Source: Gracilariopsis chorda (taxonomy: Eukaryota; Rhodophyta; Florideophyceae; Gracilariales; Gracilariaceae). Taken from it: a stretch of DNA of 64,000 nucleotides. The translations under genes were made by a program, and so were the position numbers. Shown in pieces: positions 1 to 64,000 of the stretch. The notes beneath the pieces were generated by a model. It worked only from the letters and a program-made list of their open reading frames with translations. It did not search any database and had not been told where the DNA came from. The DNA lies in NCBI GenBank assembly GCA_003194525.1, contig NBIV01000035.1:124001-188000 (forward strand), given 5' to 3'. Position 1 is the stretch's first letter. Every line of letters starts with the position of its first letter.

Positions 1-1838
1 TTATCGTATGATGTCGAAGGCACGGGGATTCGTGCACCACCGTAACCTACGACTTTGGATGATGTGATAGCTTACAAGTATTGTGAGAAGGAGATGTCCC
101 GCAACTTCCGTCTCCACAACTGCAAGCTCGAAAACCTCATCGAAGTTGACGACAACAAGTCTGGCGAAAGCGAGGTATCTATTGAAGGAAGGGTACAGTT
201 CCTGCTTTCCGATCCGCCATATGGGACTCGTTTTGAGTGTCGTTTGGAGAACAGCGAACACGATATTCTGACAGAGAAGGGCATGAGCAGGTCAGCGAGG
301 AGGTCGTCAAAGCTTCTACGTCCTGGTGGACATATTATACAGTTCTGCTCATGGGATGAGGTACCGTTGTGGCGGAATGTGCTACGGAACGTTACCTACA
401 TGGATGACTCTGATACGATGCGTTACTCCTTTGTCGTCGACGAACAACCCCTCCATTTCGTACGGTCTTTAGGTAATACGACGGGTAACATAAGGAGAAG
501 AAGTTGCCGGTTGCACCAGACGACAGAATACGCTGTACATGCTGTTCGTTCTGGAGTTCCTTATGCACAACAGCACCCGATGGTCAAATATGAGAACTTC
601 AATTATGTTGCTTCACGATACCCAGCGTATCATGCAATCATGGATCAGGTGCCGCCGATGTCAAATAGTGAGATGCTCATGTGGTCTGTGAAAAACCCGG
701 ATGGGAAGTATACGAGGAAGAGGGTGCGACCGGAACAGAAGTGTAGGGCACTGTTGAAAGAGCTGATTTGCAGCTTCAGTCAGCCAGGAGACCTCGTGAT
801 GGACATGTTTGCCGGAACGTTCTCGACAGCGATGGCGTGCATGGAACTGCCCAAGCATCGGAAGTATTTGGGGTGTGAACCGGACAAAGCTTGCTTTGAA
901 CACGCCAGGCATGGCGCTATTGTTCGCTTCGCTTCCATAATACGGGAAGGATAAACTGATATTGAGAAGAGCCAGGAGCTTCGAAAGATGGCCCATTGTG
1001 TTTCCTCTGCATTCCCAATGGGAAGAAGCAGGCACACCGTGTTATGGAGGGCTGTCGACGGATTTCCACCGTACCAACTTCTTCCCCCACACCTTGTCGA
1101 CTTTCTCTCCACTTTGTGGCAAATTGAAATTCTAGGGAAGTTGGGAAGGAAGAAAGCTATGGATTGATGGCCGAAGGAGGTGCAGGGAAGAATGAATCTG
1201 GAGAACATGAATTCTCTATTGGCAATGGAGGCTGTGCAATATGGGTTGCGAGTGGGCAAGTCTACTATTCGTCACGAAAAGGCTGGTGTTGGAGTGTTTG
1301 CAACTCGTCGAATTGCTGCAGGCGAGGTAGTGTGCTATTTCTACGGGACGTTAGTTTATCATGACCTTTCGAATCGGAAAGAAGTGCACAAGACCTACGG
1401 GGAAAGAGTCATGGGTGTGACGAAGGATCGCTTCCGCAAGTATGCGGTGGAGATAGAAGTCTACGGTCAACAGTTCCGATCACTTCCTCATCGAAAACAG
1501 CTGACAAATTGGCATGGAAAACAAGCAAACCCCATTTTATGGCTGGTTCCTGCCCCTTTTTGTATTGCGGGGTATATCAACGATTCAAAGTACGTGGAAG
1601 GAGATAAACAGTTAGATGCCATGGTGGATGGCCTCCTGAAAAAAGGGAGGCTAATGTGCGAATGAAACGGACACCGGGAGTGGGACGAACACCAGGGGGA
1701 ATAACGGACTACAAACTTATTAAGATGGAGGCGACAGCCAACATAGAGCAAGGAGAGGTACTCTTCGCCAGATACGGTGATGTTTATGACTGGCAAACCC
1801 ATTTGAATGTGGAGGATGGAATGATAGTCATTGATTAG
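1..1838 (+). pseudogene. Fused DNA amino-methyltransferase and SET-domain protein, copy 1 (broken)
   Basis: Part 1 (about 55-954) looks like a beta-class N6-adenine/N4-cytosine methyltransferase. It has the catalytic DPPY at 211-222, then an LRPGGHIIQFCSW strand, then the AdoMet-binding FAGT at 808-819. The order IV before I defines the beta class in known families. Part 2 (about 1200-1838) looks like a SET lysine methyltransferase: GVGVFATRRIAAGE near the start, then AGYINDSKY in the place of the family's RFINHS, then ANIEQGEVLFARYGDVYDW. Both parts lie in one frame, interrupted by stops at 43-45, 952-954 and 1165-1167. All three are sense codons in the other copy. A frameshift in an A run at 1639-1644 (6 A here, 7 in copy 2) splits off the SET C-terminus. 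The N-terminus lies outside the window. DPPY is intact here, unlike in copy 2. Confidence 0.8.
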
Positions 1839-2134
1839 TTTGTTGTTATAAACCTTTGTCCACAGCTTGGCTAAAGGGCGAAGCTTATTATTTGAACGGA
1901 TGTGTAGTCCTAACTTAGGAGAACATCACTTTTCGGTAAGGATAGAAGATAAAAAGCGATATAGATGTGACACAGAAACGTCCATTTTCGGTACCACGGA
2001 GGATTGTATTCTCAAGATTTCACTAAAAACAAAGATTTTTGTGCGCATTGGGTGGCGAGAGTTTCCCGGACAACACACGGCGTGCGCCATCCCAGAGTGT
2101 CACTAGCCACTTGCGCAAGAGGTTTGACTCCAAG
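1839..2134 (+). other. Spacer between the two plus-strand genes of the element
   Basis: This stretch follows the stop of the methyltransferase-SET gene and precedes the ATG of the next gene. An open frame at 1867-2106 is preserved in copy 2 (33334-33573) but begins with TTG and has no ATG or recognisable domain. I read it as non-coding sequence, probably the 3' end of the first transcript and the promoter and leader of the second. Its conservation is no higher than that of the element in general. Confidence 0.5.
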
Positions 2135-4538
2135 AATGGCGCCAAAGGGAAAGAAGTGAGGCCTGGCAAGGGGTGGTGCGGCGAGTGCGCCTAAGACGCG
2201 GCAAAAGGCTATTGAGGAGCGAACCGCGAGTGAAATCAAAGCGAAATCATGTGTTCCCAGGAGCGGATTATCGGGGAGGAGGTCAGGAGAAGGTGCTTCG
2301 AAAAGGGGAGGAAAAGGTGGGGCAAAGAACGTCGGATCCGAGCGCACGACGAGTGAGAATTTGAAGGCTGATGCCCATGCGCATGTAGCAGGCGGGAGAG
2401 ATTCGGTTCGAGGACAGCGATCTATGCCTGGGTCTGGTGGTGGGTTGTAGGGTAAGAAAGGGTCGGTTGCTAGGAGAAGGGAAGAGGTACCAGATCAGGG
2501 AGGGTTGAAAGCAAATGCGCGGGTCGAAGACCGAAATAAAGATGGAGAAATGCTGGAAAGGAAACAAATGGAAGAGGCAGTTGCGCTGAAGAGAGGTGCC
2601 GCCCCAAGGGGAAATCAATATGGAGGAGAGGTAAATGTCTCTTTGGAACACAGTGATAGGGACGAAGAGGATCACATTTTGAAGGAGAGATGGACGAGAG
2701 ATATGATCAACGAAGGAGTGGGACGCCGCTCTAATTTAAAGGAAACGCGAGAAGTGGAAGAAGTGGTCAGAGCGACGGATGGAATACTGGAAGCATCGAA
2801 AAGCGGAGACCGTACAAGCACACTCGTGCAGACGCGAAAGGTGCAAATGGCTGAAAACTTGGAAAGTGATAGAGAAAGCAGAACTCCGCAGACTCTGGAA
2901 GGCATGCGAGAGAGAAAATGAATTGTTCATCGGTCGCCAAGTGAACCTGCTGACGAGCAAAACCTGCCTGTCAACGTTTTGGGAGATGCAGGAAATGATG
3001 ACATCGGTGTGATGTCTTGATCTTCGTTAGTTGAGAGGGTCAATATGTTGAAGGCTGAACTCCGGCAGATCAAAGGGGACCACTGCAGCCTAAAGATGTC
3101 GCTGAAGCTGACGCAAGAGGAACTGAAGAGGATGAGAGAAGAGATGAGCGAGAAGAATATATTGATAGATAGCTTACGGGAATGGATGAAGGTTGGGAGA
3201 GGGGAGAGAAAGGGATCTGAAGGTGAAAATGTCTTGAGAGGGCGTAGGAAGTATGTAGTTAATGTGCAAGAGAGTTTTTATGGGTTTGACAGGGTAGTAT
3301 ATGATAGGTTGTTGTACTATGCGAAGGTGGAGGTATCGGAGCTTTGTTTTACTTCGGAGGGTGTGGAAAGGAACTGGACGAATCGATGCGAAGTATTGGG
3401 GAAGGGAAAAGAGGGGAGTGTGTTTGTTGTGGGAGGAAAGGAGATTGTACCTCGATGTCCGTTTGAAATTGCGTCTGAGATGAGGTCATATACGCCTTCG
3501 TCGCGAGGAGGAAGTAATGAACTATTGAAGTACTTGGTTGGCGTTGAGATTGAGTGGGAGAGATGGGAGTCGATTTGTGAAGCGTGTAGGAAAGATCAAT
3601 GCGTGCGGGAGGTTGTTGCGGACAGGTGTTTGAGGCAACGTATGAAGCAGAAGTTGAGTGATGTGATTGGGGTTCGGAAGCGTGCGGCACGGGACAAAAT
3701 GTTTTCGTTGCTTGGATATGACTTGATAGCCAGACGTATGAGACCGCGAGAGGGGACGGAGCTAGACATCGAGTGGAAGAAGCAGTTAGAGGAAGCAAAG
3801 AGGAAATTCAAGGGGGATGGGGAGGCGAAGAGCGGTAGTTTATGTTCTTGGAGGATGAAAACAATCGAAGATCTTACGTATTCTGGATTTCAGGTTGCTG
3901 GGCGGCTGAGAGAGTTTAGAGAAGGGGACATGTACTTCAAGAACGGGGCTGCGGTGGAAGTGTTGGAAGAATTCATGGGATATGAGGTGGGAACGTAAAT
4001 GGAGGGAAAGATGGAGTACGTTGATGGGACAGTGATGCATTTGGCTCGTTTGGATGCGTGGATCAGATGTGTTTTGACGGCAATGCACACAGATGTGGGG
4101 CGTGGAGGAAGACGGCAGTTGTTATTTTCTGCATTGTACTGTGAGTATCTTCCGCTCGCGGTAGAGAATATACTTGGTGTGGCGTGGGAGAGGGTGAGAG
4201 AGCTACATCATAAAGAATTGGAGAATGAAGGTTGCGATGAGGGTGAACCGCGTTTTATAGCTGGCAATGGAGATAGAGAAGTGACGGTAGCGCTGTGGAT
4301 ACCTTCGAAGCGGAGGATATACTTGGCAGTGAAAGATGAATACTTTTTCGAACATATGACGAAACGGCTGGGAGGGGTGCTGGACTGTTATGTTGCTGCG
4401 TGTCGGCCAGAAGATTTGTGGATGAAGAGGTTGGTGAAAGAGAGTCGAGATGTAGGGAGAGGTGAGGCGACGGATCATGTCGAGGCGCAGTGGGAGGAAG
4501 GTCTGGGAGGTTATGAAGAACAAGTTGAAGAAGAATAG
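2135..4538 (+). pseudogene. Second element protein: basic N-terminus, coiled coil, conserved unknown region (broken)
   Basis: I do not recognise the family. The start is ATG 2135 (MAPKGKK), matching the intact start in copy 2 at 33603. The first ~130 codons are rich in K, R, G and S. A charged helical segment with heptad-like character follows (about 3045-3200, with LTQEELKRMREEMSEKN). A longer conserved region ends at 4538 with an acidic tail. Copy 1 is broken at 2156-2158 (TGA where copy 2 has CGA), at 3018-3020 (TGA for CGA) and at 3996-3998 (TAA where copy 2 has GAA). The ORFs at 2505-2921, 3045-3998 and 3999-4538 share one frame. Second genes of CACTA-type transposons often encode DNA-binding accessory proteins. 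A similar job here is inference from position and charge only. Confidence 0.6.
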
Positions 4539-4560
4539 TGTTCCTGGTGGAACGGGTGGT

Positions 4561-6958
4561 TTACTCATGTGTTTTAGATTGTGGGGCGTAAGGCTTTGAA
4601 GAGGTGTCACGATAGAATCGGTTGATGTAGAAACGATGGAAGCGCCAGTGAAGACGAGGAGTGAATGGCGGGGCGGGGTAGTCTTCTCGAATGACGTGGA
4701 CTGCACCTAGAATGGAGGTGGAAGGAATGAGGCCGAACCAAGGAGATACGTTGTCGTCGGTGGAAGGTTTGGAGATGGGAACTGGATCGGTGGTGTGGTC
4801 CCGCTCGTCATCGGTTGACCACCGAAGGCAGACGCAGTTGAGGGTGATATCGACATTGTCGCGGGGTGGTACGAGTTCAAGGAATTGTACGAAAGCGAAT
4901 TCCTTTGTAATGAGGGTGGAAGAGCTTGAAAAGGGGGAAGGTAGTTTGAAGCGAACTAAGGCAATGAGCTTGGAGACCCATACAGTGGGTGTGGATGGAG
5001 AGGAGGAGTTGGTTCCTGCGACAAGGATATGGGAGAACTTTGGTGATCTGGAAAGTCCGAATGATGGAACGGCGAAGATGCGCTGGAGGAGAGGGACGGA
5101 GGGTTCTTGGAGGACGAGTTCGTTTCGTTCTTGGTTGTAATTGTGTAGTGTTGGGATGTAACCGCCGACGACGTATGCGGAGTTGACGAAGGTGAGACGA
5201 GTTTGACGGGGGTTGTTGGGTGAGGGATTTAGCTTGAGATATTCGATGGAAAGGGAGACGAAGGAATGAAGTGTGGTGGGACCTAGTTGTGAGATGATGG
5301 AGAGCGTGTCTGAGGAGAAGAGTTCTTGAATAAATTTTGGACTTGCGTTGGGGGTGGATGCAAGGTACTTTGCGGCTGTGAAGATGTCGTAGAAGGAAAG
5401 ATGTTTTCCGTCACGTACGAAGAAGGGTTTGCGTGGTTGCGGTTGAGTTTGAGGTCGAGCATGGGAGGATAGGGAAGGGTCTGCGGAAAGTTGATTCCAG
5501 TCTTTGAAGAGATTGAAGCGGTATATAGCACGGATGGTTTCTTTATAGGCGGTGGCTCTTCGCTTGGAAGTTTTGGAGTAATGTGATTTGAAGAGGACGT
5601 GGGCGTGCTCGAAGATGCCTGCGTCGTTGAAGCGGAGACCCCCGTATCGGCGTATGTCTTCGACGATGTGGTCGGGGAGATGGAACTTGAGGGTGCCGAG
5701 GTGCGAGGAGTGGCAGGGTCCGAGAATGGATGCGGCTGTGACTTTGAAGGATCTGATGTGTTTTTCGAGAGATAGGAGGGAGGTGTCTGTCCATTCGGGG
5801 GACGAGTTGTATCGCATAGCGGAGAGAAGGAGGTCTGTGTACTTGGTGAAGACAGAAGTGATGTGGGAGGAGTCGGTTTCTTTGCAGCATCTGTCGAAGA
5901 AGGCTCCGATGAAGGAGAAGACCATGTCGAGGGTGCGGTAATCCTTTGCCTCCAGCATTCCTCGTAAGCCTTCTGTGGTGAAGAAGCCGTTGAAGGCTTG
6001 GTAGTTGTATGTGAAGGGGATATGAGTTGATGGAGGAGCTCTTGAGTGAGGTGGCGGACTTATCGCAGTATAACTGGACGAGACCGACGAAAGATTCCAT
6101 ACCGGTTGTTTCGGGTGTGTGCCAGACTATGTCATTGATGTGGCACTGCATGATGGCTTGTTTGAAGCCAGGAACGACTTTGTTTCCAAAGGCGGCGGCC
6201 ATAGGATGGGCGAAGGCGGGGGTGGAAGAGGAGGAAGGGGAAGATTGGGAGACGGGTGGGAAGAAGGAGTTGTTGAAGTGTGCGAGAGCGAGTTGTTGCT
6301 TCAGGATGTCTGTGGCGGGTTTTTGGGAGAGGGTCGCGGAGAAGGAGTTGTGCTCGTCGGTGAGTGTGAGAGGGAGGAAGCCGGTGGAGCTGATGCGTTC
6401 CTTGAGGAGGTGTTCTTGGAGTGCGGGGCACTACTTTGCGGAGGAGATGGATTTCTGGAAGAATGACTTGGAGAAGTCTGGGTGGTTGAGAAGGGAGATG
6501 AGTTCGTCGGCTTTGCGTGTGCTGAAGGAGGAAGCGATGGAGGAGATGCAGAGGACGAGTTGCTCGAGATGGGAGTTGTTGAGGAGAGGGGAGGGGGATT
6601 GGGACGAGGTATGGGGAGGTGGGTTTGAGGAGGAGACTGAACAGAGGGCGTGACTTGCCATGTGGTGTGCGTATTGTGTTTGGAGGGAAAGGGAGGCCTG
6701 TTGGATGTGATAGGGTTCATCTTCGGCGAGGGGGACGTTGTCGGAGGGGCAGTATGAGGGAGTGGGAGGAGGAATGGTGGAGAGGTTTGGAACGGATTTT
6801 CGTCGCTTGGTCCTTGGAGGGAACTGCACGGGAGCGTTGGCGGAGGAGGAAGGGCGTTTGTCGGGAGTGAGTCGATGAGGGCACCTGCGTTGGTGACTCT
6901 GGAGAGAGAACGTGGTGCGGCTATAGAAGGTGCAACGGAGATGGCAACAGGGTATCAT
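4561..6958 (-). pseudogene. Transposase-like protein with N-terminal C2HC finger, copy 1 (broken)
   Basis: Minus-strand gene convergent with the two plus-strand genes. I chose ATG 6958-6956 because it directly precedes a finger, MIPCCHLRC...LQSHQRRC (C-x3-C-x12-H-x3-C). The upstream open frame to 7156 has only TTG. A proline/serine-rich linker follows, then a globular region. The C-terminal part (ORF 4561-5958) contains LGTLKFHLPDHIVEDIRRYG followed by FEHAHVLFKSHYSKTSKRR. This resembles the KFH...DI.R.G...E..H...K..Y..T.KR stretch after the catalytic core in CACTA/Plavaka-type transposases. A TAG at 6431-6433 (copy 2 has CAG) and a one-base frameshift near 6000 break it. I could not identify the upstream catalytic acidic residues, so a transposase assignment is tentative. 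Confidence 0.5.
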
Positions 6959-7488
6959 GGCGGGGGAAGGAGAACGGAGAACGGGTTGCTTGGAAAGAGA
7001 GAAGGGAGGGTGGTGGCGGAGTGGGATATCGGGGAGCGTAATATTATGGCGCACGTAGATGAGGTGGTGCACGTGATGCAGAGCGTCTTTTCGTAGGGCG
7101 TGGGGTAGAGCATGCGATGCAGGGAGCAGGTCGGGCAACGGGTGATAGAAAGCCAAAGCTATTTGGTTATGTACACGCTATGTTTCTATTCTATATATTC
7201 TATCTATTCTATTTTGCTATTTGAAGGGGCACTCGCTCAGGACCAGTAAGATTTGGATTCCACGTGCACCTGAGAGGGTAGGTATTTGTGGAGTCTGGCG
7301 CTAGTTTTACCTCCAAAGAAACTGGGAAATGTCTAGTATACTGCTCGTCTTTTGTGCCAAGCAAACTAGCTCTGTGCTATGTATGGAATTATTTCGAGAA
7401 ATTTGATTCATTCAAAATTGGGTTTGAAGAGTCGTTATTCGTTCATTTTAATTCTTTACCTTTTGAATGCCAAACAAGCATCCCGAAA
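6959..7488. other. Right subterminal region of copy 1 with CTATT-type simple repeat
   Basis: This region lies between the first ATG of the minus-strand gene and the right end of the element, so it should hold that gene's promoter and leader. At about 7183-7226 it carries a run of degenerate TCTAT/CTATT units (a slightly different array occurs in copy 2 at 37142-37180). The last bases, gccaaacaagcatccc, are the proposed right terminal inverted repeat. No other gene is apparent. Confidence 0.5.
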
Positions 7489-8197
7489 GCACCGACGAAG
7501 CCGTGAAGACGGAGGCTCACCACTCAGGAACCCCCCAGGGAGTTCTCCAAAAAGATACAGCAATCAAAAGCTCTGACAGTCCGCAGTCCAGAGAGCCCCT
7601 AAGATCAACAAATCCGTGGCGGGTTCCCGAGCAACAACGTTTGCAAATCTCGTGGTATTCCAGGGGGGCGGTGGAGAACCGTCGCGACAGAGATGCAGGG
7701 AGGCGGTTTGTACGGGCCACGGCGCATATGCAACCGAAAATGAGTGATCGAGCTGCGTGCGAATGCACTACACGATTTTCCACCTACAGACGGCTGTACA
7801 GGGCACCAGTAAACGGTTCCTTGCGTTCCAGCGCCACGTTTGCGTTACCTCAGTGATTGAATCCGTTGCACCGGAGCTCAAAACGACTAAATACCGAGCT
7901 CGCTTACCTTCGCGGGGCCATCAACCGTAATAAACCAATTAATAAACCTGGATATATTTCAAGTGTTTCCACGAGAACGTTCTTTTCTAGCCCTACTGTA
8001 AGGAGCGACCTTCTGGGTCCATGTCGTTGTTTCCCATGAATGGGTCAGCCGAAACCGACTTTTCCGGTCTGCCAGCGCTACTTTGATGATAAGAGCGACC
8101 GGTAGATGATTCCAACGAAATGGAACGTTTCCCATTGCCCGCATTACTAGTCTCAGCAAAAGCTTCCCTGAAAGGGGTATGTTCCTCAAATCTGACT
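7489..8197 (-). other. 3' remnant of gypsy element 1, no gene assigned
   Basis: The sequence lies downstream of the integrase tail of element 1 and runs into the end of the methyltransferase-SET transposon. Short open frames occur on both strands, none with a domain I recognise. By comparison with element 2, a chromodomain and 3' LTR might be expected further downstream, but I see neither. The most likely reading is a decayed polyprotein tail cut off at about 7489. Confidence 0.4.
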
Positions 8198-8632
8198 TCA
8201 CTTTCTACCAGAAGCATGGTGTACCGTGCGCGTGGTAGCATTTCCAGTTTGGGCTTCAGTCTCACTTCTGAGTGCCTCAACTTGGTTAGATCCAGCAGAT
8301 GCCGGGGCAACCAGGCGAGAAATTGCTGCGCTTTCCCCCTCCTTAGGTTGGGATACGGCATTTGCATCCAGGACCGTATTCGGGGTATTCACTCGCGTAG
8401 AGTGCGTACTGGTACCTCGAGAGAGTACGAGGTTACCTTTTGGAGGTTCCAATAGATCAGGTAGTTCAGCCAAACCACGAAACGGGTGCGGTAGTACTGA
8501 GGGTCGGGGCGTAGGAGCGTCCAACTCAGTGGCACCATTTGTGGTTGATCTTCCAGGGTTACTGTCCGTCGACGGAGAAATAACTTCCTGTGAAGGACTG
8601 GGCGCGCGGCAAACGCGATCGAGTGATACCTG
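8198..8632 (-). pseudogene. Low-complexity tail after integrase, gypsy element 1
   Basis: The minus-strand frame at 8524-8198 is rich in proline, serine, threonine and acidic residues and follows the integrase C-terminus. It shares composition and position with the tail of element 2 at about 19282-19728, including a PKEGE motif in both (AVSQPKEGE here). In chromoviruses such a linker often separates the integrase from a C-terminal chromodomain. No domain is visible here. Confidence 0.4.
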
Positions 8633-10223
8633 TTAGTGCTGATTATCGATTTCCAGCACGATGGTGTCCTCTTGAACTGAAACCACTCGATAGGGTCCAC
8701 TCGCAATCAGCGATAATTTATGGCGACGTTCCTTCTCAGGATTATAGTATTCCTTGCGTAGGAACACGTAGTCACCAGCCCGGAGACGGGGTAGCGGCAT
8801 ACGAATTATTGCGTCAAAATTCCGCTTGTATGCGGCCTCAACTTTCTCCATTGAGGTACGAGCGACAGGAACCATCTTGGTGAGCCAATTCTTCCACGAA
8901 TCGCGATATAAACCCGGGGATGGGTAACTATCCAAGGTTGGCTGGGCCTCGATTCCCAGGGATGGCGGAACTCTCGACAAAACCAATTCAAATGCGGATA
9001 GAGATGTTACCCGGTGAATGGTTGTTGTACGCGTATGTGATCGCGTCGGTGTAAAGGTCCCAAGACTTGGGGTGATCGGCGACGTACGCTCGTAAAGCAC
9101 CGAGGAGCGTACGGTTAAACCTTTCTACCTGCCCATTACTCTGGGGGTGATAAGTAGTAGTGAACATATTACTAATATCCAGGATTCTGCAAACATCTTT
9201 TAAGAGCTTCGATGTGAACTGCGAGCCATTGTCGGAGAGCAACTGCACCGGGGGACCGTAAACAAAAACCCAATGGGTGACGAATGCTTGAGCCACTGTC
9301 GCAGCTTTACTCCGCTTCAGAGGAACAGTTCTTACGAGCTTTGAAAACCTATCAGTGATAACCAGTTGATACTGATTGCCTCTCGGGGTTCTGATAAGCT
9401 CTCCCAAAATATCGATCGCCACGAATTCGAGTGGTCCCCGTGCTGGGAATAACGTTAAATTCTTAGAAGGCTTCCGAAGTCTGATATTTTTCTTAGAAAA
9501 CTCGGAGCAAGAGCTTCGAACCGCGTAAAAGTCAAAAGCCATTGCAGGCCAATAAAAGTCTGTTCTTAGAGTGAGATACAACTTCCTTCCTCCCGGGTGG
9601 GCTCCAAGCTTCACATGGTGCGAGAGATGTAAAACAAGACTCTGTAGAGAGTGAAGCACCACAATCTGGAGGGTTGATTCTACCAAACGGACTAGGCATC
9701 CATGGTCGCTGGTAGCAAAGGGTAGGTTGTATCCACCATTAAGACGGGCGCGAACCTGTGCGCAAAAGGGGTCAGTCTGCTGTTCTCTAATCATCTCTTC
9801 AGGTGTAATGGGGAAAAATGAACCGGCAACCGGTTCGGCCGTCTGTGCGGTGAGAATGTCGTCACACAAGTCATCCGAAAATTCTGCATAACTCTTGAGG
9901 TCGCCAGCCATGAAACAGGGTATATCAGTATCTCCAGTAGATTCTGCTTCCGCAGAGGTTCCCAGGCGGGAAAGAGCGTCTGCCTGACAGTGGAAGGTTC
10001 CCTTCTTGTACACCACTTCGAAGTCGAATTCCGAAAGTCGGAGACGCCAACGCATCAGACGACCCAAGGGCTGGGTGATTTCCACTAACCACCGGAGGCA
10101 AGAATGATCCGTGTGCACTCGGAAATGGGTTCCCATCAGGTAGGGCCTGAGTGTGGATAAAGCCCATACAATGGCAAGGCATTCATTCTCAGATACTGAG
10201 TAATTCCATTCATGCACATTCAA
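8633..10223 (-). pseudogene. RNase H and integrase domains, gypsy element 1 pol
   Basis: RNase H: the frame opens just after an in-frame stop at 10236-10238 and contains SVSENECLAIVWAL and VHTDHSCLRWL, the second and third catalytic regions; the first (ETDASANQVG) lies before the stop. Integrase: a core with FVAIDILGEL, LLSDNGSQF and HPQSNGQVERF supplies the D, D and E, with 35 residues between the second D and the E, as in retroviral integrases. A frameshift near 9005-9015 moves the C-terminal domain to the ORF at 9100-8633, which has the RHKLSLIASGPYRVVS segment of the GPY/F-type module. The catalytic triad is intact, but the polyprotein cannot be made in one piece. Confidence 0.85.
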
Positions 10224-10235
10224 CGAGCGGGACCA

Positions 10236-11609
10236 CTACCCAATGGGGTGTCGCTCGCCCGACTCATCGAGTTGAAACAGAGCACAACCAACCTGGTTCG
10301 CACTGGCATCGGTTTCCACTTCATAAGGTAACCGAGGCTTGGGAAGCGCCAAAGTAGGCGGAGACGTCACAGCTTTAACCAAAGCCGTGAAGGCAGATGC
10401 CTCAGCATCGCCAAACAAGTCCAGTTCAACTGTTTGTCCTCTTGTAAGGAGTTTGTTCAATCGGGCAGCAATATCCGCGAAGTTCGGAACAAAACGTCGA
10501 TACACGTTACACAGGCCTAGGAAGGATCGAAGCTCTGTCTGCGTGGTTGGACGTTTAGCCTCCTTTAAGGATTTCACCCGAACTTCGTCGATTGAAAGCT
10601 TCCTGGGGCGAATGATATGCCCAAGGTACTTAACCGACTCGGTGAAAAAGTCACACTTCTTGAGTTTCAATGTGATTCCTGCATCATGCAGCACCCTCAT
10701 CACATCTCGCACATGAGAGAGGTGCTCATCCAAATTATTGGAAAACACGACAATGTCGTCCAGATACACCAGAGAAGGTGTCCACTTGAACCTAGCGAGA
10801 AGGATATCAACCGCTCGCTGAAACGTTGCGGGGGCATTCGTTAAGCCAAAGGGCATGCGCCGAAAACGGTATAAGTCCTGATGGCACACAAAAGCCGTCT
10901 TGTCTTTGTCTTCTTCCCTGACAGGGACTTGCCAATAACCCCAATTAGCGTCCAGGGTGGTAAAGACATTTGCGCTCCCAAGAGAGTCGATGTATTCGTC
11001 CATCCGGGGAATCGGATATACATCTTTCACCGTAACCACGTTTAACTCTCGGTAATCGATGCAGAATCTCCAAGATCCATCCGGTTTCGGAACTAGCGCG
11101 ACTGGCGACGCCCAAGAAGACTGAGCGGGCTCGATGACGCCAGCGCGTAGCATCTTCTCAACTTGAGATTTTTTCTCCTCCCGTGTCTTCGGTCCAGCTC
11201 TGTAAGGGTGTTGTGAAATGGGCAGAGTGCTCGGACGTAAGGAAATACAGTGCTCTATGACTCCAATTGTTCCTAGAGTCCCATCCCACATAGGAGTGAA
11301 TTCGCGCAGCATTTCGCGTACCCTCTCCCGATGAGATTCCGGTATATGCTTCAAATCAAGAGCCATTAACTCCTTAAAAGGATTCGTTTCTTGGCTGCCA
11401 GGTAATACGGGTTTGACATCCGAGGGTTCAGAGGGTGTTGAACCCGAAATCTTCTTGACGTTCTCCGACATATGCTTGGTTTGTAAGAAAGCGGCTTCCT
11501 CCCCCTCCTTAGGGTCAGATACTCCGAGGACCTGTTCAAAGGGAATCTTTGTTGCAACTACCGCCTTAGGGTGAGGCAAGACAGAACCAATACCTTGCTT
11601 CTTAACCAA
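10236..11609 (-). pseudogene. Reverse transcriptase, gypsy element 1 pol
   Basis: The 457-residue frame starts in the protease-RT linker. It contains the RT core: SPVALVPKPDGSWRFCIDYR, IPRMDEYIDSLG, the RMPFGLTNAPATFQ segment and the catalytic YLDDIVVF. It then enters RNase H (YEVETDASANQVGCALF) before the stop at 10236-10238. All usual gypsy RT motifs are present, so the RT fold looks intact. The frame is offset from the upstream protease ORF by a frameshift near 11650-11700. The frame lacks a start codon of its own because it is part of a gag-pol polyprotein. Confidence 0.88.
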
Positions 11610-11647
11610 ATACTGGCACGATTTTCCAAAGTTGGCAACTAAGACCT

Positions 11648-12646
11648 TTAAAGGTGTGTCAGATTCAATGAAAACAACTCCATTAGCAAGAGATAGTTGT
11701 CGTTGCTCATATAAACAGGTGTCAGTGGAACGGCATGAAGACTGGACTGTTTGGTAGTAACTTCAACCCAGACTTGGGTTTCCGGAGGAATTTGCCCAGA
11801 TCTAGCAACTTCCAACTTGGTCGAAACTGGGCTGGAATCTTGTGCGTTTTGAGCTTTCGGTAGCGGGGCATGTCTCCGCGTCGCGGCTCTCATCGGTTTC
11901 CGAATAATCGGGATATGGGAACCATCTGCCATTTCCACAATCCGTTTACGGGGACGGATCGCTTCCACCCAGCGGTCGCAAAAATCACAGCCGAGTATAA
12001 CCGGTGCTGCGAGGGATTCACAGACGATGAAGTTCAATTGTACCAAACAAGTACCAAGTCTGACAACGAGATTGATATACCCTGAAGTACGAATCGGGCG
12101 ATTGTTCGCATCAGCAATATCCAATGCTGGACCAAATCGAATGTTCTCCCGAAGCTCGGGTGGTACCAAATCTTGATGTATTAAGTTCAGGGCCGCTCCT
12201 GTATCAAGAACAGACAACTGACGAACCATGAACTGGTTGGACAGGCCGAGGTCAGCGTAAACCTTATAATTCCTCTTGGCCATAACAAATATTCTATCCG
12301 GGATAAGGAGATTGCGGGACCGTACCCATGGACGACGCAAAACACTAAGGTGTTCCGAATCAACTTCTGTGGCAGCCATCTTCCTCGAGAGGATTCTAAC
12401 AGCTGGGGAGCGAAGCGTCGGCGCCTCGGGCGTCTTCAGCCTCGGCTCAGACGACGCCCCTCCTACAGGGGAGACTCCAAAGTTTAGTTTTTTGGGACCG
12501 GTGCCTCTGGTTGTTGGAGACTTCCATCCGAGAAATTCACAGGATCCCCAGTCGCCAGTACGGTGCTTTCCACAACGTTCCTGCTCGGTGCCGGTATTGC
12601 GGAGAGGGTCTAACGGCCATAACCTCAAGATTGGTTCAACACCCAC
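11648..12646 (-). pseudogene. Retroviral-type aspartic protease and linker, gypsy element 1
   Basis: The 332-residue frame includes a flap-type aspartic protease domain: SVLDTGAALNLIHQDL holds the catalytic DTG-type triad, and APVILGCDFCDRW is the ILG strand that follows it in this family. The upstream third contains a short cysteine/histidine stretch (ERCGKHRTGDWGSC) that could be a worn CCHC knuckle at the end of gag. The C-terminus reads into the RT linker, where a frameshift separates it from the next ORF. Element 2 has the same domain at 16891-17200. Confidence 0.75.
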
Positions 12647-12782
12647 TTGGCTACCTCATAGGCTATTTAACGAACCCGAGCCTGAACTTCCGGGGGGTAA
12701 AGCTTCGTACTGAGCGACGATGGTCGACCTTTCCCGTGCAGGGAGAGTACATTGCGTAGAGAGAGGCCTAAGGGCATAGCAA

Positions 12783-14502
12783 TCATATCAAATTACCGAG
12801 TTCGGCGCGTCTCGCGGACGCGAGTCCACTCGACGGGGTGGTATGTTCTCCTTCCAACCAGCGACTGAATCTTGTTGTGCGACCTGCATAAGGAATAGCA
12901 GATGCCACTATTCGGTTTCCATGAGCATATAATGCTGCATCACTTTCTGACGATGGAACCGAAGTTGACGGTAAATCTGAAGTGCCGATCGAATCAAGGT
13001 TACTGCCAACGAGGTGTACATGATCCTCATCAGGACTAAAACGGTGAGCACAAGAATGGCTCGCCATTGAGTCAGATCCCCCTACAAAGAGTACTCTCCT
13101 ACCTTTCGGCTTCTCCCGCGCTCGCAGCGTATCTCCCTCCGCTTGTGCGTATTGGACCAACTCTAGGTAGGTGATTTTTTTGTGCTCTTCCCGGTGTCGG
13201 GCAGCCAATGCCCGGATTGCGGGATTCAATACGTCGACAAACATGGCACATCTCTCCTGAGAAGGGAGAACTTTACTGCATCGGTGAAACGCCTTATTCA
13301 AGTGCGTCGAATAAGTCATCTCGGTTTCATCGGGACGTTGCTTAGTATCCCTCAGAGCCAGGGTCGTCTGCTGGATTGCTTGTCCAGTAGCATATGACCT
13401 TAAAAGGTATTGAACCGCTTCCGGCCAGTTCGTGACACCGCCTTCCGAGGCTCTAGAGGACCCACGGACGGAGTTAAACTGATCTTCAGCTGAACTCTTG
13501 AGTTAATACGGGAGAGCCAGATACGCCTGTCCTTCGTTCATACCGAGTGCATCGGCTTCTTGAACGAACCTCGCGAGTAACTATAGCACCAGGATCGGGT
13601 ATTCACCAGTAAACTCTCGCTTATTCATGGCGATTCCGAGTCTTCGGATATAGTTCTTCACCTTACCAGTACTTCTCGAGGTACGTTGACCAGAGGACTT
13701 CTGCAATCCATAATAAAGATACGAAAGCAACTTCCGATATAATGGATTAGTAGGCTTCAATTCCTTCAGTCCAGGACACTTCTTACCCTTCTTTCGGGTG
13801 CGGATGGCCCCGTAAGAGGTGTCAGTGACCTTCGACCGAGTATAACGGGAGCGGCGACGACTAACTTTACCCCGATGAATCGGATGAGGAGGACGACGAG
13901 CTCTCCGAGCTGCTGTCGGAATCAGAACCTGATAAATCCGAAAAGGTTTTGAACTTCTTCTTAGACTTGCGACGGTGCCGTTTTTCGGAACGATGATCAG
14001 AAACCTCCGAATCGGAATTATGCCGGTCAGCGGCTTCAACCTCACCATCCATCCGAATTGTGGCTTCCAAGGTATCCAATCGAGCGTGGATTCGATCCGT
14101 GGCAACTCGGAACTCTTCCGTCGTTCGATTGTAACCTTCAACAAAAGCCCTAGGTGCTCCAAAGCTCTCCGAAAATGAGTACATTTCCTGTCTTAGGAGT
14201 CGAATGTCTCCCGAAACATCCCTGACTTGGACGTCATCTAATTTACGCCGAAGTTCGGTCACTTGTTGAAGGAGTTCCACGTGAGCGACAGTGGCGACAT
14301 TCACACGGTTGTCGAACACAGTATACTCCGTAGAGTCCAGTCTCTCTCGAGGGGCTGATGACGGGGTTTCCAGGATGGGTTGTGGGGCCGTTTGGGCAGC
14401 AAACTCTTGAGGTCCGGGTTCTATTGAGCGTGCATTCCGGTTATTCGGGTCGTTCACAGTTGTATGCATCTTCGGAGCGGAGAACCGAGATCTAGGAGGC
14501 AC
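12783..14502 (-). pseudogene. Gag region, gypsy element 1 (broken into three frames)
   Basis: Three minus-strand frames cover gag. 14502-13867 begins with MPPRSRFSAPK and contains a coiled-coil-like segment (ELLQQVTELRRKLDDVQVRD), then a serine/aspartate run at its end. 14162-13581 holds KCPGLKELKPTNPLYRKLLS. 13319-12783 holds a capsid-like helical segment (CSKVLPSQERCAMFVDVLNP). Each has a clear counterpart in element 2 (15691-16857), for example GRKYLGLSKLKPMNPHYRNL, which supports the assignment. At least two frameshifts and a stop separate the parts. Gag would form the particle that packages the element's RNA. Confidence 0.7.
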
Positions 14503-14756
14503 CGATGATCGGGAACGTCCGAATTGACGGACCGGGACCTCGATGACTGAGGATTGGGCGGCATGCTGCAGATAGCCAACCGATACTCGGGACGACAGTA
14601 TAACCTCACCAAATTTCCGAACTGCGGGGAAAGAAAAGAGAATCGACTTCGATCGAACCCAAGCGACTGGGTAACCAAAAGAGACGTTTCTCGAAAACGA
14701 GACAAAGTACTTGCAATACCAACACTCATCAGAGTAAGATTTGATCTTAATCTCTT

Positions 14757-15494
14757 CTAAGTCAGGAGACCAAAATGTGGAGCAAAACCCTGCGATGGGT
14801 GATGTCCACCGGATGTCCAGAGTCTGCCCCCTTTAGAGGTGACCTGGAGTGAAAAGAGCCCCCTGTACGTGCTCAGTGCTAGGCACGCCATGTATAAGAC
14901 CGGAGACGGTTGCTGGATATACCTAAAGAGGTGGGCAAGAAGGGATAATATGACGAACGGTATTGGCGGCGAACCTAAGTGAAACGGGGCAGAAGACGAC
15001 AGCAAGCGGTACCATAGGACGGTGAGTGTGCTCGGGACACAACACCGGGATCGATTCCAAGTACCGTTCGACAAGCGGGAACAGGTCCGTAGGTGGATTG
15101 AAAGCGATAATATTAACCAAAGAAATATCCTATACAGAAACGGAAACCGATCGGAGTCTCGGGACGACGCTGGTCCCTGAAAAGAAGGTGACAAACGATA
15201 AAGTGTTTCCTAGTTGACCCTGAGGGGTAGACGCACCAGAGTCCAACGTGGTTACCCTCCGCGAGGAGTTGTAAACCTACGCAGATGGTTACGACTATCG
15301 CCCGGTGTTCGGGAAGGAGACACGACTCAGTTACCGTTTACTGTGGGGGAGGTGAGGGGAGCTCAACCTGCCTTAAGTAGGCTCTACAACTGCAAAAGTG
15401 TAATAGCTATCTAAACATATGTGTACACCTCACGTGGTCCACGCACATGGCTAGCCCGCTGTCAGGGTGCCCTCGCACGGCTGTGCCGCCCACA
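14757..15494 (-). repeat. 5' LTR of gypsy element 1
   Basis: Read on the minus strand from 15494, this begins TGTGGGCGGCACAG and runs to about 14757. It is homologous to the LTR of element 2 at 23221-24003. Shared anchors include TAGAGC followed by CTACTTA, GCTCTTTTCACT followed by ACCTCT, and GGTTTTGCTC followed by ACA near the end. It lies just upstream of gag in the minus direction, as a 5' LTR should. The exact 3' limit is uncertain. The leader at 14503-14756 has no gene; I could not identify a primer-binding site with confidence. Confidence 0.6.
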
Positions 15495-15690
15495 ATCACC
15501 TGGTAGGTGTCCAGCGTACCCGGTATACCACTTGTACCCAGGTCGGACATCCAAATCACCAGTGATGGTTACCATTACTTCCGGTTCCAAAACAACCCAA
15601 AATGGGGTGTGCCTCGTAGCCATATCCACGTCACCTTGCGAGGTACCATAGTGTACCTGAAAGAAGCGATCCCCGAAATCACGGATTCCA
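15495..15690 (+). other. Junction segment between the two head-to-head gypsy elements
   Basis: This segment lies between the LTR of element 1 and the recognisable gag of element 2. A plus-strand frame at 15507-15728 reads as a plausible soluble peptide (SDIQITSDGYHYFRFQNN) that I do not recognise. It may be a relic of the 5' part of element 2 or a third sequence trapped at the junction. Confidence 0.3.
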
Positions 15691-16857
15691 TTGCTCCACA
15701 ATGTGGAGCTCTTAAAGGGTGTAAGTGAACTTCGGCGTATAATAGATGACGCCCAATTGAGGGATGTTTCAGGTGATATTCGTACCCTGGGACAGGATGT
15801 GAACTCCATTTTGGAAATTCTTGGTACGCCTGGGGTTTTTATTCAGGAGTATCGCACCGTTGTGGAGGACTTCCGTAACAGATTGGACCGTTTCCAATAA
15901 CGTTTGGATTCCTTGGATGCAATAATCCTAACGGATGAAGGGGTTGACGCCAAGAAGGAAGAATCCGACGTTTCGGAAGACTCGGGTCACTGCTCCGTTA
16001 AACGGAACCACTGCAAGCCAAAAAGGGAAGTCCACCTCCAAGAAGATTCATCGGACTCTAATTTGAATCATTCGTCGTCGAGTTCGTCTTCCGGTTCTTC
16101 GGATTTTGAGGATGGACGTCGCTGGTTCGGTACGTCACGGTCCAAGGATACTTATACCTCTCAAGGGGCCATCCGCTCAAGCGAGAAAGGTAGGAAGTAC
16201 CTCGGACTGAGCAAATTGAAGCCGATGAATCCGCATTATCGTAACCTACTGTCGTGCCGTTGTTATCGGTTGGATAATTTTTCGGGAAATCGTTCATCCC
16301 GTGGAACGGGTACTGTCAAGGACTACATCAAGAGGATGGGCATGACCCTACGGAGGAGGGAATTCTTAGAAGAGGACCGAATTCTGGTGCTTGATTTCCT
16401 TGCCCGGTATGTCCAGGAGTCTGATATCCTCGGTATGAGTGAAGCGCAGGCATATCTCGCCTTACCCTAGTTTGTAAAGGGAATGGCAGTGGATCATTTG
16501 AACTCCGTCCGCGGAACTTCTCGAGCCTCGGAAGGAGCAGTTACATGTTGGCCCGAAGCGGTACAGTACCTCTTAAAGTCATACGCAACTAATGATGAGA
16601 TTCAAGACGCTGTTTTTGCTGTGCGTGACACACGGCAGAGACTTGGGAGTCTCCCCTACAGGGGGGCGTCTTCTGAGCCGAGGTTGAAGATGCCCGACGC
16701 GCCCAAGCCTTCCTCCCCAACACACACCATACTTTCGAGGACAACGGGTGACACAGACGTTAACTCGGAACACCTTGGTGTACTACGTCACCCATGGATA
16801 CGTTCCAGTAACTTCCGTATTCCAGATCGAGTTTTGGTCATGGCCAGTTGCAAATAA
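15691..16857 (+). pseudogene. Gag region, gypsy element 2
   Basis: Frames 15691-15900, 15904-16470 and 16483-16857 are collinear in one phase, separated by stops (TAA at 15898-15900, TAG at 16468-16470). The first part matches gag of element 1 (ELRRIIDDAQLRDVSGDIR against ELRRKLDDVQVRDVSGDIR). A serine-rich run follows, then a basic block with GRKYLGLSKLKPMNPHYRNL. The capsid segment seen in element 1 at 13319-12783 appears shortened here: after VRDTRQRLGSLPYRG the frame goes straight to the protease linker. The N-terminal ~90 residues of gag are absent. Confidence 0.7.
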
Positions 16858-18414
16858 AGCGTTTTTGCCAATATCGGCCTCTCCAACCAGTTGATGGTTC
16901 GTCAATTATCTGTCCTGGATACAGGAGCAGCTCCTAACTTAATCCATGTGGATTTGATCTCATCTACTCTTCGGGCTTTTATGAAATACGGTCCAGGCCT
17001 GGATATCGCAGATTCGAATAATAGCCCGTTGCGGACGGTTGGATCGATTACCGTCATGATGAGGTTTGGAACCTATTTGGTACAATTGGACTTTGTGGTC
17101 TGCCAGTCTCTCGCTCTCCAATCATTTTGGCTTGTGACGTTTGTGACGGGGTTTTGGGAGCTATCCGTCCTCGGACTCGAACAGGGGAACTCGAAGATGG
17201 TTCTACCATGCTCATCGTTCGAAAACCCATGAAGGGTGCTGCGCGAAAGCGTGTTCCATTACCCGTTGCTAAAGAGATTCCGAAGAAGGACCCCGTCTCC
17301 ACAAAGTTGCGGTTAGCAAAATCAGTTGCGATTCCACCGGAAGCTCGAGTGTGGGTTACAGTTACTACAAAGCAGCACCGTGAACATGTGTTTCAACCCC
17401 GTTCGGCACTCTACGAACGGCATCAGCTCGCTCTAGTGAATGAAATTGTCTCCGTGGAACCGGATAAACCTTTCAAGGTTCTAGTGGCCACCATTGGCAA
17501 AACCACCCAATGGTTAGTCAAAAACCAGATTCTGGGTTCTGTTCTTCCACACCCGACAGCGTTCGTGCCGAAAAAGATCTCTATTCCAGAGGTGTTCGGC
17601 GTGACAGACCCTAAGGAGGGGGAGGACACCGCTAAAACCGCGGAAAATGGTGGAGATACACCAGTGATCTCGGGTTCGGAACGCTCGGAACCTCTGAAGG
17701 TTAACACCCTGCCACCAGGTACAGAAAAGACGGATCCTGTTGAACAATCAGAGAAGCTTAATCTTGAACATGTACCCGAATCTCACCGGGAGAAGCTGAG
17801 GGACATGCTTCGTGAATTTACTCCCATTTGGGATGGCTCCCTGGAAACTATAGGGATTACAGAACATTGCATTGATATGCTTCCGAACACTCGGTTCATT
17901 GCGCAACAGGCTTACAGGCCAGGACCGAAAGCTCGGGAAGAGGAAAAGACCCAAGTGGAGAAGATGTTAAGAGATGGCGTCATTGAGCACGTCCAATCTC
18001 CTTGGGCCTCACCAGTGGTGTTACTTCCGAAACCGGATAAATCATGGCGTTTCTGCGTTGATTATAGACGCTTGAATGCGGTAAACTTCCAGGACGTATA
18101 CCCGATCCCCCGAATGGATGAATACACCGATTACCTTGGAAGTGCAACTGTTTTCACAGCCCTCGATGCCAATTGGGGTTATTTGCAAGTCCCCATCAGG
18201 GAGAAGGACCGCGATAACACGACTTTTGTGTGTCATCAACGACTATTCCGATTCAATCGTATGCCCTTTGGCTTAACCAATGCTCTCACAACGTTTCAAC
18301 GCGCGATGGATATTTTGTTGCCCACTTTAAGTGGAAAACGTGTCTCGTCTACCTTGACGATATCATTGTCTTCTCCAACAATCTGGATGACCACTTAGCC
18401 CACGAGAAAGTTAC
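16858..18414 (+). pseudogene. Protease and reverse transcriptase, gypsy element 2 (3' part deleted)
   Basis: Protease: QLSVLDTGAAPNLIHVDL (ORF 16891-17232). The frame then shifts, and 17127-18398 covers the linker and RT, with SPVVLLPKPDKSWRFCVDYR, IPRMDEYTDYLGSATVF and RMPFGLTNALTTFQ. Near 18310-18330 it shifts again. The catalytic YLDDIIVFSNNLDDHLAH lies in the ORF at 18230-18424. The sequence then jumps directly to integrase, so RT thumb, RNase H and the N-terminal integrase zinc domain are missing. The enzyme cannot be functional. Confidence 0.8.
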
Positions 18415-19728
18415 TTGCTATTGATAACTGACAGGTTCTCGAAGCTGGTAAGAACAGTACCGCTTAACCGAATTACTGCCAAAGCGGTGGCGCAAGCCTC
18501 TGTGACCTACTGGGTATTCGTCTACGGACCGCCGGTGCAGTTACTATGCGACAACGGATCCCAATTTGCATCAAAGTTCTTTCAACACCTCTGTCGCATC
18601 CTAGATATCCGGAATCTGTTTGTAACTACGTATCACCCTCAGGGGAATGGCCAGGTAGAGAGGTTTAACCACACAATGCTCAATGAATTGAGATCTTACG
18701 TTGCGGATCACCTAAAGGAATGGGACCTGTACACGGACGCCATTACATATGCGTATACCACCCAGGTACATCTGGTAGCAACTTTGTCTCCATTTGAGTT
18801 GGTGTTGTCAAGGATACCGCCATCGGTTGCAATTAAAGCTAAGCCAACCCTGCCTAATTACCCTTCACCGGGGTTATATCGTAATTCCTAGAAGGCCTGT
18901 CTAACCAGAATGGTTCCGTTAGCCCAAATGGCTATGGAGAAAGCTCAACTCGCTTCCAAGCGGAATGTTGACAGCAAGGTCCGCCGACCCCTACCCCGAC
19001 TGCAGGCGAACGACTGGGTGGCACTCCGAAAGGAGTATCATAACCCTGAAAATGAACGCCGTCATAAGCTATCTCCGATCGCGGAAGGACCCTACCGTGT
19101 GGTATCTTTCTCCACGGAAACAATGGTACTGGATAGAAACACCCGCCACGAGTGGATCTCAAGTGATCGCGTCGCTTGAGTGCCAAAACCAAACCTGAAG
19201 GTCGTCACATAACCTACAACCCTTCCAGGGGAACCTACACCGGCTGAACCGCACGGTGCAGAAAACACTGAGTTACGCCCCGTGATTATGCCGCACCCAG
19301 ATCGGGGACTAACCCATCTATCGGAATTTTTGGATACTAAGGACACTGAATCTAAATTCTCAAAGGCTCAGCCAACTGGCTCTAACAGAGTTACTCCCCC
19401 ACCCGAGGTTTTACGAACCCCCAAGGCTCCGCCTAAGGAGGGGGAGGAGAACGGAAATACCACTTTGGTTACTCTGGCGTCGCCCGGTCTACCCACTTAT
19501 GAAACTCCTACTCAAAACCGTTGGACGGCTTCTTTCGATACCCCGTGCAGGGCTCTCAACGCTCTCGCAGCCCAGGTTGACGATGCCGTCAGCAATGAAG
19601 ATAGTAACCCTATTAAAGAAGACACTGTCGGGGCTGTCGGGCCCGATTCCAGTAATGCTTCCGAGGCACTTGATACTCGCATCGGAGTTCGCAATACCGT
19701 AAAAAAAGTCGGTCTCGGCCAATCCTGA
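18415..19728 (+). pseudogene. Integrase core, C-terminal domain and tail, gypsy element 2
   Basis: The frame begins at LLITDRFSKLVRTVPLNR, part-way through the integrase core. It keeps LLCDNGSQFASK (second catalytic D) and HPQGNGQVERFNHT (catalytic E); the first catalytic D is lost with the deletion. The C-terminal module is at 18910-19179 (NERRHKLSPIAEGPYRVVSF), after a stop at 18889-18891. A P/S/T/E-rich tail runs from 19282 to 19728 and corresponds to the tail of element 1. Phase is the same as gag and chromodomain, consistent with one ancestral gag-pol frame. Confidence 0.82.
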
Positions 19729-20364
19729 TCACCTGGTAGTCGCTGACCGGCATGCAGAGGAATCCTACGAGGACGTTGACCATATATGGACCGCCCTGTG
19801 GTGCTGGGATTAACAGAACCCCGACGGAGGCACTTTGGAAACCTTGGAAGAGGAGAAGTAAGGATTACAAACCTGCGAGAGGAGAGTACGCTGTGCAACC
19901 ACGTCAGTGGACAGACACCATGTATGGTGGGAGATATCAGCAGAAAGCCGGCGCAAGGCGGCTGCAGTGCAGCAGAAACCGCGCTTACAAGTGCCCCCCG
20001 CTCGGTGGCCCATTTTGGGAACGGTCACTACAATGGAGGCGCGTATCAAAGCTTATGGCGCTCAGGCCCTGACTCCCAGCCATTGAGGTTGGAGAAATCC
20101 CGGTGTGTGGGTGAACTGCCACCTGGCACATGGAGCGGAGCGTGAAGCTCTCCCGTCACAACGGTTCAGGTCGACGAACTAGTTAATCCCAACCGGGAAT
20201 CGAGAAGCTACCACGTTGTGGTTCTTAGCCCGTCACGATCGTTGTGATATCCGCCGTAGTCAGGGAGACCTCAGCTGTCAGAAGAACCCACTTCCGGGGC
20301 ATTTTGACCCCGGTGTCGGGTACAGTACGTTCTTTGGCACAACAGCTCTTGCGTAGCCCGGAGG
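19729..20364 (+). other. Degraded linker between integrase tail and chromodomain
   Basis: This carries broken plus-strand frames (for example 19752-20072, 19786-20145, 20244-20708) rich in G, R and P without a recognised domain. It is probably worn polyprotein sequence. No RNA gene or promoter feature stood out. Confidence 0.4.
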
Positions 20365-20661
20365 GTGGCGTCTCTCGAAGAAAAGAAAGTCAGACCCCGC
20401 CCCAAGGGGGAACGACCCTCAACGATGGCCAAGGAGACCCAGAAACCCGTTTACTCTCAGGAGTTCGTTATAGACCGCATCGTGCGTCATTTTCATACCC
20501 CAGATGGGGAGATATGCTATCAGGTTTGCTCGTACGGATACTCTCCCGAGGAGGATACCATAAAACCCATCGTCCCCCTTCCGAGTTCTGCGATCCTCTC
20601 TTATCACCGAACAAATCGGTTGGCTTTACCTCCAAACCTGGACGACACCCAGGTTGGGTAA
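20365..20661 (+). pseudogene. Chromodomain, gypsy element 2
   Basis: The 98-residue frame contains YSQEFVIDRIVRHF, then DGEICYQVCSYGYSPEEDTI and LPSSAILSYHR. This follows the chromodomain pattern of an N-terminal Y/V.I..I strand, a Y.V.W.GY....D core and a C-terminal I..Y helix. The usual tryptophan in the third strand is replaced by serine (CSYGY where families have KWKGY or similar). In chromoviruses this domain sits at the integrase C-terminus and directs insertion to histone-marked chromatin. Here it lies about 1.2 kb past the integrase core, in the same phase, separated by stops. Confidence 0.65.
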
Positions 20662-21090
20662 TACGGCAACGGATGCGTATGGACTTGACCTCAGAGCGAG
20701 AGTTGTGAAACTCGAAATATTACAGTTGGAAGAAGTATCTCAAGGAGATAAGAGGAGGGAAACTGATTACCGATTTTCGGTTCGCACCGAGAAAACGGGA
20801 GTTCGTACACTACCCACTACGGTTTAGAAGAAATCGAGGTATGGAAGGACCCACGAAGTGGGAAGAGAAGAAGCAAAGGAACCTTGAAGAGGATTGAGAA
20901 GAAGAAGAAGAAGGCTTAGAAGAGAAAATTTACCACAAGTTAGGTTTATTCAGAAGCTAAGGGGAAACGCAAGCCACGTTTTGTTACCACCAGCCACCAG
21001 GATCACGGAAAGCCTGGAAAAGGATCCGGCTCACCAGTATTGCTATGAAACTGCTGGTAGCTCGCCGCAAAGGCCAGCATCTGGTTCATG
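20662..21090 (+). other. Region after chromodomain, purine-rich, no gene assigned
   Basis: After the chromodomain stop the plus strand is A/G-rich, with a gaagaagaagaagaaggc run around 20899-20917. Short plus-strand frames such as 20894-21097 are strongly basic. I see no domain. It may be the end of the polyprotein or untranslated sequence. Confidence 0.35.
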
Positions 21091-22655
21091 TCAGTGACAC
21101 CCGGAGGAATCGGGATTCCCGCTCGTAGGAGAGCTTTTGCGAACGCTCGCTGCTTGCGGTGTTAACCCGTTACCTTGCGTAGTCCCCATATTCCACCATT
21201 TGGAGACTGCAAGGCCGGAACCGGAAGCACCAGCATTACCCGAAGCCGTGGGAACCGTCCCCGTGTTAAGCATCCCGCCGAGGGGATTGGCTTCCCTATC
21301 CAGGTTTGGACCGTCCAAGTCAATTGGGGGCTCGTATTCGTAGTCCTTTGCATAGACAAACCCTGTGGGGTGAACAATCTGCACCGTGCGCGGGACATCC
21401 TTCAAGGTAAAGGGCATGAGCTTGAGTGAAAAGAGCACCCTCATATGGATCGTACCACATCCAGTTGCCGGAATGCGGATCACTGCGCCACGGAGACCGG
21501 TCATATCCGGAAACGGAATCGCCTCTCTCGGGATGGCTCGCCACGGGCACCTGATCCCACCGCACTCTGTCGATGACGGTCAGGATCAAATTCAAATCAG
21601 CCACATTCGCTTCGGAGCCCCACGCTGGGTATAGATCGAGACGCCGTATGGTGGTCCTCAACAGAGGTGGGATATACCATATCCTGAAATGGTCATAAGT
21701 GTCCCACTGGAGATTTTCCGCAACGTGGGCTCCCCACTTGGCTGCCACAGGGCACCAGTAACCGGAGTGATTATCCTCGACGGGGCGCGACCCCACGTAG
21801 TAGACGCAACTGGCAGGCTCGGCAGAACCCCCACGGGGGACTTCAACTTTACTGAAATGGTCATAAGTGTTCCACTGGAGATGTGCCGCAACGTGGGCTC
21901 CCCGTTCGGCTGCCACAGGGCACCAGTAACCAGAGTGATGATCCTCGATGAGGCGCGACCCCACGTAGTAGACGCAACGGGAAAGCTCGGCAGAACCCCA
22001 ACGGGGAGCTTCAACTTTACTCCACCAGGCGGGAAGGCGAAGATACCTATTAGGCCTCGCCGTATAACGCATTCGTTCAATCTCCACATGGGGGTAAGGA
22101 ACCAAGTACCCATGTCGGGATCTCGCTCGCCACTCGAAGTGCACCCTTCGGTCGAAGTGATACTGCGTGCTGGACCTCTGAAGGTATCGAAACTCTGCCC
22201 TTAGTATGATGACTCCACACGAGCATGTTTGGCTTGATCACGAGGTCTGGCCCATGGAACTACTGTTCAGGGAACCAGGCCAAGGCCGTTCCATAGGAGA
22301 ACTCTCCGTAGGTTCGGAAGTGCGATAAGTCGAACCCGTACGACGGGGTAACTAGACGCTCGTTGCGAGTCCTCTCCATGCGTTGGTAAGCGAGTTTCGG
22401 CATCCCGGCTTGGGCTTGATCCAAAGGTTCCCCGCCTCCGCGGTAGAGCATCTGAGTTTCGATGGCGATACCCGCCCGCCAAAAGGGTGACTGTACCATT
22501 TCGCGAGGACTCCAACCAGAGAGCACGCCATCCTCCACATAGGAGGCGATCAATTCGTCGTCGTCCATTGACGTCGGATGAAACCACGGGCACGGCAGTA
22601 GATACCAGGACCCAACAGAGGATTCCACCTTCGAAGGGACTCGTTCGATATCCAA
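21091..22655 (-). pseudogene. Antisense ORF region between pol and 3' LTR of gypsy element 2
   Basis: Minus-strand frames 22655-22260, 22144-21320 and 21504-21091 run opposite to the host element. The middle one is the longest (274 residues) and contains two tandem 56-residue units. Each has CVYYVGSR, then HSGYWCPVAA, GAHVA and LQW.TYDHF. A third, weakly similar stretch follows (LYPAWGSEANVADLNLIL). The first frame has SWYLLPCPWFHPTSMDDDE. I recognise no family. Antisense ORFs between pol and the 3' LTR are known in some plant gypsy lineages (Tat/Grande type); relation to those is not shown. Alternatively these frames are pieces of another minus-strand element inserted here. Confidence 0.45.
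21686..22021. repeat. Tandem duplication, two 168-bp units
   Basis: Unit 1 starts at 21686 and unit 2 at 21854, both with gaaatggtcataagtgt followed by ccactggagat and ending with cttcaactttact. The period of 168 bp is exactly 56 codons, so the duplication keeps the frame of the minus-strand ORF at 22144-21320. The units differ at scattered sites, so the duplication is not very recent. Confidence 0.85.
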
Positions 22656-23209
22656 GCCCGAGAGGTTGCTAGTAATAGCATCGCTTGTGCAGAATTACAC
22701 GCCACGGCGTCGGCTTCAAGTTACTGAGAAGGATCACTCGCTGCAGCGGCAGCAGAAGCCGGCAAGCCCGGATACGCAGCACAACCATGAAGCAGGGGAG
22801 TCGACCTGAAGACCGAGAAGTACCCCAAAGCGGGAGGCGCGTTAGACGCAGATGCATATGCCGCCGCCGGTGTGGAAGCGCCCGGTAGCGGGTTCGTTGA
22901 GTAAGGATTCATCTGATGAAAGGAGGCAGACGCAGGAGCGGAAGCTCGTTGGTTTCCGCATGTCGGAGAAGATGTTCATTCCGTGATGTCGGTCACGGCC
23001 TTGCGAGGAGAAGGAGGAGGAGACCCCATGAAGGGAGATTGTTGAAATAGGCGCTCGGTCGCCGCCACCAGACTCCCTTAGAATGTGGCGCCTTGCCCTA
23101 AAAAGGGGGACATGTGGAGCAACGTCTTTTTAGCGGACTTGGTGAAAATCCTCTTCATATGAGGTTGATCCCTCTTGGGTTGATGCTGCTCATTATATGA
23201 TTTTTCCCT
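22656..23209 (+). other. Sequence between antisense ORF and 3' LTR of gypsy element 2
   Basis: Short frames on both strands, none with a recognised domain. The segment ends in a purine-rich tract next to the LTR (aggaagggg at about 23210-23218), which fits a polypurine tract for plus-strand priming. Otherwise I see nothing in it. Confidence 0.4.
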
Positions 23210-23220
23210 AGGAAGGGGTG

Positions 23221-24003
23221 TGTCAGGATGGTCCCTGCAAGGGGATGGCTCCCCGATGGGTTGGTTATGAATAGTCATGTATGGGTGTAGTGCGTGGTAC
23301 GCGTGGGACGTTTTGGCTCCGATTTTGGAATTTCATTACTTATTTAGTTTTTCCTTTGGCCCTGACACTGAGATCTCTACTTCTACGGCCCTTAGAAGGT
23401 CTGCAATACTTTATTTAATTAGTTTACATAATTATAGAGCACCCTACTTAGGAAAGAGGGAACTCGCGGTCGCGAGTCCAAATTAAACCCAACCAAGTGT
23501 GGCTCTAACTACAATTGCCCTCATCGTGTTACGAATACTGGAGAGTATCCACGAGTGGACTCCATTTATTTATCCCGTTGGGAACGCTCAACCTATCTGT
23601 ATCACACTGCCCGCGGCGCTTCTAACTCGATTGTTATTATTGTTTGTGTTTCCTTTCGAGGACAGGTTTCTGACCCTGTAAAGGGATATTTCTTCTTGGT
23701 TCCCCCTGTTTTCTTCGGGTCTGTGGCCTGCGTGTGCACAACCCTCGTCCCCTTTTTTGCTGGTTGCTTCTTCCGCTTTCGGATCTTTACACTGGTTACA
23801 CCGAGTCCGGTACTAGATCTAATCCTGACCCACAACCTTTGTAGGGTATTACTGAATCACCCTGGGAGTTACGCCCCAACTTTGGGTGGAACGGAGAGCT
23901 CTTTTCACTAGCTTACCTCTCCTGGGGACAAGGCTTCGAACACTTTGAGGTCCACTTCCCGCCGCCAGGTTTTGCTCTACACCAGAGTCTCACCACTGCC
24001 AAC
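23221..24003 (+). repeat. 3' LTR of gypsy element 2
   Basis: It starts TGTCAGGATGG at 23221, immediately after a purine-rich tract, and continues to about 24003. It is homologous, in the same orientation relative to its element, to the LTR of element 1. The best-matched parts are TATAGAGCACCCTACTTAGG (around 23434), GCTCTTTTCACT (around 23899) and CAGGTTTTGCTC (around 23970). The length, about 780 bp, is close to the 738 bp of the other LTR. The exact end is uncertain. Confidence 0.6.
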
Positions 24004-25116
24004 GAAAATCTTTGTTTTCTTGGGTTTCATGGCTTCTCCATCGAAGCTTCGACACGAATTTGTAATCTATAGAGATGCTCCGGAATCCAATTAACACTTA
24101 TGGCTTGCTCCGGATGCCCGTTGATACTTGGCAAGAAGTCCTTGCGCTTCTTCATAACAAGAGCCATTTTGAACTTCTGAGTCATGAGCACAAAGTATTA
24201 GTCCTGCCATGCATTCGTCATCTCGCTTCGGTCTCTGATTCTTCTTCCCGGGCTTCTTCTTTTGTTTTCCATTACCTCGGTAACACTCGTTGTCTGGATT
24301 CTCCCAACATCTGTCCATCTTGTGGGCAGGGTTCCCACAGTGGTAACATTTTCCTTGCCTGTGCACAAATGAGCTGCTTCTCTCAGTGCTTCTTTTAGCC
24401 GTTACTGCATGCCCTCTGACATCCTATTCCTTTCCATCATCTAGTCTCCGCTCTACCTCTTTCTGAACAAGTATGGCCAGTGCTTGTTGATGGGACTTTT
24501 CAAATCCCCTAATGATCTCCTTCGTTGTGCTATACTCATCTGGTAGGCCTTTCAGTGGTGCTCGTAGTCTTTTATCGTCAGGTATGATCTTACCAGTTCC
24601 ACTCAATTTTGATTCCATTTCTGTAAGCTGGCTTGCGAAATGCCTAATGCACTCTTCGGGTGTTAACTTTATACTTTGATGCATTTCCACTAATGCATCC
24701 ACGGTAGCCTGAGATACACTCTCGAAGCTCAAATGCAATCTCTTACAGATTAATACTGGATCGCAGAGACTGAAGTATGGAGCTACATACGCAAGGTGTA
24801 CGGATAGCAGTATTGCCGACAAAGCAATTTGCCTACGACACTCAAACTGGGCTACTCCTTTTTCTTCACTTTTCGATTTGGTCTTGGCCTCACGTATAAT
24901 GGACTATACTCCTTTTGCTCTGAGTACCAATTGTAGCGTGCTCGACCACAAAAAATAGTTCTGAGGAGTCAACAGTAGGACTCTGAGTTCGAGACGTCGT
25001 TGAACCCAGTCATCTCTGATAAGGTCAAACGTTTGGTATTTTCGTGCTTTGTTAGCGCCAAACCTGGGCCCATAGCCTCTTATAAATAGGTGGACAGTGG
25101 TTAGCACTAGAGGCAA
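24004..25116 (-). pseudogene. Copia-type gag fragment (copia A)
   Basis: Minus-strand frames 25116-24904, 24822-24424 and 24366-24091 together read as a Ty1/copia gag. LLTPQNYFLWSSTLQLVLRA resembles the conserved N-terminal 'NY..W...L...L' segment. SIKLTPEECIRHFASQLTEM and LPDEYSTTKEII resemble the central gag (UBN2-type) region. CYHCGNPAHKMDRC is a CCHC zinc knuckle. Frames are shifted between the parts. The fragment stops where the LTR of gypsy element 2 ends, so protease, integrase and RT are absent. It differs from the copia element at 26270-30408. Confidence 0.75.
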
Positions 25117-26269
25117 AGCGGAATCGTAGAAACTAAGAATTAATTGTGGTAGCTAACTCTTCTACAACTTTTTCACTGATTATCCACTTTGTCTCTCGTG
25201 CTTACCACTGTCGACCTATTTCTAAGATAATCTACGATGCGGTGCCTTCAGTACAGCATAAAATACCATTCATACGGATAAACCGCGCACCTATTCCTCG
25301 GAACCGAATCTATCAGCATTCCATACATATTCTGAGAGGGTGTAGAAAAAGTTTATCTCATATAGCATGTATCAGAGTGGCGTCAACGAAAGAGTTCGAA
25401 GTGCTTGTGGCCTCGATGCGGCTAAGCTCTTCCTCGATCGATTTCTAACAAGCTTTATGTCGTACTGTAGTACTAGCCGTTTTACATAAAAATAACGTTC
25501 TATAACTGAATCATAACGAACAAAATAGAACGACAACTATAACAAAGTAGAATGCAACTGTCGCAACGCACGCGGGTTGTGAAAACAAAAGGGAAGAAAG
25601 AAAGGGAGGAAGAAGAAACAAGAAAATAAAACAAGGAAGGTATTCAGCCTTAGTAGACCAGTTTACTCGACAGCAGGCAAAGCCAAGCTACATATACCCT
25701 ACCGCACACACTTCACCGTCGTCGCAGCAAGCGACGGCGGTGGTTGCACCCTTACACTACACGTTATTCGTGTGTGCAGATGTACACGAAAAGCGCGCAC
25801 AATCTAGAGGGTCACATTTTCAAATAACTAAATCAATCAATGTGGCAAATCCATTGCCAGTCCCTTGATCTGGAACCGGCTCTAAAAAATCAACAATTTC
25901 CATCCTGGCACTCCAACCCCTCAGTGCAGTCCGAAACGCACATTGTCCCAAATCACCCAATACAGCTCCCATTTGCATCTTCGGCATTGCAGCACAACCG
26001 TCTACTGCACGCACACTTGGACCAACCACATTGCTCCACTTGTGCATATCCGCAATCCAGTACCATACACTCCATAACACTTGTACGGTATACAATGCAT
26101 ATAGCATATTGCAGTAGCAAATCACATTGCCATTTCACGTTGGGTTTGAGCAGAGGCGCATATGCGCTTTTGGAGCGAGGGGCTCCAAAAGTGCCCATAT
26201 TCCCCTGAAGGTTTGGTTTTGGACCAAGCTGAGACCTTTTTTGGGGGTTGGCCAGGCACTCGACCACTT
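25117..26269. other. Intergenic/LTR-like sequence between two copia remnants
   Basis: No convincing gene. Read on the minus strand, TATTTATAAG just inside the copia A fragment (about 25079-25088) could be the TATA box of its 5' LTR. The left part of this stretch should contain the 3' LTR of copia B, but no second LTR copy is available for comparison, so I cannot set limits. A perfect hairpin lies at 26167-26191. Confidence 0.35.
26167..26191. repeat. Perfect 10-bp inverted repeat downstream of copia B
   Basis: CTTTTGGAGC and GCTCCAAAAG flank a 5-base spacer (gaggg). It lies about 80 bp beyond the copia B pol stop, probably within its 3' LTR. In RNA it would form a stable stem-loop. A terminator or polyadenylation role is speculation. 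Confidence 0.6.
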
Positions 26270-28750
26270 CTAGACTTCAACACTTAAACACTCCTCCTCG
26301 AGTTCCTGTCCAAGACCAAGCCGTTTGAGAATTGCATTAACACTCATACGTCCCAATGGCTTGGTGAGTAAAACGGCATCATTCAGCTCACTTGGGACGT
26401 ATTGAACACTAATCACATTGTCTCTTATGAGATCTCGGATAAAGTGAACGTTTACATCAATGTGTTTAGCACTACTAGAAGGACACCTTTCACCACCAGC
26501 CCACTCCAATGCGTACTAGTTGTCAGAGTGTAGAGGAATCAAAGGTTTCATATGGAAGCCGCATTCCCGTAGCACACGAGCAACCCATACCACTTCCTGT
26601 GCAGCCAAAGTCAGAGCATAGTACTCCGCCTCGCCAGTTGATAGCGCAACTGACGCTTGTTTTCTACCACCTTACCAGCAGGTTGCTGACCCAAGTTTAA
26701 CGATATACCCGGACATCGACTTCCGACTCGTAGTATCTCCAGCGTAGTCAAAGTCCACAAAACCATGCAGATCTAGCGATCCAGGCCTGTAGCATAGCCC
26801 ATGCTGTCGCGTTCCACACAGGTACCTGAGCACACGCTTCACAGCTTTGTGACACCAAGCGATAGGAGCAATTTGAAAACGAGCCCGGATGAGAGCTGGA
26901 GCAAGTATATCCACCCTAGTACGTAGTGCCAAGTACAGCAGAGACCCGATCATCTGCTGGTACAGCTGCACATCCATTGGTGATTTGTCCTCCTCCATTG
27001 CTAGAGATGCGAAGAAGCACTCCACCATAGAGCTACGTACTGGCTTAGCGTTCTGGAGACCAAATCGTCGAAGTATACTTTCAATATACAGCGACTGTCC
27101 CAGCTTGACACCAAGGAGTTGTCCGGCTGTACCTATCTTCCATGACAGCTCCACGCCAAGGTGCAGAGTGATTCGGTTCTCAATGCGGAGGTCATAGAGT
27201 GTTTTGAGCTCCTCCAACACCGTAGTCCGTTGCTCCAGCGTTGGCGTGAACACCAGAATGTCGTCCACGTATACTAGTAAGTAGGCATACATGCCATCTC
27301 CAACCTTTCGCTTGAATACGCACGGTGCGCTGGGTAGTTCCTCAAAACCCAACCTCTTCATGTCTGCTTTGAACTTGGTGTGCCATGCTAGATGAGCCTG
27401 TTTCAAACCGTACATAGCCTTGAGTAACTTATAGTACTTTGTGGTCAGACCAGGAACACCACGCGGCGACATCACCCACACGTATTCTTTAAGCTCACCG
27501 TTGAGAAATGCAATCTTAACATCTACTTGAGCCACATACATCTGAAGACAAAGTGCGACGTACAGGAATATGCGGACCAGGCTAAATGGCAATACTGGCG
27601 CATATGTCTCCATGTAGTTCTGCCCGTATGTTTGGTGGTTGCCACCAGCCACAACCCTAGCCTTGAATCTATCAACCGATCCTTTGGCATCGCGCTTTAC
27701 GTTTAAAATGACATGAGTAGGAAGAGGCTGAGAGGCAGGTGATTCATCCTCCTCCCAAGTGTTCTTCTCCTCCAGAGATGTCAGTTCTTCATCAATGGCA
27801 TTCTTCCAAAGGCTCTGCTCAAGTGGTGTGGCAGACAGTGCTTCGCCCAGAGTAGGTTCATCACTGGTAGTAATATCCATTTGTGACGTTGCAATACCGG
27901 CCATGTACCACCACTTAGCTGGCGCACGTCGTGTACGGCGAGGATAGCGTGGTTCTGGTTCAGATTCCGGTAAGACATCAGTGTCCGAAGTATGTTGACT
28001 AGCACTTAGGGCAGGCTCACCACCATTGTCTGGGTCCGAATCGTCATCAGAAGTATGCTCGCTATCATCTGGATGATCGGTACCGCTTTCAATGCACTGT
28101 GCCGTTGGTATAGGAGTGGATTCAATATGTTCCGTATCACTCTCAATGTCGAATGGATTGTCCACAGAAACCATACTACCACTCTCAGTATCGATTTTAG
28201 AGTGATCTGTGCATTCATAAGTATCATCTGATGCACCTTCATCACTCATAACTTGTTCCAGAAATGGTGCTCCAGGGAACTTGGACTCGTCAAATGTCAC
28301 ATGCCGAGACTTTACAATGCGTGGAATCTCATCACTATCATTGACTAAAACATCATACACACCATGCTCAAGAGTCTGCAAGTACATTCCCTCAAGTGCA
28401 CGAGACTCGAACTTGGTATCCGGTTTCATCTTAAGCACGAACGCAGCACACCCAAACACTTTGACATGCTTCAGGGATGGTTTTGAACCAGTCATCAAAA
28501 GGTAAGGGCTGCTTCCAGTTGCTGAGTGACAAACCCTATTGCGAACATGTATGACGAGCTTTAATGCGTATGGCCACAAGCACTCTGGGAGACTTGCCTG
28601 TATGAGCAAAGCTCGAGCAGCTTCCTCCATAGTGCGATTGATGCGCTCGGCTATTGCATTGTGTTCCGGAGTATACGGAGGAGAGAAAGAAATGTCTTGA
28701 AGATTGTTAGCAGGGTTCAGCTGCAACACAATATACTCTTGGGCATTATC
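26270..28750 (-). pseudogene. Copia B integrase C-terminal half, reverse transcriptase and RNase H
   Basis: This continues the upstream frame after the stop. TPEHNAIAERINRT supplies the integrase catalytic E. An acidic linker with several DSD-type clusters follows, then the RVT_2 reverse transcriptase (DRFKARVVAGG, VDVKIAFLNGELKEYVWV, and YVDDILVF as the catalytic motif). RNase H has GFVDFDYAGDTTSRKSMSGY. Stops at 26672-26674 and about 26510-26512 cut RNase H; the remaining part carries STGEAEYYAL and runs to the natural end at 26270. Apart from these stops the RT region of 685 codons is uninterrupted, so the element is not very old. Confidence 0.88.
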
Positions 28751-30408
28751 CTAGTGCACTTTCGCAATGGCCACTCCTCCAAGCTGCTGGAACTTGTGCT
28801 CAACTGCATCGAATACAACAGCAATTTCACTTTTATGGGTCATGAAGCCTAAGAGTGCATACCTTGAATGCTCGTCAAGGAAGGTAGAGGCATATTGAAA
28901 CCTTTGTGGGAATGAAGGTACAAGGGGTCCTAGTATATCGGAGTGTACCACCTCACCTACGGCTGATGCTCGGTGGTATTTGTCAGGGAATGGAAGTTTA
29001 TGCGCCTTACCAAGCATACATGGGCGGCATATCTCCTCCATTTCCGACATCTTCGGCACCCCTTCAGCATGTTTGTAAACTGACTGGAGGTCGCGCGCAT
29101 TGATGTGGGCAAGTCGCCGATGCCATAGATTAGCAATACTGGACTCCGATGTCTTCATGAAATGATCTCCACTAGTTGGTGACGAGGATGGGGTTGGGTT
29201 GGTACCTTGCAATATCGGATCGGGTAGGGTGTACAACCCCCAGCGTCGATCGCGATGGCCACTGCCGACTACAAACCCATTGTCCAAGGTGAGACGAACC
29301 TCACTTGAGCGAAAGAAGGATTCAATGCTCTTGTCCGCCAAGCATCCTACGGACACCAAATTGTATTCCAGTTCTGGAACGAACAGGACATCAGTCAATC
29401 GTAGGTTTGCGTACTCAAATGGCAATACTATGTCACCCCGCTGCGTTGCACATACTTCAGTGTTGTCGGCAAGCATGATGGTTCGAGTTTCTACGTTGTG
29501 CAAAGACTTGGGAATAAACGCAGACACCGAATGGAAAAAGTGTGATGTAGCACCACTATCGGCATAGGTGTCCATATCGCAACTGTCGGGAGGTACGATG
29601 GAAGACTTTTCCAGGGCCATACTACATACCTCAATCTTTGATGAACTACCAGCCGGCTTATTGCAAGACTTGGACGCCCCAGATTTTCTCTTCGATTTGA
29701 TGTTAAGCTTGTCCAGGATGCTTTTGGGTAAGTGATTATCTGGGTTATCGGGATTCACCTGGCATCTGTCCTTTGTGTGACCATCACGATCACAGAATTC
29801 ACAGTGATAAGTCCGGTTACTGGACAACACGTATGCTCTACCAGCTGTACTTGGCCGATCATCAGAGTCACTTCCGTCCCTGATGTGAGCGTGACTAGAG
29901 TTTTGGGACACACGTGAAGCACCAGAACCTTTGCTTCTGTTCTTCTTTCGACTTCGCGTACGTCCAGAACTAGAAGAACTGACCAGACGAGCATTGTACT
30001 CATCGATCAAAGTGGTTGCCACATAGTCCCAAGTGAGTTCCGATATGTCCTTGGTACGTAGTGCAGCAGCCGTGGACTCCAACGAACTGGTCGGATCAAT
30101 GGAAGCAAGTAGCATAGGTGCCTTGTGAGACTCCGGTATAGCAGCATCCTTGCCCATACGGTCTAACTGAGCGAACAATGCCGTGTATTGATCCACATAG
30201 CTGGACATGTTCTCACCGCTGTACGACATTCGGAACAATCGTGTCTGCAATGCAATACTAGATACAGTCCTATTGGAGGCATAACGTTGATCCAAGAGTT
30301 GCAACATACATGCAGGATCATCATCCACGTCCATGACTACGCGTAATGGAGCATCACCAAGAGCACAGATGATGATACCACAAGCCTTCTCTCGTTTCGC
30401 AATGATAC
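28751..30408 (-). pseudogene. Copia B gag, protease and integrase N-terminal half
   Basis: Reading starts mid-gag (EKACGIIICALGDAPLRVV). It runs through a CCHC knuckle (CEFCDRDGHTKDRC) and the aspartic protease (DTYADSGATSHFFHS). Next comes the GAG-pre-integrase zinc domain (LWHRRLAHI...CRPCMLGKAHKL), then the integrase core with its first catalytic D (VVHSDILGPL). The first ATG in the remaining frame is at 30334. The frame ends at TAG 28751-28753, one codon before the second catalytic D (DNAQEY). Copia proteins normally have a sense residue here, so this is a simple nonsense mutation. Confidence 0.87.
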
Positions 30409-30428
30409 GGGGAGTTGCTATTTGGCAG
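30409..30428 (+). repeat. Proposed left terminal inverted repeat of copy 2
   Basis: GGGAGTTGCTATTTGGCA here pairs with the inverted right end, GGGATGCTAGTTTGGCA, with three single- or two-base gaps. The position coincides with the break point of the copia gag. The true end could lie up to 12 bases further left. Confidence 0.4.
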
Positions 30429-33305
30429 GAGTGTTGGACGTAAGAGACCGTGAAGAAGACAGGCGTGTAAGGGACTTTTGGAAGGTTTATTGTAAACGGG
30501 AAGGGCTTAAAGGAATACCCCGTAACGTGTTGCTATCTGTCTTTTGCAAGTCCCGTGTTCTGGGAGCAACCAATAAATCTTCCGCTTTCCACACGGATCC
30601 TTGCACCGACTTTGAGATGGTCATTGGGTTGTCTATGGTGCAACAGATTGCCGTGGATAAGAAAGGAAGTGGTAGGAAGAGGAAAAGAGGCATGGCAGCT
30701 AAGAAGTTCTCAAAAGTGAGTTTGTCGGACATGACCCAGAGTCAGAGAGTCGGGAATGGTGTGCAGCTGGTGACCAGGGCTTGGGATTGTTTCGCCCAAT
30801 TCCTCGGGTTTCCCAACGTTGAGTTTATGATCTTGCCTTACATTCGACTCGACTATATCAGTGTAATCTTCACCGATATCGCACAACGCTCCATGGGCTT
30901 CCAACACAAAGATTGTTCCAAACAGTTTGTGGAGGAGAAAAACGTCGCCACCGTAGAAGAAAACTTTACGAAATGGGCATGGAATTTGCCGGACCCAGTG
31001 GATACAGCGCTTCGCCTTTGTGCCAAAAAATACCTTGGTGACTTTTCTAATGTGGTGGTACAAGAGAAACTGTTCGACATCTCTGCTCCCAGCAAATTGG
31101 ATGCCCTCAAAAGTTTCATCATCACGAGAACAAGACTTTCCCTCTGCAGTTTGAGAACTATAGTGAATCTCTTGTCACTATTGTTCAAGAGGCCATATAA
31201 AGCCTCTGAAGCTCATTGCATTGCATGGAAGCAATGTCAAAGTACATCAAGCTGTGAAACCAGAGCCCGCAGAAGACGTTGACATCATTATGGAGCCGGT
31301 AAAAACTAGTACGGCTGGTGATGGGAACGAACGTGCTGAGCGTGTGGAAGGTGGTGATCACGGTGAGTTGGAAGAGGTGGAAGAGATAGAGATGGTAGAG
31401 GATGTGGAACCTGGTACTGCACCAAAGGCAACTGAGGAACTGCAGACAACAGCTTTGTCGCAGAACTTATCGTATGATGTCGAAGGCACGGGGATTCGTG
31501 CACCACCGTACCCTACGACTTTGGATGATGTGATAGCTTACAAGTATTGTGAGAAGGAGATGTCCCGCAACTTCCGTCTCCACAACTGCCAGTTCGACAA
31601 TCTCATCGAAGTTGACGGCAACAAGTCTGGCGAAAGCGATGTATCTATTGAAGGAATGGTACAGTTCCTGCTTTCCGATCCGCAATATGGGACTCGTTCT
31701 GAGCGTCGTTTGGAGAACAGCGAACACGATATTCTGACAGAGAAGGGCATGAGCAGGTCGGCGAGGAGGTCGTCAAAGCTTCTACGTCCTGGTGGACATA
31801 TTATACAGTTCTGCTCATGGGATGAGGTACCGTTGTGGCGGGATGTGCCATGGAACGTTACCTACATGGATGACTCTGATACGATGCGTTACTCCTTTTT
31901 CGTCGACGAACAGCCCCTCCATTTCGTACGGTCTTTAGGTAATACGACGGGTAACGTAGGGAGAAGAAGTTGCCGGTTGCACCAGACGACAGAATACGCT
32001 GTACATGCTGTTCGTTCTGGAGTTCCTTATGCACAACAGCACCAGATGGTCAACTATGAGAACTTCTATTATGTTGCTTCACGATACCCAGCGTATCATG
32101 CAATCATGGATCAGGTGCCACCGATGTCAAATAGTGAGATGCTCATGTGGTCTGTGAAAAACCCGGATGGGAAGTATACGAGGAAGAGCGTGCGACCGGA
32201 ACAGAAGAGTAGGGCACTGTTGAAAAAGCTGATTTGCAGCTTCAGTCAGCCAGGAGACCTCGTGGTCGACATGTTTGCCGGAACGTTCTCGACAGCGATG
32301 GCGTGCATGGAACTGCCCAAGCATCGGAAGTATTTGGGGTGTGAACCGGACAAAGCTTGCTTTGAACACGCCAGGCATGGCGCTATTGTTCGCTTCGCTT
32401 CCATAATACGGGAAGGATACACTGATATTGAGAAGAGCCAGGAGCTTCGAAAGATGGCCCATTGTATTTCCTCTGCATTCCAAATGGGAAGAAGCAGGCA
32501 CACCGTGTTATGGAGGGCTGTCGACGGATTTCCACCGTACCAACTTCTTCCCCCACACCTTGTCGACTTTCTCTCCACTTTGTGGCAAATTGAAATTCTA
32601 GGGAAGTTGGGAAGGAAGAAAGCTATGGATGGATGGCCGAAGGAGGTGCAGGGAAGAATGAATCTGGAGAACATGAAGTCTCTATTGGCAATGGAGGCTG
32701 TGCAATATGGGTTGTGAGTGGGCAAGTCTACTATTCGTCAAGAAAAGGCTGGTGTTGGATAGTTTACAACTCGTTGAATTGCTGCAGGCGAGGTAGTGTG
32801 CTATTTCTACGGGACGTTGGTTTATCATGGCCTTTAGAATCGGAAAGAAGTGCACAATACCTACGGGGAGGGAGTCATGGGTGTGACAAAAGATCGCTTC
32901 CGGAAGTATGCGGTGGAGATAGAAGTCTACGGTCAACAGTTCCGATCACTTCCTCATCGAAAACAGCTGACGAATTGGCATGGAAAACAAGCAAACCCCA
33001 TTTTATGGCTGGTTCCTGCCCCTTTTTGTATTGCGGGGTATATCAACGATTCAAAGTACGTGGAAGGAGATAAACAGTTAGATGCCATGGTGGATGGCCT
33101 CCTGAAAAAAAGGGAGGCTAATGTGCGAATGAAACGGACACCGGGAGTGGGACGAACACCACGGGGAATAACGGACTACAAACTTATGAAGATGGAGGCG
33201 ACAGCCAACATAGAGCAAAGAGAGGTACTCTTCGCCAGATACGGTGATGTTTATGACTGGCAAACCCATTTGAATGTGGAGGATGGAATGATAGTCATTG
33301 ATTAG
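30422..33305 (+). pseudogene. Fused DNA amino-methyltransferase and SET-domain protein, copy 2 (broken, active-site change)
   Basis: Three parts. An N-terminal region (30422-about 31115) of ~230 residues that I do not recognise includes a KKGSGRKRKRG basic patch. An acidic linker follows (31221-31450). The methyltransferase (31521-32420) has LRPGGHIIQFCSW and the FAGT loop near 32274, but its motif IV reads DPQY at 31677-31688 instead of DPPY. The SET domain is at about 32690-33305. Frame changes at 31115-31200 separate N-terminal region and methyltransferase; small indels or an unrecognised intron could explain them. From 31221 to 33305 the phase is constant, broken only by stops at 32715, 32760, 32775 and 32835, all sense codons in copy 1. 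The SET C-terminus, frameshifted in copy 1, is in phase here. Methyltransferase activity is unlikely with DPQY. Confidence 0.8.
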
Positions 33306-33602
33306 TTTGTTGTTCTAAACCTTTGTCCACAGCTTGGCTAAAGGGCGAAGCTTATTATTTGAACGGATGTGTAGTCCTAACTTAGGAGAACATCACTTTT
33401 CGGTAAGGATAGAAGATAAAAAGCGATATAGATGTGACACAGAAACGTCCATTTTCGGTACCACGGGGGATTGTATTCTCAAGATTTCACTAAAAACAAA
33501 GATTTTTGTGCGCATTGGGTGGCGAGAGTTTCCCGGACAACACACGGCGTGCGCCATCCCAGAGTGTCACTAGCCACTTGCGCAAGAGGTTTGACTCCAA
33601 GA
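33306..33602 (+). other. Spacer between plus-strand genes of copy 2
   Basis: It is collinear with 1839-2134 of copy 1 and differs from it at few positions. It has no ATG-started frame of note and probably combines a 3' untranslated region with the second gene's promoter. Confidence 0.5.
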
Positions 33603-35628
33603 ATGGCGCCAAAGGGAAAGAAGCGAGGCCTGGCAAGGGGTGGTGCGGCGAGTGCGCCTAAGACGCGGCAAAAGGCTATTGAGGAGCGAACCGCGAGTGA
33701 AAGCAAAGTGAAATCATGTGTTCCCAGGAGCGGATTATCGGGGAGGAGGTCAGGAGAAGGTGCTTCGAAAAGGGGGGGAAAAGGTGGGGCAAAGAACGTC
33801 GGATCCGAGCGCACGACGAGTGAGAATTTGAAGGCTGATGCCCATGCGCATGTAGCAGGCGGGAGAGATTCGGTTCGGGGACAGCGATCTATGCCTGGGT
33901 CAGGTGGTAGAGTGGAGGGTAAAAAAGGGTTGGTTGTTCTGAGAACGGAAGAGGTAACAGATGAGGGAGGGTTGAAAGGAAATGCGCCGGTCGAAGACCA
34001 AATAAGGATGAAGATATGCCCGGAAGTAAACAAATATAAAACGCAGGTGCGTTGAAGAGTGGTGGGGCCCCAAGTGGAAACCGAGATATAGGAGAGGTAA
34101 ATGTCTCTTTGGTACACAGTGATGGGGACGAAGAGGATCATATTGTGAAGGAGAGATAGACGAGAGATATGATAAACGAAGGAGTGGGACGTCGCTCTAA
34201 TTTAAAGGAAACGCAAGAAGTGGAAGAAGTGTCAGAGCGACAGATGGGATACAGGAAGCATCGAAAAGCGGAGACCGTACAAGCACACTCGTGCGGACGC
34301 GAAAGGTGGAAATGGCTGAAAACTTGGAAAGTGATAGAGGAAGCAGAACGCCGCAGACTCTGGAAGGCATGCGAGAGAGAAAATGAATTGTTCATCGGTC
34401 GCCAAGTGAACCTGCTGACGAGCAAAGCCTGCCTGTAAATATTCTGGGAGATGCAGGGAATGACGACATTGGTGTGATGTCTCGATCTTCGTTAGTTGAG
34501 AGGGTCAATATGTTGAAGGCAGAACTCCGGCAGATCAAAAGGGACCACTGCAGCCTAAATATGTCGCTGAAGCTGACGCAAGAGGAACTGAAGAGGATGA
34601 GAGAGGAGATGAGCGAGAAGAATGTATTGATAGATAGCTTACGGGAATGGATGAAGGTTGGGAGAGGGGAGAGAAAGGGATCTGAAGGTGAAAAGGAATT
34701 GCGAGGGCGTAGGAAGTATGTGGTTGATGTGCAAGAGGGTTTTTATGGGTTTGCCAGGGTAGTATATGATAGGTTGTTGTACTATGCGAAGATGGAGGTG
34801 TCGGAGCTTTGTTTTACTTCGGAGGGTGTGGAAAGGAACTGGACGAATCGATGCGAATTATTGGGGAAGGGAAGAGAGTGGAGTGTGTTTGTCGTCGGAG
34901 GAAAGGATATTATGCCTCGATGTCCGTTTGAGATCGCGTCTGAGATGAGGTCGTACACGCCTTCGTCGCGAGGAGGAAGTAATGACCTATTGAAGTACTT
35001 GGTTGGCGTTGAGATTGAGGGGGAGAGATGGCAGTCGATTAGTGATGCGGGTAGGAAGGATCAATGCGTGCGGGAGGTTGTTGCAGACAGGTGTCTGAGG
35101 CAACGTATGAAGCAGAATTTGAGTGATGTGATTGGGATTCGGAAGCGTGCGGCACCGGAAAAAATGCTTTCGTTGCTTGGATATGACTTGATCGCCAGAC
35201 GCGTTAGACCGCGAGAGGGGACGGGGCTAGACATTGAGTTGAAGAAGCAGTTAGAGGAAGCAAAGTGGAAGTTCAAGGGGGATGGGGAGGCGAAGAGCAG
35301 TCGTTTATGTTCTTGGAGGATGAGAACAATCGAGGATATTACGTTTTCTGGAGTTCAGGTTGCTGGTCGGCTGAGGGAGTTTAGTGAAGAGGACATGTAC
35401 TTCAAGAACGGGGCTCCGGTGGAAGTATTGGAAGAATTCATGGGATATGAGATGGGGACGGAAAGGGAGGGAAAGATGGAGTACGTGGAAGGGACAGTGA
35501 TGCATTTGGCTCGTTTGTATGCGTGGATCGGATTGGTTTTGACAGCAATGGACACAGATATGGGGCGTGGAGGAAGACGGCAGTTGTTATTTTCTAGTTT
35601 TACGGGGAGTATCTTCGGCTTGCAGTGA
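33603..35628 (+). pseudogene. Second element protein, copy 2 (basic, coiled-coil; broken)
   Basis: ATG 33603 (MAPKGKKRGLARGG) opens an uninterrupted basic region to 34055, where a frameshift occurs. The long frame 34474-35628 (384 residues) then covers the charged helical segment (LTQEELKRMREEMSEKN), the conserved region and the junction that is a stop in copy 1. It ends at a frameshift near 35600, so the C-terminal ~130 residues seen in copy 1 are lost. A shared in-frame TGA (2919-2921 in copy 1, equivalent near 34385) is present in both copies. Either the gene decayed before the two copies separated or it is two genes. No known domain is visible. Confidence 0.6.
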
Positions 35629-35970
35629 AGAAAATACTTGGAGTGGCGTGGGAGAGGGTTAGAGAACTACATCATGAGGATTGGAGAATGAAGGTTGCAA
35701 TGACGGTGACCCGCAATTTTTAGCTAGGAATGGGAGTAGAGAAGCGAAGGTAGCGCTGTGGATACCTTCGAAACGGAAGGTTGCGGAGATGGCGCGCTGA
35801 ATGAGGGCCATTACTGTTTTGCGTTAGATGTTGGAGGACGAATGTGGGATGGAGTATCCGTTGCCGGGGGAAGATGGGGGGGAGAAGAAAGTTGAAAGGT
35901 ATCCGAGTAGGGTGAGGTTTTGGGAGACACACTTTCGGTGAAATTGTTCGGAGAGCTTGAGAAGGGTGAT
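35629..35970. other. Replacement segment at the deletion in copy 2
   Basis: From about 35640 to 35775 this is worn sequence equivalent to copy 1 up to about 4318. From about 35775 to 35990 it is unrelated to copy 1, and similarity resumes at copy 1 position about 6025. The filler reads as a plausible peptide on the minus strand, so it may be a variant form of the transposase gene rather than random filler. Confidence 0.5.
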
Positions 35971-36918
35971 TTAAAGGGGGTAGGGGGTGATGGAAGAGCC
36001 TTTGAGTGAGGTTACAGACGTATCGGAGTATAACTGGACGAGACCGACGAAAGATTCCATACCGGTTGTTTCGGGTGTGTGCCAGACTATGTCATTGATG
36101 TGGCACTGCATGATGGGTTGTTTGAAGCCAGGAACGACTTTGTTTCCAAAGGCGGCGGCCATAGGATGGGCGAAGGCGGGGGTGGAAGAGGAGGAAGGGG
36201 AAGATTGGGAGACGGGTGGGAAGAAGGAGTTGTTGAAGTGTGCGAGAGCGAGTTGTTGCTTCAGGACGTCTGTGGCGGGTTTTTGGAAGAGAGTTGCGGA
36301 AAAAGAGTTGTGCTCGTCGGAGATTGTGAGAGGGAGAAAACTGGTGGAGTTGATACGTCCCTTGACGAGGTGTTCTTGGAGTGCGAGGCACTGCTTTGCG
36401 GAGGAGATGGATTTCTGGAAGGATGACTTGGAGAAGTCTGGGTGGTTGAGAAGGGAGATGAGTTTGTCGGCTTGGCGTGTGCTGAAGGAGGAAGCGATGG
36501 AGGAGATGCAGAGGACGAGTTGCTCGAAATAGGGGTTGTTGAGGAGAGGGGAGGGGGAGTGGGACGAGGTGTGGGGAGGTGGGTTTGAAGAGGAGACTGA
36601 ACAGAGGGCGTGACTTGCCATGTGGTGTGCGTCTTGTGTTTGGAGGGAAAGGGAGGCCTGTTGGATGTGATAGGGTTCATCTTCGGCGAGGGGGACGTTG
36701 TCGGAGGGGCGGTTTGAGGGAGTGGGAGGAGGAATGGTGGAGAGGTTTGGAACGGATTTTCGTCGCTTGGTCCTCGGAGGGAACTGGACGGGAGCGTTAG
36801 CGGAGGAGGAAGGGCGTTTGTCGGGGGTGAGGCGATGAGGGCACCTGCGTTGGTGACTCTGGAGAGAGAACGTGGTGCGGCCATAGAATGTGCAACGGGG
36901 ATGGCAACAGGGTATCAT
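35971..36918 (-). pseudogene. Transposase-like protein, copy 2 (C-terminus missing)
   Basis: ATG 36918-36916 starts at the same C2HC finger as in copy 1 (MIPCCHPRC...HQRRC). The frame is open through the point where copy 1 has a TAG and ends at 35971. The segment equivalent to copy 1 4561-6025, including the CACTA/Plavaka-like part, is deleted. The N-terminal half is thus better preserved here and the C-terminal half in copy 1. Without its C-terminus this copy would depend on another copy for movement. Confidence 0.5.
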
Positions 36919-37444
36919 GGCGGGGGAAGGAGAACGGAGAACGGGATGCTTGGAAAGAGAGAAGGGTGGGTGGTGGCGGAGTGGGATATCGGGGAGCGTA
37001 ATATTATGGCGCACGTAGATGAGGTGGTGCACGTGATGCAGAGCGTCTTTTCGTAGGGCGTGGGGTAGAGCATGCGATGCAGGGAGCAGGTCGGGCAACG
37101 GGTGATAGAAAGCCAAAGCTATTTGGTTATGTAAACGCTATGTATCTATTCTATCTATTTTATCTATTTTATTTTACTATTTGAAGGGGCACTCGCTCAG
37201 GACCAGTAAGATTTGGATTCCACGTGCACCTGAGAGGGTAGGTATTTGTGGAGTCTGGCGCTAGTTTTACCTCCAAAGAAACTGGGAAATGTCTAGTATA
37301 CTGCTAGTCTTTTGTCCCAAGCAAACTAGCTCTGTGCTATGTATGGAATTGTTTTGAGAAATTTGATTCATTTAAAATTGGGTTTGAAGAGTCGTTATTC
37401 GTTCATTTTAATTCTTTGCCTTTTGAATGCCAAACTAGCATCCC
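36919..37444. other. Right subterminal region and right inverted repeat of copy 2
   Basis: It is collinear with 6959-7488, with a degenerate TCTAT/TTTTAT run at about 37142-37180 upstream of the minus-strand gene. The last 17 bases (37428-37444) form the proposed right inverted repeat. Confidence 0.5.
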
Positions 37445-37501
37445 AAAAACATCGATGATTCAGTACATAACACTTCGGTTTCTGTAGAGAGAAAACCAGG
37501 C

Positions 37502-39034
37502 ATGCTTTGTAAAACAGTAAGACGTCCAGCAAGAAAAAATGCAATCCATTCAGCTGTCATCATCCCAGTTGTCTCAATTGGGACGTATTTTTCTGCCCGA
37601 TTACCCCGTCAAATCAGCAGCATACTGAAAAAACTAGCGAATGGACGTACAGGTGATCTTAGTGCGCAGAGGACCGTTTCCGTGCTTCATTACACTCAAT
37701 ATGAACATCTGGCGAGAGGAAAGCCAGCTGCTTGGTACGGACACCAGCAATAGTAGTGCATTAACAGCAAAGTCTAACCGCCCTCGCCCGTTTGAGTAAC
37801 CGGATCTAATTGCAATGGTGGACAACCAGTATGCAAACGACTTCATGCCACACTTCGAAAAAAAATCGCACCACATATTTTGGAATGAATAGATTGGGGC
37901 TTGCATCAAAACAAGAGTATCAAAGCGGGAGTTTCAAGAACCCAATATGATTCATCACTAAATCCTCTTGTGGCACAAAAAAGCACTAACTGTAGACATT
38001 AGTGTGATCGAGGAGTTGATTCGAGCATAAGCACCCCTTTCCGGTCAAAGAGACATGTTGCGTGGCCTTATTCGGTCCAGACACAAGCATCGCTATTCTT
38101 TACTCTTTCTACTGCCACAATTGCACTGGCCAGTGAACGTTTAGATACGGCAGCACCCCGATTGTGCCGGATACGTACATTAAAGGAGGCACTACTCGCA
38201 TGGTCTACCACAGAAAAAGGCAGAAGTCCTCATGATTGTGCCCTACAACCCAACTCTGACCAAGAATTACCGCTCCCGTAGAAACATAGAACGCACGCAA
38301 GTACGGGGCGCAGTTGCCTATCTGAGGAAGTACGCATTTAAGCAGCTCAAAGCACAAAAAGCGGTGCTGAATTTGACTGGTGCTCATGAGGTAGGCAGGT
38401 GGAACGAGCAGCAATAAAGGAAAAGATGCAGATTAAAAATCGTGCATACATTCGTACGCGTTTGTTGCATGCCACCAACGCTGCTTGGATACTTCTTGAG
38501 GTTAACAATGCGCACATTGGCAATAAATTCGAGCGACTGCGCATTCACTTGGAAGGAAATCGAACGATTCTGCTGACAGTTGTAAGCCAGCTTCTTTTCG
38601 CATCGCAGCCGTCTACGCTGGAGAGATACTTTCCAGCGCTCGAAGCATATGCAAACCTCTACTACCTCTCTTATAATTTCAAAAGTTGCGTCTGTATCGC
38701 ATGCACCCTGACCACTTGCTGGACCAACACGACGAAGCAGACTCAGGTGCCCGTAGACGTCTGATCTCAGCCCATTTCCGTGGTAGAGCGCACGGAGAAC
38801 GCGCTGTGGGTCGAGAGAATCAGAGTTGTGTCACTGCCTGTCATTGAGCTCTTTGCTTTTTGGTTGCTTCTCATTACCCAGGGCTCAAGCTCTTATGAAG
38901 TTGGAAGGGCCATCAACGGACAGCAGTATGAAACGTATCGTAAGTTGGCGATCGCAAGCAAATTGCTCGCTGACGGAAGTGAGTTTGATATTGCCATTCA
39001 AGAAGCAATTCAGATCTACACCATGCACTCATAG
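37502..39034 (+). pseudogene. Helitron Rep region and linker, plus copy
   Basis: SVLHYTQYEHLARGKPAAWY (in 37502-37753) matches SIHYSHYEYLVRGHPVPCD of the minus copy. Around 37795-37960, translated fragments with LIAMVDNQYANDFM and KREFQEPNMIHH correspond to LIAMVYNLYAYDFM and KLEFQERNVPYHH, the HUH-type catalytic region. IVPYNPTLTKNYRSRRNIER near 38230 is the 'VPYNP.L...Y..H.NVE' Helitron signature. 38399-38764 and 38780-39034 carry STLERYF, LLLITQGSSSYEV and other linker motifs. The histidine pair is altered and the frame is broken, so no nuclease function remains. Confidence 0.7.
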
Positions 39035-39471
39035 CCACGACATTTGGTTGTTACACTGTACCAGCAAGGTGTAGACCAAGAGAAAATGGACGTGAAGAAC
39101 TGGAGAGCGCTTTGTAGTGATATAAATACAGGCGATGAGCATCAAATAGAGTATTAAATGTATCTACGTGTGATGGACAGCTCATACAGGCACGTTGTAT
39201 GACTGATTTGCTAGCACAGAATCTTCTCGCAACACCTACAGCTGGAAGCAGCAAGGACTGATACGATTCGAGGTACAACAACTCGAGACGCGTACAAGGG
39301 GCAAAATGCTGCAACGTTGCAGTCAGGATAAGCGACGTTAAAAACTCGCCAAAGAAAAGTCATTGGCAAAATCAATGCTGCATTGCACAAACGAAAATCG
39401 CTGCAAGAGCCAACGAGCATCCCAGAAAATATGTTCCTTTTTCAAGATCAGCAGGCACTGGGACGACATAC

Positions 39472-40936
39472 GTGCTCAACGTCATTCGTGATACAACTGT
39501 TTCAGAAGGAATGCTCCCCAAAATGACTGCTACAACACGCATTGCAGGATCGTTTTACGAAGGTGGGTGCACTCTACATAGCCTGCTTGGAATCGGTGTG
39601 GTAGATAGCGAAAAAAGAAACACTACAGCTACTTTGTCCATATATGGTTCACGATGTCAATGGCCGGACCTGCTTCGTAAAATACAACTAATTGTCGTGA
39701 TTGGGGCGTCCATGCGTTCTTGAAAGCCTTCTGAGGTCATTAATGCGTTGCTCAAAGATCTGCGGTGCAGTGGAACGGAAAGCCAGCCTCCTTGTGGAAG
39801 CTTGATGATCGTTCTATCCGGCGACTACTGACAACTGCTTCCAGTTGTGCTGCAGGTATACATGGACGTTGAGCCAAGTAAAAATGTGAGAAGAGTATAC
39901 AAAAATTTTTTAACGAGTTGCCATGGAAGAATGATCTGTGGACATTGTGCTCGGTTCAAATGCTGTATCTCACTGAACAGTACGCGAAGCGGATGGTATG
40001 GCATTTTTGTTCTTCTTACGTTGTTTTGCACGCACTATCATGTCCAAAGAACAACGAACACCACTCAGATCTACCGCCTGGATACAGAACGATGACTAGT
40101 TTTTCTAAACATGGTTCACAAAACGACGTAGAGATGATGTAAATCCCAGCAAAATGCTCATTGCTTCCACTAACCAGTTGGTCGACAAACATAGTGCAGC
40201 AGCGCTGGATCTGTTTCCAGGTGAACGCTTCACTATCCCGCAAGCGACGACAGTACAACGTAGTTATAGACAGAACCCAAAGTCCGACATCGCCATTACT
40301 ATCGCTCCCGAGCTTGCATTTCAGAATGAGCCTACTAGAGTACCACTTCAGAACCTGGAATTGAAGATTTATGTGGCCGTTAAGGTCATTTGGAAGGTTC
40401 TTAACTCCCATGCAGTCAATGAAAATATGTTTACGGTCATGCTTGTCGATCAGTACACCATGCAAGTGGCTTAGTTCGACTAGAACGGGCAGATACTAGA
40501 GCGAGAGCTTCTGCAACGTATCGACTTCGAGTTCTCTTTCCAATACATGTGCATTATTCGAAGAAATTATCCCATTCATCTGGCGTTTGCAGTAGCTGGT
40601 CACAAAAGATAAGGAAAAACGTCAAATTGCTCGGTTTTAGATGTGAAATTCAACTTCTGCGCCGTTCTGTTGTACGGGGCACTGTCGCACATTCGAAGAA
40701 ATGATCATTTGTTGCTTCATCATGACCCACAACGTAGATCCGAAAATTCGCTTACAATTCATCCCATGTCCGTGGACCTCAGAGATCTAGTGCTTTCTGT
40801 GTACCTTCAGTTCTGCATCCCGAATACCCGTAATCCTATTTCATGCGTTCTACATTTGTTGACTTCAACTACATTTATTTGTGCTATTGCTTTCTGTGCC
40901 CTTTCTATTCTATCAACAGCTTTTTACCGCTTCTGA
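39472..40936 (+). pseudogene. Helitron PIF1-type helicase, plus copy
   Basis: 39472-39723 matches the start of the helicase in the minus copy (SEGMLPKMTATTRIAGSFYE against SEGMLAEMTATTGFAASFYK). 40154-40474 carries SKMLIASTNQLVDKH-like and VDQYTMQVA segments. 40643-40936 has LYGALSHIRRNDHLLLHHD, the equivalent of the GQLYVALSR motif VI region. Walker A lies in a broken stretch before 39472. Stops and frameshifts are frequent. Confidence 0.7.
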
Positions 40937-41180
40937 ACCACGTCGCACAGCGCCACCTGCTGCCAAATGCCACTTCTTCCTCTGCTGAAGTAAATCATTA
41001 TATCCCCAAAGGAGCAAGCAGGGTTCGGCCGCGGGCGGCGCTGCGCGCCGCGGTGGAGGGGTGATAAAAAGCGGTTGGACGAAAAAAAAGGGGTGGAGAA
41101 AGCAAAAGAAGAAAAGCAAGTAGTTTAAATCAATGAATGAAGAGCGCAAAAAATATGATTACGGTTGTGGAGGAATGCAG
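40780..41180. repeat. Inverted 3' ends of two Helitrons with GC-rich hairpin at the junction
   Basis: The plus strand from about 40800 to 40965 and the minus strand from about 41180 to 41035 are similar in sequence. Examples are ctatttcatgcgttctacat against atattttttgcgctcttcat, and caacagctttttaccgctt against caaccgctttttatcaccc. At the minus element's end lies CCGCGG...CGCGCCGCGG (about 41029-41053), a roughly 10-bp stem with one bulge. Helitrons end in a short GC-rich hairpin, so I read these as the two 3' ends facing each other across a 60-bp spacer. A clear CTRR terminus was not identified. Confidence 0.55.
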
Positions 41181-42616
41181 AACTGAATGGCTTCAGGTAG
41201 CACTGGCTTTGCGATGGCCACAGGCATGGGATGAATTGTCTGCGCATTCCTGGATGTAAGCTGCGGGTCATGCAGGAGCAGCACATATTCATTTCTTCAA
41301 AAGTGCGACAATGCCACGTACAACTGACCAGCGCAGAAGACGTTGGACCGCACATCCACAACCAAGCCATCCAAGGTCTTTCCATGTGCTTTGTGAACGG
41401 TTTCAGCAAACGCAAGGGAAATGGGAAACTGCTTTCGAATCATGCGAATGCCTGGGAGAAAACTCGAAGTTGATACGATGCAGGAGCTGGAATTCCAGCA
41501 CCTGTCAGTTCTCGTCGAATCGAGCCACCTGCATCGTAAACTGATCTACAGGCACGACCACAGATAGCTTTCCGGTGACCAATACAGGATGCAGCATGTT
41601 CCGAATGACCATAACTGGCACACCGATCTTCAAGTACAAGTTATGAGGCGGTACTCCAGTAGGCGCATACTGATATGCAATCTCAGGAGCGATAGCACTG
41701 ACCATGGCGGACTCTGGGTTCCGTCAACTATCAGGTTGTAGATTCTTCGCTGGTAGAAGAGTGAAGTGCCTACCAGGAACAGATCCAGCGTTGCCGCATT
41801 ATGTTCATCGATCAACTGATTTGTGGACGCAATGAGCATTTTGCTGAGATCCACATCCTCCTCGCATCGTTTTGTGAGCCACTTCCTCCGGATTTGGTAA
41901 GCGGTTTGCATGCTAACTGTAGATCTGAGTGCGAGCGGAGCGTTGTTGGATAGTGTGCTGTGTGCAATGGAATGTAACAGAAATGCAAATACCAGATCAT
42001 CGGCTCGGCGTACTTGTTCGGTGAGGTAGAGCACTTGAACGGAGCACAATTTCTATAAATCGCTCTTCCACGGCAACTCGTTGAGAATGTTTGTGTACAC
42101 TCGTCCTACATTTCTACTTAGCTCAACCTCCTTGTATACCTGCGAGGCAACTGGAAGCAGCTGGTAGTAGTCACCGGATAGAATGATCTTCAAGTCCCCA
42201 AACGGAGGTGGTTTGTCCATTCCACTGCAGCAAAGATCTTTAAGCAACGCATCCATGAGTTCAAACAGCTTTCTTGAGAGCATGGAGGTCTCATACATTA
42301 AGAGCAGTTGTATTCCGAGTAGCAGTTCCGCACGTTGTGATCGGGGACCGTACTTGGAAAAAGTGGATTCAGTGCGCCTTGTACTGTCCGTATCCGCTAC
42401 ACCCAGTCCGAGCAGGTTATGTAAATTGCAGCCACCTTTGTAAAACGAAGCTGCGAAGCCTGTTGTAGCAGTCATTTCGGCGAGCATTCCTTCCGACTCA
42501 GTGATATCACGAAAGAGGTTGATCAAGTATGTCTTCCCGGTTTCTGAGGATCCTTGCACAAAGTAAACCTTTCCAGGAGTTCTTATGCGCCCCTGCAGCG
42601 CCTGGAGTTGTTGCAA
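41125..42616 (-). pseudogene. Helitron PIF1-type helicase, minus copy
   Basis: Frame 42616-42053 has Walker A as GSSETGKTYLINLF, the Walker B position as LLLMYETSML (families have IDE.SM, so the aspartate is replaced) and motif III as ILSGDYYQLLPVAS. Frame 42049-41630 carries SKMLIASTNQLIDEH. After a shift, 41705-41125 carries VPVDQFTMQVA, then AETVHKAHGKTLDGLVVDV and GQLYVALSHFRR, the family's motifs V and VI. In Helitrons this helicase unwinds DNA during rolling-circle-type transposition. The altered Walker B and the broken frame indicate loss of function. Confidence 0.82.
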
Positions 42617-42685
42617 GGCGGCACTGACGGTGTCAATGATTTGTATTTGGCGAGTTTTTAAGGTGGCGTACCTTGACTGAAACGG

Positions 42686-44555
42686 TCACGTATTTTGCAC
42701 CACTCGCATGTCACGAGTTGTTTTAGCTCGACTCGCCTCAGTCAATGCTGCATCATCCTGCTGTTGGTTATGTGAGAAGAAGCTGTGATCGTGTAGTAGT
42801 CGTCCATCTTGCCGGTCTGAGATCTCCACCTCACTTCGATACATTTCTTGCTTTCGTTGCTGCTCATCTCCTGTATGGTTGTTGCTACATAGCGCGTCCC
42901 GGTTTTCGACGGCCATTTTCTCTGGATCTGCGCCTTGCTGGTATATTGTGACAACCAGACGTCGTAGCTCAGAGGGTTTGCTGTAGATCTCCACTGCTTC
43001 TTGAAACGTAATATCTAAACTCGGATCCGTCAGCGAGCAGGCCGCTTGCAATCGCCGTTTCACGATAAGTTCCATACTACAGTTCGTTGAAAGTCCTTAA
43101 GTGTTCATAAGAGCTCGAGCCGTGATTCATGAGCAGCAACCGCAGAGCAAAGATCTCAATGTTGGACGGCGAAACACCTCTGATCCTTGCGACGCACTGC
43201 TGGTCTTCTGTGCACTCTACCAAGTACATGTGCGGATCAAAGTCATTTGTGGGAACCTGAGTGCCATCTCCGTTGTATTGGTTAAGCGCACGGGCAGGAA
43301 GCGTGCGATACAATCGCAGATATTCAAAGTACGAAAGGTAGTCGAGGTTCGCATATGCTTTGGGCCTTGCAAAGTATCTCTCCAATGTAAACGGGGGCGA
43401 TGCAAAATGGATTTGATTTGGACCTCTCATAAGAAACGTTCGCTCTCCTTCCAATTGAATGGCCAGCCAATATAATTCTGTATGATGTGAACATGTCGAA
43501 ACTCGAAAATTCTCTAAGCTGGGTTGACGGCGCCCACCACAAGTACTGGTATGTATGCACGAATGTCGTCCTGAGCTTGCGGCTCTTGGTGCTGCTCGTT
43601 CTGTGTGCCTGTCTCATTAGCGTCACTCACATTGCACCACCTCCTGAGCTTTGGGGTGCTTAAACGTATATTTCATCAGATAAGCCACTGCGCTCCCCCT
43701 TGCGTGTGTTCTACGTTGATATGAGAGCGGTACTCCTTGGTCAGGGTTGGGTTTTACGGCACAGTCTTGAGTTCATGGTGCCTTCTTCTGCAGTAGACCA
43801 CACGACTCGTACTTTATTCAATGTAGGTCTCCGGCACAATCATGTTGCTGTCGTATCCAAACTTGCACCGCCCAGCGCGATTTCGGCAATAGTGGGAGTG
43901 GCGGTGCCTGTGCATGGAACGAATAATGCCGCGCAACGCGTCGTCTTCTTTTGGAAGGGAGAGTTTTGCACGAATCAGATCTTCGATCACATCAACGTTT
44001 TAAATCACACCTCCTTCGAGCCACCCGAGCATGTGGTGATAAGGCACATTGCGCTCTTGAAACTCGAGCTTAGATGCAAGCCCCAGGCACTTCATTCGAA
44101 ATATGTGCTCCGAGTTTTTCTCCACGTCCTTCATGAAGTCATATGCGTACAGGTTGTACACCATTGCAATCAGATCCAGTCGATCAAACGGTTGAGTGCG
44201 GTTAATCTGTGCCGTGAATGCGCTACGAGTGCCGGTGTCCATCGCAAGGCACTGGATGTCCTCTCACCAGATATTCATAGTGACTGTAATGAATAGAGAA
44301 GGCGGTCCTCTCCGCGTCACAATCGCCTTTGCATCCATGCCCTTGATCTTCCAGTACAATGCTGAGCACCAAGTCAACGGGCAGGAAGATCCGTCCCATT
44401 TGCCCGAGCTGGGGTGGTGGCAGGTGACCGGTTTGCTGTTGTGCTTGCTGGATCTCTTGCCCTCGTAAATGGCGTGCCCGTTGTTCTCTATCCAGGAAAC
44501 GCATTCGCATGTCCTCAATGTTTTTGTGGGTGCAAAGAATCCACATCTGCATCAA
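42686..44555 (-). pseudogene. Helitron Rep and Rep-helicase linker, minus copy
   Basis: Rep: GRIFLPVDLVLSIV near 44400 and GPPSLFITVTMNIW (around 44270-44310) are followed by RTQPFDRLDLIAMVYNLYAY and LEFQERNVPYHHMLGWL (44242-44000). The last is the 'EFQ.RG.PH.H' HUH motif in a changed form (PYHH). A 'VPYNPTLTKEYRSH' segment lies near 43760. Linker: FTLERYF and AYANLDYLSYFEY (43454-43077), VSPSNIEIFALRLLL and SSSYEHLRTFNEL, continuing in 43075-42686. Phase changes separate the parts. The catalytic tyrosines could not be assigned. Confidence 0.75.
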
Positions 44556-44759
44556 CGGTCCACTGTTCAGAAGGATATTGTCTGATTACTGTCGTCTCTT
44601 CGCGTTCTCAGCCCAGGTGAGCTTTCGGAGCTTCCATTCATTGATGCTGAGACCTGCACTCTGCTGTGTGGAGTTCTATGCATCCAGAAACTCGGCGATG
44701 TCAAACTGTTCGTGCTGATCGCCGTACAGGTAGAGAACAGGGAAAATGCCTTTCTCTGT

Positions 44760-46490
44760 CGTTTTGTATGCTGGTTTTAGAAGTCAGTAGTGAACTTGCG
44801 CATTGTTTGCAGCGTTCGCACTCGCCCCATCTCCAGCATCAGTAGTAGCGGCAGCCATCACTACGGCATGCTATTTTGTTACAGTTCCTTCTACCGAGGG
44901 CGGTAGTCGAAAATCCACTCGGGACAGGGCACTCGAATCCACGACGAGCGTTCTCATCATGGTTGGCCCCTCACTAAGAGCATCTTCAGGGAGAGGGCCA
45001 GCAACTGCATGAAGAGCACTGACTGTGGCACTTCGGGTTCCTTCGTATCTACGTACGACTACTCCCGGTTCTGCGGCCTGCATGCTGATATCGACGACGG
45101 TCTCTGCATTTTGTTGTTGTTGTTGCGTGCTAAGCATGGATTGGTACCACTAGCGCACCACGTCTGGCTTGGCGTAGATAACATCGTACAACTTGGGCAC
45201 GATGTCTCGTATGTTGATGTCTTGATTGAACGCACCCAAATTGGCACGCGCATAGTGAGATGGATCCAAGGGCGGTGGACGGGTACCCCACTGAGAGCTG
45301 TAGCGCGTGTTGTTTTGGTTCTGCGTTAGCAGAGCGAGAGCTGCGTTACCCTCAATTTTGATAAAGGAGGGACCGCCTCCCGTCACATACGACATGACCA
45401 TGAGCGCTTGCGTCGTCGCGAAGAGCGTATTCAAGTTGAGTAAATGGCTGTGAAAGGCTCTCAGGCTATAAAGACTGCGAACCAACTCACTGCTATGCCT
45501 TCTGCGAAACGTGACGCCCCATCCTGACTTCTATTCATACCACCGCACACTCCAGTGGTCTCTTTGCCAAGCAAAGCACAACCGCAATACTTGCAGCTAT
45601 GAATTTGCAATGTTCAGTCCCAGTACGGGCAGGAGGAGAGCGCGTGTGAGAAATCGCCGCATCTTCCGCATCGCCTTTGACCTGAAGTGGGAATCGTCTC
45701 AAAATCTGGCACGCTTGCATGGATGGCTGGATCACTCCTCGCCGGAGCTGCCACAGGATTCCACGCATATTAAATGCGATACAGTCCTCGATCAGGACGC
45801 CCAGCACAATGCATGGCCGTCGTTTCAAGCTGGTACTGTGGCTGCTGCTGCGGCTGGTGTGAGGGAGCCAGTGTGATCTCATCCTCTTCCACCTCCATCA
45901 GAATGGTCATCTGTTGTTCTTCTTTCTCAGCTTGTGTGCAGCACAGGCTGCGGCGGCGGGTGTGAGGAACCCGGGGTGATTTCACCCTTTTCCACTTCCA
46001 TCGGGACGGTCATCTGTTCTTCCTCTTGTTCAGCTTGTGGTAGAGCAAGCTGCGGTGGTGGTAGTGGTTGTGAAGGAGCCGGGGTGATCTCATCCTCTTC
46101 CACTTCCATCTCAACGGGCATCTGTTCTGCAGGCATCGATGGGAGGGGAGGAGGCATCGGAGGTGGAGGAATGTGACTTGGAAGGCCTCTCACGAACCCC
46201 AGAAATCCAGGTATTGGGCAAGAAGTTGGTAGATCTGTGGCAACGGACCCACTGGCTCCAGCGGCGCTTGTGCTATCTGCAATTGCAACCGAAGTAGGTG
46301 CAGGAGTAATTTCGTCTTCTTTTACTGCTGGAACAATAGGTTCTTGAAAGTGCGCTCCGCCCTCATTTACTCCGACCTCATCTAGAGCTGGAGAAGCTGG
46401 TACTCTTCGGGGTCTTGCAGCGCCTGCCCTTGCTCCAGCACTGCCGACGAGACGACCACCAGCGTTTTGCCTTGCACCGCCTGCATTCAA
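44760..46490 (-). pseudogene. Helitron N-terminal region: P/E repeats and zinc-binding motifs, minus copy
   Basis: The frame 46490-45927 starts MNAGGARQNAGG, is rich in A, P and G, and then has repeated units around MEVEEDEITPAPS. After a frameshift the repeats continue in 45985-45770. Further on, a minus-strand frame near 45670-45550 shows CGRCGDFSHALSSC and CKYCGCALLGKETTGVCG. These are cysteine-rich motifs of the kind found at Helitron Rep N-termini. 45485-45150 has FHSHLLNLNTLFATTQALMV and LDPSHYARANLGAFNQDINI. 45149-44760 has only broken frames. A zinc-finger role in end recognition is family knowledge, not shown here. Confidence 0.6.
45860..46140 (-). repeat. Three degenerate repeats encoding MEVEEDEITPAPS-type units
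   Basis: Minus-strand units with MEVEEDEITPAPS (about 46115-46077), MEVEKGEITPGSS (about 46000-45960) and MEVEEDEITLAPS (about 45898-45860) are spaced roughly 110-120 bp apart. Each is followed by a P/Q-rich stretch and CTQAE or PQAEQ. The third is in another frame owing to an indel. Confidence 0.7.
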
Positions 46491-46570
46491 TATGGCCCCT
46501 CCGTAATTTTCGCTGGCACCTCCAGAGTTAGATGGGACCCAGCAGAGTTCGGATGTCGCCCTCCTCTCGT

Positions 46571-48048
46571 CATTTTAATTTACAAAAAAAGAAAGAATAA
46601 TTCATTTTTGAAACCGCTAAAAACTTTGCCAGAGTTCGAGAATAATTTCCAATTTACCAAAAAGTTGAATGTGAAAAATTGTTTGCAGTTTGTTGCGTGG
46701 CACCCACCGGACCCAGTTGGATGAACAATTAAGAAACATTGCAGCAAGAGTTATATTTACCCGATGCAGTTGTGCGCAGCACAGGTACTCTCCACACACT
46801 CCTGTTGGATTATGACAGGCAGAGTGTGCCCAGCCGGTTTTCAAGCCGTATGATGTTTAACCCGCGTCCGGTTGTAAGGTCTGGTCTGTCTTTACTCACA
46901 CAACGAAGGGTACCTTCCGGTCTCAAGAGTTACGACACGGCGGCCGCCGCAGCCCCTGCATAGCAAGCTGGTATTAGGTCCGGGAAACCCTCAGACTTCC
47001 TGCATTGCCTTCAAACGACCAGGATTTCACAGAAGAGCACCTGAACTTTCCCGGAACCATGGTACTCAGTGGTTTAATCTTGTGGCAACATGCACATGAG
47101 CTCGGCATTGCCTAGATCTCTGTCCCGCAACAGTGCCAAAAGTAGCAAAATGGTTTCAACACTGCGCAATTGGCCAAGCCTGAAGTGGGAGGTAAAAATA
47201 GTGGTTAGGGTCAGCAAGGCAGATGTTTTCGGCACTGCACCAGCGCAGTATATACGTCCGTTGCAGGCATGTCTGCAATGAAATTTCAGGATACGCTGCA
47301 CTGGCGCAGTGCAACCTGCCAATTGTCGCATTGAACAGCCAGGTTTTGCTGCTGAGTGGCTGGCACTACAATTTGGTTGTATTGCGAGCCATTCAGCAGC
47401 CATTGCACAGTCAACATGCAGCAGCAGCAGCTAATAAACTGAATTCTTTGCTGCTGCTGCTGAATTTTGTGACCGGAAGGGAGGCGTTGCGCCAAATGAG
47501 CGTTTTGCATGCACGCACGGGGGCATGCAAAGCGATTTTATGGCGCAAGGCCTCCCATCAGTAAACAACACCCCCCTCATACGTATGTGAAGGCTTAAGA
47601 GTGGGGTGTTACATGTTGAGATGCACTCGGGGTAAAGTCATTCTTGTCACCCAGAGAAGTATCACTCTACGTGGGTGAATTCACCGGAGTTGAAGTGAAT
47701 TCAAAATGATACAAATGAAATCACCCGCGGGCCGGGGGGAAACCACCGAAATTGAGCTGATCTCACCAAGCTTGGGTGACCTTCACACTGGTTTCTGGTG
47801 CTTTCCACACAAATGGAGTAAAAATTATACAAGACTTTAAATTTTTAGTGGGCCTACAACATTACCCTCTGGTTACAGTCAGCACCACAGCGAAAGTGCA
47901 CATGCCATAGACATTACCGAGATTTCAATCTCGATCAGGTAAAAAAAGCAGTAAATTATACACACGTGATTCAGTCCCTTTCGTAACTGCATTTTGACGT
48001 TTCCTACAACTATACTCTTCAGACCTATCAGATAAAGCCAATTCTTTT
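46571..48048. other. Non-coding region with inverted repeats
   Basis: I see no convincing gene. Three inverted structures stand out: arms GCACTGCACCAGCGCAG (47234) and CTGCACTGGCGCAGTGC (47297), a CAG/CTG hairpin at 47419-47462, and gtaaacaacacccc against ggggtgttac at 47562-47612. Part of 47090-47520 may be a foldback element. Confidence 0.4.
47419..47462. repeat. 12-bp CAG/CTG perfect inverted repeat
   Basis: Four CAG units (47419-47430) and four CTG units (47451-47462) are separated by 20 bases, giving a perfect 12-bp stem. It lies inside the possible foldback element. Confidence 0.75.
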
Positions 48049-49586
48049 ATGTTTACTCCTCATGAATACAATATGCTAAGCGATTCTTTATCTGATTTTC
48101 TCGTCTCAGATAACGCAGAACTTACTGTTAATGAACAAAGCAAAGTAACTGTGCAAGCTTCTTATACATCATATTTATCGAACACATCCGACGAACTTTT
48201 GGCTGGAAACTACATCGGAATCCAAAGCTCCCATTCATCAGAAAGTGGAAATAAATCACCTTTTTTACAATAGCACTCTCATGAAATACATGGAGATGAA
48301 TTTTGAATTGTTTGCAGTGATGCTCCTTACGTTCTGACAAGAAGAGAACATGGCAATTGCATTCTCACGAAGGCAAGAGTGATTGAACAGCAATACAAAC
48401 AAGCAAACACTTTTGTTGATGATCCCGACTGCTTGACGGATGAAAGTTTAGATCCATCCCAATTTCAAGATGAGAAAGACCCGACAGGACACAGAAGCTC
48501 TACGAGATCGAATAGGGTACACAATCATGCTGGATTACAAGGGTGGGTTTATGCGTCGCCTTTCAACGATGTGTCTATTTCTATTGCCACAATCGACAAA
48601 GAACTTGGACAAATAGTTTTGAAGAAGGGTAACGCTATTCTAGATAACGTACTGAAGAACATTCTCTAAAAAGATAGAAAAGACACTGTTGTTGTATCTA
48701 CAATTATTCCAAGAATGGGGGTTTTCGATGTTTTTCTACCAGAGTATGTGCTCTCTAAACTGGTAAGTAACTTGAATCGTGTCTCACCTTTCGTAAGAAG
48801 AAAATTATGACTATTGGAAAATTGAAGGGTGTAATTTTGATGCTTATTTCGGCTGCCACATATAGTATTGGCGTACTAACTATTACTGCACCCCATATTC
48901 GGGAGTGTTTTCATCAGACTGGCATACCGAGAAGTTTATACTCTGACATATGGTCATCATTTTCCTGTAAAGCTGAACGAAAACAGCGAACAAGACAGTA
49001 TGGTTCGGGGTGGAGCAATGCTTCGAAAAGAGCCCCTGCATTCGTAACAAAGCTTGAGCAAGATCTGACATCTGTGAATACGCTCTTCTTGTAGGTTGAT
49101 GGGGCAAGTATCCTGCGATTGGATGATGAAAATCCACGTCTGCAGTCGAAGTTCGTACCAAAATTGACGGGACTACGATCAGTCAAGAATCCTAAGAAAG
49201 CTCTCGGTCCTGTCATTGATGCGTTATGCTGTGTCCTTAACCGGGTTTTCCTTGCAAGTCATTACTCACCACAGCATGAGAAGATGATTGAAGTTTGGAA
49301 GCGTCTCTTGCAGTTGCTGCTGGGAATAACCACTGCTGCGTCTACTCGACCGATGTGTGATTCCAGTTTTGCTTGTGACAGACAGTACAATGATCGTGCT
49401 ATCATTGATTTCATTAATAAGAACCTTTTAGCTACGATATTGGGGACATATAAATGCAGTATCGTTTATCCCTTCTTGTTTTCTGAGGTCCCTATTCGAA
49501 AAAAGCATAAGAGCATAGTTGTCTCTGAAACCATTTGCATAGCAATCTACAGTGCGATAAGGAAGCCACCTGTTGTGCTGCAGTAA
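48049..49586 (+). pseudogene. Transposase-like ORF series of an oomycete-type repeat family (tentative)
   Basis: Plus-strand frames 48049-48273, 48379-48669, 48807-49094 and 49119-49586 look like successive parts of one decayed protein. The last contains LRSVKNPKKALGPVIDALCC, then FACDRQYNDRAIIDFINKN and LATILGTYKCSIVYPF. I associate this arrangement (GPV-D, then a DRGY-like motif, then a GT.K....PF strand) with repeat-family transposases of oomycetes. The usual glycine of DRGY is Q here. I rely on memory of the pattern, so the family name is left open. No inverted repeats were found at its ends with confidence. Confidence 0.4.
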
Positions 49587-50910
49587 AATGCTGCATTAAG
49601 AAAAACATCAGGATAATTTACTATTTCTTGGTTGCCGCATTGGCGCGGCTCTCCACGTCGTACGACGGCGCTTCTCTGCGTAGGCAGTTTGGTCGGATCT
49701 CGCATTTCTCGCCAACCAGACTGCCGTATGGTTAAATAGCCACGGGTGAAGTTCTTCTCTGAGAAACACTCCACCTTCAAGCAGGATGTAAAAAATAGTT
49801 TAACAGCTAAGTATACTAGGTCTGGAAATACAGTATATAAGTCGCGATAGATTTAGCTTAATCTGAGTAAAAAGAGGAAGGTAGTTTCAACTACCGCACT
49901 ACACCTTCCCCGTTGCAACTGCACTACTCACTGCACAAACCAACGTTCTACACCACAAACAGATGCAAGAAGACCTATTAGAGCTGCATTCTACTCGGAA
50001 AGCTACAGTGGGCGTATTGCGGGCGTTTATTACAACCACGAATGACTATTTGGGGCGTCAGAGCTCACGCTAGCTCCACGTTAGGAGTGTCTCCGAGCAC
50101 TTTCCAAGAAGATGCGGAGTCCTATCACACGGTGTAACACGGAGAGAAAGATAATATGACAGATAGTGCTCCCGTAGCGATGTTTAATGTAGTGGAGAGC
50201 TGATCAATGCTTATGGTTTGACTCGCAATGAAATATGTTGGTTAGATGACATTGCTACAGTCAGAAGATCCCAGGTGGGTCCTTGCCAGAGCGTTGTATT
50301 TCACGTTGCGAACGGCATAAAAGTTTGTGAAGGAAATAATTGCGGACCATGAAGACAAAATACCAGTCTCTTCGCTTCTAAGATGTGTTGTAAGTATTGG
50401 AACAAATTTACCAGCGCTCCTTCATAGCAAGAGCAGTGTGTTCTGCAGCTGAATGCAAGATACAATTGTTGGGTTCTTGGTCAGATAACTCTTTCCCCTT
50501 AACGGTGGAGTCGTTTCCAAGCTTTTGTAGATACGGCATCTGTGGAAAACCTTGCGAAAATCAGAGACGCCTATGGTACGCTTGTGGTTGCTTGGAAGGG
50601 AACCATAGGATTCACAATCTACTATACTGCTGAAGTCCGCACTAACGAGACTAATTAATTCTGATTCCAAATAATCCATATCACGTAATATACCTAACGC
50701 GAGATATATATGTGAGAGTTACGTGCCTCATGACACAACACGATTTCCATTACAACAACAATCGCATTTAAGGTCTCCTCAACCTACTGAAGACGACAAA
50801 TTCTTCTGGTACTTGCCTTCAGGAGTATTTAGATCAGCTGATATCTCTTACGCCACAGAGTGGTGGTGCAATGCGTAAGAAAGATTTGCATACTTTATTC
50901 TGCAAGATTG
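49587..50910. other. Region left of gypsy element 3, no gene assigned
   Basis: Short frames only (50397-50633 plus; 50871 onward plus, interrupted by the gypsy insertion at 50915). Without the insertion, the last frame would run on only a short way past 56191 before a stop. I see no domain. Confidence 0.35.
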
Positions 50911-50915
50911 GATAC
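50911..50915. repeat. Target-site duplication GATAC (left)
   Basis: GATAC directly precedes the left LTR and is repeated at 56191-56195 directly after the right LTR. Five bases is the usual duplication length for LTR retrotransposons. Confidence 0.9.
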
Positions 50916-51119
50916 TGTGGGAAACTTGGGGATAGCGTCGATGCCCCTTTCCGTTTACAGTCGTCACGCCAAGCCTTAGCTAAATACTACCGATACGAAA
51001 CAAACGCCACTCCGACGGCGGCAGAGCGCACGTCACACACGTGTATTTCTACAGTTCTAGCAGAGCCAGAATAACATCCGTTATCGGTGAAGCTGCTTAG
51101 CCAAACACGGCGGGCTACA
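50916..51119 (-). repeat. 3' LTR of gypsy element 3
   Basis: On the plus strand it runs TGTGGGAAAC to GGGCTACA; on the coding strand TGTAGCC to CCCACA, so it has TGT/ACA ends. It matches the 204-bp right LTR without gaps; I count about 30 mismatches. That divergence points to an old insertion. Confidence 0.92.
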
Positions 51120-51131
51120 CTCCCCTCTTTC
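51120..51131 (-). other. Polypurine tract of gypsy element 3
   Basis: On the minus strand GAAAGAGGGGAG abuts the 3' LTR. This is the expected place and composition for the primer of plus-strand DNA synthesis. Confidence 0.8.
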
Positions 51132-51270
51132 AAAGCGCCAGAACGCCATGCGCTTTCTCAAACAGAGCGGTAAGAGTGCTCTTGCGCTAAAGTAAACGCA
51201 AAAGCATTTGCGGTACATCTTCGTAAACGGAGAGTGGCTCCATAGAATCTTCCGAGTGCAGTAGTCCCTT

Positions 51271-52590
51271 CTAGCGGGCGATAACCGTGAGATCGTCCGG
51301 TTCTTCGATGAGACGCATCAAGCGTGCCATGGGCATACCGGTTTTGGATGACAGGACTTGCGATATGATCGCATTGATGTCCAGTGCGGATCCGCAATAA
51401 AACTTGAGGCGCGTGCCATGCCCTTTTTCTTTTGATTCATTTCGGAGGTCTTCTACCTGAAAGACGTAGTCATTAATAGCCTTAAAAATCTGTTTCGGTC
51501 CACGCCAGCGCAGCGCTAATTTCTCGGCAGCGAAGAAGTCTTCGCGCGCGACGAGAACAAAATCGCCTTCCGTAAACGTCGGTAGTTCGCCGCGTTCGGC
51601 AACTTTGCGTTTGCGTTTGCGTTCGCGCATTGACCGTATGAAATTTTGCACCAGTGAGTGAAGCTCAGCCATTCGGGATTGCAGTGCGGAGAAGTTTAAA
51701 ATTCTCTCGCGTTTTGTCTTGGAAACAGTAACTGAATTGTGCGTAGTGGTTCGCAGGAAAGTAGAAATGGGCAGCGTAGGATCCATGCCCGTAAATGCCG
51801 TGGTCGCTGTGATATTCTTCCGTTGCGGTGACGGTGCGTTGTTCAACGCACTCTGCATGCGTGGCAAGAGATCCATGCACTCTTCGAACCGCATCTGCAG
51901 TTCAGAAACAACCGATCGGAATACTCTAGTCCGATCCTTTCTTAGGCGCTTGACCGCGCCGTTACTCCAGGGCGTATAGGGCAGCGTAAACTGATGTGGA
52001 ACGTTCAGTCGTTTGCACATCAACCCAACGGTTTCATTGCGGAAATGGGTATGTCCATCAGATATCAGTACCTTTGGTACCCCAAAATCGGCACACCAGT
52101 CAATGATTGCCGTTGCAGCGTTTTCTGCCGTGGTGTTCCTGAATGGGAAGAACCATTTGTAGTCTGAATGGTCGTCGCGCAGCATTAGCACGTAATTCTC
52201 ACTGTTACGGCTGGATCCAATCTCGATGTAGTCAAACTGAAAGAGGTCGTTCGCCGCTGTACCACTGACGGCAGGACCGAATGGGCGCCGTACCTTTCTC
52301 CCCGTCAACTGTAGATAGACAGTTCATGCAGGAGCGGGCGAAGGACTGGATGTCGGTGGTCATCTTCGACGAAAATTATTGATGTCGTAAAACCATTTTG
52401 GTAGTGGATTGGCCACGGTGGCCGCTAGGCCCGGTGTGAGCAATGATGCAAACTTGCAATTGTAGGTCTGAGGTGGTATCAGGGACCTAGATAGTACCGT
52501 TGGGATTTTTCGTTGTTGGCCATGAGATTTTATGGACGAGCAGACGCGGATGCAGTTTGCGCGTCGAGGATACCACGTAGGGAGGGCCAC
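51271..52590 (-). pseudogene. Integrase, gypsy element 3 (catalytic Glu replaced by Lys)
   Basis: The ORF 52308-51271 (345 residues) starts near the end of the zinc domain. The preceding frame 52590-52360 is in the same phase, separated by a stop. The core has FQFDYIEIG (D26), LISDGHTHFR (D84) and PWSNGAVKRLRKD. The lysine at residue 120 (codon 51951-51949, AAG) falls exactly 35 residues after D84, where the family's catalytic glutamate belongs. The C-terminal part has GDFVLVAREDFFAAEKLALRW, typical of the family, followed by a possible chromodomain-like end (YCGSALDINAIISQVLSSKT) that I do not insist on. Integration activity should be lost. Confidence 0.85.
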
Positions 52591-52816
52591 TCACAGTCCA
52601 AATTGGTTGTTGACGGCAGCTCGAGGATGAGCACTAGGGGACGGGTAGTTTGCGGAGCGGACCATCGTCCAAGAAAATCAGCCCAGACGATGTCAGCGCA
52701 TTCGATATGAAAGCATGTGTAATTGTACATACACAACCGTATGGCCCAGCGGAGAACCTTGCGTAGGGACGTCTGGGAAAGGTCCGGGGCAACCGATAGC
52801 GGATCAAGTAGGAAGA

Positions 52817-53431
52817 TCAGATTGTTTTGTGATCTGTGTAAAGAGCGAAACCTTTCGGTATGGCAGCGAGCCAGTGCATCCCCCGAAGGGATGCTAGGAC
52901 AGCGTAGGCTTCTTCTTCGAGGATAGACCAGCCAAGTTTGGTCTGATCGTACTGCCCGGATAAAAATGCCATAGGCTCGTGGCGCTGGCCATCATGCGGT
53001 TCGGAAAGATCTGCGGTTGGTACCTGGGTAACAATCCCGGCCCAGACCGTATCGGAGTCGTCAGTGTAAACACATAAAAGCTTGGCACCATCGCGATGCG
53101 ACAAAGTGACTTGTTGTAACAGAGCGGTTTTGCATGCTTCGAAGGCTGCATGTTGGGCGTCGCCCCATCCGAGAGCTGTGAGATGGTAGCGAGCTACTGC
53201 ACGTTTCGTGCGTTTACCAGCTTGGAGGTAGACCTCTTCCATAAAGGTGTGTAGAGGCTGGACGAGTTCCGAAAATTGGGGGATGTCCGTCCTGACCAAC
53301 TGTAGCGCGCAGATAAATTGCTGAAAGTGCGCTCCCGTTTGCGGTGGTTCCATTTGGATTAATCCATCCAATCGTTTTGGATCGTAACGGATACCGTTGG
53401 TGGTGATTAAGCGGCCACACCAGCGTATGCT
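52817..53431 (-). pseudogene. RT C-terminal part and RNase H, gypsy element 3
   Basis: In phase with the upstream RT frame and separated from it by the stop at 53432-53434. It reads SIRWCGRLITTNGIRYDPKR, the usual RT thumb sequence. RNase H follows, with LLCVYTDDSDTVWAGIVTQV, WSILEEEAYAVLASL and ALYTDHKTI. The three regions hold the catalytic acidic residues. A frameshift between 52817 and 52590 separates it from integrase. Confidence 0.82.
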
Positions 53432-54820
53432 CTAGACAAACAGCGTGCATTTTCCAGGATGCAGCTTAATAATCTGTTTGGTGCAAAAGGTGAGAAACTT
53501 GTAAACCGCTTGGAGTAAACCGTTAGTGATTTCGTGGTGGATCGGGACGTCGTCCAGCCACGAGAGAAGGTTTCGCGATATACCGTCCGCAAGAACCTCA
53601 GAGAGTGAAGATTGGAGATATGTGACTGCGTTCGTCGTACGGTGCAGGACTCTCGTCGGTGAGAAAATTCCGTCCAGTGTAATGAATGACTGCAGTGGCT
53701 GCGAGTCAGCATCTAGCTCGAACTGCCAGGAGCCGTGCGACAAGTCGAATGTCGCGTAGTAACTTGATCGAGAGAGCTTAGTTAGCTCATGCTCCAAGCT
53801 CGGCATTGGGTATTGGTGTTTCACCGTATATTTGTTGACCGGGCGCAGGTAAACAGTAAACCAATATCGGGAAGAGCCTGGCTTACGGAGAAAAAAAAGC
53901 AGTGCACAGGCCAAAGAGGATGCTGGGTTCGGATATGCTATACCGTTACGGACGAGTCGGTTGACGAATTCCGCAAGGAATTCGCACTGCTCCTGCGAAT
54001 AAATTCGCAAGCGTACCTTGACCGTTCGGGCGTCCGGTGTCAGCTCAACTTTGAGCGGTTTGATCTGAGCCGGTGGGCTGGCAGAAAATGACCTCTGAAA
54101 AACATCCCGATGGCGGTTGATGGTCTCGTCGAGTGTACGTCGGAATTTGGGAGGTACACCGTTATCGGTGGCGGAATTTTCCAGAGCCTGTACTGCCGTT
54201 CGGATTTGTTCGTCCTGGCCACTGTCCAGCACGTCCAGCAAAGATGGGTCGGGAAATGGATCCTCTTGCTGCCGAGCAGTGTAGTAGTTCAAACGAGGCC
54301 GACTGGGCGGCTTCTCGGCAAAACCGTTTTCGGTATCAGCAGCTCCGTTTGGGTTTCCATTTAGACGAAAGACCATCATACGGCTCACAACGCCGCCTCG
54401 AGATAGCGTTGTCGGATTTCCGACGGAGGAGCAGTCAGCACCATCCAATACCTTACTATTATTTTCCAGTAAAGTCCGGGTGTCTACCTGCAGGTGCTGT
54501 AAGACGGGAAGACCGATCAGGAGATCTTCGCAGGCCAGGTCGTCGTCAGCCACAAGGAATGTCACGTTTGCAAGCGCCAGTAGACCAGAAGCCAAATACA
54601 ATGCCGTTCTCGGTGGTGTCCACGTACGTGAAAACGTAAAGGACTGAGCTTCTTCTGCAGCCTTGAGCGCAACGCACAACCGTACGGTTTTGATCGGGGT
54701 AATTCTTCCAATGCCCCTTGCGGTGGCCCGCTCAGCTAGGCCAGGCGAGACGATAGTGTCGTCACTACCGTCGTCACAACGGCCCATACCTTCCAAAGAT
54801 GCTTTGCAATTAGAAACCAT
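53432..54820 (-). pseudogene. Protease and reverse transcriptase, gypsy element 3
   Basis: Protease: the frame begins near MVSNCKASLEGMGRCDDGSD, where DDGSDDTIVS replaces the family's DSG-type motif, and LLIGLPVLQHLQVD follows. RT: LKVELTPDARTVKVRLRIYS, YLRPVNKYTVKHQYPMPSLE, SYYATFDLSHGSWQFEL, then LLSWLDDVPIHH as the catalytic LDD motif and LHPGKCTLFV before the stop at 53432-53434. It is open for 462 codons. The stop is a single nonsense change; the downstream phase is unchanged. Confidence 0.85.
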
Positions 54821-54835
54821 GATCGGCCATGATGG

Positions 54836-55769
54836 CTAGAGAGCCTCCTTACAGTCCGGATCGGCATTGGCAGGATGGATCCGACCAGTTGTACCGGACA
54901 GATTGCCTGAAGTGTCTGTAGTAGAACCAGGTGGTTGGGTAAAACGTGTTTGGCTACGCGTCGACCGGGACGGTCCGTCGGATGCCCTACATGCAGCGAG
55001 ATCGGCGAGCATCTTTTCGCGCTCATCTCGAGAGGTGTTAAGGTACTCCTTCATGAGATACCGTAGTCCCAGGGACTTTCATTTACCGTACGGACAATCC
55101 AGAAGCGGACAAGATTTACTTCCTTTTCCAGTCCTTATGCATTTGTCACGATTTTTTCCGTAACAGCTACTCTCATGGTTACCGCTGCAGCTTCCAGTTC
55201 GTTTCTTTAACGACGTCTTCAGTATCCACTAGTTGGAACGGCTCAGAAACTTTGAAGGAATGCTTCATAAACTATTTGAAATCCTTACGGAGGTCGTAAT
55301 GTGTGAACTCGAGGTACGATTCCAACCGGGTTCAGAGAGTCTTCGGTTTAACTGCAGACAGCGTGTGTCCGACGGCTACCTTCTGGTTGGCGTTCAGTAG
55401 CCAAGAAATACCGTCACGGCGAAGTAGTGCGTGTTAAGCTATGAATAGAGCTTCCATGCGTGAGCGAGCACTTTTGTCGCTCATATCCATGCGGAGTTCG
55501 CGATCGAAGATCGCATCAAGACTCTCCAGAGTGAGCGAGTCTTGAGACGCTTCAGCGTTGCCATCGAGATATTTTTTCAGATTAGAATCGGTAAGATGGT
55601 TATACGAATTGACATGTGGTATGAGGTCGAGCGCAATCGCGGACTCGACATACTCATGGTCAATACAGTACTTGAGGTTGACGGGGCACATTGCCTCGGT
55701 CGCTTTTGAACCGCTTTTGGTAAGCTGCACAGGGCGCGCAGTAACTGTCTTTCTGAACTGATCATACAT
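54836..55769 (-). pseudogene. Gag, gypsy element 3 (broken)
   Basis: ORF 55769-55434 (MYDQFRKTVTARPVQLTKSG) is helical and hydrophilic. ORF 55054-54836 (MKEYLNTSRDEREKMLADLA) is charged and ends in an S/T/R-rich stretch before the protease. Between them a minus-strand frame near 55160-55080 has CIRTGKGSKSCPLLDC, possibly the worn zinc knuckle. Frames are broken between. Position upstream of the protease makes gag the natural assignment. Confidence 0.6.
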
Positions 55770-55986
55770 TTGCAGAAAGATGCAGACTCACTCCGAAGGG
55801 GTTGCAAGAAGTTTCGGGTGGTTAACAGAGGTCGCTACGAATGATGTACCTTGCGTCGTAATCCTTAGCGTCGCGTCTGGTGCCTGAGACATGTAGATAT
55901 GTCTTCCGTTCGATGGACCAACTTGGTGGATCATGGGCGATCAGGGGATGATCGAAGTGCCTACAATGAATAGCCGTAGTGATCAA
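55770..55986 (-). other. Leader of gypsy element 3
   Basis: Sequence between the 5' LTR and the first gag frame. Directly inside the LTR the coding strand reads TTGATCACTACGGC. This is not an obvious match to the TGG-starting primer sites I know, so the primer tRNA is not identified. Confidence 0.5.
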
Positions 55987-56190
55987 TGTGGGAAACTTGG
56001 GGATAGCTTCGATGCCCCTCTCCGTCTACGGTCGTGGCGCTAGGCCTTTGCTAAGTACTACCGATACGGAACACACGCCTCTCCGACGAGGGCAGAGCGC
56101 AAGTCAAACACGTGTATTTGTACAGTTCTGGAGGGACCAGAACAACATCCGACATTGATGAAGCTGCTTAGCCAAGCACGGCTGGCTACA
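55987..56190 (-). repeat. 5' LTR of gypsy element 3
   Basis: 204 bp, TGTGGGAAAC to TGGCTACA on the plus strand, matching the LTR at 50916-51119. It is upstream of gag in the minus direction. The promoter is expected here; no clear TATA box was seen. Confidence 0.92.
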
Positions 56191-56548
56191 GATACCGTCA
56201 ATTTGCCAAATTGCAAATGATATGCTTGCGTGGATAAAATATTGGGCACCCACGCAACTTTCAGTCATCTACACAAATTATGTAGTATTGAGTAGGTGCC
56301 GAGTACGGCAAAGAGTCCGTTTCAGGTTCACAGAAGAATGCCTCCGTAAAATATGCATTAGTCTAGTCTACTATAAAAGGCAAAGGGTACATGACTTCAA
56401 CCATCTAGTCCGGCATAAACTTTCACCATCTTTATCATCTTCTCTGTTTCAAATCTACCCTCATCAGCAGCATCATCAACATTACAACACCTTTACTGTA
56501 CTTATTGTAGTACAACAGCAAAAGCAGCAGCTTATCTAAAGGATCACT

Positions 56549-56818
56549 ATGTTAATGGATGACATTGCTGCAGGAAGAGTCATCATTGACAATGGGATGG
56601 CGAAAAACGAAGAAGAGGAAAATGATGTTTCATTTTTAACTAAGAAACTACAAAAGTCTCTTCTACGTAGTTCAATAGACGCATGGGAGATGAAATCTGT
56701 AGTTTCCATCGCAAAAATTAAGAAAGGAACCTTTAATGAGTCTCAGATATTGCGCAATTTGCCTTTCTTCCTCAACCAACCCGCAATGTCTCCTCCTTGT
56801 AATCAATCTGAAGATTAG
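56549..56818 (+). CDS. Hypothetical protein, 89 residues
   Basis: Starts with ATG in the MLMDDIAAGRVI context and is acidic near the N-terminus. Unrecognised. It could be the N-terminal part of the same protein as the frames at 57015-57939, separated by about 200 bp of broken sequence or an intron. It lies 360 bp right of the gypsy element 3 target site. Confidence 0.3.
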   Translation: MLMDDIAAGRVIIDNGMAKNEEEENDVSFLTKKLQKSLLRSSIDAWEMKSVVSIAKIKKGTFNESQILRNLPFFLNQPAMSPPCNQSED

Positions 56819-57014
56819 TTAATTAATGAATGCTGCTCTGTAGATTACAATCGAACCACTTGTTAAATATCATCGAATAAGTCCTACTTCTCTCAGACAG
56901 TCCAGACGGTGTTGCAGCACTACATTCCCCAACATCTGCAAACTAATTTGTCGTCACTACATTAGATATCAGAACAATGACTCTTTGCGAACTGTATAGG
57001 ATGCTCGAAAGTTT

Positions 57015-57939
57015 ATGGAAGACTTCGGCTCCCTCTGGTTTATCAAGAATGTTGTTGTACATGATAGGGCGATGAAACTGTTTCACAAACTAATACCTAC
57101 TTCGGAATATCGCTTGCAATGTCTACATAATTTCGCTTCATTCGAGGTGGATCATGTTCTCTCCATTTTGGCAAAAGGTAGCAACATTGGAGTGGGGGAG
57201 ATTGTCTATGAAGTTTTTGTATCGGTCCCATCGTCGGTGAAAGCAGACCATCTGCACTGCTTGCATTCTATAAGAATGAGTACCTTTCACTGGATTGCGA
57301 AACCCGTGGTAGCTATTCCCAAGAAGTACCAGAGCTTACTCTTTGACTCATATGCATCTGATCTGTACTACTTTGCTTCGTTTTACAATTCGAGCGGCAT
57401 GTACAGGGCGCCTGTAGGAAGAAATGGTGCATTATCTCCAGCAAGAATGATACTTTCAACGGAATTGGTTTACTGGAATGATCCAAAAGTAGGATTAGAT
57501 GAGTTCAGCCGAGCAATTAAGTCATTTTCATACACAAACTCCGTTGAAAATCTTACTGTTTGTGTTGTATAGAGATTGCTGTTTGCAAAGGTCAATGATG
57601 CCGAAATAGGTTATCATTGTTTTTTAAGGAAACGAAAGGGTCTACTGCAGAACGATTTTGAGGCAGGCAGACACGTTATGGGGGCTATCGTGCAGTGCGA
57701 AATGCAATCTCTTGAACAAAATCTTTTGGAGATTATGCCCGTGGAATCGCAAGGAGTTCAAAGAGCGCTACTTCGAACAATTACAAAACTCAAATATGAT
57801 AAGAACGTGTTTGTCTATACGTGCTCTAAGAGCAAGAACTTCAGATGAATTGGTCTATTACAAAGATGTTGTGGCTAAATATGTGGAAGTTCAACGTGAT
57901 TGGACATCGTGTAAACTGGAGGAGAAGGCTGTAGTCTGA
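57015..57939 (+). pseudogene. Unrecognised protein, three adjacent frames
   Basis: The ORF 57015-57572 (185 residues) includes MKLFHKLIPTSEYRLQCLHN and FHWIAKPVVAIPKKYQSLLF. 57576-57848 continues in the same phase after a TAG at 57570-57572, and the end is carried by 57658-57939 in another frame. The sequence is protein-like (even composition, aromatic residues), but I recognise no motif. It may be a decayed host gene or an ORF of an old transposon. A dinucleotide-like gatgatgatgatga run follows at 57973-57988. Confidence 0.35.
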
Positions 57940-59031
57940 TGAAGTGTACATTGAAGTGTATGTTTGATGTCTATGATGATGATGATGAATTGAAAGTGAT
58001 GTATGGCATTTTTGAAAGTGTGATCATTGCATATGCGTGTAGCTCCATACTTGGTTTTACTTAACTAGCAGTTGAGAGTGTAGTATCTGTTGCCAATAAA
58101 AACAACAACAACCTTTACTTGATTCAACTATCTTCCTCAGCTACGTCCGCGCCTACCGCGCCTGCCGTGCTACCCCGCGTTCGCTTGTTCTCTGGACCTC
58201 AGCGCATCGCACCAACCAGCCACTGCTTATCCTATTGGACTCCAGCAGCGCTATCCTACGAACTACTGCGCTTGCGCCTGTGGTTCGAACTCGGCCGTTC
58301 GATAAAATATACTCAAGTTGATGACAATTCGACGCGTTTAAGAGCTTCATTTACATACGAAGGTAATTGGTAAGCATGTTTATTGCACTTTAATGTTATT
58401 AAAGCGGGAAATTGAAACGTAACCGCCAAACGGTAAGGGAGAAAGGGGGACGTAGAATGAAACAATGGTGCCTAGTATGCAAGCAAGCGATCTGTAAGAA
58501 ATTCTGGGACATTTGGCACAACAAAGATACTCTACAACACACAAAAATTTCTGATGAATAATAATTGGCAAGTGAAGAGACGTTGTCGGCAATGGAGGCC
58601 CAACAGAACGATGGGGTCGAAACTAAATCCAAAACAAATTGTAGAATCCTTATAACTACATCTCCCCGCCAGTAAACGTTATGAGAGAAGTACCAGCCTG
58701 ATGAGAACTTTTCTTTTCACCTCGTTTTTTTGCGTAGGTAAAGCAATCGACAACTGCGTACAAACCGTTTCGGGACATCAAAGAAAGATATGACAGTAGT
58801 AGACAGTTGAAAGGTTGTTGCATGTGAAAAGGAAGCAAAAACAATTCATGACGCATGTTACTGTCTCAAAACGTCTGATAGTAGTGAATCGCACCGTCGG
58901 CAAGCGCAGTGGCACTGGCGGCTGAGGCAGTCATGCGCAGGGCCTGTCACCTGCGCATCATACACACTTTCGAGCAATATACTCCGCTTTGAAGCTTCTT
59001 AGTGCGCTCTGTATGGCGCATAAATGGGCTT
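57940..59031. other. Region before copia C, no gene assigned
   Basis: A plus-strand frame at 58119-58373 is A/P/S/R-rich without a domain. A perfect 9-bp inverted repeat ATGCGCAGG/CCTGCGCAT lies at 58933-58958. I see no gene I can support. Confidence 0.4.
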
Positions 59032-59044
59032 TGTGAGAGATGCA

Positions 59045-59077
59045 CTCCTCACACCATCCTGGTCAGATGGTGAGGAG
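59045..59077. repeat. Hairpin with GATGGTG motifs near the copia C LTR start
   Basis: CTCCTCACACCATC and GATGGTGAGGAG form a stem with a two-base bulge. Related caccat/atggtg copies recur up to about 59162, so this is a cluster of short inverted and direct repeats in the U3 part of the proposed LTR. Confidence 0.6.
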
Positions 59078-59244
59078 AGTTTAGATACAACGGACCATCT
59101 CACCATCTTGGGGGATGGTGAAAAAGCGTTCTGCCTTCTCGACATCCCGGAGGATGGTGGGATGGTTGCTTAACATGCCGCATCGATGCGTGCATCTTAT
59201 GATAATTGTATTGGAGAACGTCGACTAGCGTCTTTCTCTACCGG

Positions 59245-59252
59245 TATAAAAA
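59245..59252 (+). promoter_or_regulatory. TATA box in copia C LTR
   Basis: TATAAAAA in the context ccggtataaaaaagagag. It lies about 410 bp before the proposed LTR end and upstream of the zinc-finger and gag frames, as expected for the retrotransposon promoter. Confidence 0.5.
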
Positions 59253-59867
59253 AGAGAGAACAGAGCTCGGCCCTCGCCTCTCGTCTGCTCCCCAACCCAC
59301 TTTTCTATATCAACTTGTCTATACTAAGCAAAACTACTACAGTTTTTTCGATACTAGCCGTACCTACCGCAGTATCGCTTTTTCCAATAATCGAGTTTTA
59401 TCGACATTCCGGAATTAACCGGAAGCTCGTTATTTTGATTTAAAGTAAGTTCAAATAAGCTCTCTGCAAATTTGAAAAACTCTGTTTATTGTAATACGGC
59501 ATTGTTAAGCTAAGGTGAAGAACGCATAAGACCTGATTACTAATATACACGATTTTTCTATTTCTAGTTTGCACAGTGGCTAATCTATTTTAACGCTATT
59601 GTCCCTCGTAACCAATCAGGGCGTACCGTTGAAGTAGTCACCAACTTTCAAAATATTACAGTGGAGGAACCCGACAATCCAACATACCAGCACTGCAGTT
59701 TATTGCTGGATACCCGACCGCCTCCTCAACTGTTGGCACCGCCCAACAATCAACCATCAACCAATCAAAATACATCAACGTGTAGAACCGTGCTCGAGCA
59801 CCTGGCCGACAGTGACGTCTACAGCGAGCATTACACCCTGCCCCGCCGCCATCCGATCATAATCGAT

Positions 59868-60239
59868 ATGGAAGCCGAAAAAGTCTCCGTGCCCCGTGTG
59901 TCACGTGTCAAGCCGCCAGCTAAATCGAAACCCACCATACAAAAACTGCTTATCAAAAAGGATAAGCTATACCGCGGCAAGTGTCAACCGAAAACGCGTA
60001 CAAGTAACATCGCGCGTGCAAAACGATATTGCAAATTGTGCGATATTCAGTGCAATTCTGCGAAAACTTTTTTTGACCACAAGCAGTCACGCGGTCACAA
60101 GACACGTTTACAGAACAAGCGTAATCCTCTGTTCTACAAGAGTTGTGACCGTCACCTTGAGTCACACCACCACCTTAACCGCCACATCAACGGCAAGGAT
60201 CACCATAAGGTGCTTTACCGTAAAAATTTAAATAAATAA
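59868..60239 (+). CDS. Two-finger U1-type zinc-finger protein upstream of copia C gag
   Basis: ATG 59868 gives 123 residues (MEAEKVSVPRVSRVK); the frame is open further upstream to 59661 without ATG. After a basic stretch, finger 1 reads YCKLCDIQCNSAKTFFDHKQ with SRGH, a C-x2-C...H...GH pattern like U1/matrin-type RNA- or DNA-binding fingers. Finger 2 reads FYKSCDRHLESHHHLNRHI with NGKDH; its first cysteine position is tyrosine (TAC). No such ORF is standard between a copia LTR and gag. A role in RNA packaging or as a DNA-binding helper is inference. Alternatively it is an unrelated inserted gene. Confidence 0.6.
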   Translation: MEAEKVSVPRVSRVKPPAKSKPTIQKLLIKKDKLYRGKCQPKTRTSNIARAKRYCKLCDIQCNSAKTFFDHKQSRGHKTRLQNKRNPLFYKSCDRHLESHHHLNRHINGKDHHKVLYRKNLNK

Positions 60240-60366
60240 ATCTTCGTTTGCTGTTACACTCAACTGTAAAACATACTCGTATAGTATAATAAAGTTGTTT
60301 AATTTGTAAAAAATAGTACTATAAGTAATAGGTAAGAAACGAAGTATTATTGCTAATTATTACAAC

Positions 60367-61983
60367 ATGTCTCCACTTAATGGAAACTTTACGAGCAACG
60401 TAAGGTATGCTAACCCACAGCAACGCCAATTCATTGAGTTTCTTAAGAACATGCAAGAAAACAATGCCGACGCTACACCTGCTCAGATCATCGATCTTTT
60501 AAGGAACGAATACCCGCCAGACAAATTACTTACTTATTCTATTTAGAGTAATGGCTTGTTAATGCGTAAATTTGCAAAGTTTCTAGAAGATCGAGGAATA
60601 ATTCTTGCAGAACATGAAAGTAATCATCTCTTGAAAATAATAGATAAAACTATTTATGAAGAGTCAAACTTTAACTATGCTTTTGCTGCAATAGATTTAT
60701 TCCAGCAAACACCGCCCGTTGCCCCAAACACCCGAAACCAACCATCCGGGAGCACCGAAACTCAAGAGAACGTCGAACCTGAGCCAATGTGCGAACTCTC
60801 TCCACCCAAGCGTGCGATTGAGCAAAACCGCCAACGTCAGCCCTGGCGCTCTTCAATAGCCAACAATGAACCAAAAGCGAACTTCGGAGACAACAGGGAC
60901 AAGGTAGCTCATTATATCGCATCCTGTTTTAAAGACGAATCATCCAGACTCTCAGGAGCCCTTGGCGAATGTTGGGAGGAATTTCTGGGCGAATATAAGT
61001 ATGCCGCTTTAGATTACAATCTATCCAACCACCAAAGAGTCCAATACTTACACCACCTTTTACGTGGAAATGCAAATTGTTTTTATGTACAAAACGTTGA
61101 TGGCAGGGTGCGAAGCGTCAGGGAAGCTTCGGCAGTCATGGAAAAGGGATATAATTCTCTCTCCCGTCAAAACCGCATTACTGCCTATGTACGAAACCTA
61201 CGAATCCAAAATTTGTTTCAAAGAGCTCTTCATTAAGCGATGATTTGGAGAAACTACATGAAGAAATTTCGAAGCTGTCCCCACAAGGCCCTATGCACTG
61301 CCGATCCGAGCGCAACAGAATCGAATATTTGCATAATGCTGTTATTGGTCATTCCTGGGCCTGAGACGCCTGCAGCAGAGTCAATGCTGGACTGATTAGC
61401 TATCACGAACTCTATGGACAGTTGGAAGCCACAATTCAACTAGACCAAGAGGAGAAAATTGGTCGCATGCGAGATCAGAAGAGTCTTCAATTAGAGTCTC
61501 TCTCCACCAACGATTTTCAGAACCCTGACACGAGTGAGACCTTTTTTTGCTGGCCAATCTCGATGCACACGCCCTCCGAATTCCACAAACAGGGCAACGT
61601 TTCGTCAATCGAAAAATTAACGGAACGTTAACTGTTGGAATTGTGGTAAATATGGGCATGTAATAGCTGAGTGCCGGCAAGGCAAGAAACTCACCAACAA
61701 CGATGCCAACCGTGTTCAACTTTTGCAACGCAATGGCTACAAAGATCAGAATAAGGCTTTAAAACGTGTTCTATCCGAAAGTTGTCAACAGCTCGAAGAT
61801 TCCAGTGACTCTGATGAGTTTGAAAGCGCGGAAACCTTTTCGCTTGCGATGCTGATTTTGACGACAATAAGCACGACACAAAGCCGTACCCTTCCGAACA
61901 ATTCTTTGCGCCAAATCGTGAAACGCAAAGTAACGACCCATCTCTTTCGAATTGCCTTGAGGATGTTTTACTGGGAGTACTAA
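60367..61983 (+). pseudogene. Gag of copia C (broken)
   Basis: ATG 60367 (MSPLNGNFTSNVRYANPQQR). An in-frame TAG at 60544-60546 is followed by the same phase to 61236, with an RKFAKFLEDRGIILAEHESN helical region and an acidic/proline linker. After 61236 the frame is broken. A CCHC zinc knuckle, CWNCGKYGHVIAEC, lies at 61633-61674 and is followed by 61723-61983 in the same phase, ending in an acidic SSDSDEFESAE stretch. The knuckle identifies this as the nucleocapsid end of gag. Confidence 0.7.
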
Positions 61984-62173
61984 TGACTTCTGCCGTAATG
62001 CTGTTCCAAAGCAGCAGAACAAAAAAGCCCCAGACAAGTCCTCCACTGGCACACCCAGAATCATTTGTTTTTGTACACGCAAGCAAGCTCGCTACAGTTC
62101 ACAAACACCTCGTTGGAACTTTGTTGACATTCAAAACGTGAAGAAAGGCTCATTCCACCCATGACGCGAATAT

Positions 62174-63686
62174 GTGGGCGCATGTCTGGACTCTGGTGCA
62201 CAACGATCCGTACTGGGGAAACAACAAGCACAAGCGTACTGTAATCTTGTAGGCATTCCATTTAAGCTGAACCACTCCGACAAAGTTTTCAGATTTGGAG
62301 ATGGGGTATACTTCAGCCGTGGAACCATGCAAGTACGCATTACAATCCCTGAAAACGGTTTCCTTCCACTAGAGATTGACGTCGTTGACGCCTCTGTACC
62401 CCTTCTTATTGGACTCGATATTTTGGACCTACACGCTCTTTTACCTCACAAAGTGGACAACATTTTACTCAGCAAGAAGTTCAATTGGTCGATACCAATC
62501 ATGCATAAATTTGGTAATATGTACTTAGAATGGGACTTCTCTGAGATACTGTACACAAAGAATGAACTCCGAAAAATGCATTTGCACTTCTACCATCCAA
62601 GCGCAAACAAGTTTTTCAACTTGATCTCCCGAGCAAAGCCAGAAAATGCCACACCCGAAACTAGGAAACTCATCGAGCGTCTTTCAAAATCATGTGTTAC
62701 GTGTCAACGTTTTACACCCCAGCCACAGTCCTTTCAAGTATCCATTCCAGGCAAAATAATATTCAACAGTGAAATTGCTCTGGATCATATGTTTTTGGAC
62801 AAAATGCCAGTTCTACGCGTTGTTGATGCACAAACGCACTTCATCTCTGCAGTTTTTCTCAAGAATCAAACCACTGAAGCAATCTGGTACGCATTTCTCA
62901 GTTGTTGGGCTACATTGTACACTGGATGTCCAGACAAAATGAAATTGGATAAAGCCAGACAATTCTCATTCGCTCGATGGAAGAACTGACAAGCATGGCT
63001 GGAATCATATTACAATTATCAGGAGTTAAAAATCACAACTCTCTTGGACCAGGTGAAAGCTAACATGAACCCTTACGTCGTATTTATCAGAAACTTCGCT
63101 ACAGCGAGCCCAACGTCCCTATCGCTCTAGCTCTTCGACTTGCTGTCAAGTCTATGAACGATGCAATGAAACTCGAAGGGCTTTTGCCTTTGCTACTCCT
63201 ATTTGGAGTTCTTCCTCGCTTTCCACCCTTTGGCACAGAACTTCCAGATCATGAAGAGCGAATGAGAGCTCTTCAAATCGCGCGCACTGAAACGGAAACA
63301 ATCACTTCGGAGCTTCGTTTGCACCGTGCTATCGTTGTTTGCATTCCATCTGCCGCATCCACAAACTTGAAGATTAGACAAGAACTTCTGGTTTATCGTG
63401 AGGACTTGAAGCCAATAAAATGGACTGACCATACAAAATTGTGAAAATTGACGAGAAGCAGGTCTTCATTAATCGCAGTGGAGAAACAGTCCAACATTCT
63501 ATTGCGCAAGTCAAATCCTTCCATCGAGACGAACTAATGGACACCCTTCATATTTGTCTCGAACCAACACTTCCTGGTGTTTTTGAAGTTTATGATGTTC
63601 AAATCACTGAAGTTTTAGGTCCTTCCGATCACCGTCGGAACATACCAGTATTCAGTGAAGCCAAAAAAGAGAGCTGGCAGGATTAG
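62174..63686 (+). pseudogene. Protease and integrase, copia C
   Basis: Protease: GACLDSGAQRSVLGKQQ (DSG at about 62189) and VPLLIGLDILDLHALL. Integrase: a zinc domain HLHFYHPSANKFFNL...CVTCQRF, the first catalytic D in EIALDHMFLDKMP, and a second in CPDKMKLDKARQFSFARW before a stop at about 62987-62989. A further frame contains SLGPGERY-like sequence with the third acidic residue, and then 63154-63444 (MNDAMKLEGLLPLLLLFGVL). 63441-63686 continues toward RT. At least two frame changes. Confidence 0.75.
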
Positions 63687-64000
63687 TATCCCGTGGAACA
63701 TGGAAAGTCATTAGACAAGACGAAGTGTCAGAAGACGCCAATATTCTTACTGGCCGATTTGTGCTCGCCATCAAAAACCCGGAAATTGATGAAGAGATAT
63801 TCAAAGCCAGATTTGTCGCCCAAGGGCATAAAGATCCAGAAAAAGCTCTTATCGTCCACGATTCTCCTAATCTAAGACAATATTCCGCCCGAGTTCTCGT
63901 TACTATCGCCACTATTCTGGGATATAGAATATGGAACACAGATGTTCGTCAAGCCTACTTGCAATCCGCACAGAAGCTCATGCGTAAGGTATTACTTGAA
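63670..64000 (+). pseudogene. Reverse transcriptase N-terminal part, copia C (window edge)
   Basis: After a frameshift near 63665, a frame reads LAGLVSRGTWKVIRQDEVSE, then FKARFVAQGHKDPEKALIVH and YRIWNTDVRQAYLQSAQKLM to the window end. NTDVRQAYLQ holds the first RT catalytic aspartate (RVT_2 type). The YVDD region lies beyond the window. Confidence 0.75.

Follow-up and report, generated by a model that had tools for sequence, protein, structure and literature searches.

A Plavaka-type DNA transposon of the red alga Gracilariopsis chorda with a gene joining amino-methyltransferase and SET domains

The element described here is a Plavaka-type DNA transposon of G. chorda, represented by at least two well-sampled lineages, and it carries a gene (MTase–SET) in which a β-class amino-methyltransferase domain is followed by a SET domain. 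It is very nearly certain that a single open frame, preserved by selection, encodes both domains. As an overall explanation, we consider it probable that a Plavaka-type family carries a fused writer of DNA and lysine methylation that serves the element. Transposons with one epigenetic enzyme are already known; DNA and histone methylation joined on one transposon were not found in the literature searched, which did not extend to Repbase or most subscription papers, and neither was a published MTase–SET transposon, in agreement with the initial annotation of this DNA, which knew of none. With the gene, one can test whether amino-methylation of DNA and marks on histones are deposited jointly. Its product is a natural protein that might make the two marks at once, and a candidate DNA-methylating enzyme for a seaweed whose genome gave no C5-methyltransferase match.

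The window, a stretch of 64 kb comprising positions 124001–188000 of contig C35 of the 91.3-Mb G. chorda assembly, contains the element as two direct copies, both decayed, as seen by self-comparison. The copies share 94.6% identity between 1–4314 and 31467–35777, and 95.4% between 6014–7498 and 35974–37458. In blastn and tblastn comparisons with the intact element and protein, the decayed MTase–SET gene of copy 2 occupies 30423–33302 on the forward strand and corresponds to approximately residues 109–1060 of the intact 1060-residue protein, with homology in one phase at 31197–33302 (residues 367–1060) and the upstream part of the gene beginning at 30423. Its N6_N4_Mtase domain, at 31662–32372 on the forward strand (Pfam PF01555, 7e-15, residues 148–384 of the ORF at 31221), is the only such match among eight window ORFs scanned. 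No SET match was obtained in these eight ORFs, because the SET half is too broken; in copy 2 this half is placed at 32718–33302 on the forward strand by same-phase translation and by tblastn to residue 1060, SET being recognized by Pfam only in open copies elsewhere. The gene of copy 1 (1–1835, forward strand) covers residues 449–1060 by tblastn, its start lying outside the window.

The initial annotation had read a single phase through both domains in both copies. This reading holds for copy 2 over residues 367–1060, whereas copy 1 follows it only over 1–1644 (residues 449–994), after which the phase shifts and residues 993–1060 are found at 1638–1835. The accompanying remark that stops fall at differing sites is upheld by codon comparison with the intact protein, which places them at reference residues 463, 766 and 837 in copy 1 and at 865, 880, 885 and 905 in copy 2. 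The motif succession given there, DPPY and then FAGT, requires amendment: copy 1 retains DPPY, but copy 2 has DPQY at motif IV, with FAGT as motif I.

Downstream of the MTase–SET gene, both copies retain a decayed second ORF on the forward strand, at 2136–4460 in copy 1 and 33603–35782 in copy 2 (tblastn), corresponding to a 775-residue protein with no known domain (open protein P0004, without a Pfam match). On the reverse strand, a remnant of the Plavaka transposase gene, convergent to the MTase–SET gene, lies at 4570–6958 in copy 1 (tblastn with the C53 transposase; family PF18759 assigned from an open copy in L017), and one comprising only the N-terminal 381 residues lies at 35785–36918 in copy 2 (tblastn). 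Decayed right terminal inverted repeats, recognized by eye from the end of homology and the terminal sequence, are located at 7475–7497 and 37435–37457, both on the reverse strand. The left break of copy 2 is adjoined by Copia-type retrotransposon ORFs outside the element (26672–30334, reverse strand; Pfam RVT_2 3.9e-39, Pol_BBD and gag_pre-integrs). No element sequence was found to the left of these ORFs down to 7498, and the remaining left side of copy 2 was not found in the window.

The full element, as represented by the copy on contig C53, is 11,851 bp long and is bounded by 23-bp terminal inverted repeats beginning CGTCGGTGTT, with 22 of the 23 terminal bases agreeing between the two ends (termini CGTCGGTGTT..AACACCGACG). 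It comprises a 276-residue frame at 445–1272 (reverse strand), the 1060-residue MTase–SET gene at 2171–5365 (forward strand), a 775-residue frame counted from the first Met at 5491–7953 (forward strand), and the transposase frame at 8024–11503 (reverse strand), which is convergent to the MTase–SET gene. Target duplications of 2 bp were seen by eye in all 13 insertions with both ends (C53, C144, L014, L016 and nine further pairs), and the terminal repeat pattern occurs at 239 sites with at most two mismatches, compared with one site for a reversed-pattern control. The 775-residue protein has no match in Pfam, NCBIfam or PHROGs; the PDB gave nothing beyond weak resemblances to coiled coils (best E 0.21). 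A palindromic stretch, possibly a regulatory region, lies upstream of the MTase–SET gene in both lineages (1562–1881 of the C53 element and 3330–3487 of L021, a reversed locus). The GC skew is approximately +0.4 over the half with the 775-residue frame and the transposase, and negative at the left end (C53 element and window 34000–38000).

The Plavaka family (PF18759) is matched at 9.8e-22 by the open L017 frame inside the mapped ends, and also at C53:86543–87235, within an open frame of 1160 residues. HPCPRC and HLLDH were seen by eye in the transposase translation and may correspond to the C(2)C and H(3–4)H motifs expected between the catalytic D and E of Plavaka transposases. Because the ends are CGTCGGTGTT..AACACCGACG, and not TGT..ACA as in PlavakaA or CATCA..TGATG as in PlavakaB (termini as described in PMC12730594), the element is assigned by its termini to a Plavaka-like lineage that is neither of these. 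The earlier identification of a mobile element is borne out; the Plavaka class, the ends and the host had not been recognized in the initial annotation. A DIRS element or other retroelement was rejected: no reverse transcriptase domain was found in the element frames scanned, and inverted repeats and 2-bp duplications are present.

Among the copies fetched, all 1060 codons are open in four (L009, L010, C53 and L012), and L013, of the same group, has its frame broken by one stop. The claim that a β-class amino-methyltransferase and a SET domain occupy one uninterrupted gene is thus confirmed by open natural copies outside the window. Profile searches of the two halves find N6_N4_Mtase at residues 513–751 (Pfam, 1.2e-18) and then SET at residues 877–1039 (1.8e-4) in the 1060-residue ORF of L009, the latter slightly under the Pfam cut-off (22.3 bits against 22.4). 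In the L015 frame, SET reaches 23.8 bits, over the cut-off, as it also does in the proteins P0014, P0016 and P0018; P0008, like L009, falls slightly under. Positions 1–105 of PF00856 are covered in L009, P0008 and P0014 (Pfam), and a profile made from five SET pieces matches KMT2, KMT5A, EZH2 and EHMT2 chains, at best 1e-5. In the open protein, DPPY is at residue 519 and FAGT at residue 718, in the motif order IV then I.

Enzymes of the PF01555 family transfer methyl groups to N6 of adenine or N4 of cytosine; SET enzymes, which methylate lysines, usually carry an NHxxC-type motif and a catalytic Tyr. In four of the five aligned SET pieces, IND replaces the usual NH of the SET core, so that SET activity is not assured. 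Of the 14 copies listed, 13 retain the C-terminal Tyr and L004 has a stop; the Tyr is also preserved, as DYG or DYS, in P0014, P0016 and P0018. For the amino-methyltransferase half, DPPY is described as favouring adenine, as in bacterial N6A enzymes, and PF01555-type domains as having evolved 6mA or 4mC specificity repeatedly (PMC8885841).

Genome-wide match counts are lower bounds, only the best candidates having been scored. The G. chorda genome contains at least 89 matches to the window ORF, at least 114 to Plavaka, at least 150 to PF01555 and at least 85 to SET. For 72 of the 114 Plavaka matches listed (approximately 1% expected by chance), an MTase match lies within 12 kb in convergent orientation; one has a match in another orientation and 41 have none. 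Among the 150 MTase matches listed, the corresponding numbers for Plavaka are 71, two and 77. Some of the unpaired matches of either kind lie near contig ends or are decayed. The convergent pairing, in 72 of the 73 paired cases, indicates that the MTase–SET gene and the transposase travel together. Among the 85 SET matches listed, 59 sit 373–430 bp downstream of a same-strand MTase match, 51 of them in the same frame, showing, together with the single-frame copies, that the domains are not always separated in the genome. The other 26, which include the 13 strongest, have no MTase match. Contig C53 bears both a strong host-type SET gene and the element, which speaks against contamination.

The C53 copy is 99.3–99.8% identical over 6–9 kb to L009, L010, L012, L013 and L018, indicating recent spread within this lineage. 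Internally deleted derivatives of approximately 8 kb (L014, L016 and L017, on contigs C232, C64 and C144) have also spread; they have their ends and deletion joints in common, and keep the MTase domain without the N-terminal part and the end of SET.

Between the two lineages, dS is 0.84–1.40, placing silent sites near saturation. The dN/dS ratio is 0.14–0.17 for the N-terminal region (eight copies, W1 being without this region) and, with nine copies each, 0.15–0.18 for the MTase, 0.15–0.26 for the SET and 0.20–0.28 for the inter-domain stretch. Over the whole gene, it is 0.16–0.19 for MTase–SET and 0.21–0.25 for the 775-residue frame (six copies each), and it is 0.20–0.31 for the transposase (five copies, four of which cover at most 376 codons); all values are probably biased upward because the compared copies are decayed. 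Judged from these ratios, both halves of the MTase–SET gene are under purifying selection between the two lineages.

Two full-length protein searches, which scored the top 8000 and 7997 candidates with shared words, returned one protein, P0008 (1060 residues, from another assembly), which is 94% identical to the fusion protein over its full length; this limit on the candidates may be why there is a single match. A search with a 325-residue MTase piece returned 15 proteins, four of them from G. chorda. Among these four, P0023 (BWQ96_09986) agrees with locus L008 of contig C314 at all 324 residues; a fungal host, which Plavaka had at first suggested, was accordingly rejected. Divergent fusions are present in other assemblies at 34–36% identity. 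Of six proteins scanned, P0014, P0016 and P0018 are over both Pfam cut-offs; SET falls below its cut-off in P0008 and P0022, and likewise in P0023, a fragment that has only this domain. Compared with P0008, P0014, P0016 and P0018 show 36–45% identity in the C-terminal half of the MTase and 33–38% in SET, indicating that both parts diverged to a similar degree. P0014 has at least 78 matches in the G. chorda genome. Among them are more divergent families in which the similarity extends over both domains, in some cases within a single open frame; a member of one such family on C637 has an open frame of 1039 residues. A viral source was dropped, as no relative was found in viral contigs in weak searches with six peptide patterns or with one, and a prokaryotic relative of the fusion was dropped on an equally weak search of genome contigs with one pattern.

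The predicted P0014 model, on which the fold comparison rests, is matched by Foldseek to CcrM (1.3e-11), M1.HpyAVI, bdelloid N4CMT (8s9o, 6.1e-9), Suv4-20h2 (2.2e-6) and the MLL1 SET domain (4.9e-6), with loose superpositions (r.m.s.d. 6.0–28.7 among 50 rows listed). Structure prediction, proposed in the initial annotation as a check, relates this divergent fusion to bacterial N6-adenine methyltransferases and to SET enzymes. The AlphaFold models have a mean pLDDT of 56 for P0014, with the SET part mostly below 50, and of 47 for P0008, with most SET residues below 50.

The element shares with fungal Plavaka elements, which carry TET/JBP cargo and make target duplications of 2–3 bp (PMC12730594), the transposase family PF18759, 2-bp target duplications and an epigenetic enzyme as cargo. 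However, its host is a red alga, its termini are CGTCGG..CCGACG and its cargo is MTase–SET instead of TET. Plavaka is not confined to fungi, giant repeats of Amoebidium being described as flanked by Plavaka transposases (PMC11244446). As DNA transposons with a SET domain, the HarbingerS and MuDR transposons of Phytophthora are comparable (cited in PMC12730594), but they belong to other superfamilies, and no DNA methyltransferase is mentioned in the passage citing them. DIRS elements are likewise mobile elements with a DNA amino-methyltransferase, a Dam-like adenine enzyme (PMC5890265); they differ in being retrotransposons, and the term 'SET domain' is absent from that source. Bdelloid N4CMT, which joins PF01555 to a chromodomain and is described as marking transposons for silencing (PMC8885841), is also a eukaryotic PF01555 protein fused to a chromatin domain, and its solved fold is matched by the P0014 model. 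Unlike the G. chorda fusion, it is a host gene with an SPPY motif, and its chromodomain reads histones and does not write. The Marchantia 4mC enzyme and the early-fungal 6mA enzyme, described as host acquisitions (PMC12344493), are similar by that description as prokaryotic-type amino-methyltransferases in eukaryotic chromatin. The bacterial β-class enzymes CcrM and M1.HpyAVI match in the motif order IV then I, in fold and in sequence (16–21% identity in the fold comparison), but have neither SET nor a long N-terminal region.

Acting on or near the element, the protein would be a functional methyltransferase with two targets. One would be the amino group of a DNA base, with 6mA likelier than 4mC as the product, given DPPY and the nearest folds; the other, modified by the SET half, would be a lysine, either in a histone or in one of the proteins that the element encodes. 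The benefit may be that the element's own copies are kept permissive against small-RNA or chromatin silencing; TET in transposons of fungi has been proposed to act likewise. Escape from silencing through a chromatin state of the element's own making is, tentatively, the most likely purpose. How the gene would lead to a mark and the mark to a benefit, and that self-written chromatin would counter small-RNA-linked silencing, we infer from the domain families and from the methylation and small RNAs reported for G. chorda. Control of transposition could be the purpose just as well: methylation of bases within or close to the ends would confine the transposase to hemimethylated or unmethylated ends, which would couple it to replication or protect fresh insertions, and SET would methylate the transposase or nearby histones. 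Adenine methylation controls bacterial transposons such as Tn10, and methylation control is known for plant Spm; the convergent arrangement of nearly all Plavaka matches with an MTase match nearby (72 of 73 within 12 kb among those listed) also fits, but within the terminal 400 bp at each end of the one copy inspected no 9-mer recurs as often as three times, and no repeated site is evident. We regard this proposal as rather unlikely.

Self-restraint, in which a repressive DNA and histone mark on the element's own copies would limit host damage, as bdelloid N4CMT does for its host, is improbable. The match of the P0014 model to N4CMT (8s9o), described as marking transposons for silencing (PMC8885841), and the presence of Suv4-20h2 among the SET fold matches point towards it; however, a selfish element would gain little, and copies that are 99.3–99.8% identical attest to recent spread. 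The spread of the approximately 8-kb derivatives (L014, L016 and L017) without the N-terminal part and the SET end would suit a passenger gene carried without function for the element, yet the dN/dS of MTase–SET is not above that of the transposase in the copies compared, the fusion is kept in two lineages near silent-site saturation, and P0014 matches divergent families of the same genome across both domains, which leaves this explanation very improbable. It is scarcely credible that the fusion is only apparent, arising from adjacent genes, read-through of decayed copies or a SET look-alike. The Pfam score of SET is borderline in L009 and P0008, and stops interrupt the window copies both within the two halves and between them, but four copies are open over 1060 codons, P0008 comes from another assembly, divergent fusions exist, 51 of the 59 listed pairs are in one frame, and SET enzymes are matched both by profile and by fold.

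A broader and doubtful extension of the favoured account, in which the element writes its own chromatin state, is that a single transposon protein writes DNA amino-methyl and lysine marks together as a portable chromatin state, and that such elements would be a chief source of DNA methylation in this genome and might be responsible for the non-CG-biased methylation reported for G. chorda. According to a review, the alga has approximately 8% methylation with a preference for non-CG sites, and small RNAs occur at its methylated transposons (PMC8566409). In a range of eukaryotes, 6mA is described as accompanying H3K4me3, which of the two comes first being unsettled (PMC12695648). No match to a C5-methyltransferase (PF00145) was found in the G. 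chorda genome, where an intron-split gene could be missed; the control was positive in 10 of 14 genomes. Single-copy transitions among nine MTase–SET copies (W1, W2, L002, L004, L006, L008, L019, L020 and L021) occur preferentially at CpG, which accounts for 14 of the 35 C>T and 17 of the 47 G>A changes, and this bias in decayed copies is unexplained if C5-methylation is absent.

The window has further repeats. At 8679–19106, two retroelement copies with reverse transcriptase, RNase H and integrase domains stand head to head and form a palindrome of approximately 70%. Another long, imperfect palindrome (37458–44519, 70.6%) begins at the right end of element copy 2, and one of its arms contains a PIF1-like helicase fragment (42053–42616) that is perhaps, at a guess, Helitron-derived. 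Tandem repeats are present at 21684–22021, as a 168-bp duplication, and at 45844–46128, as 2.7 copies of a 103-bp unit.
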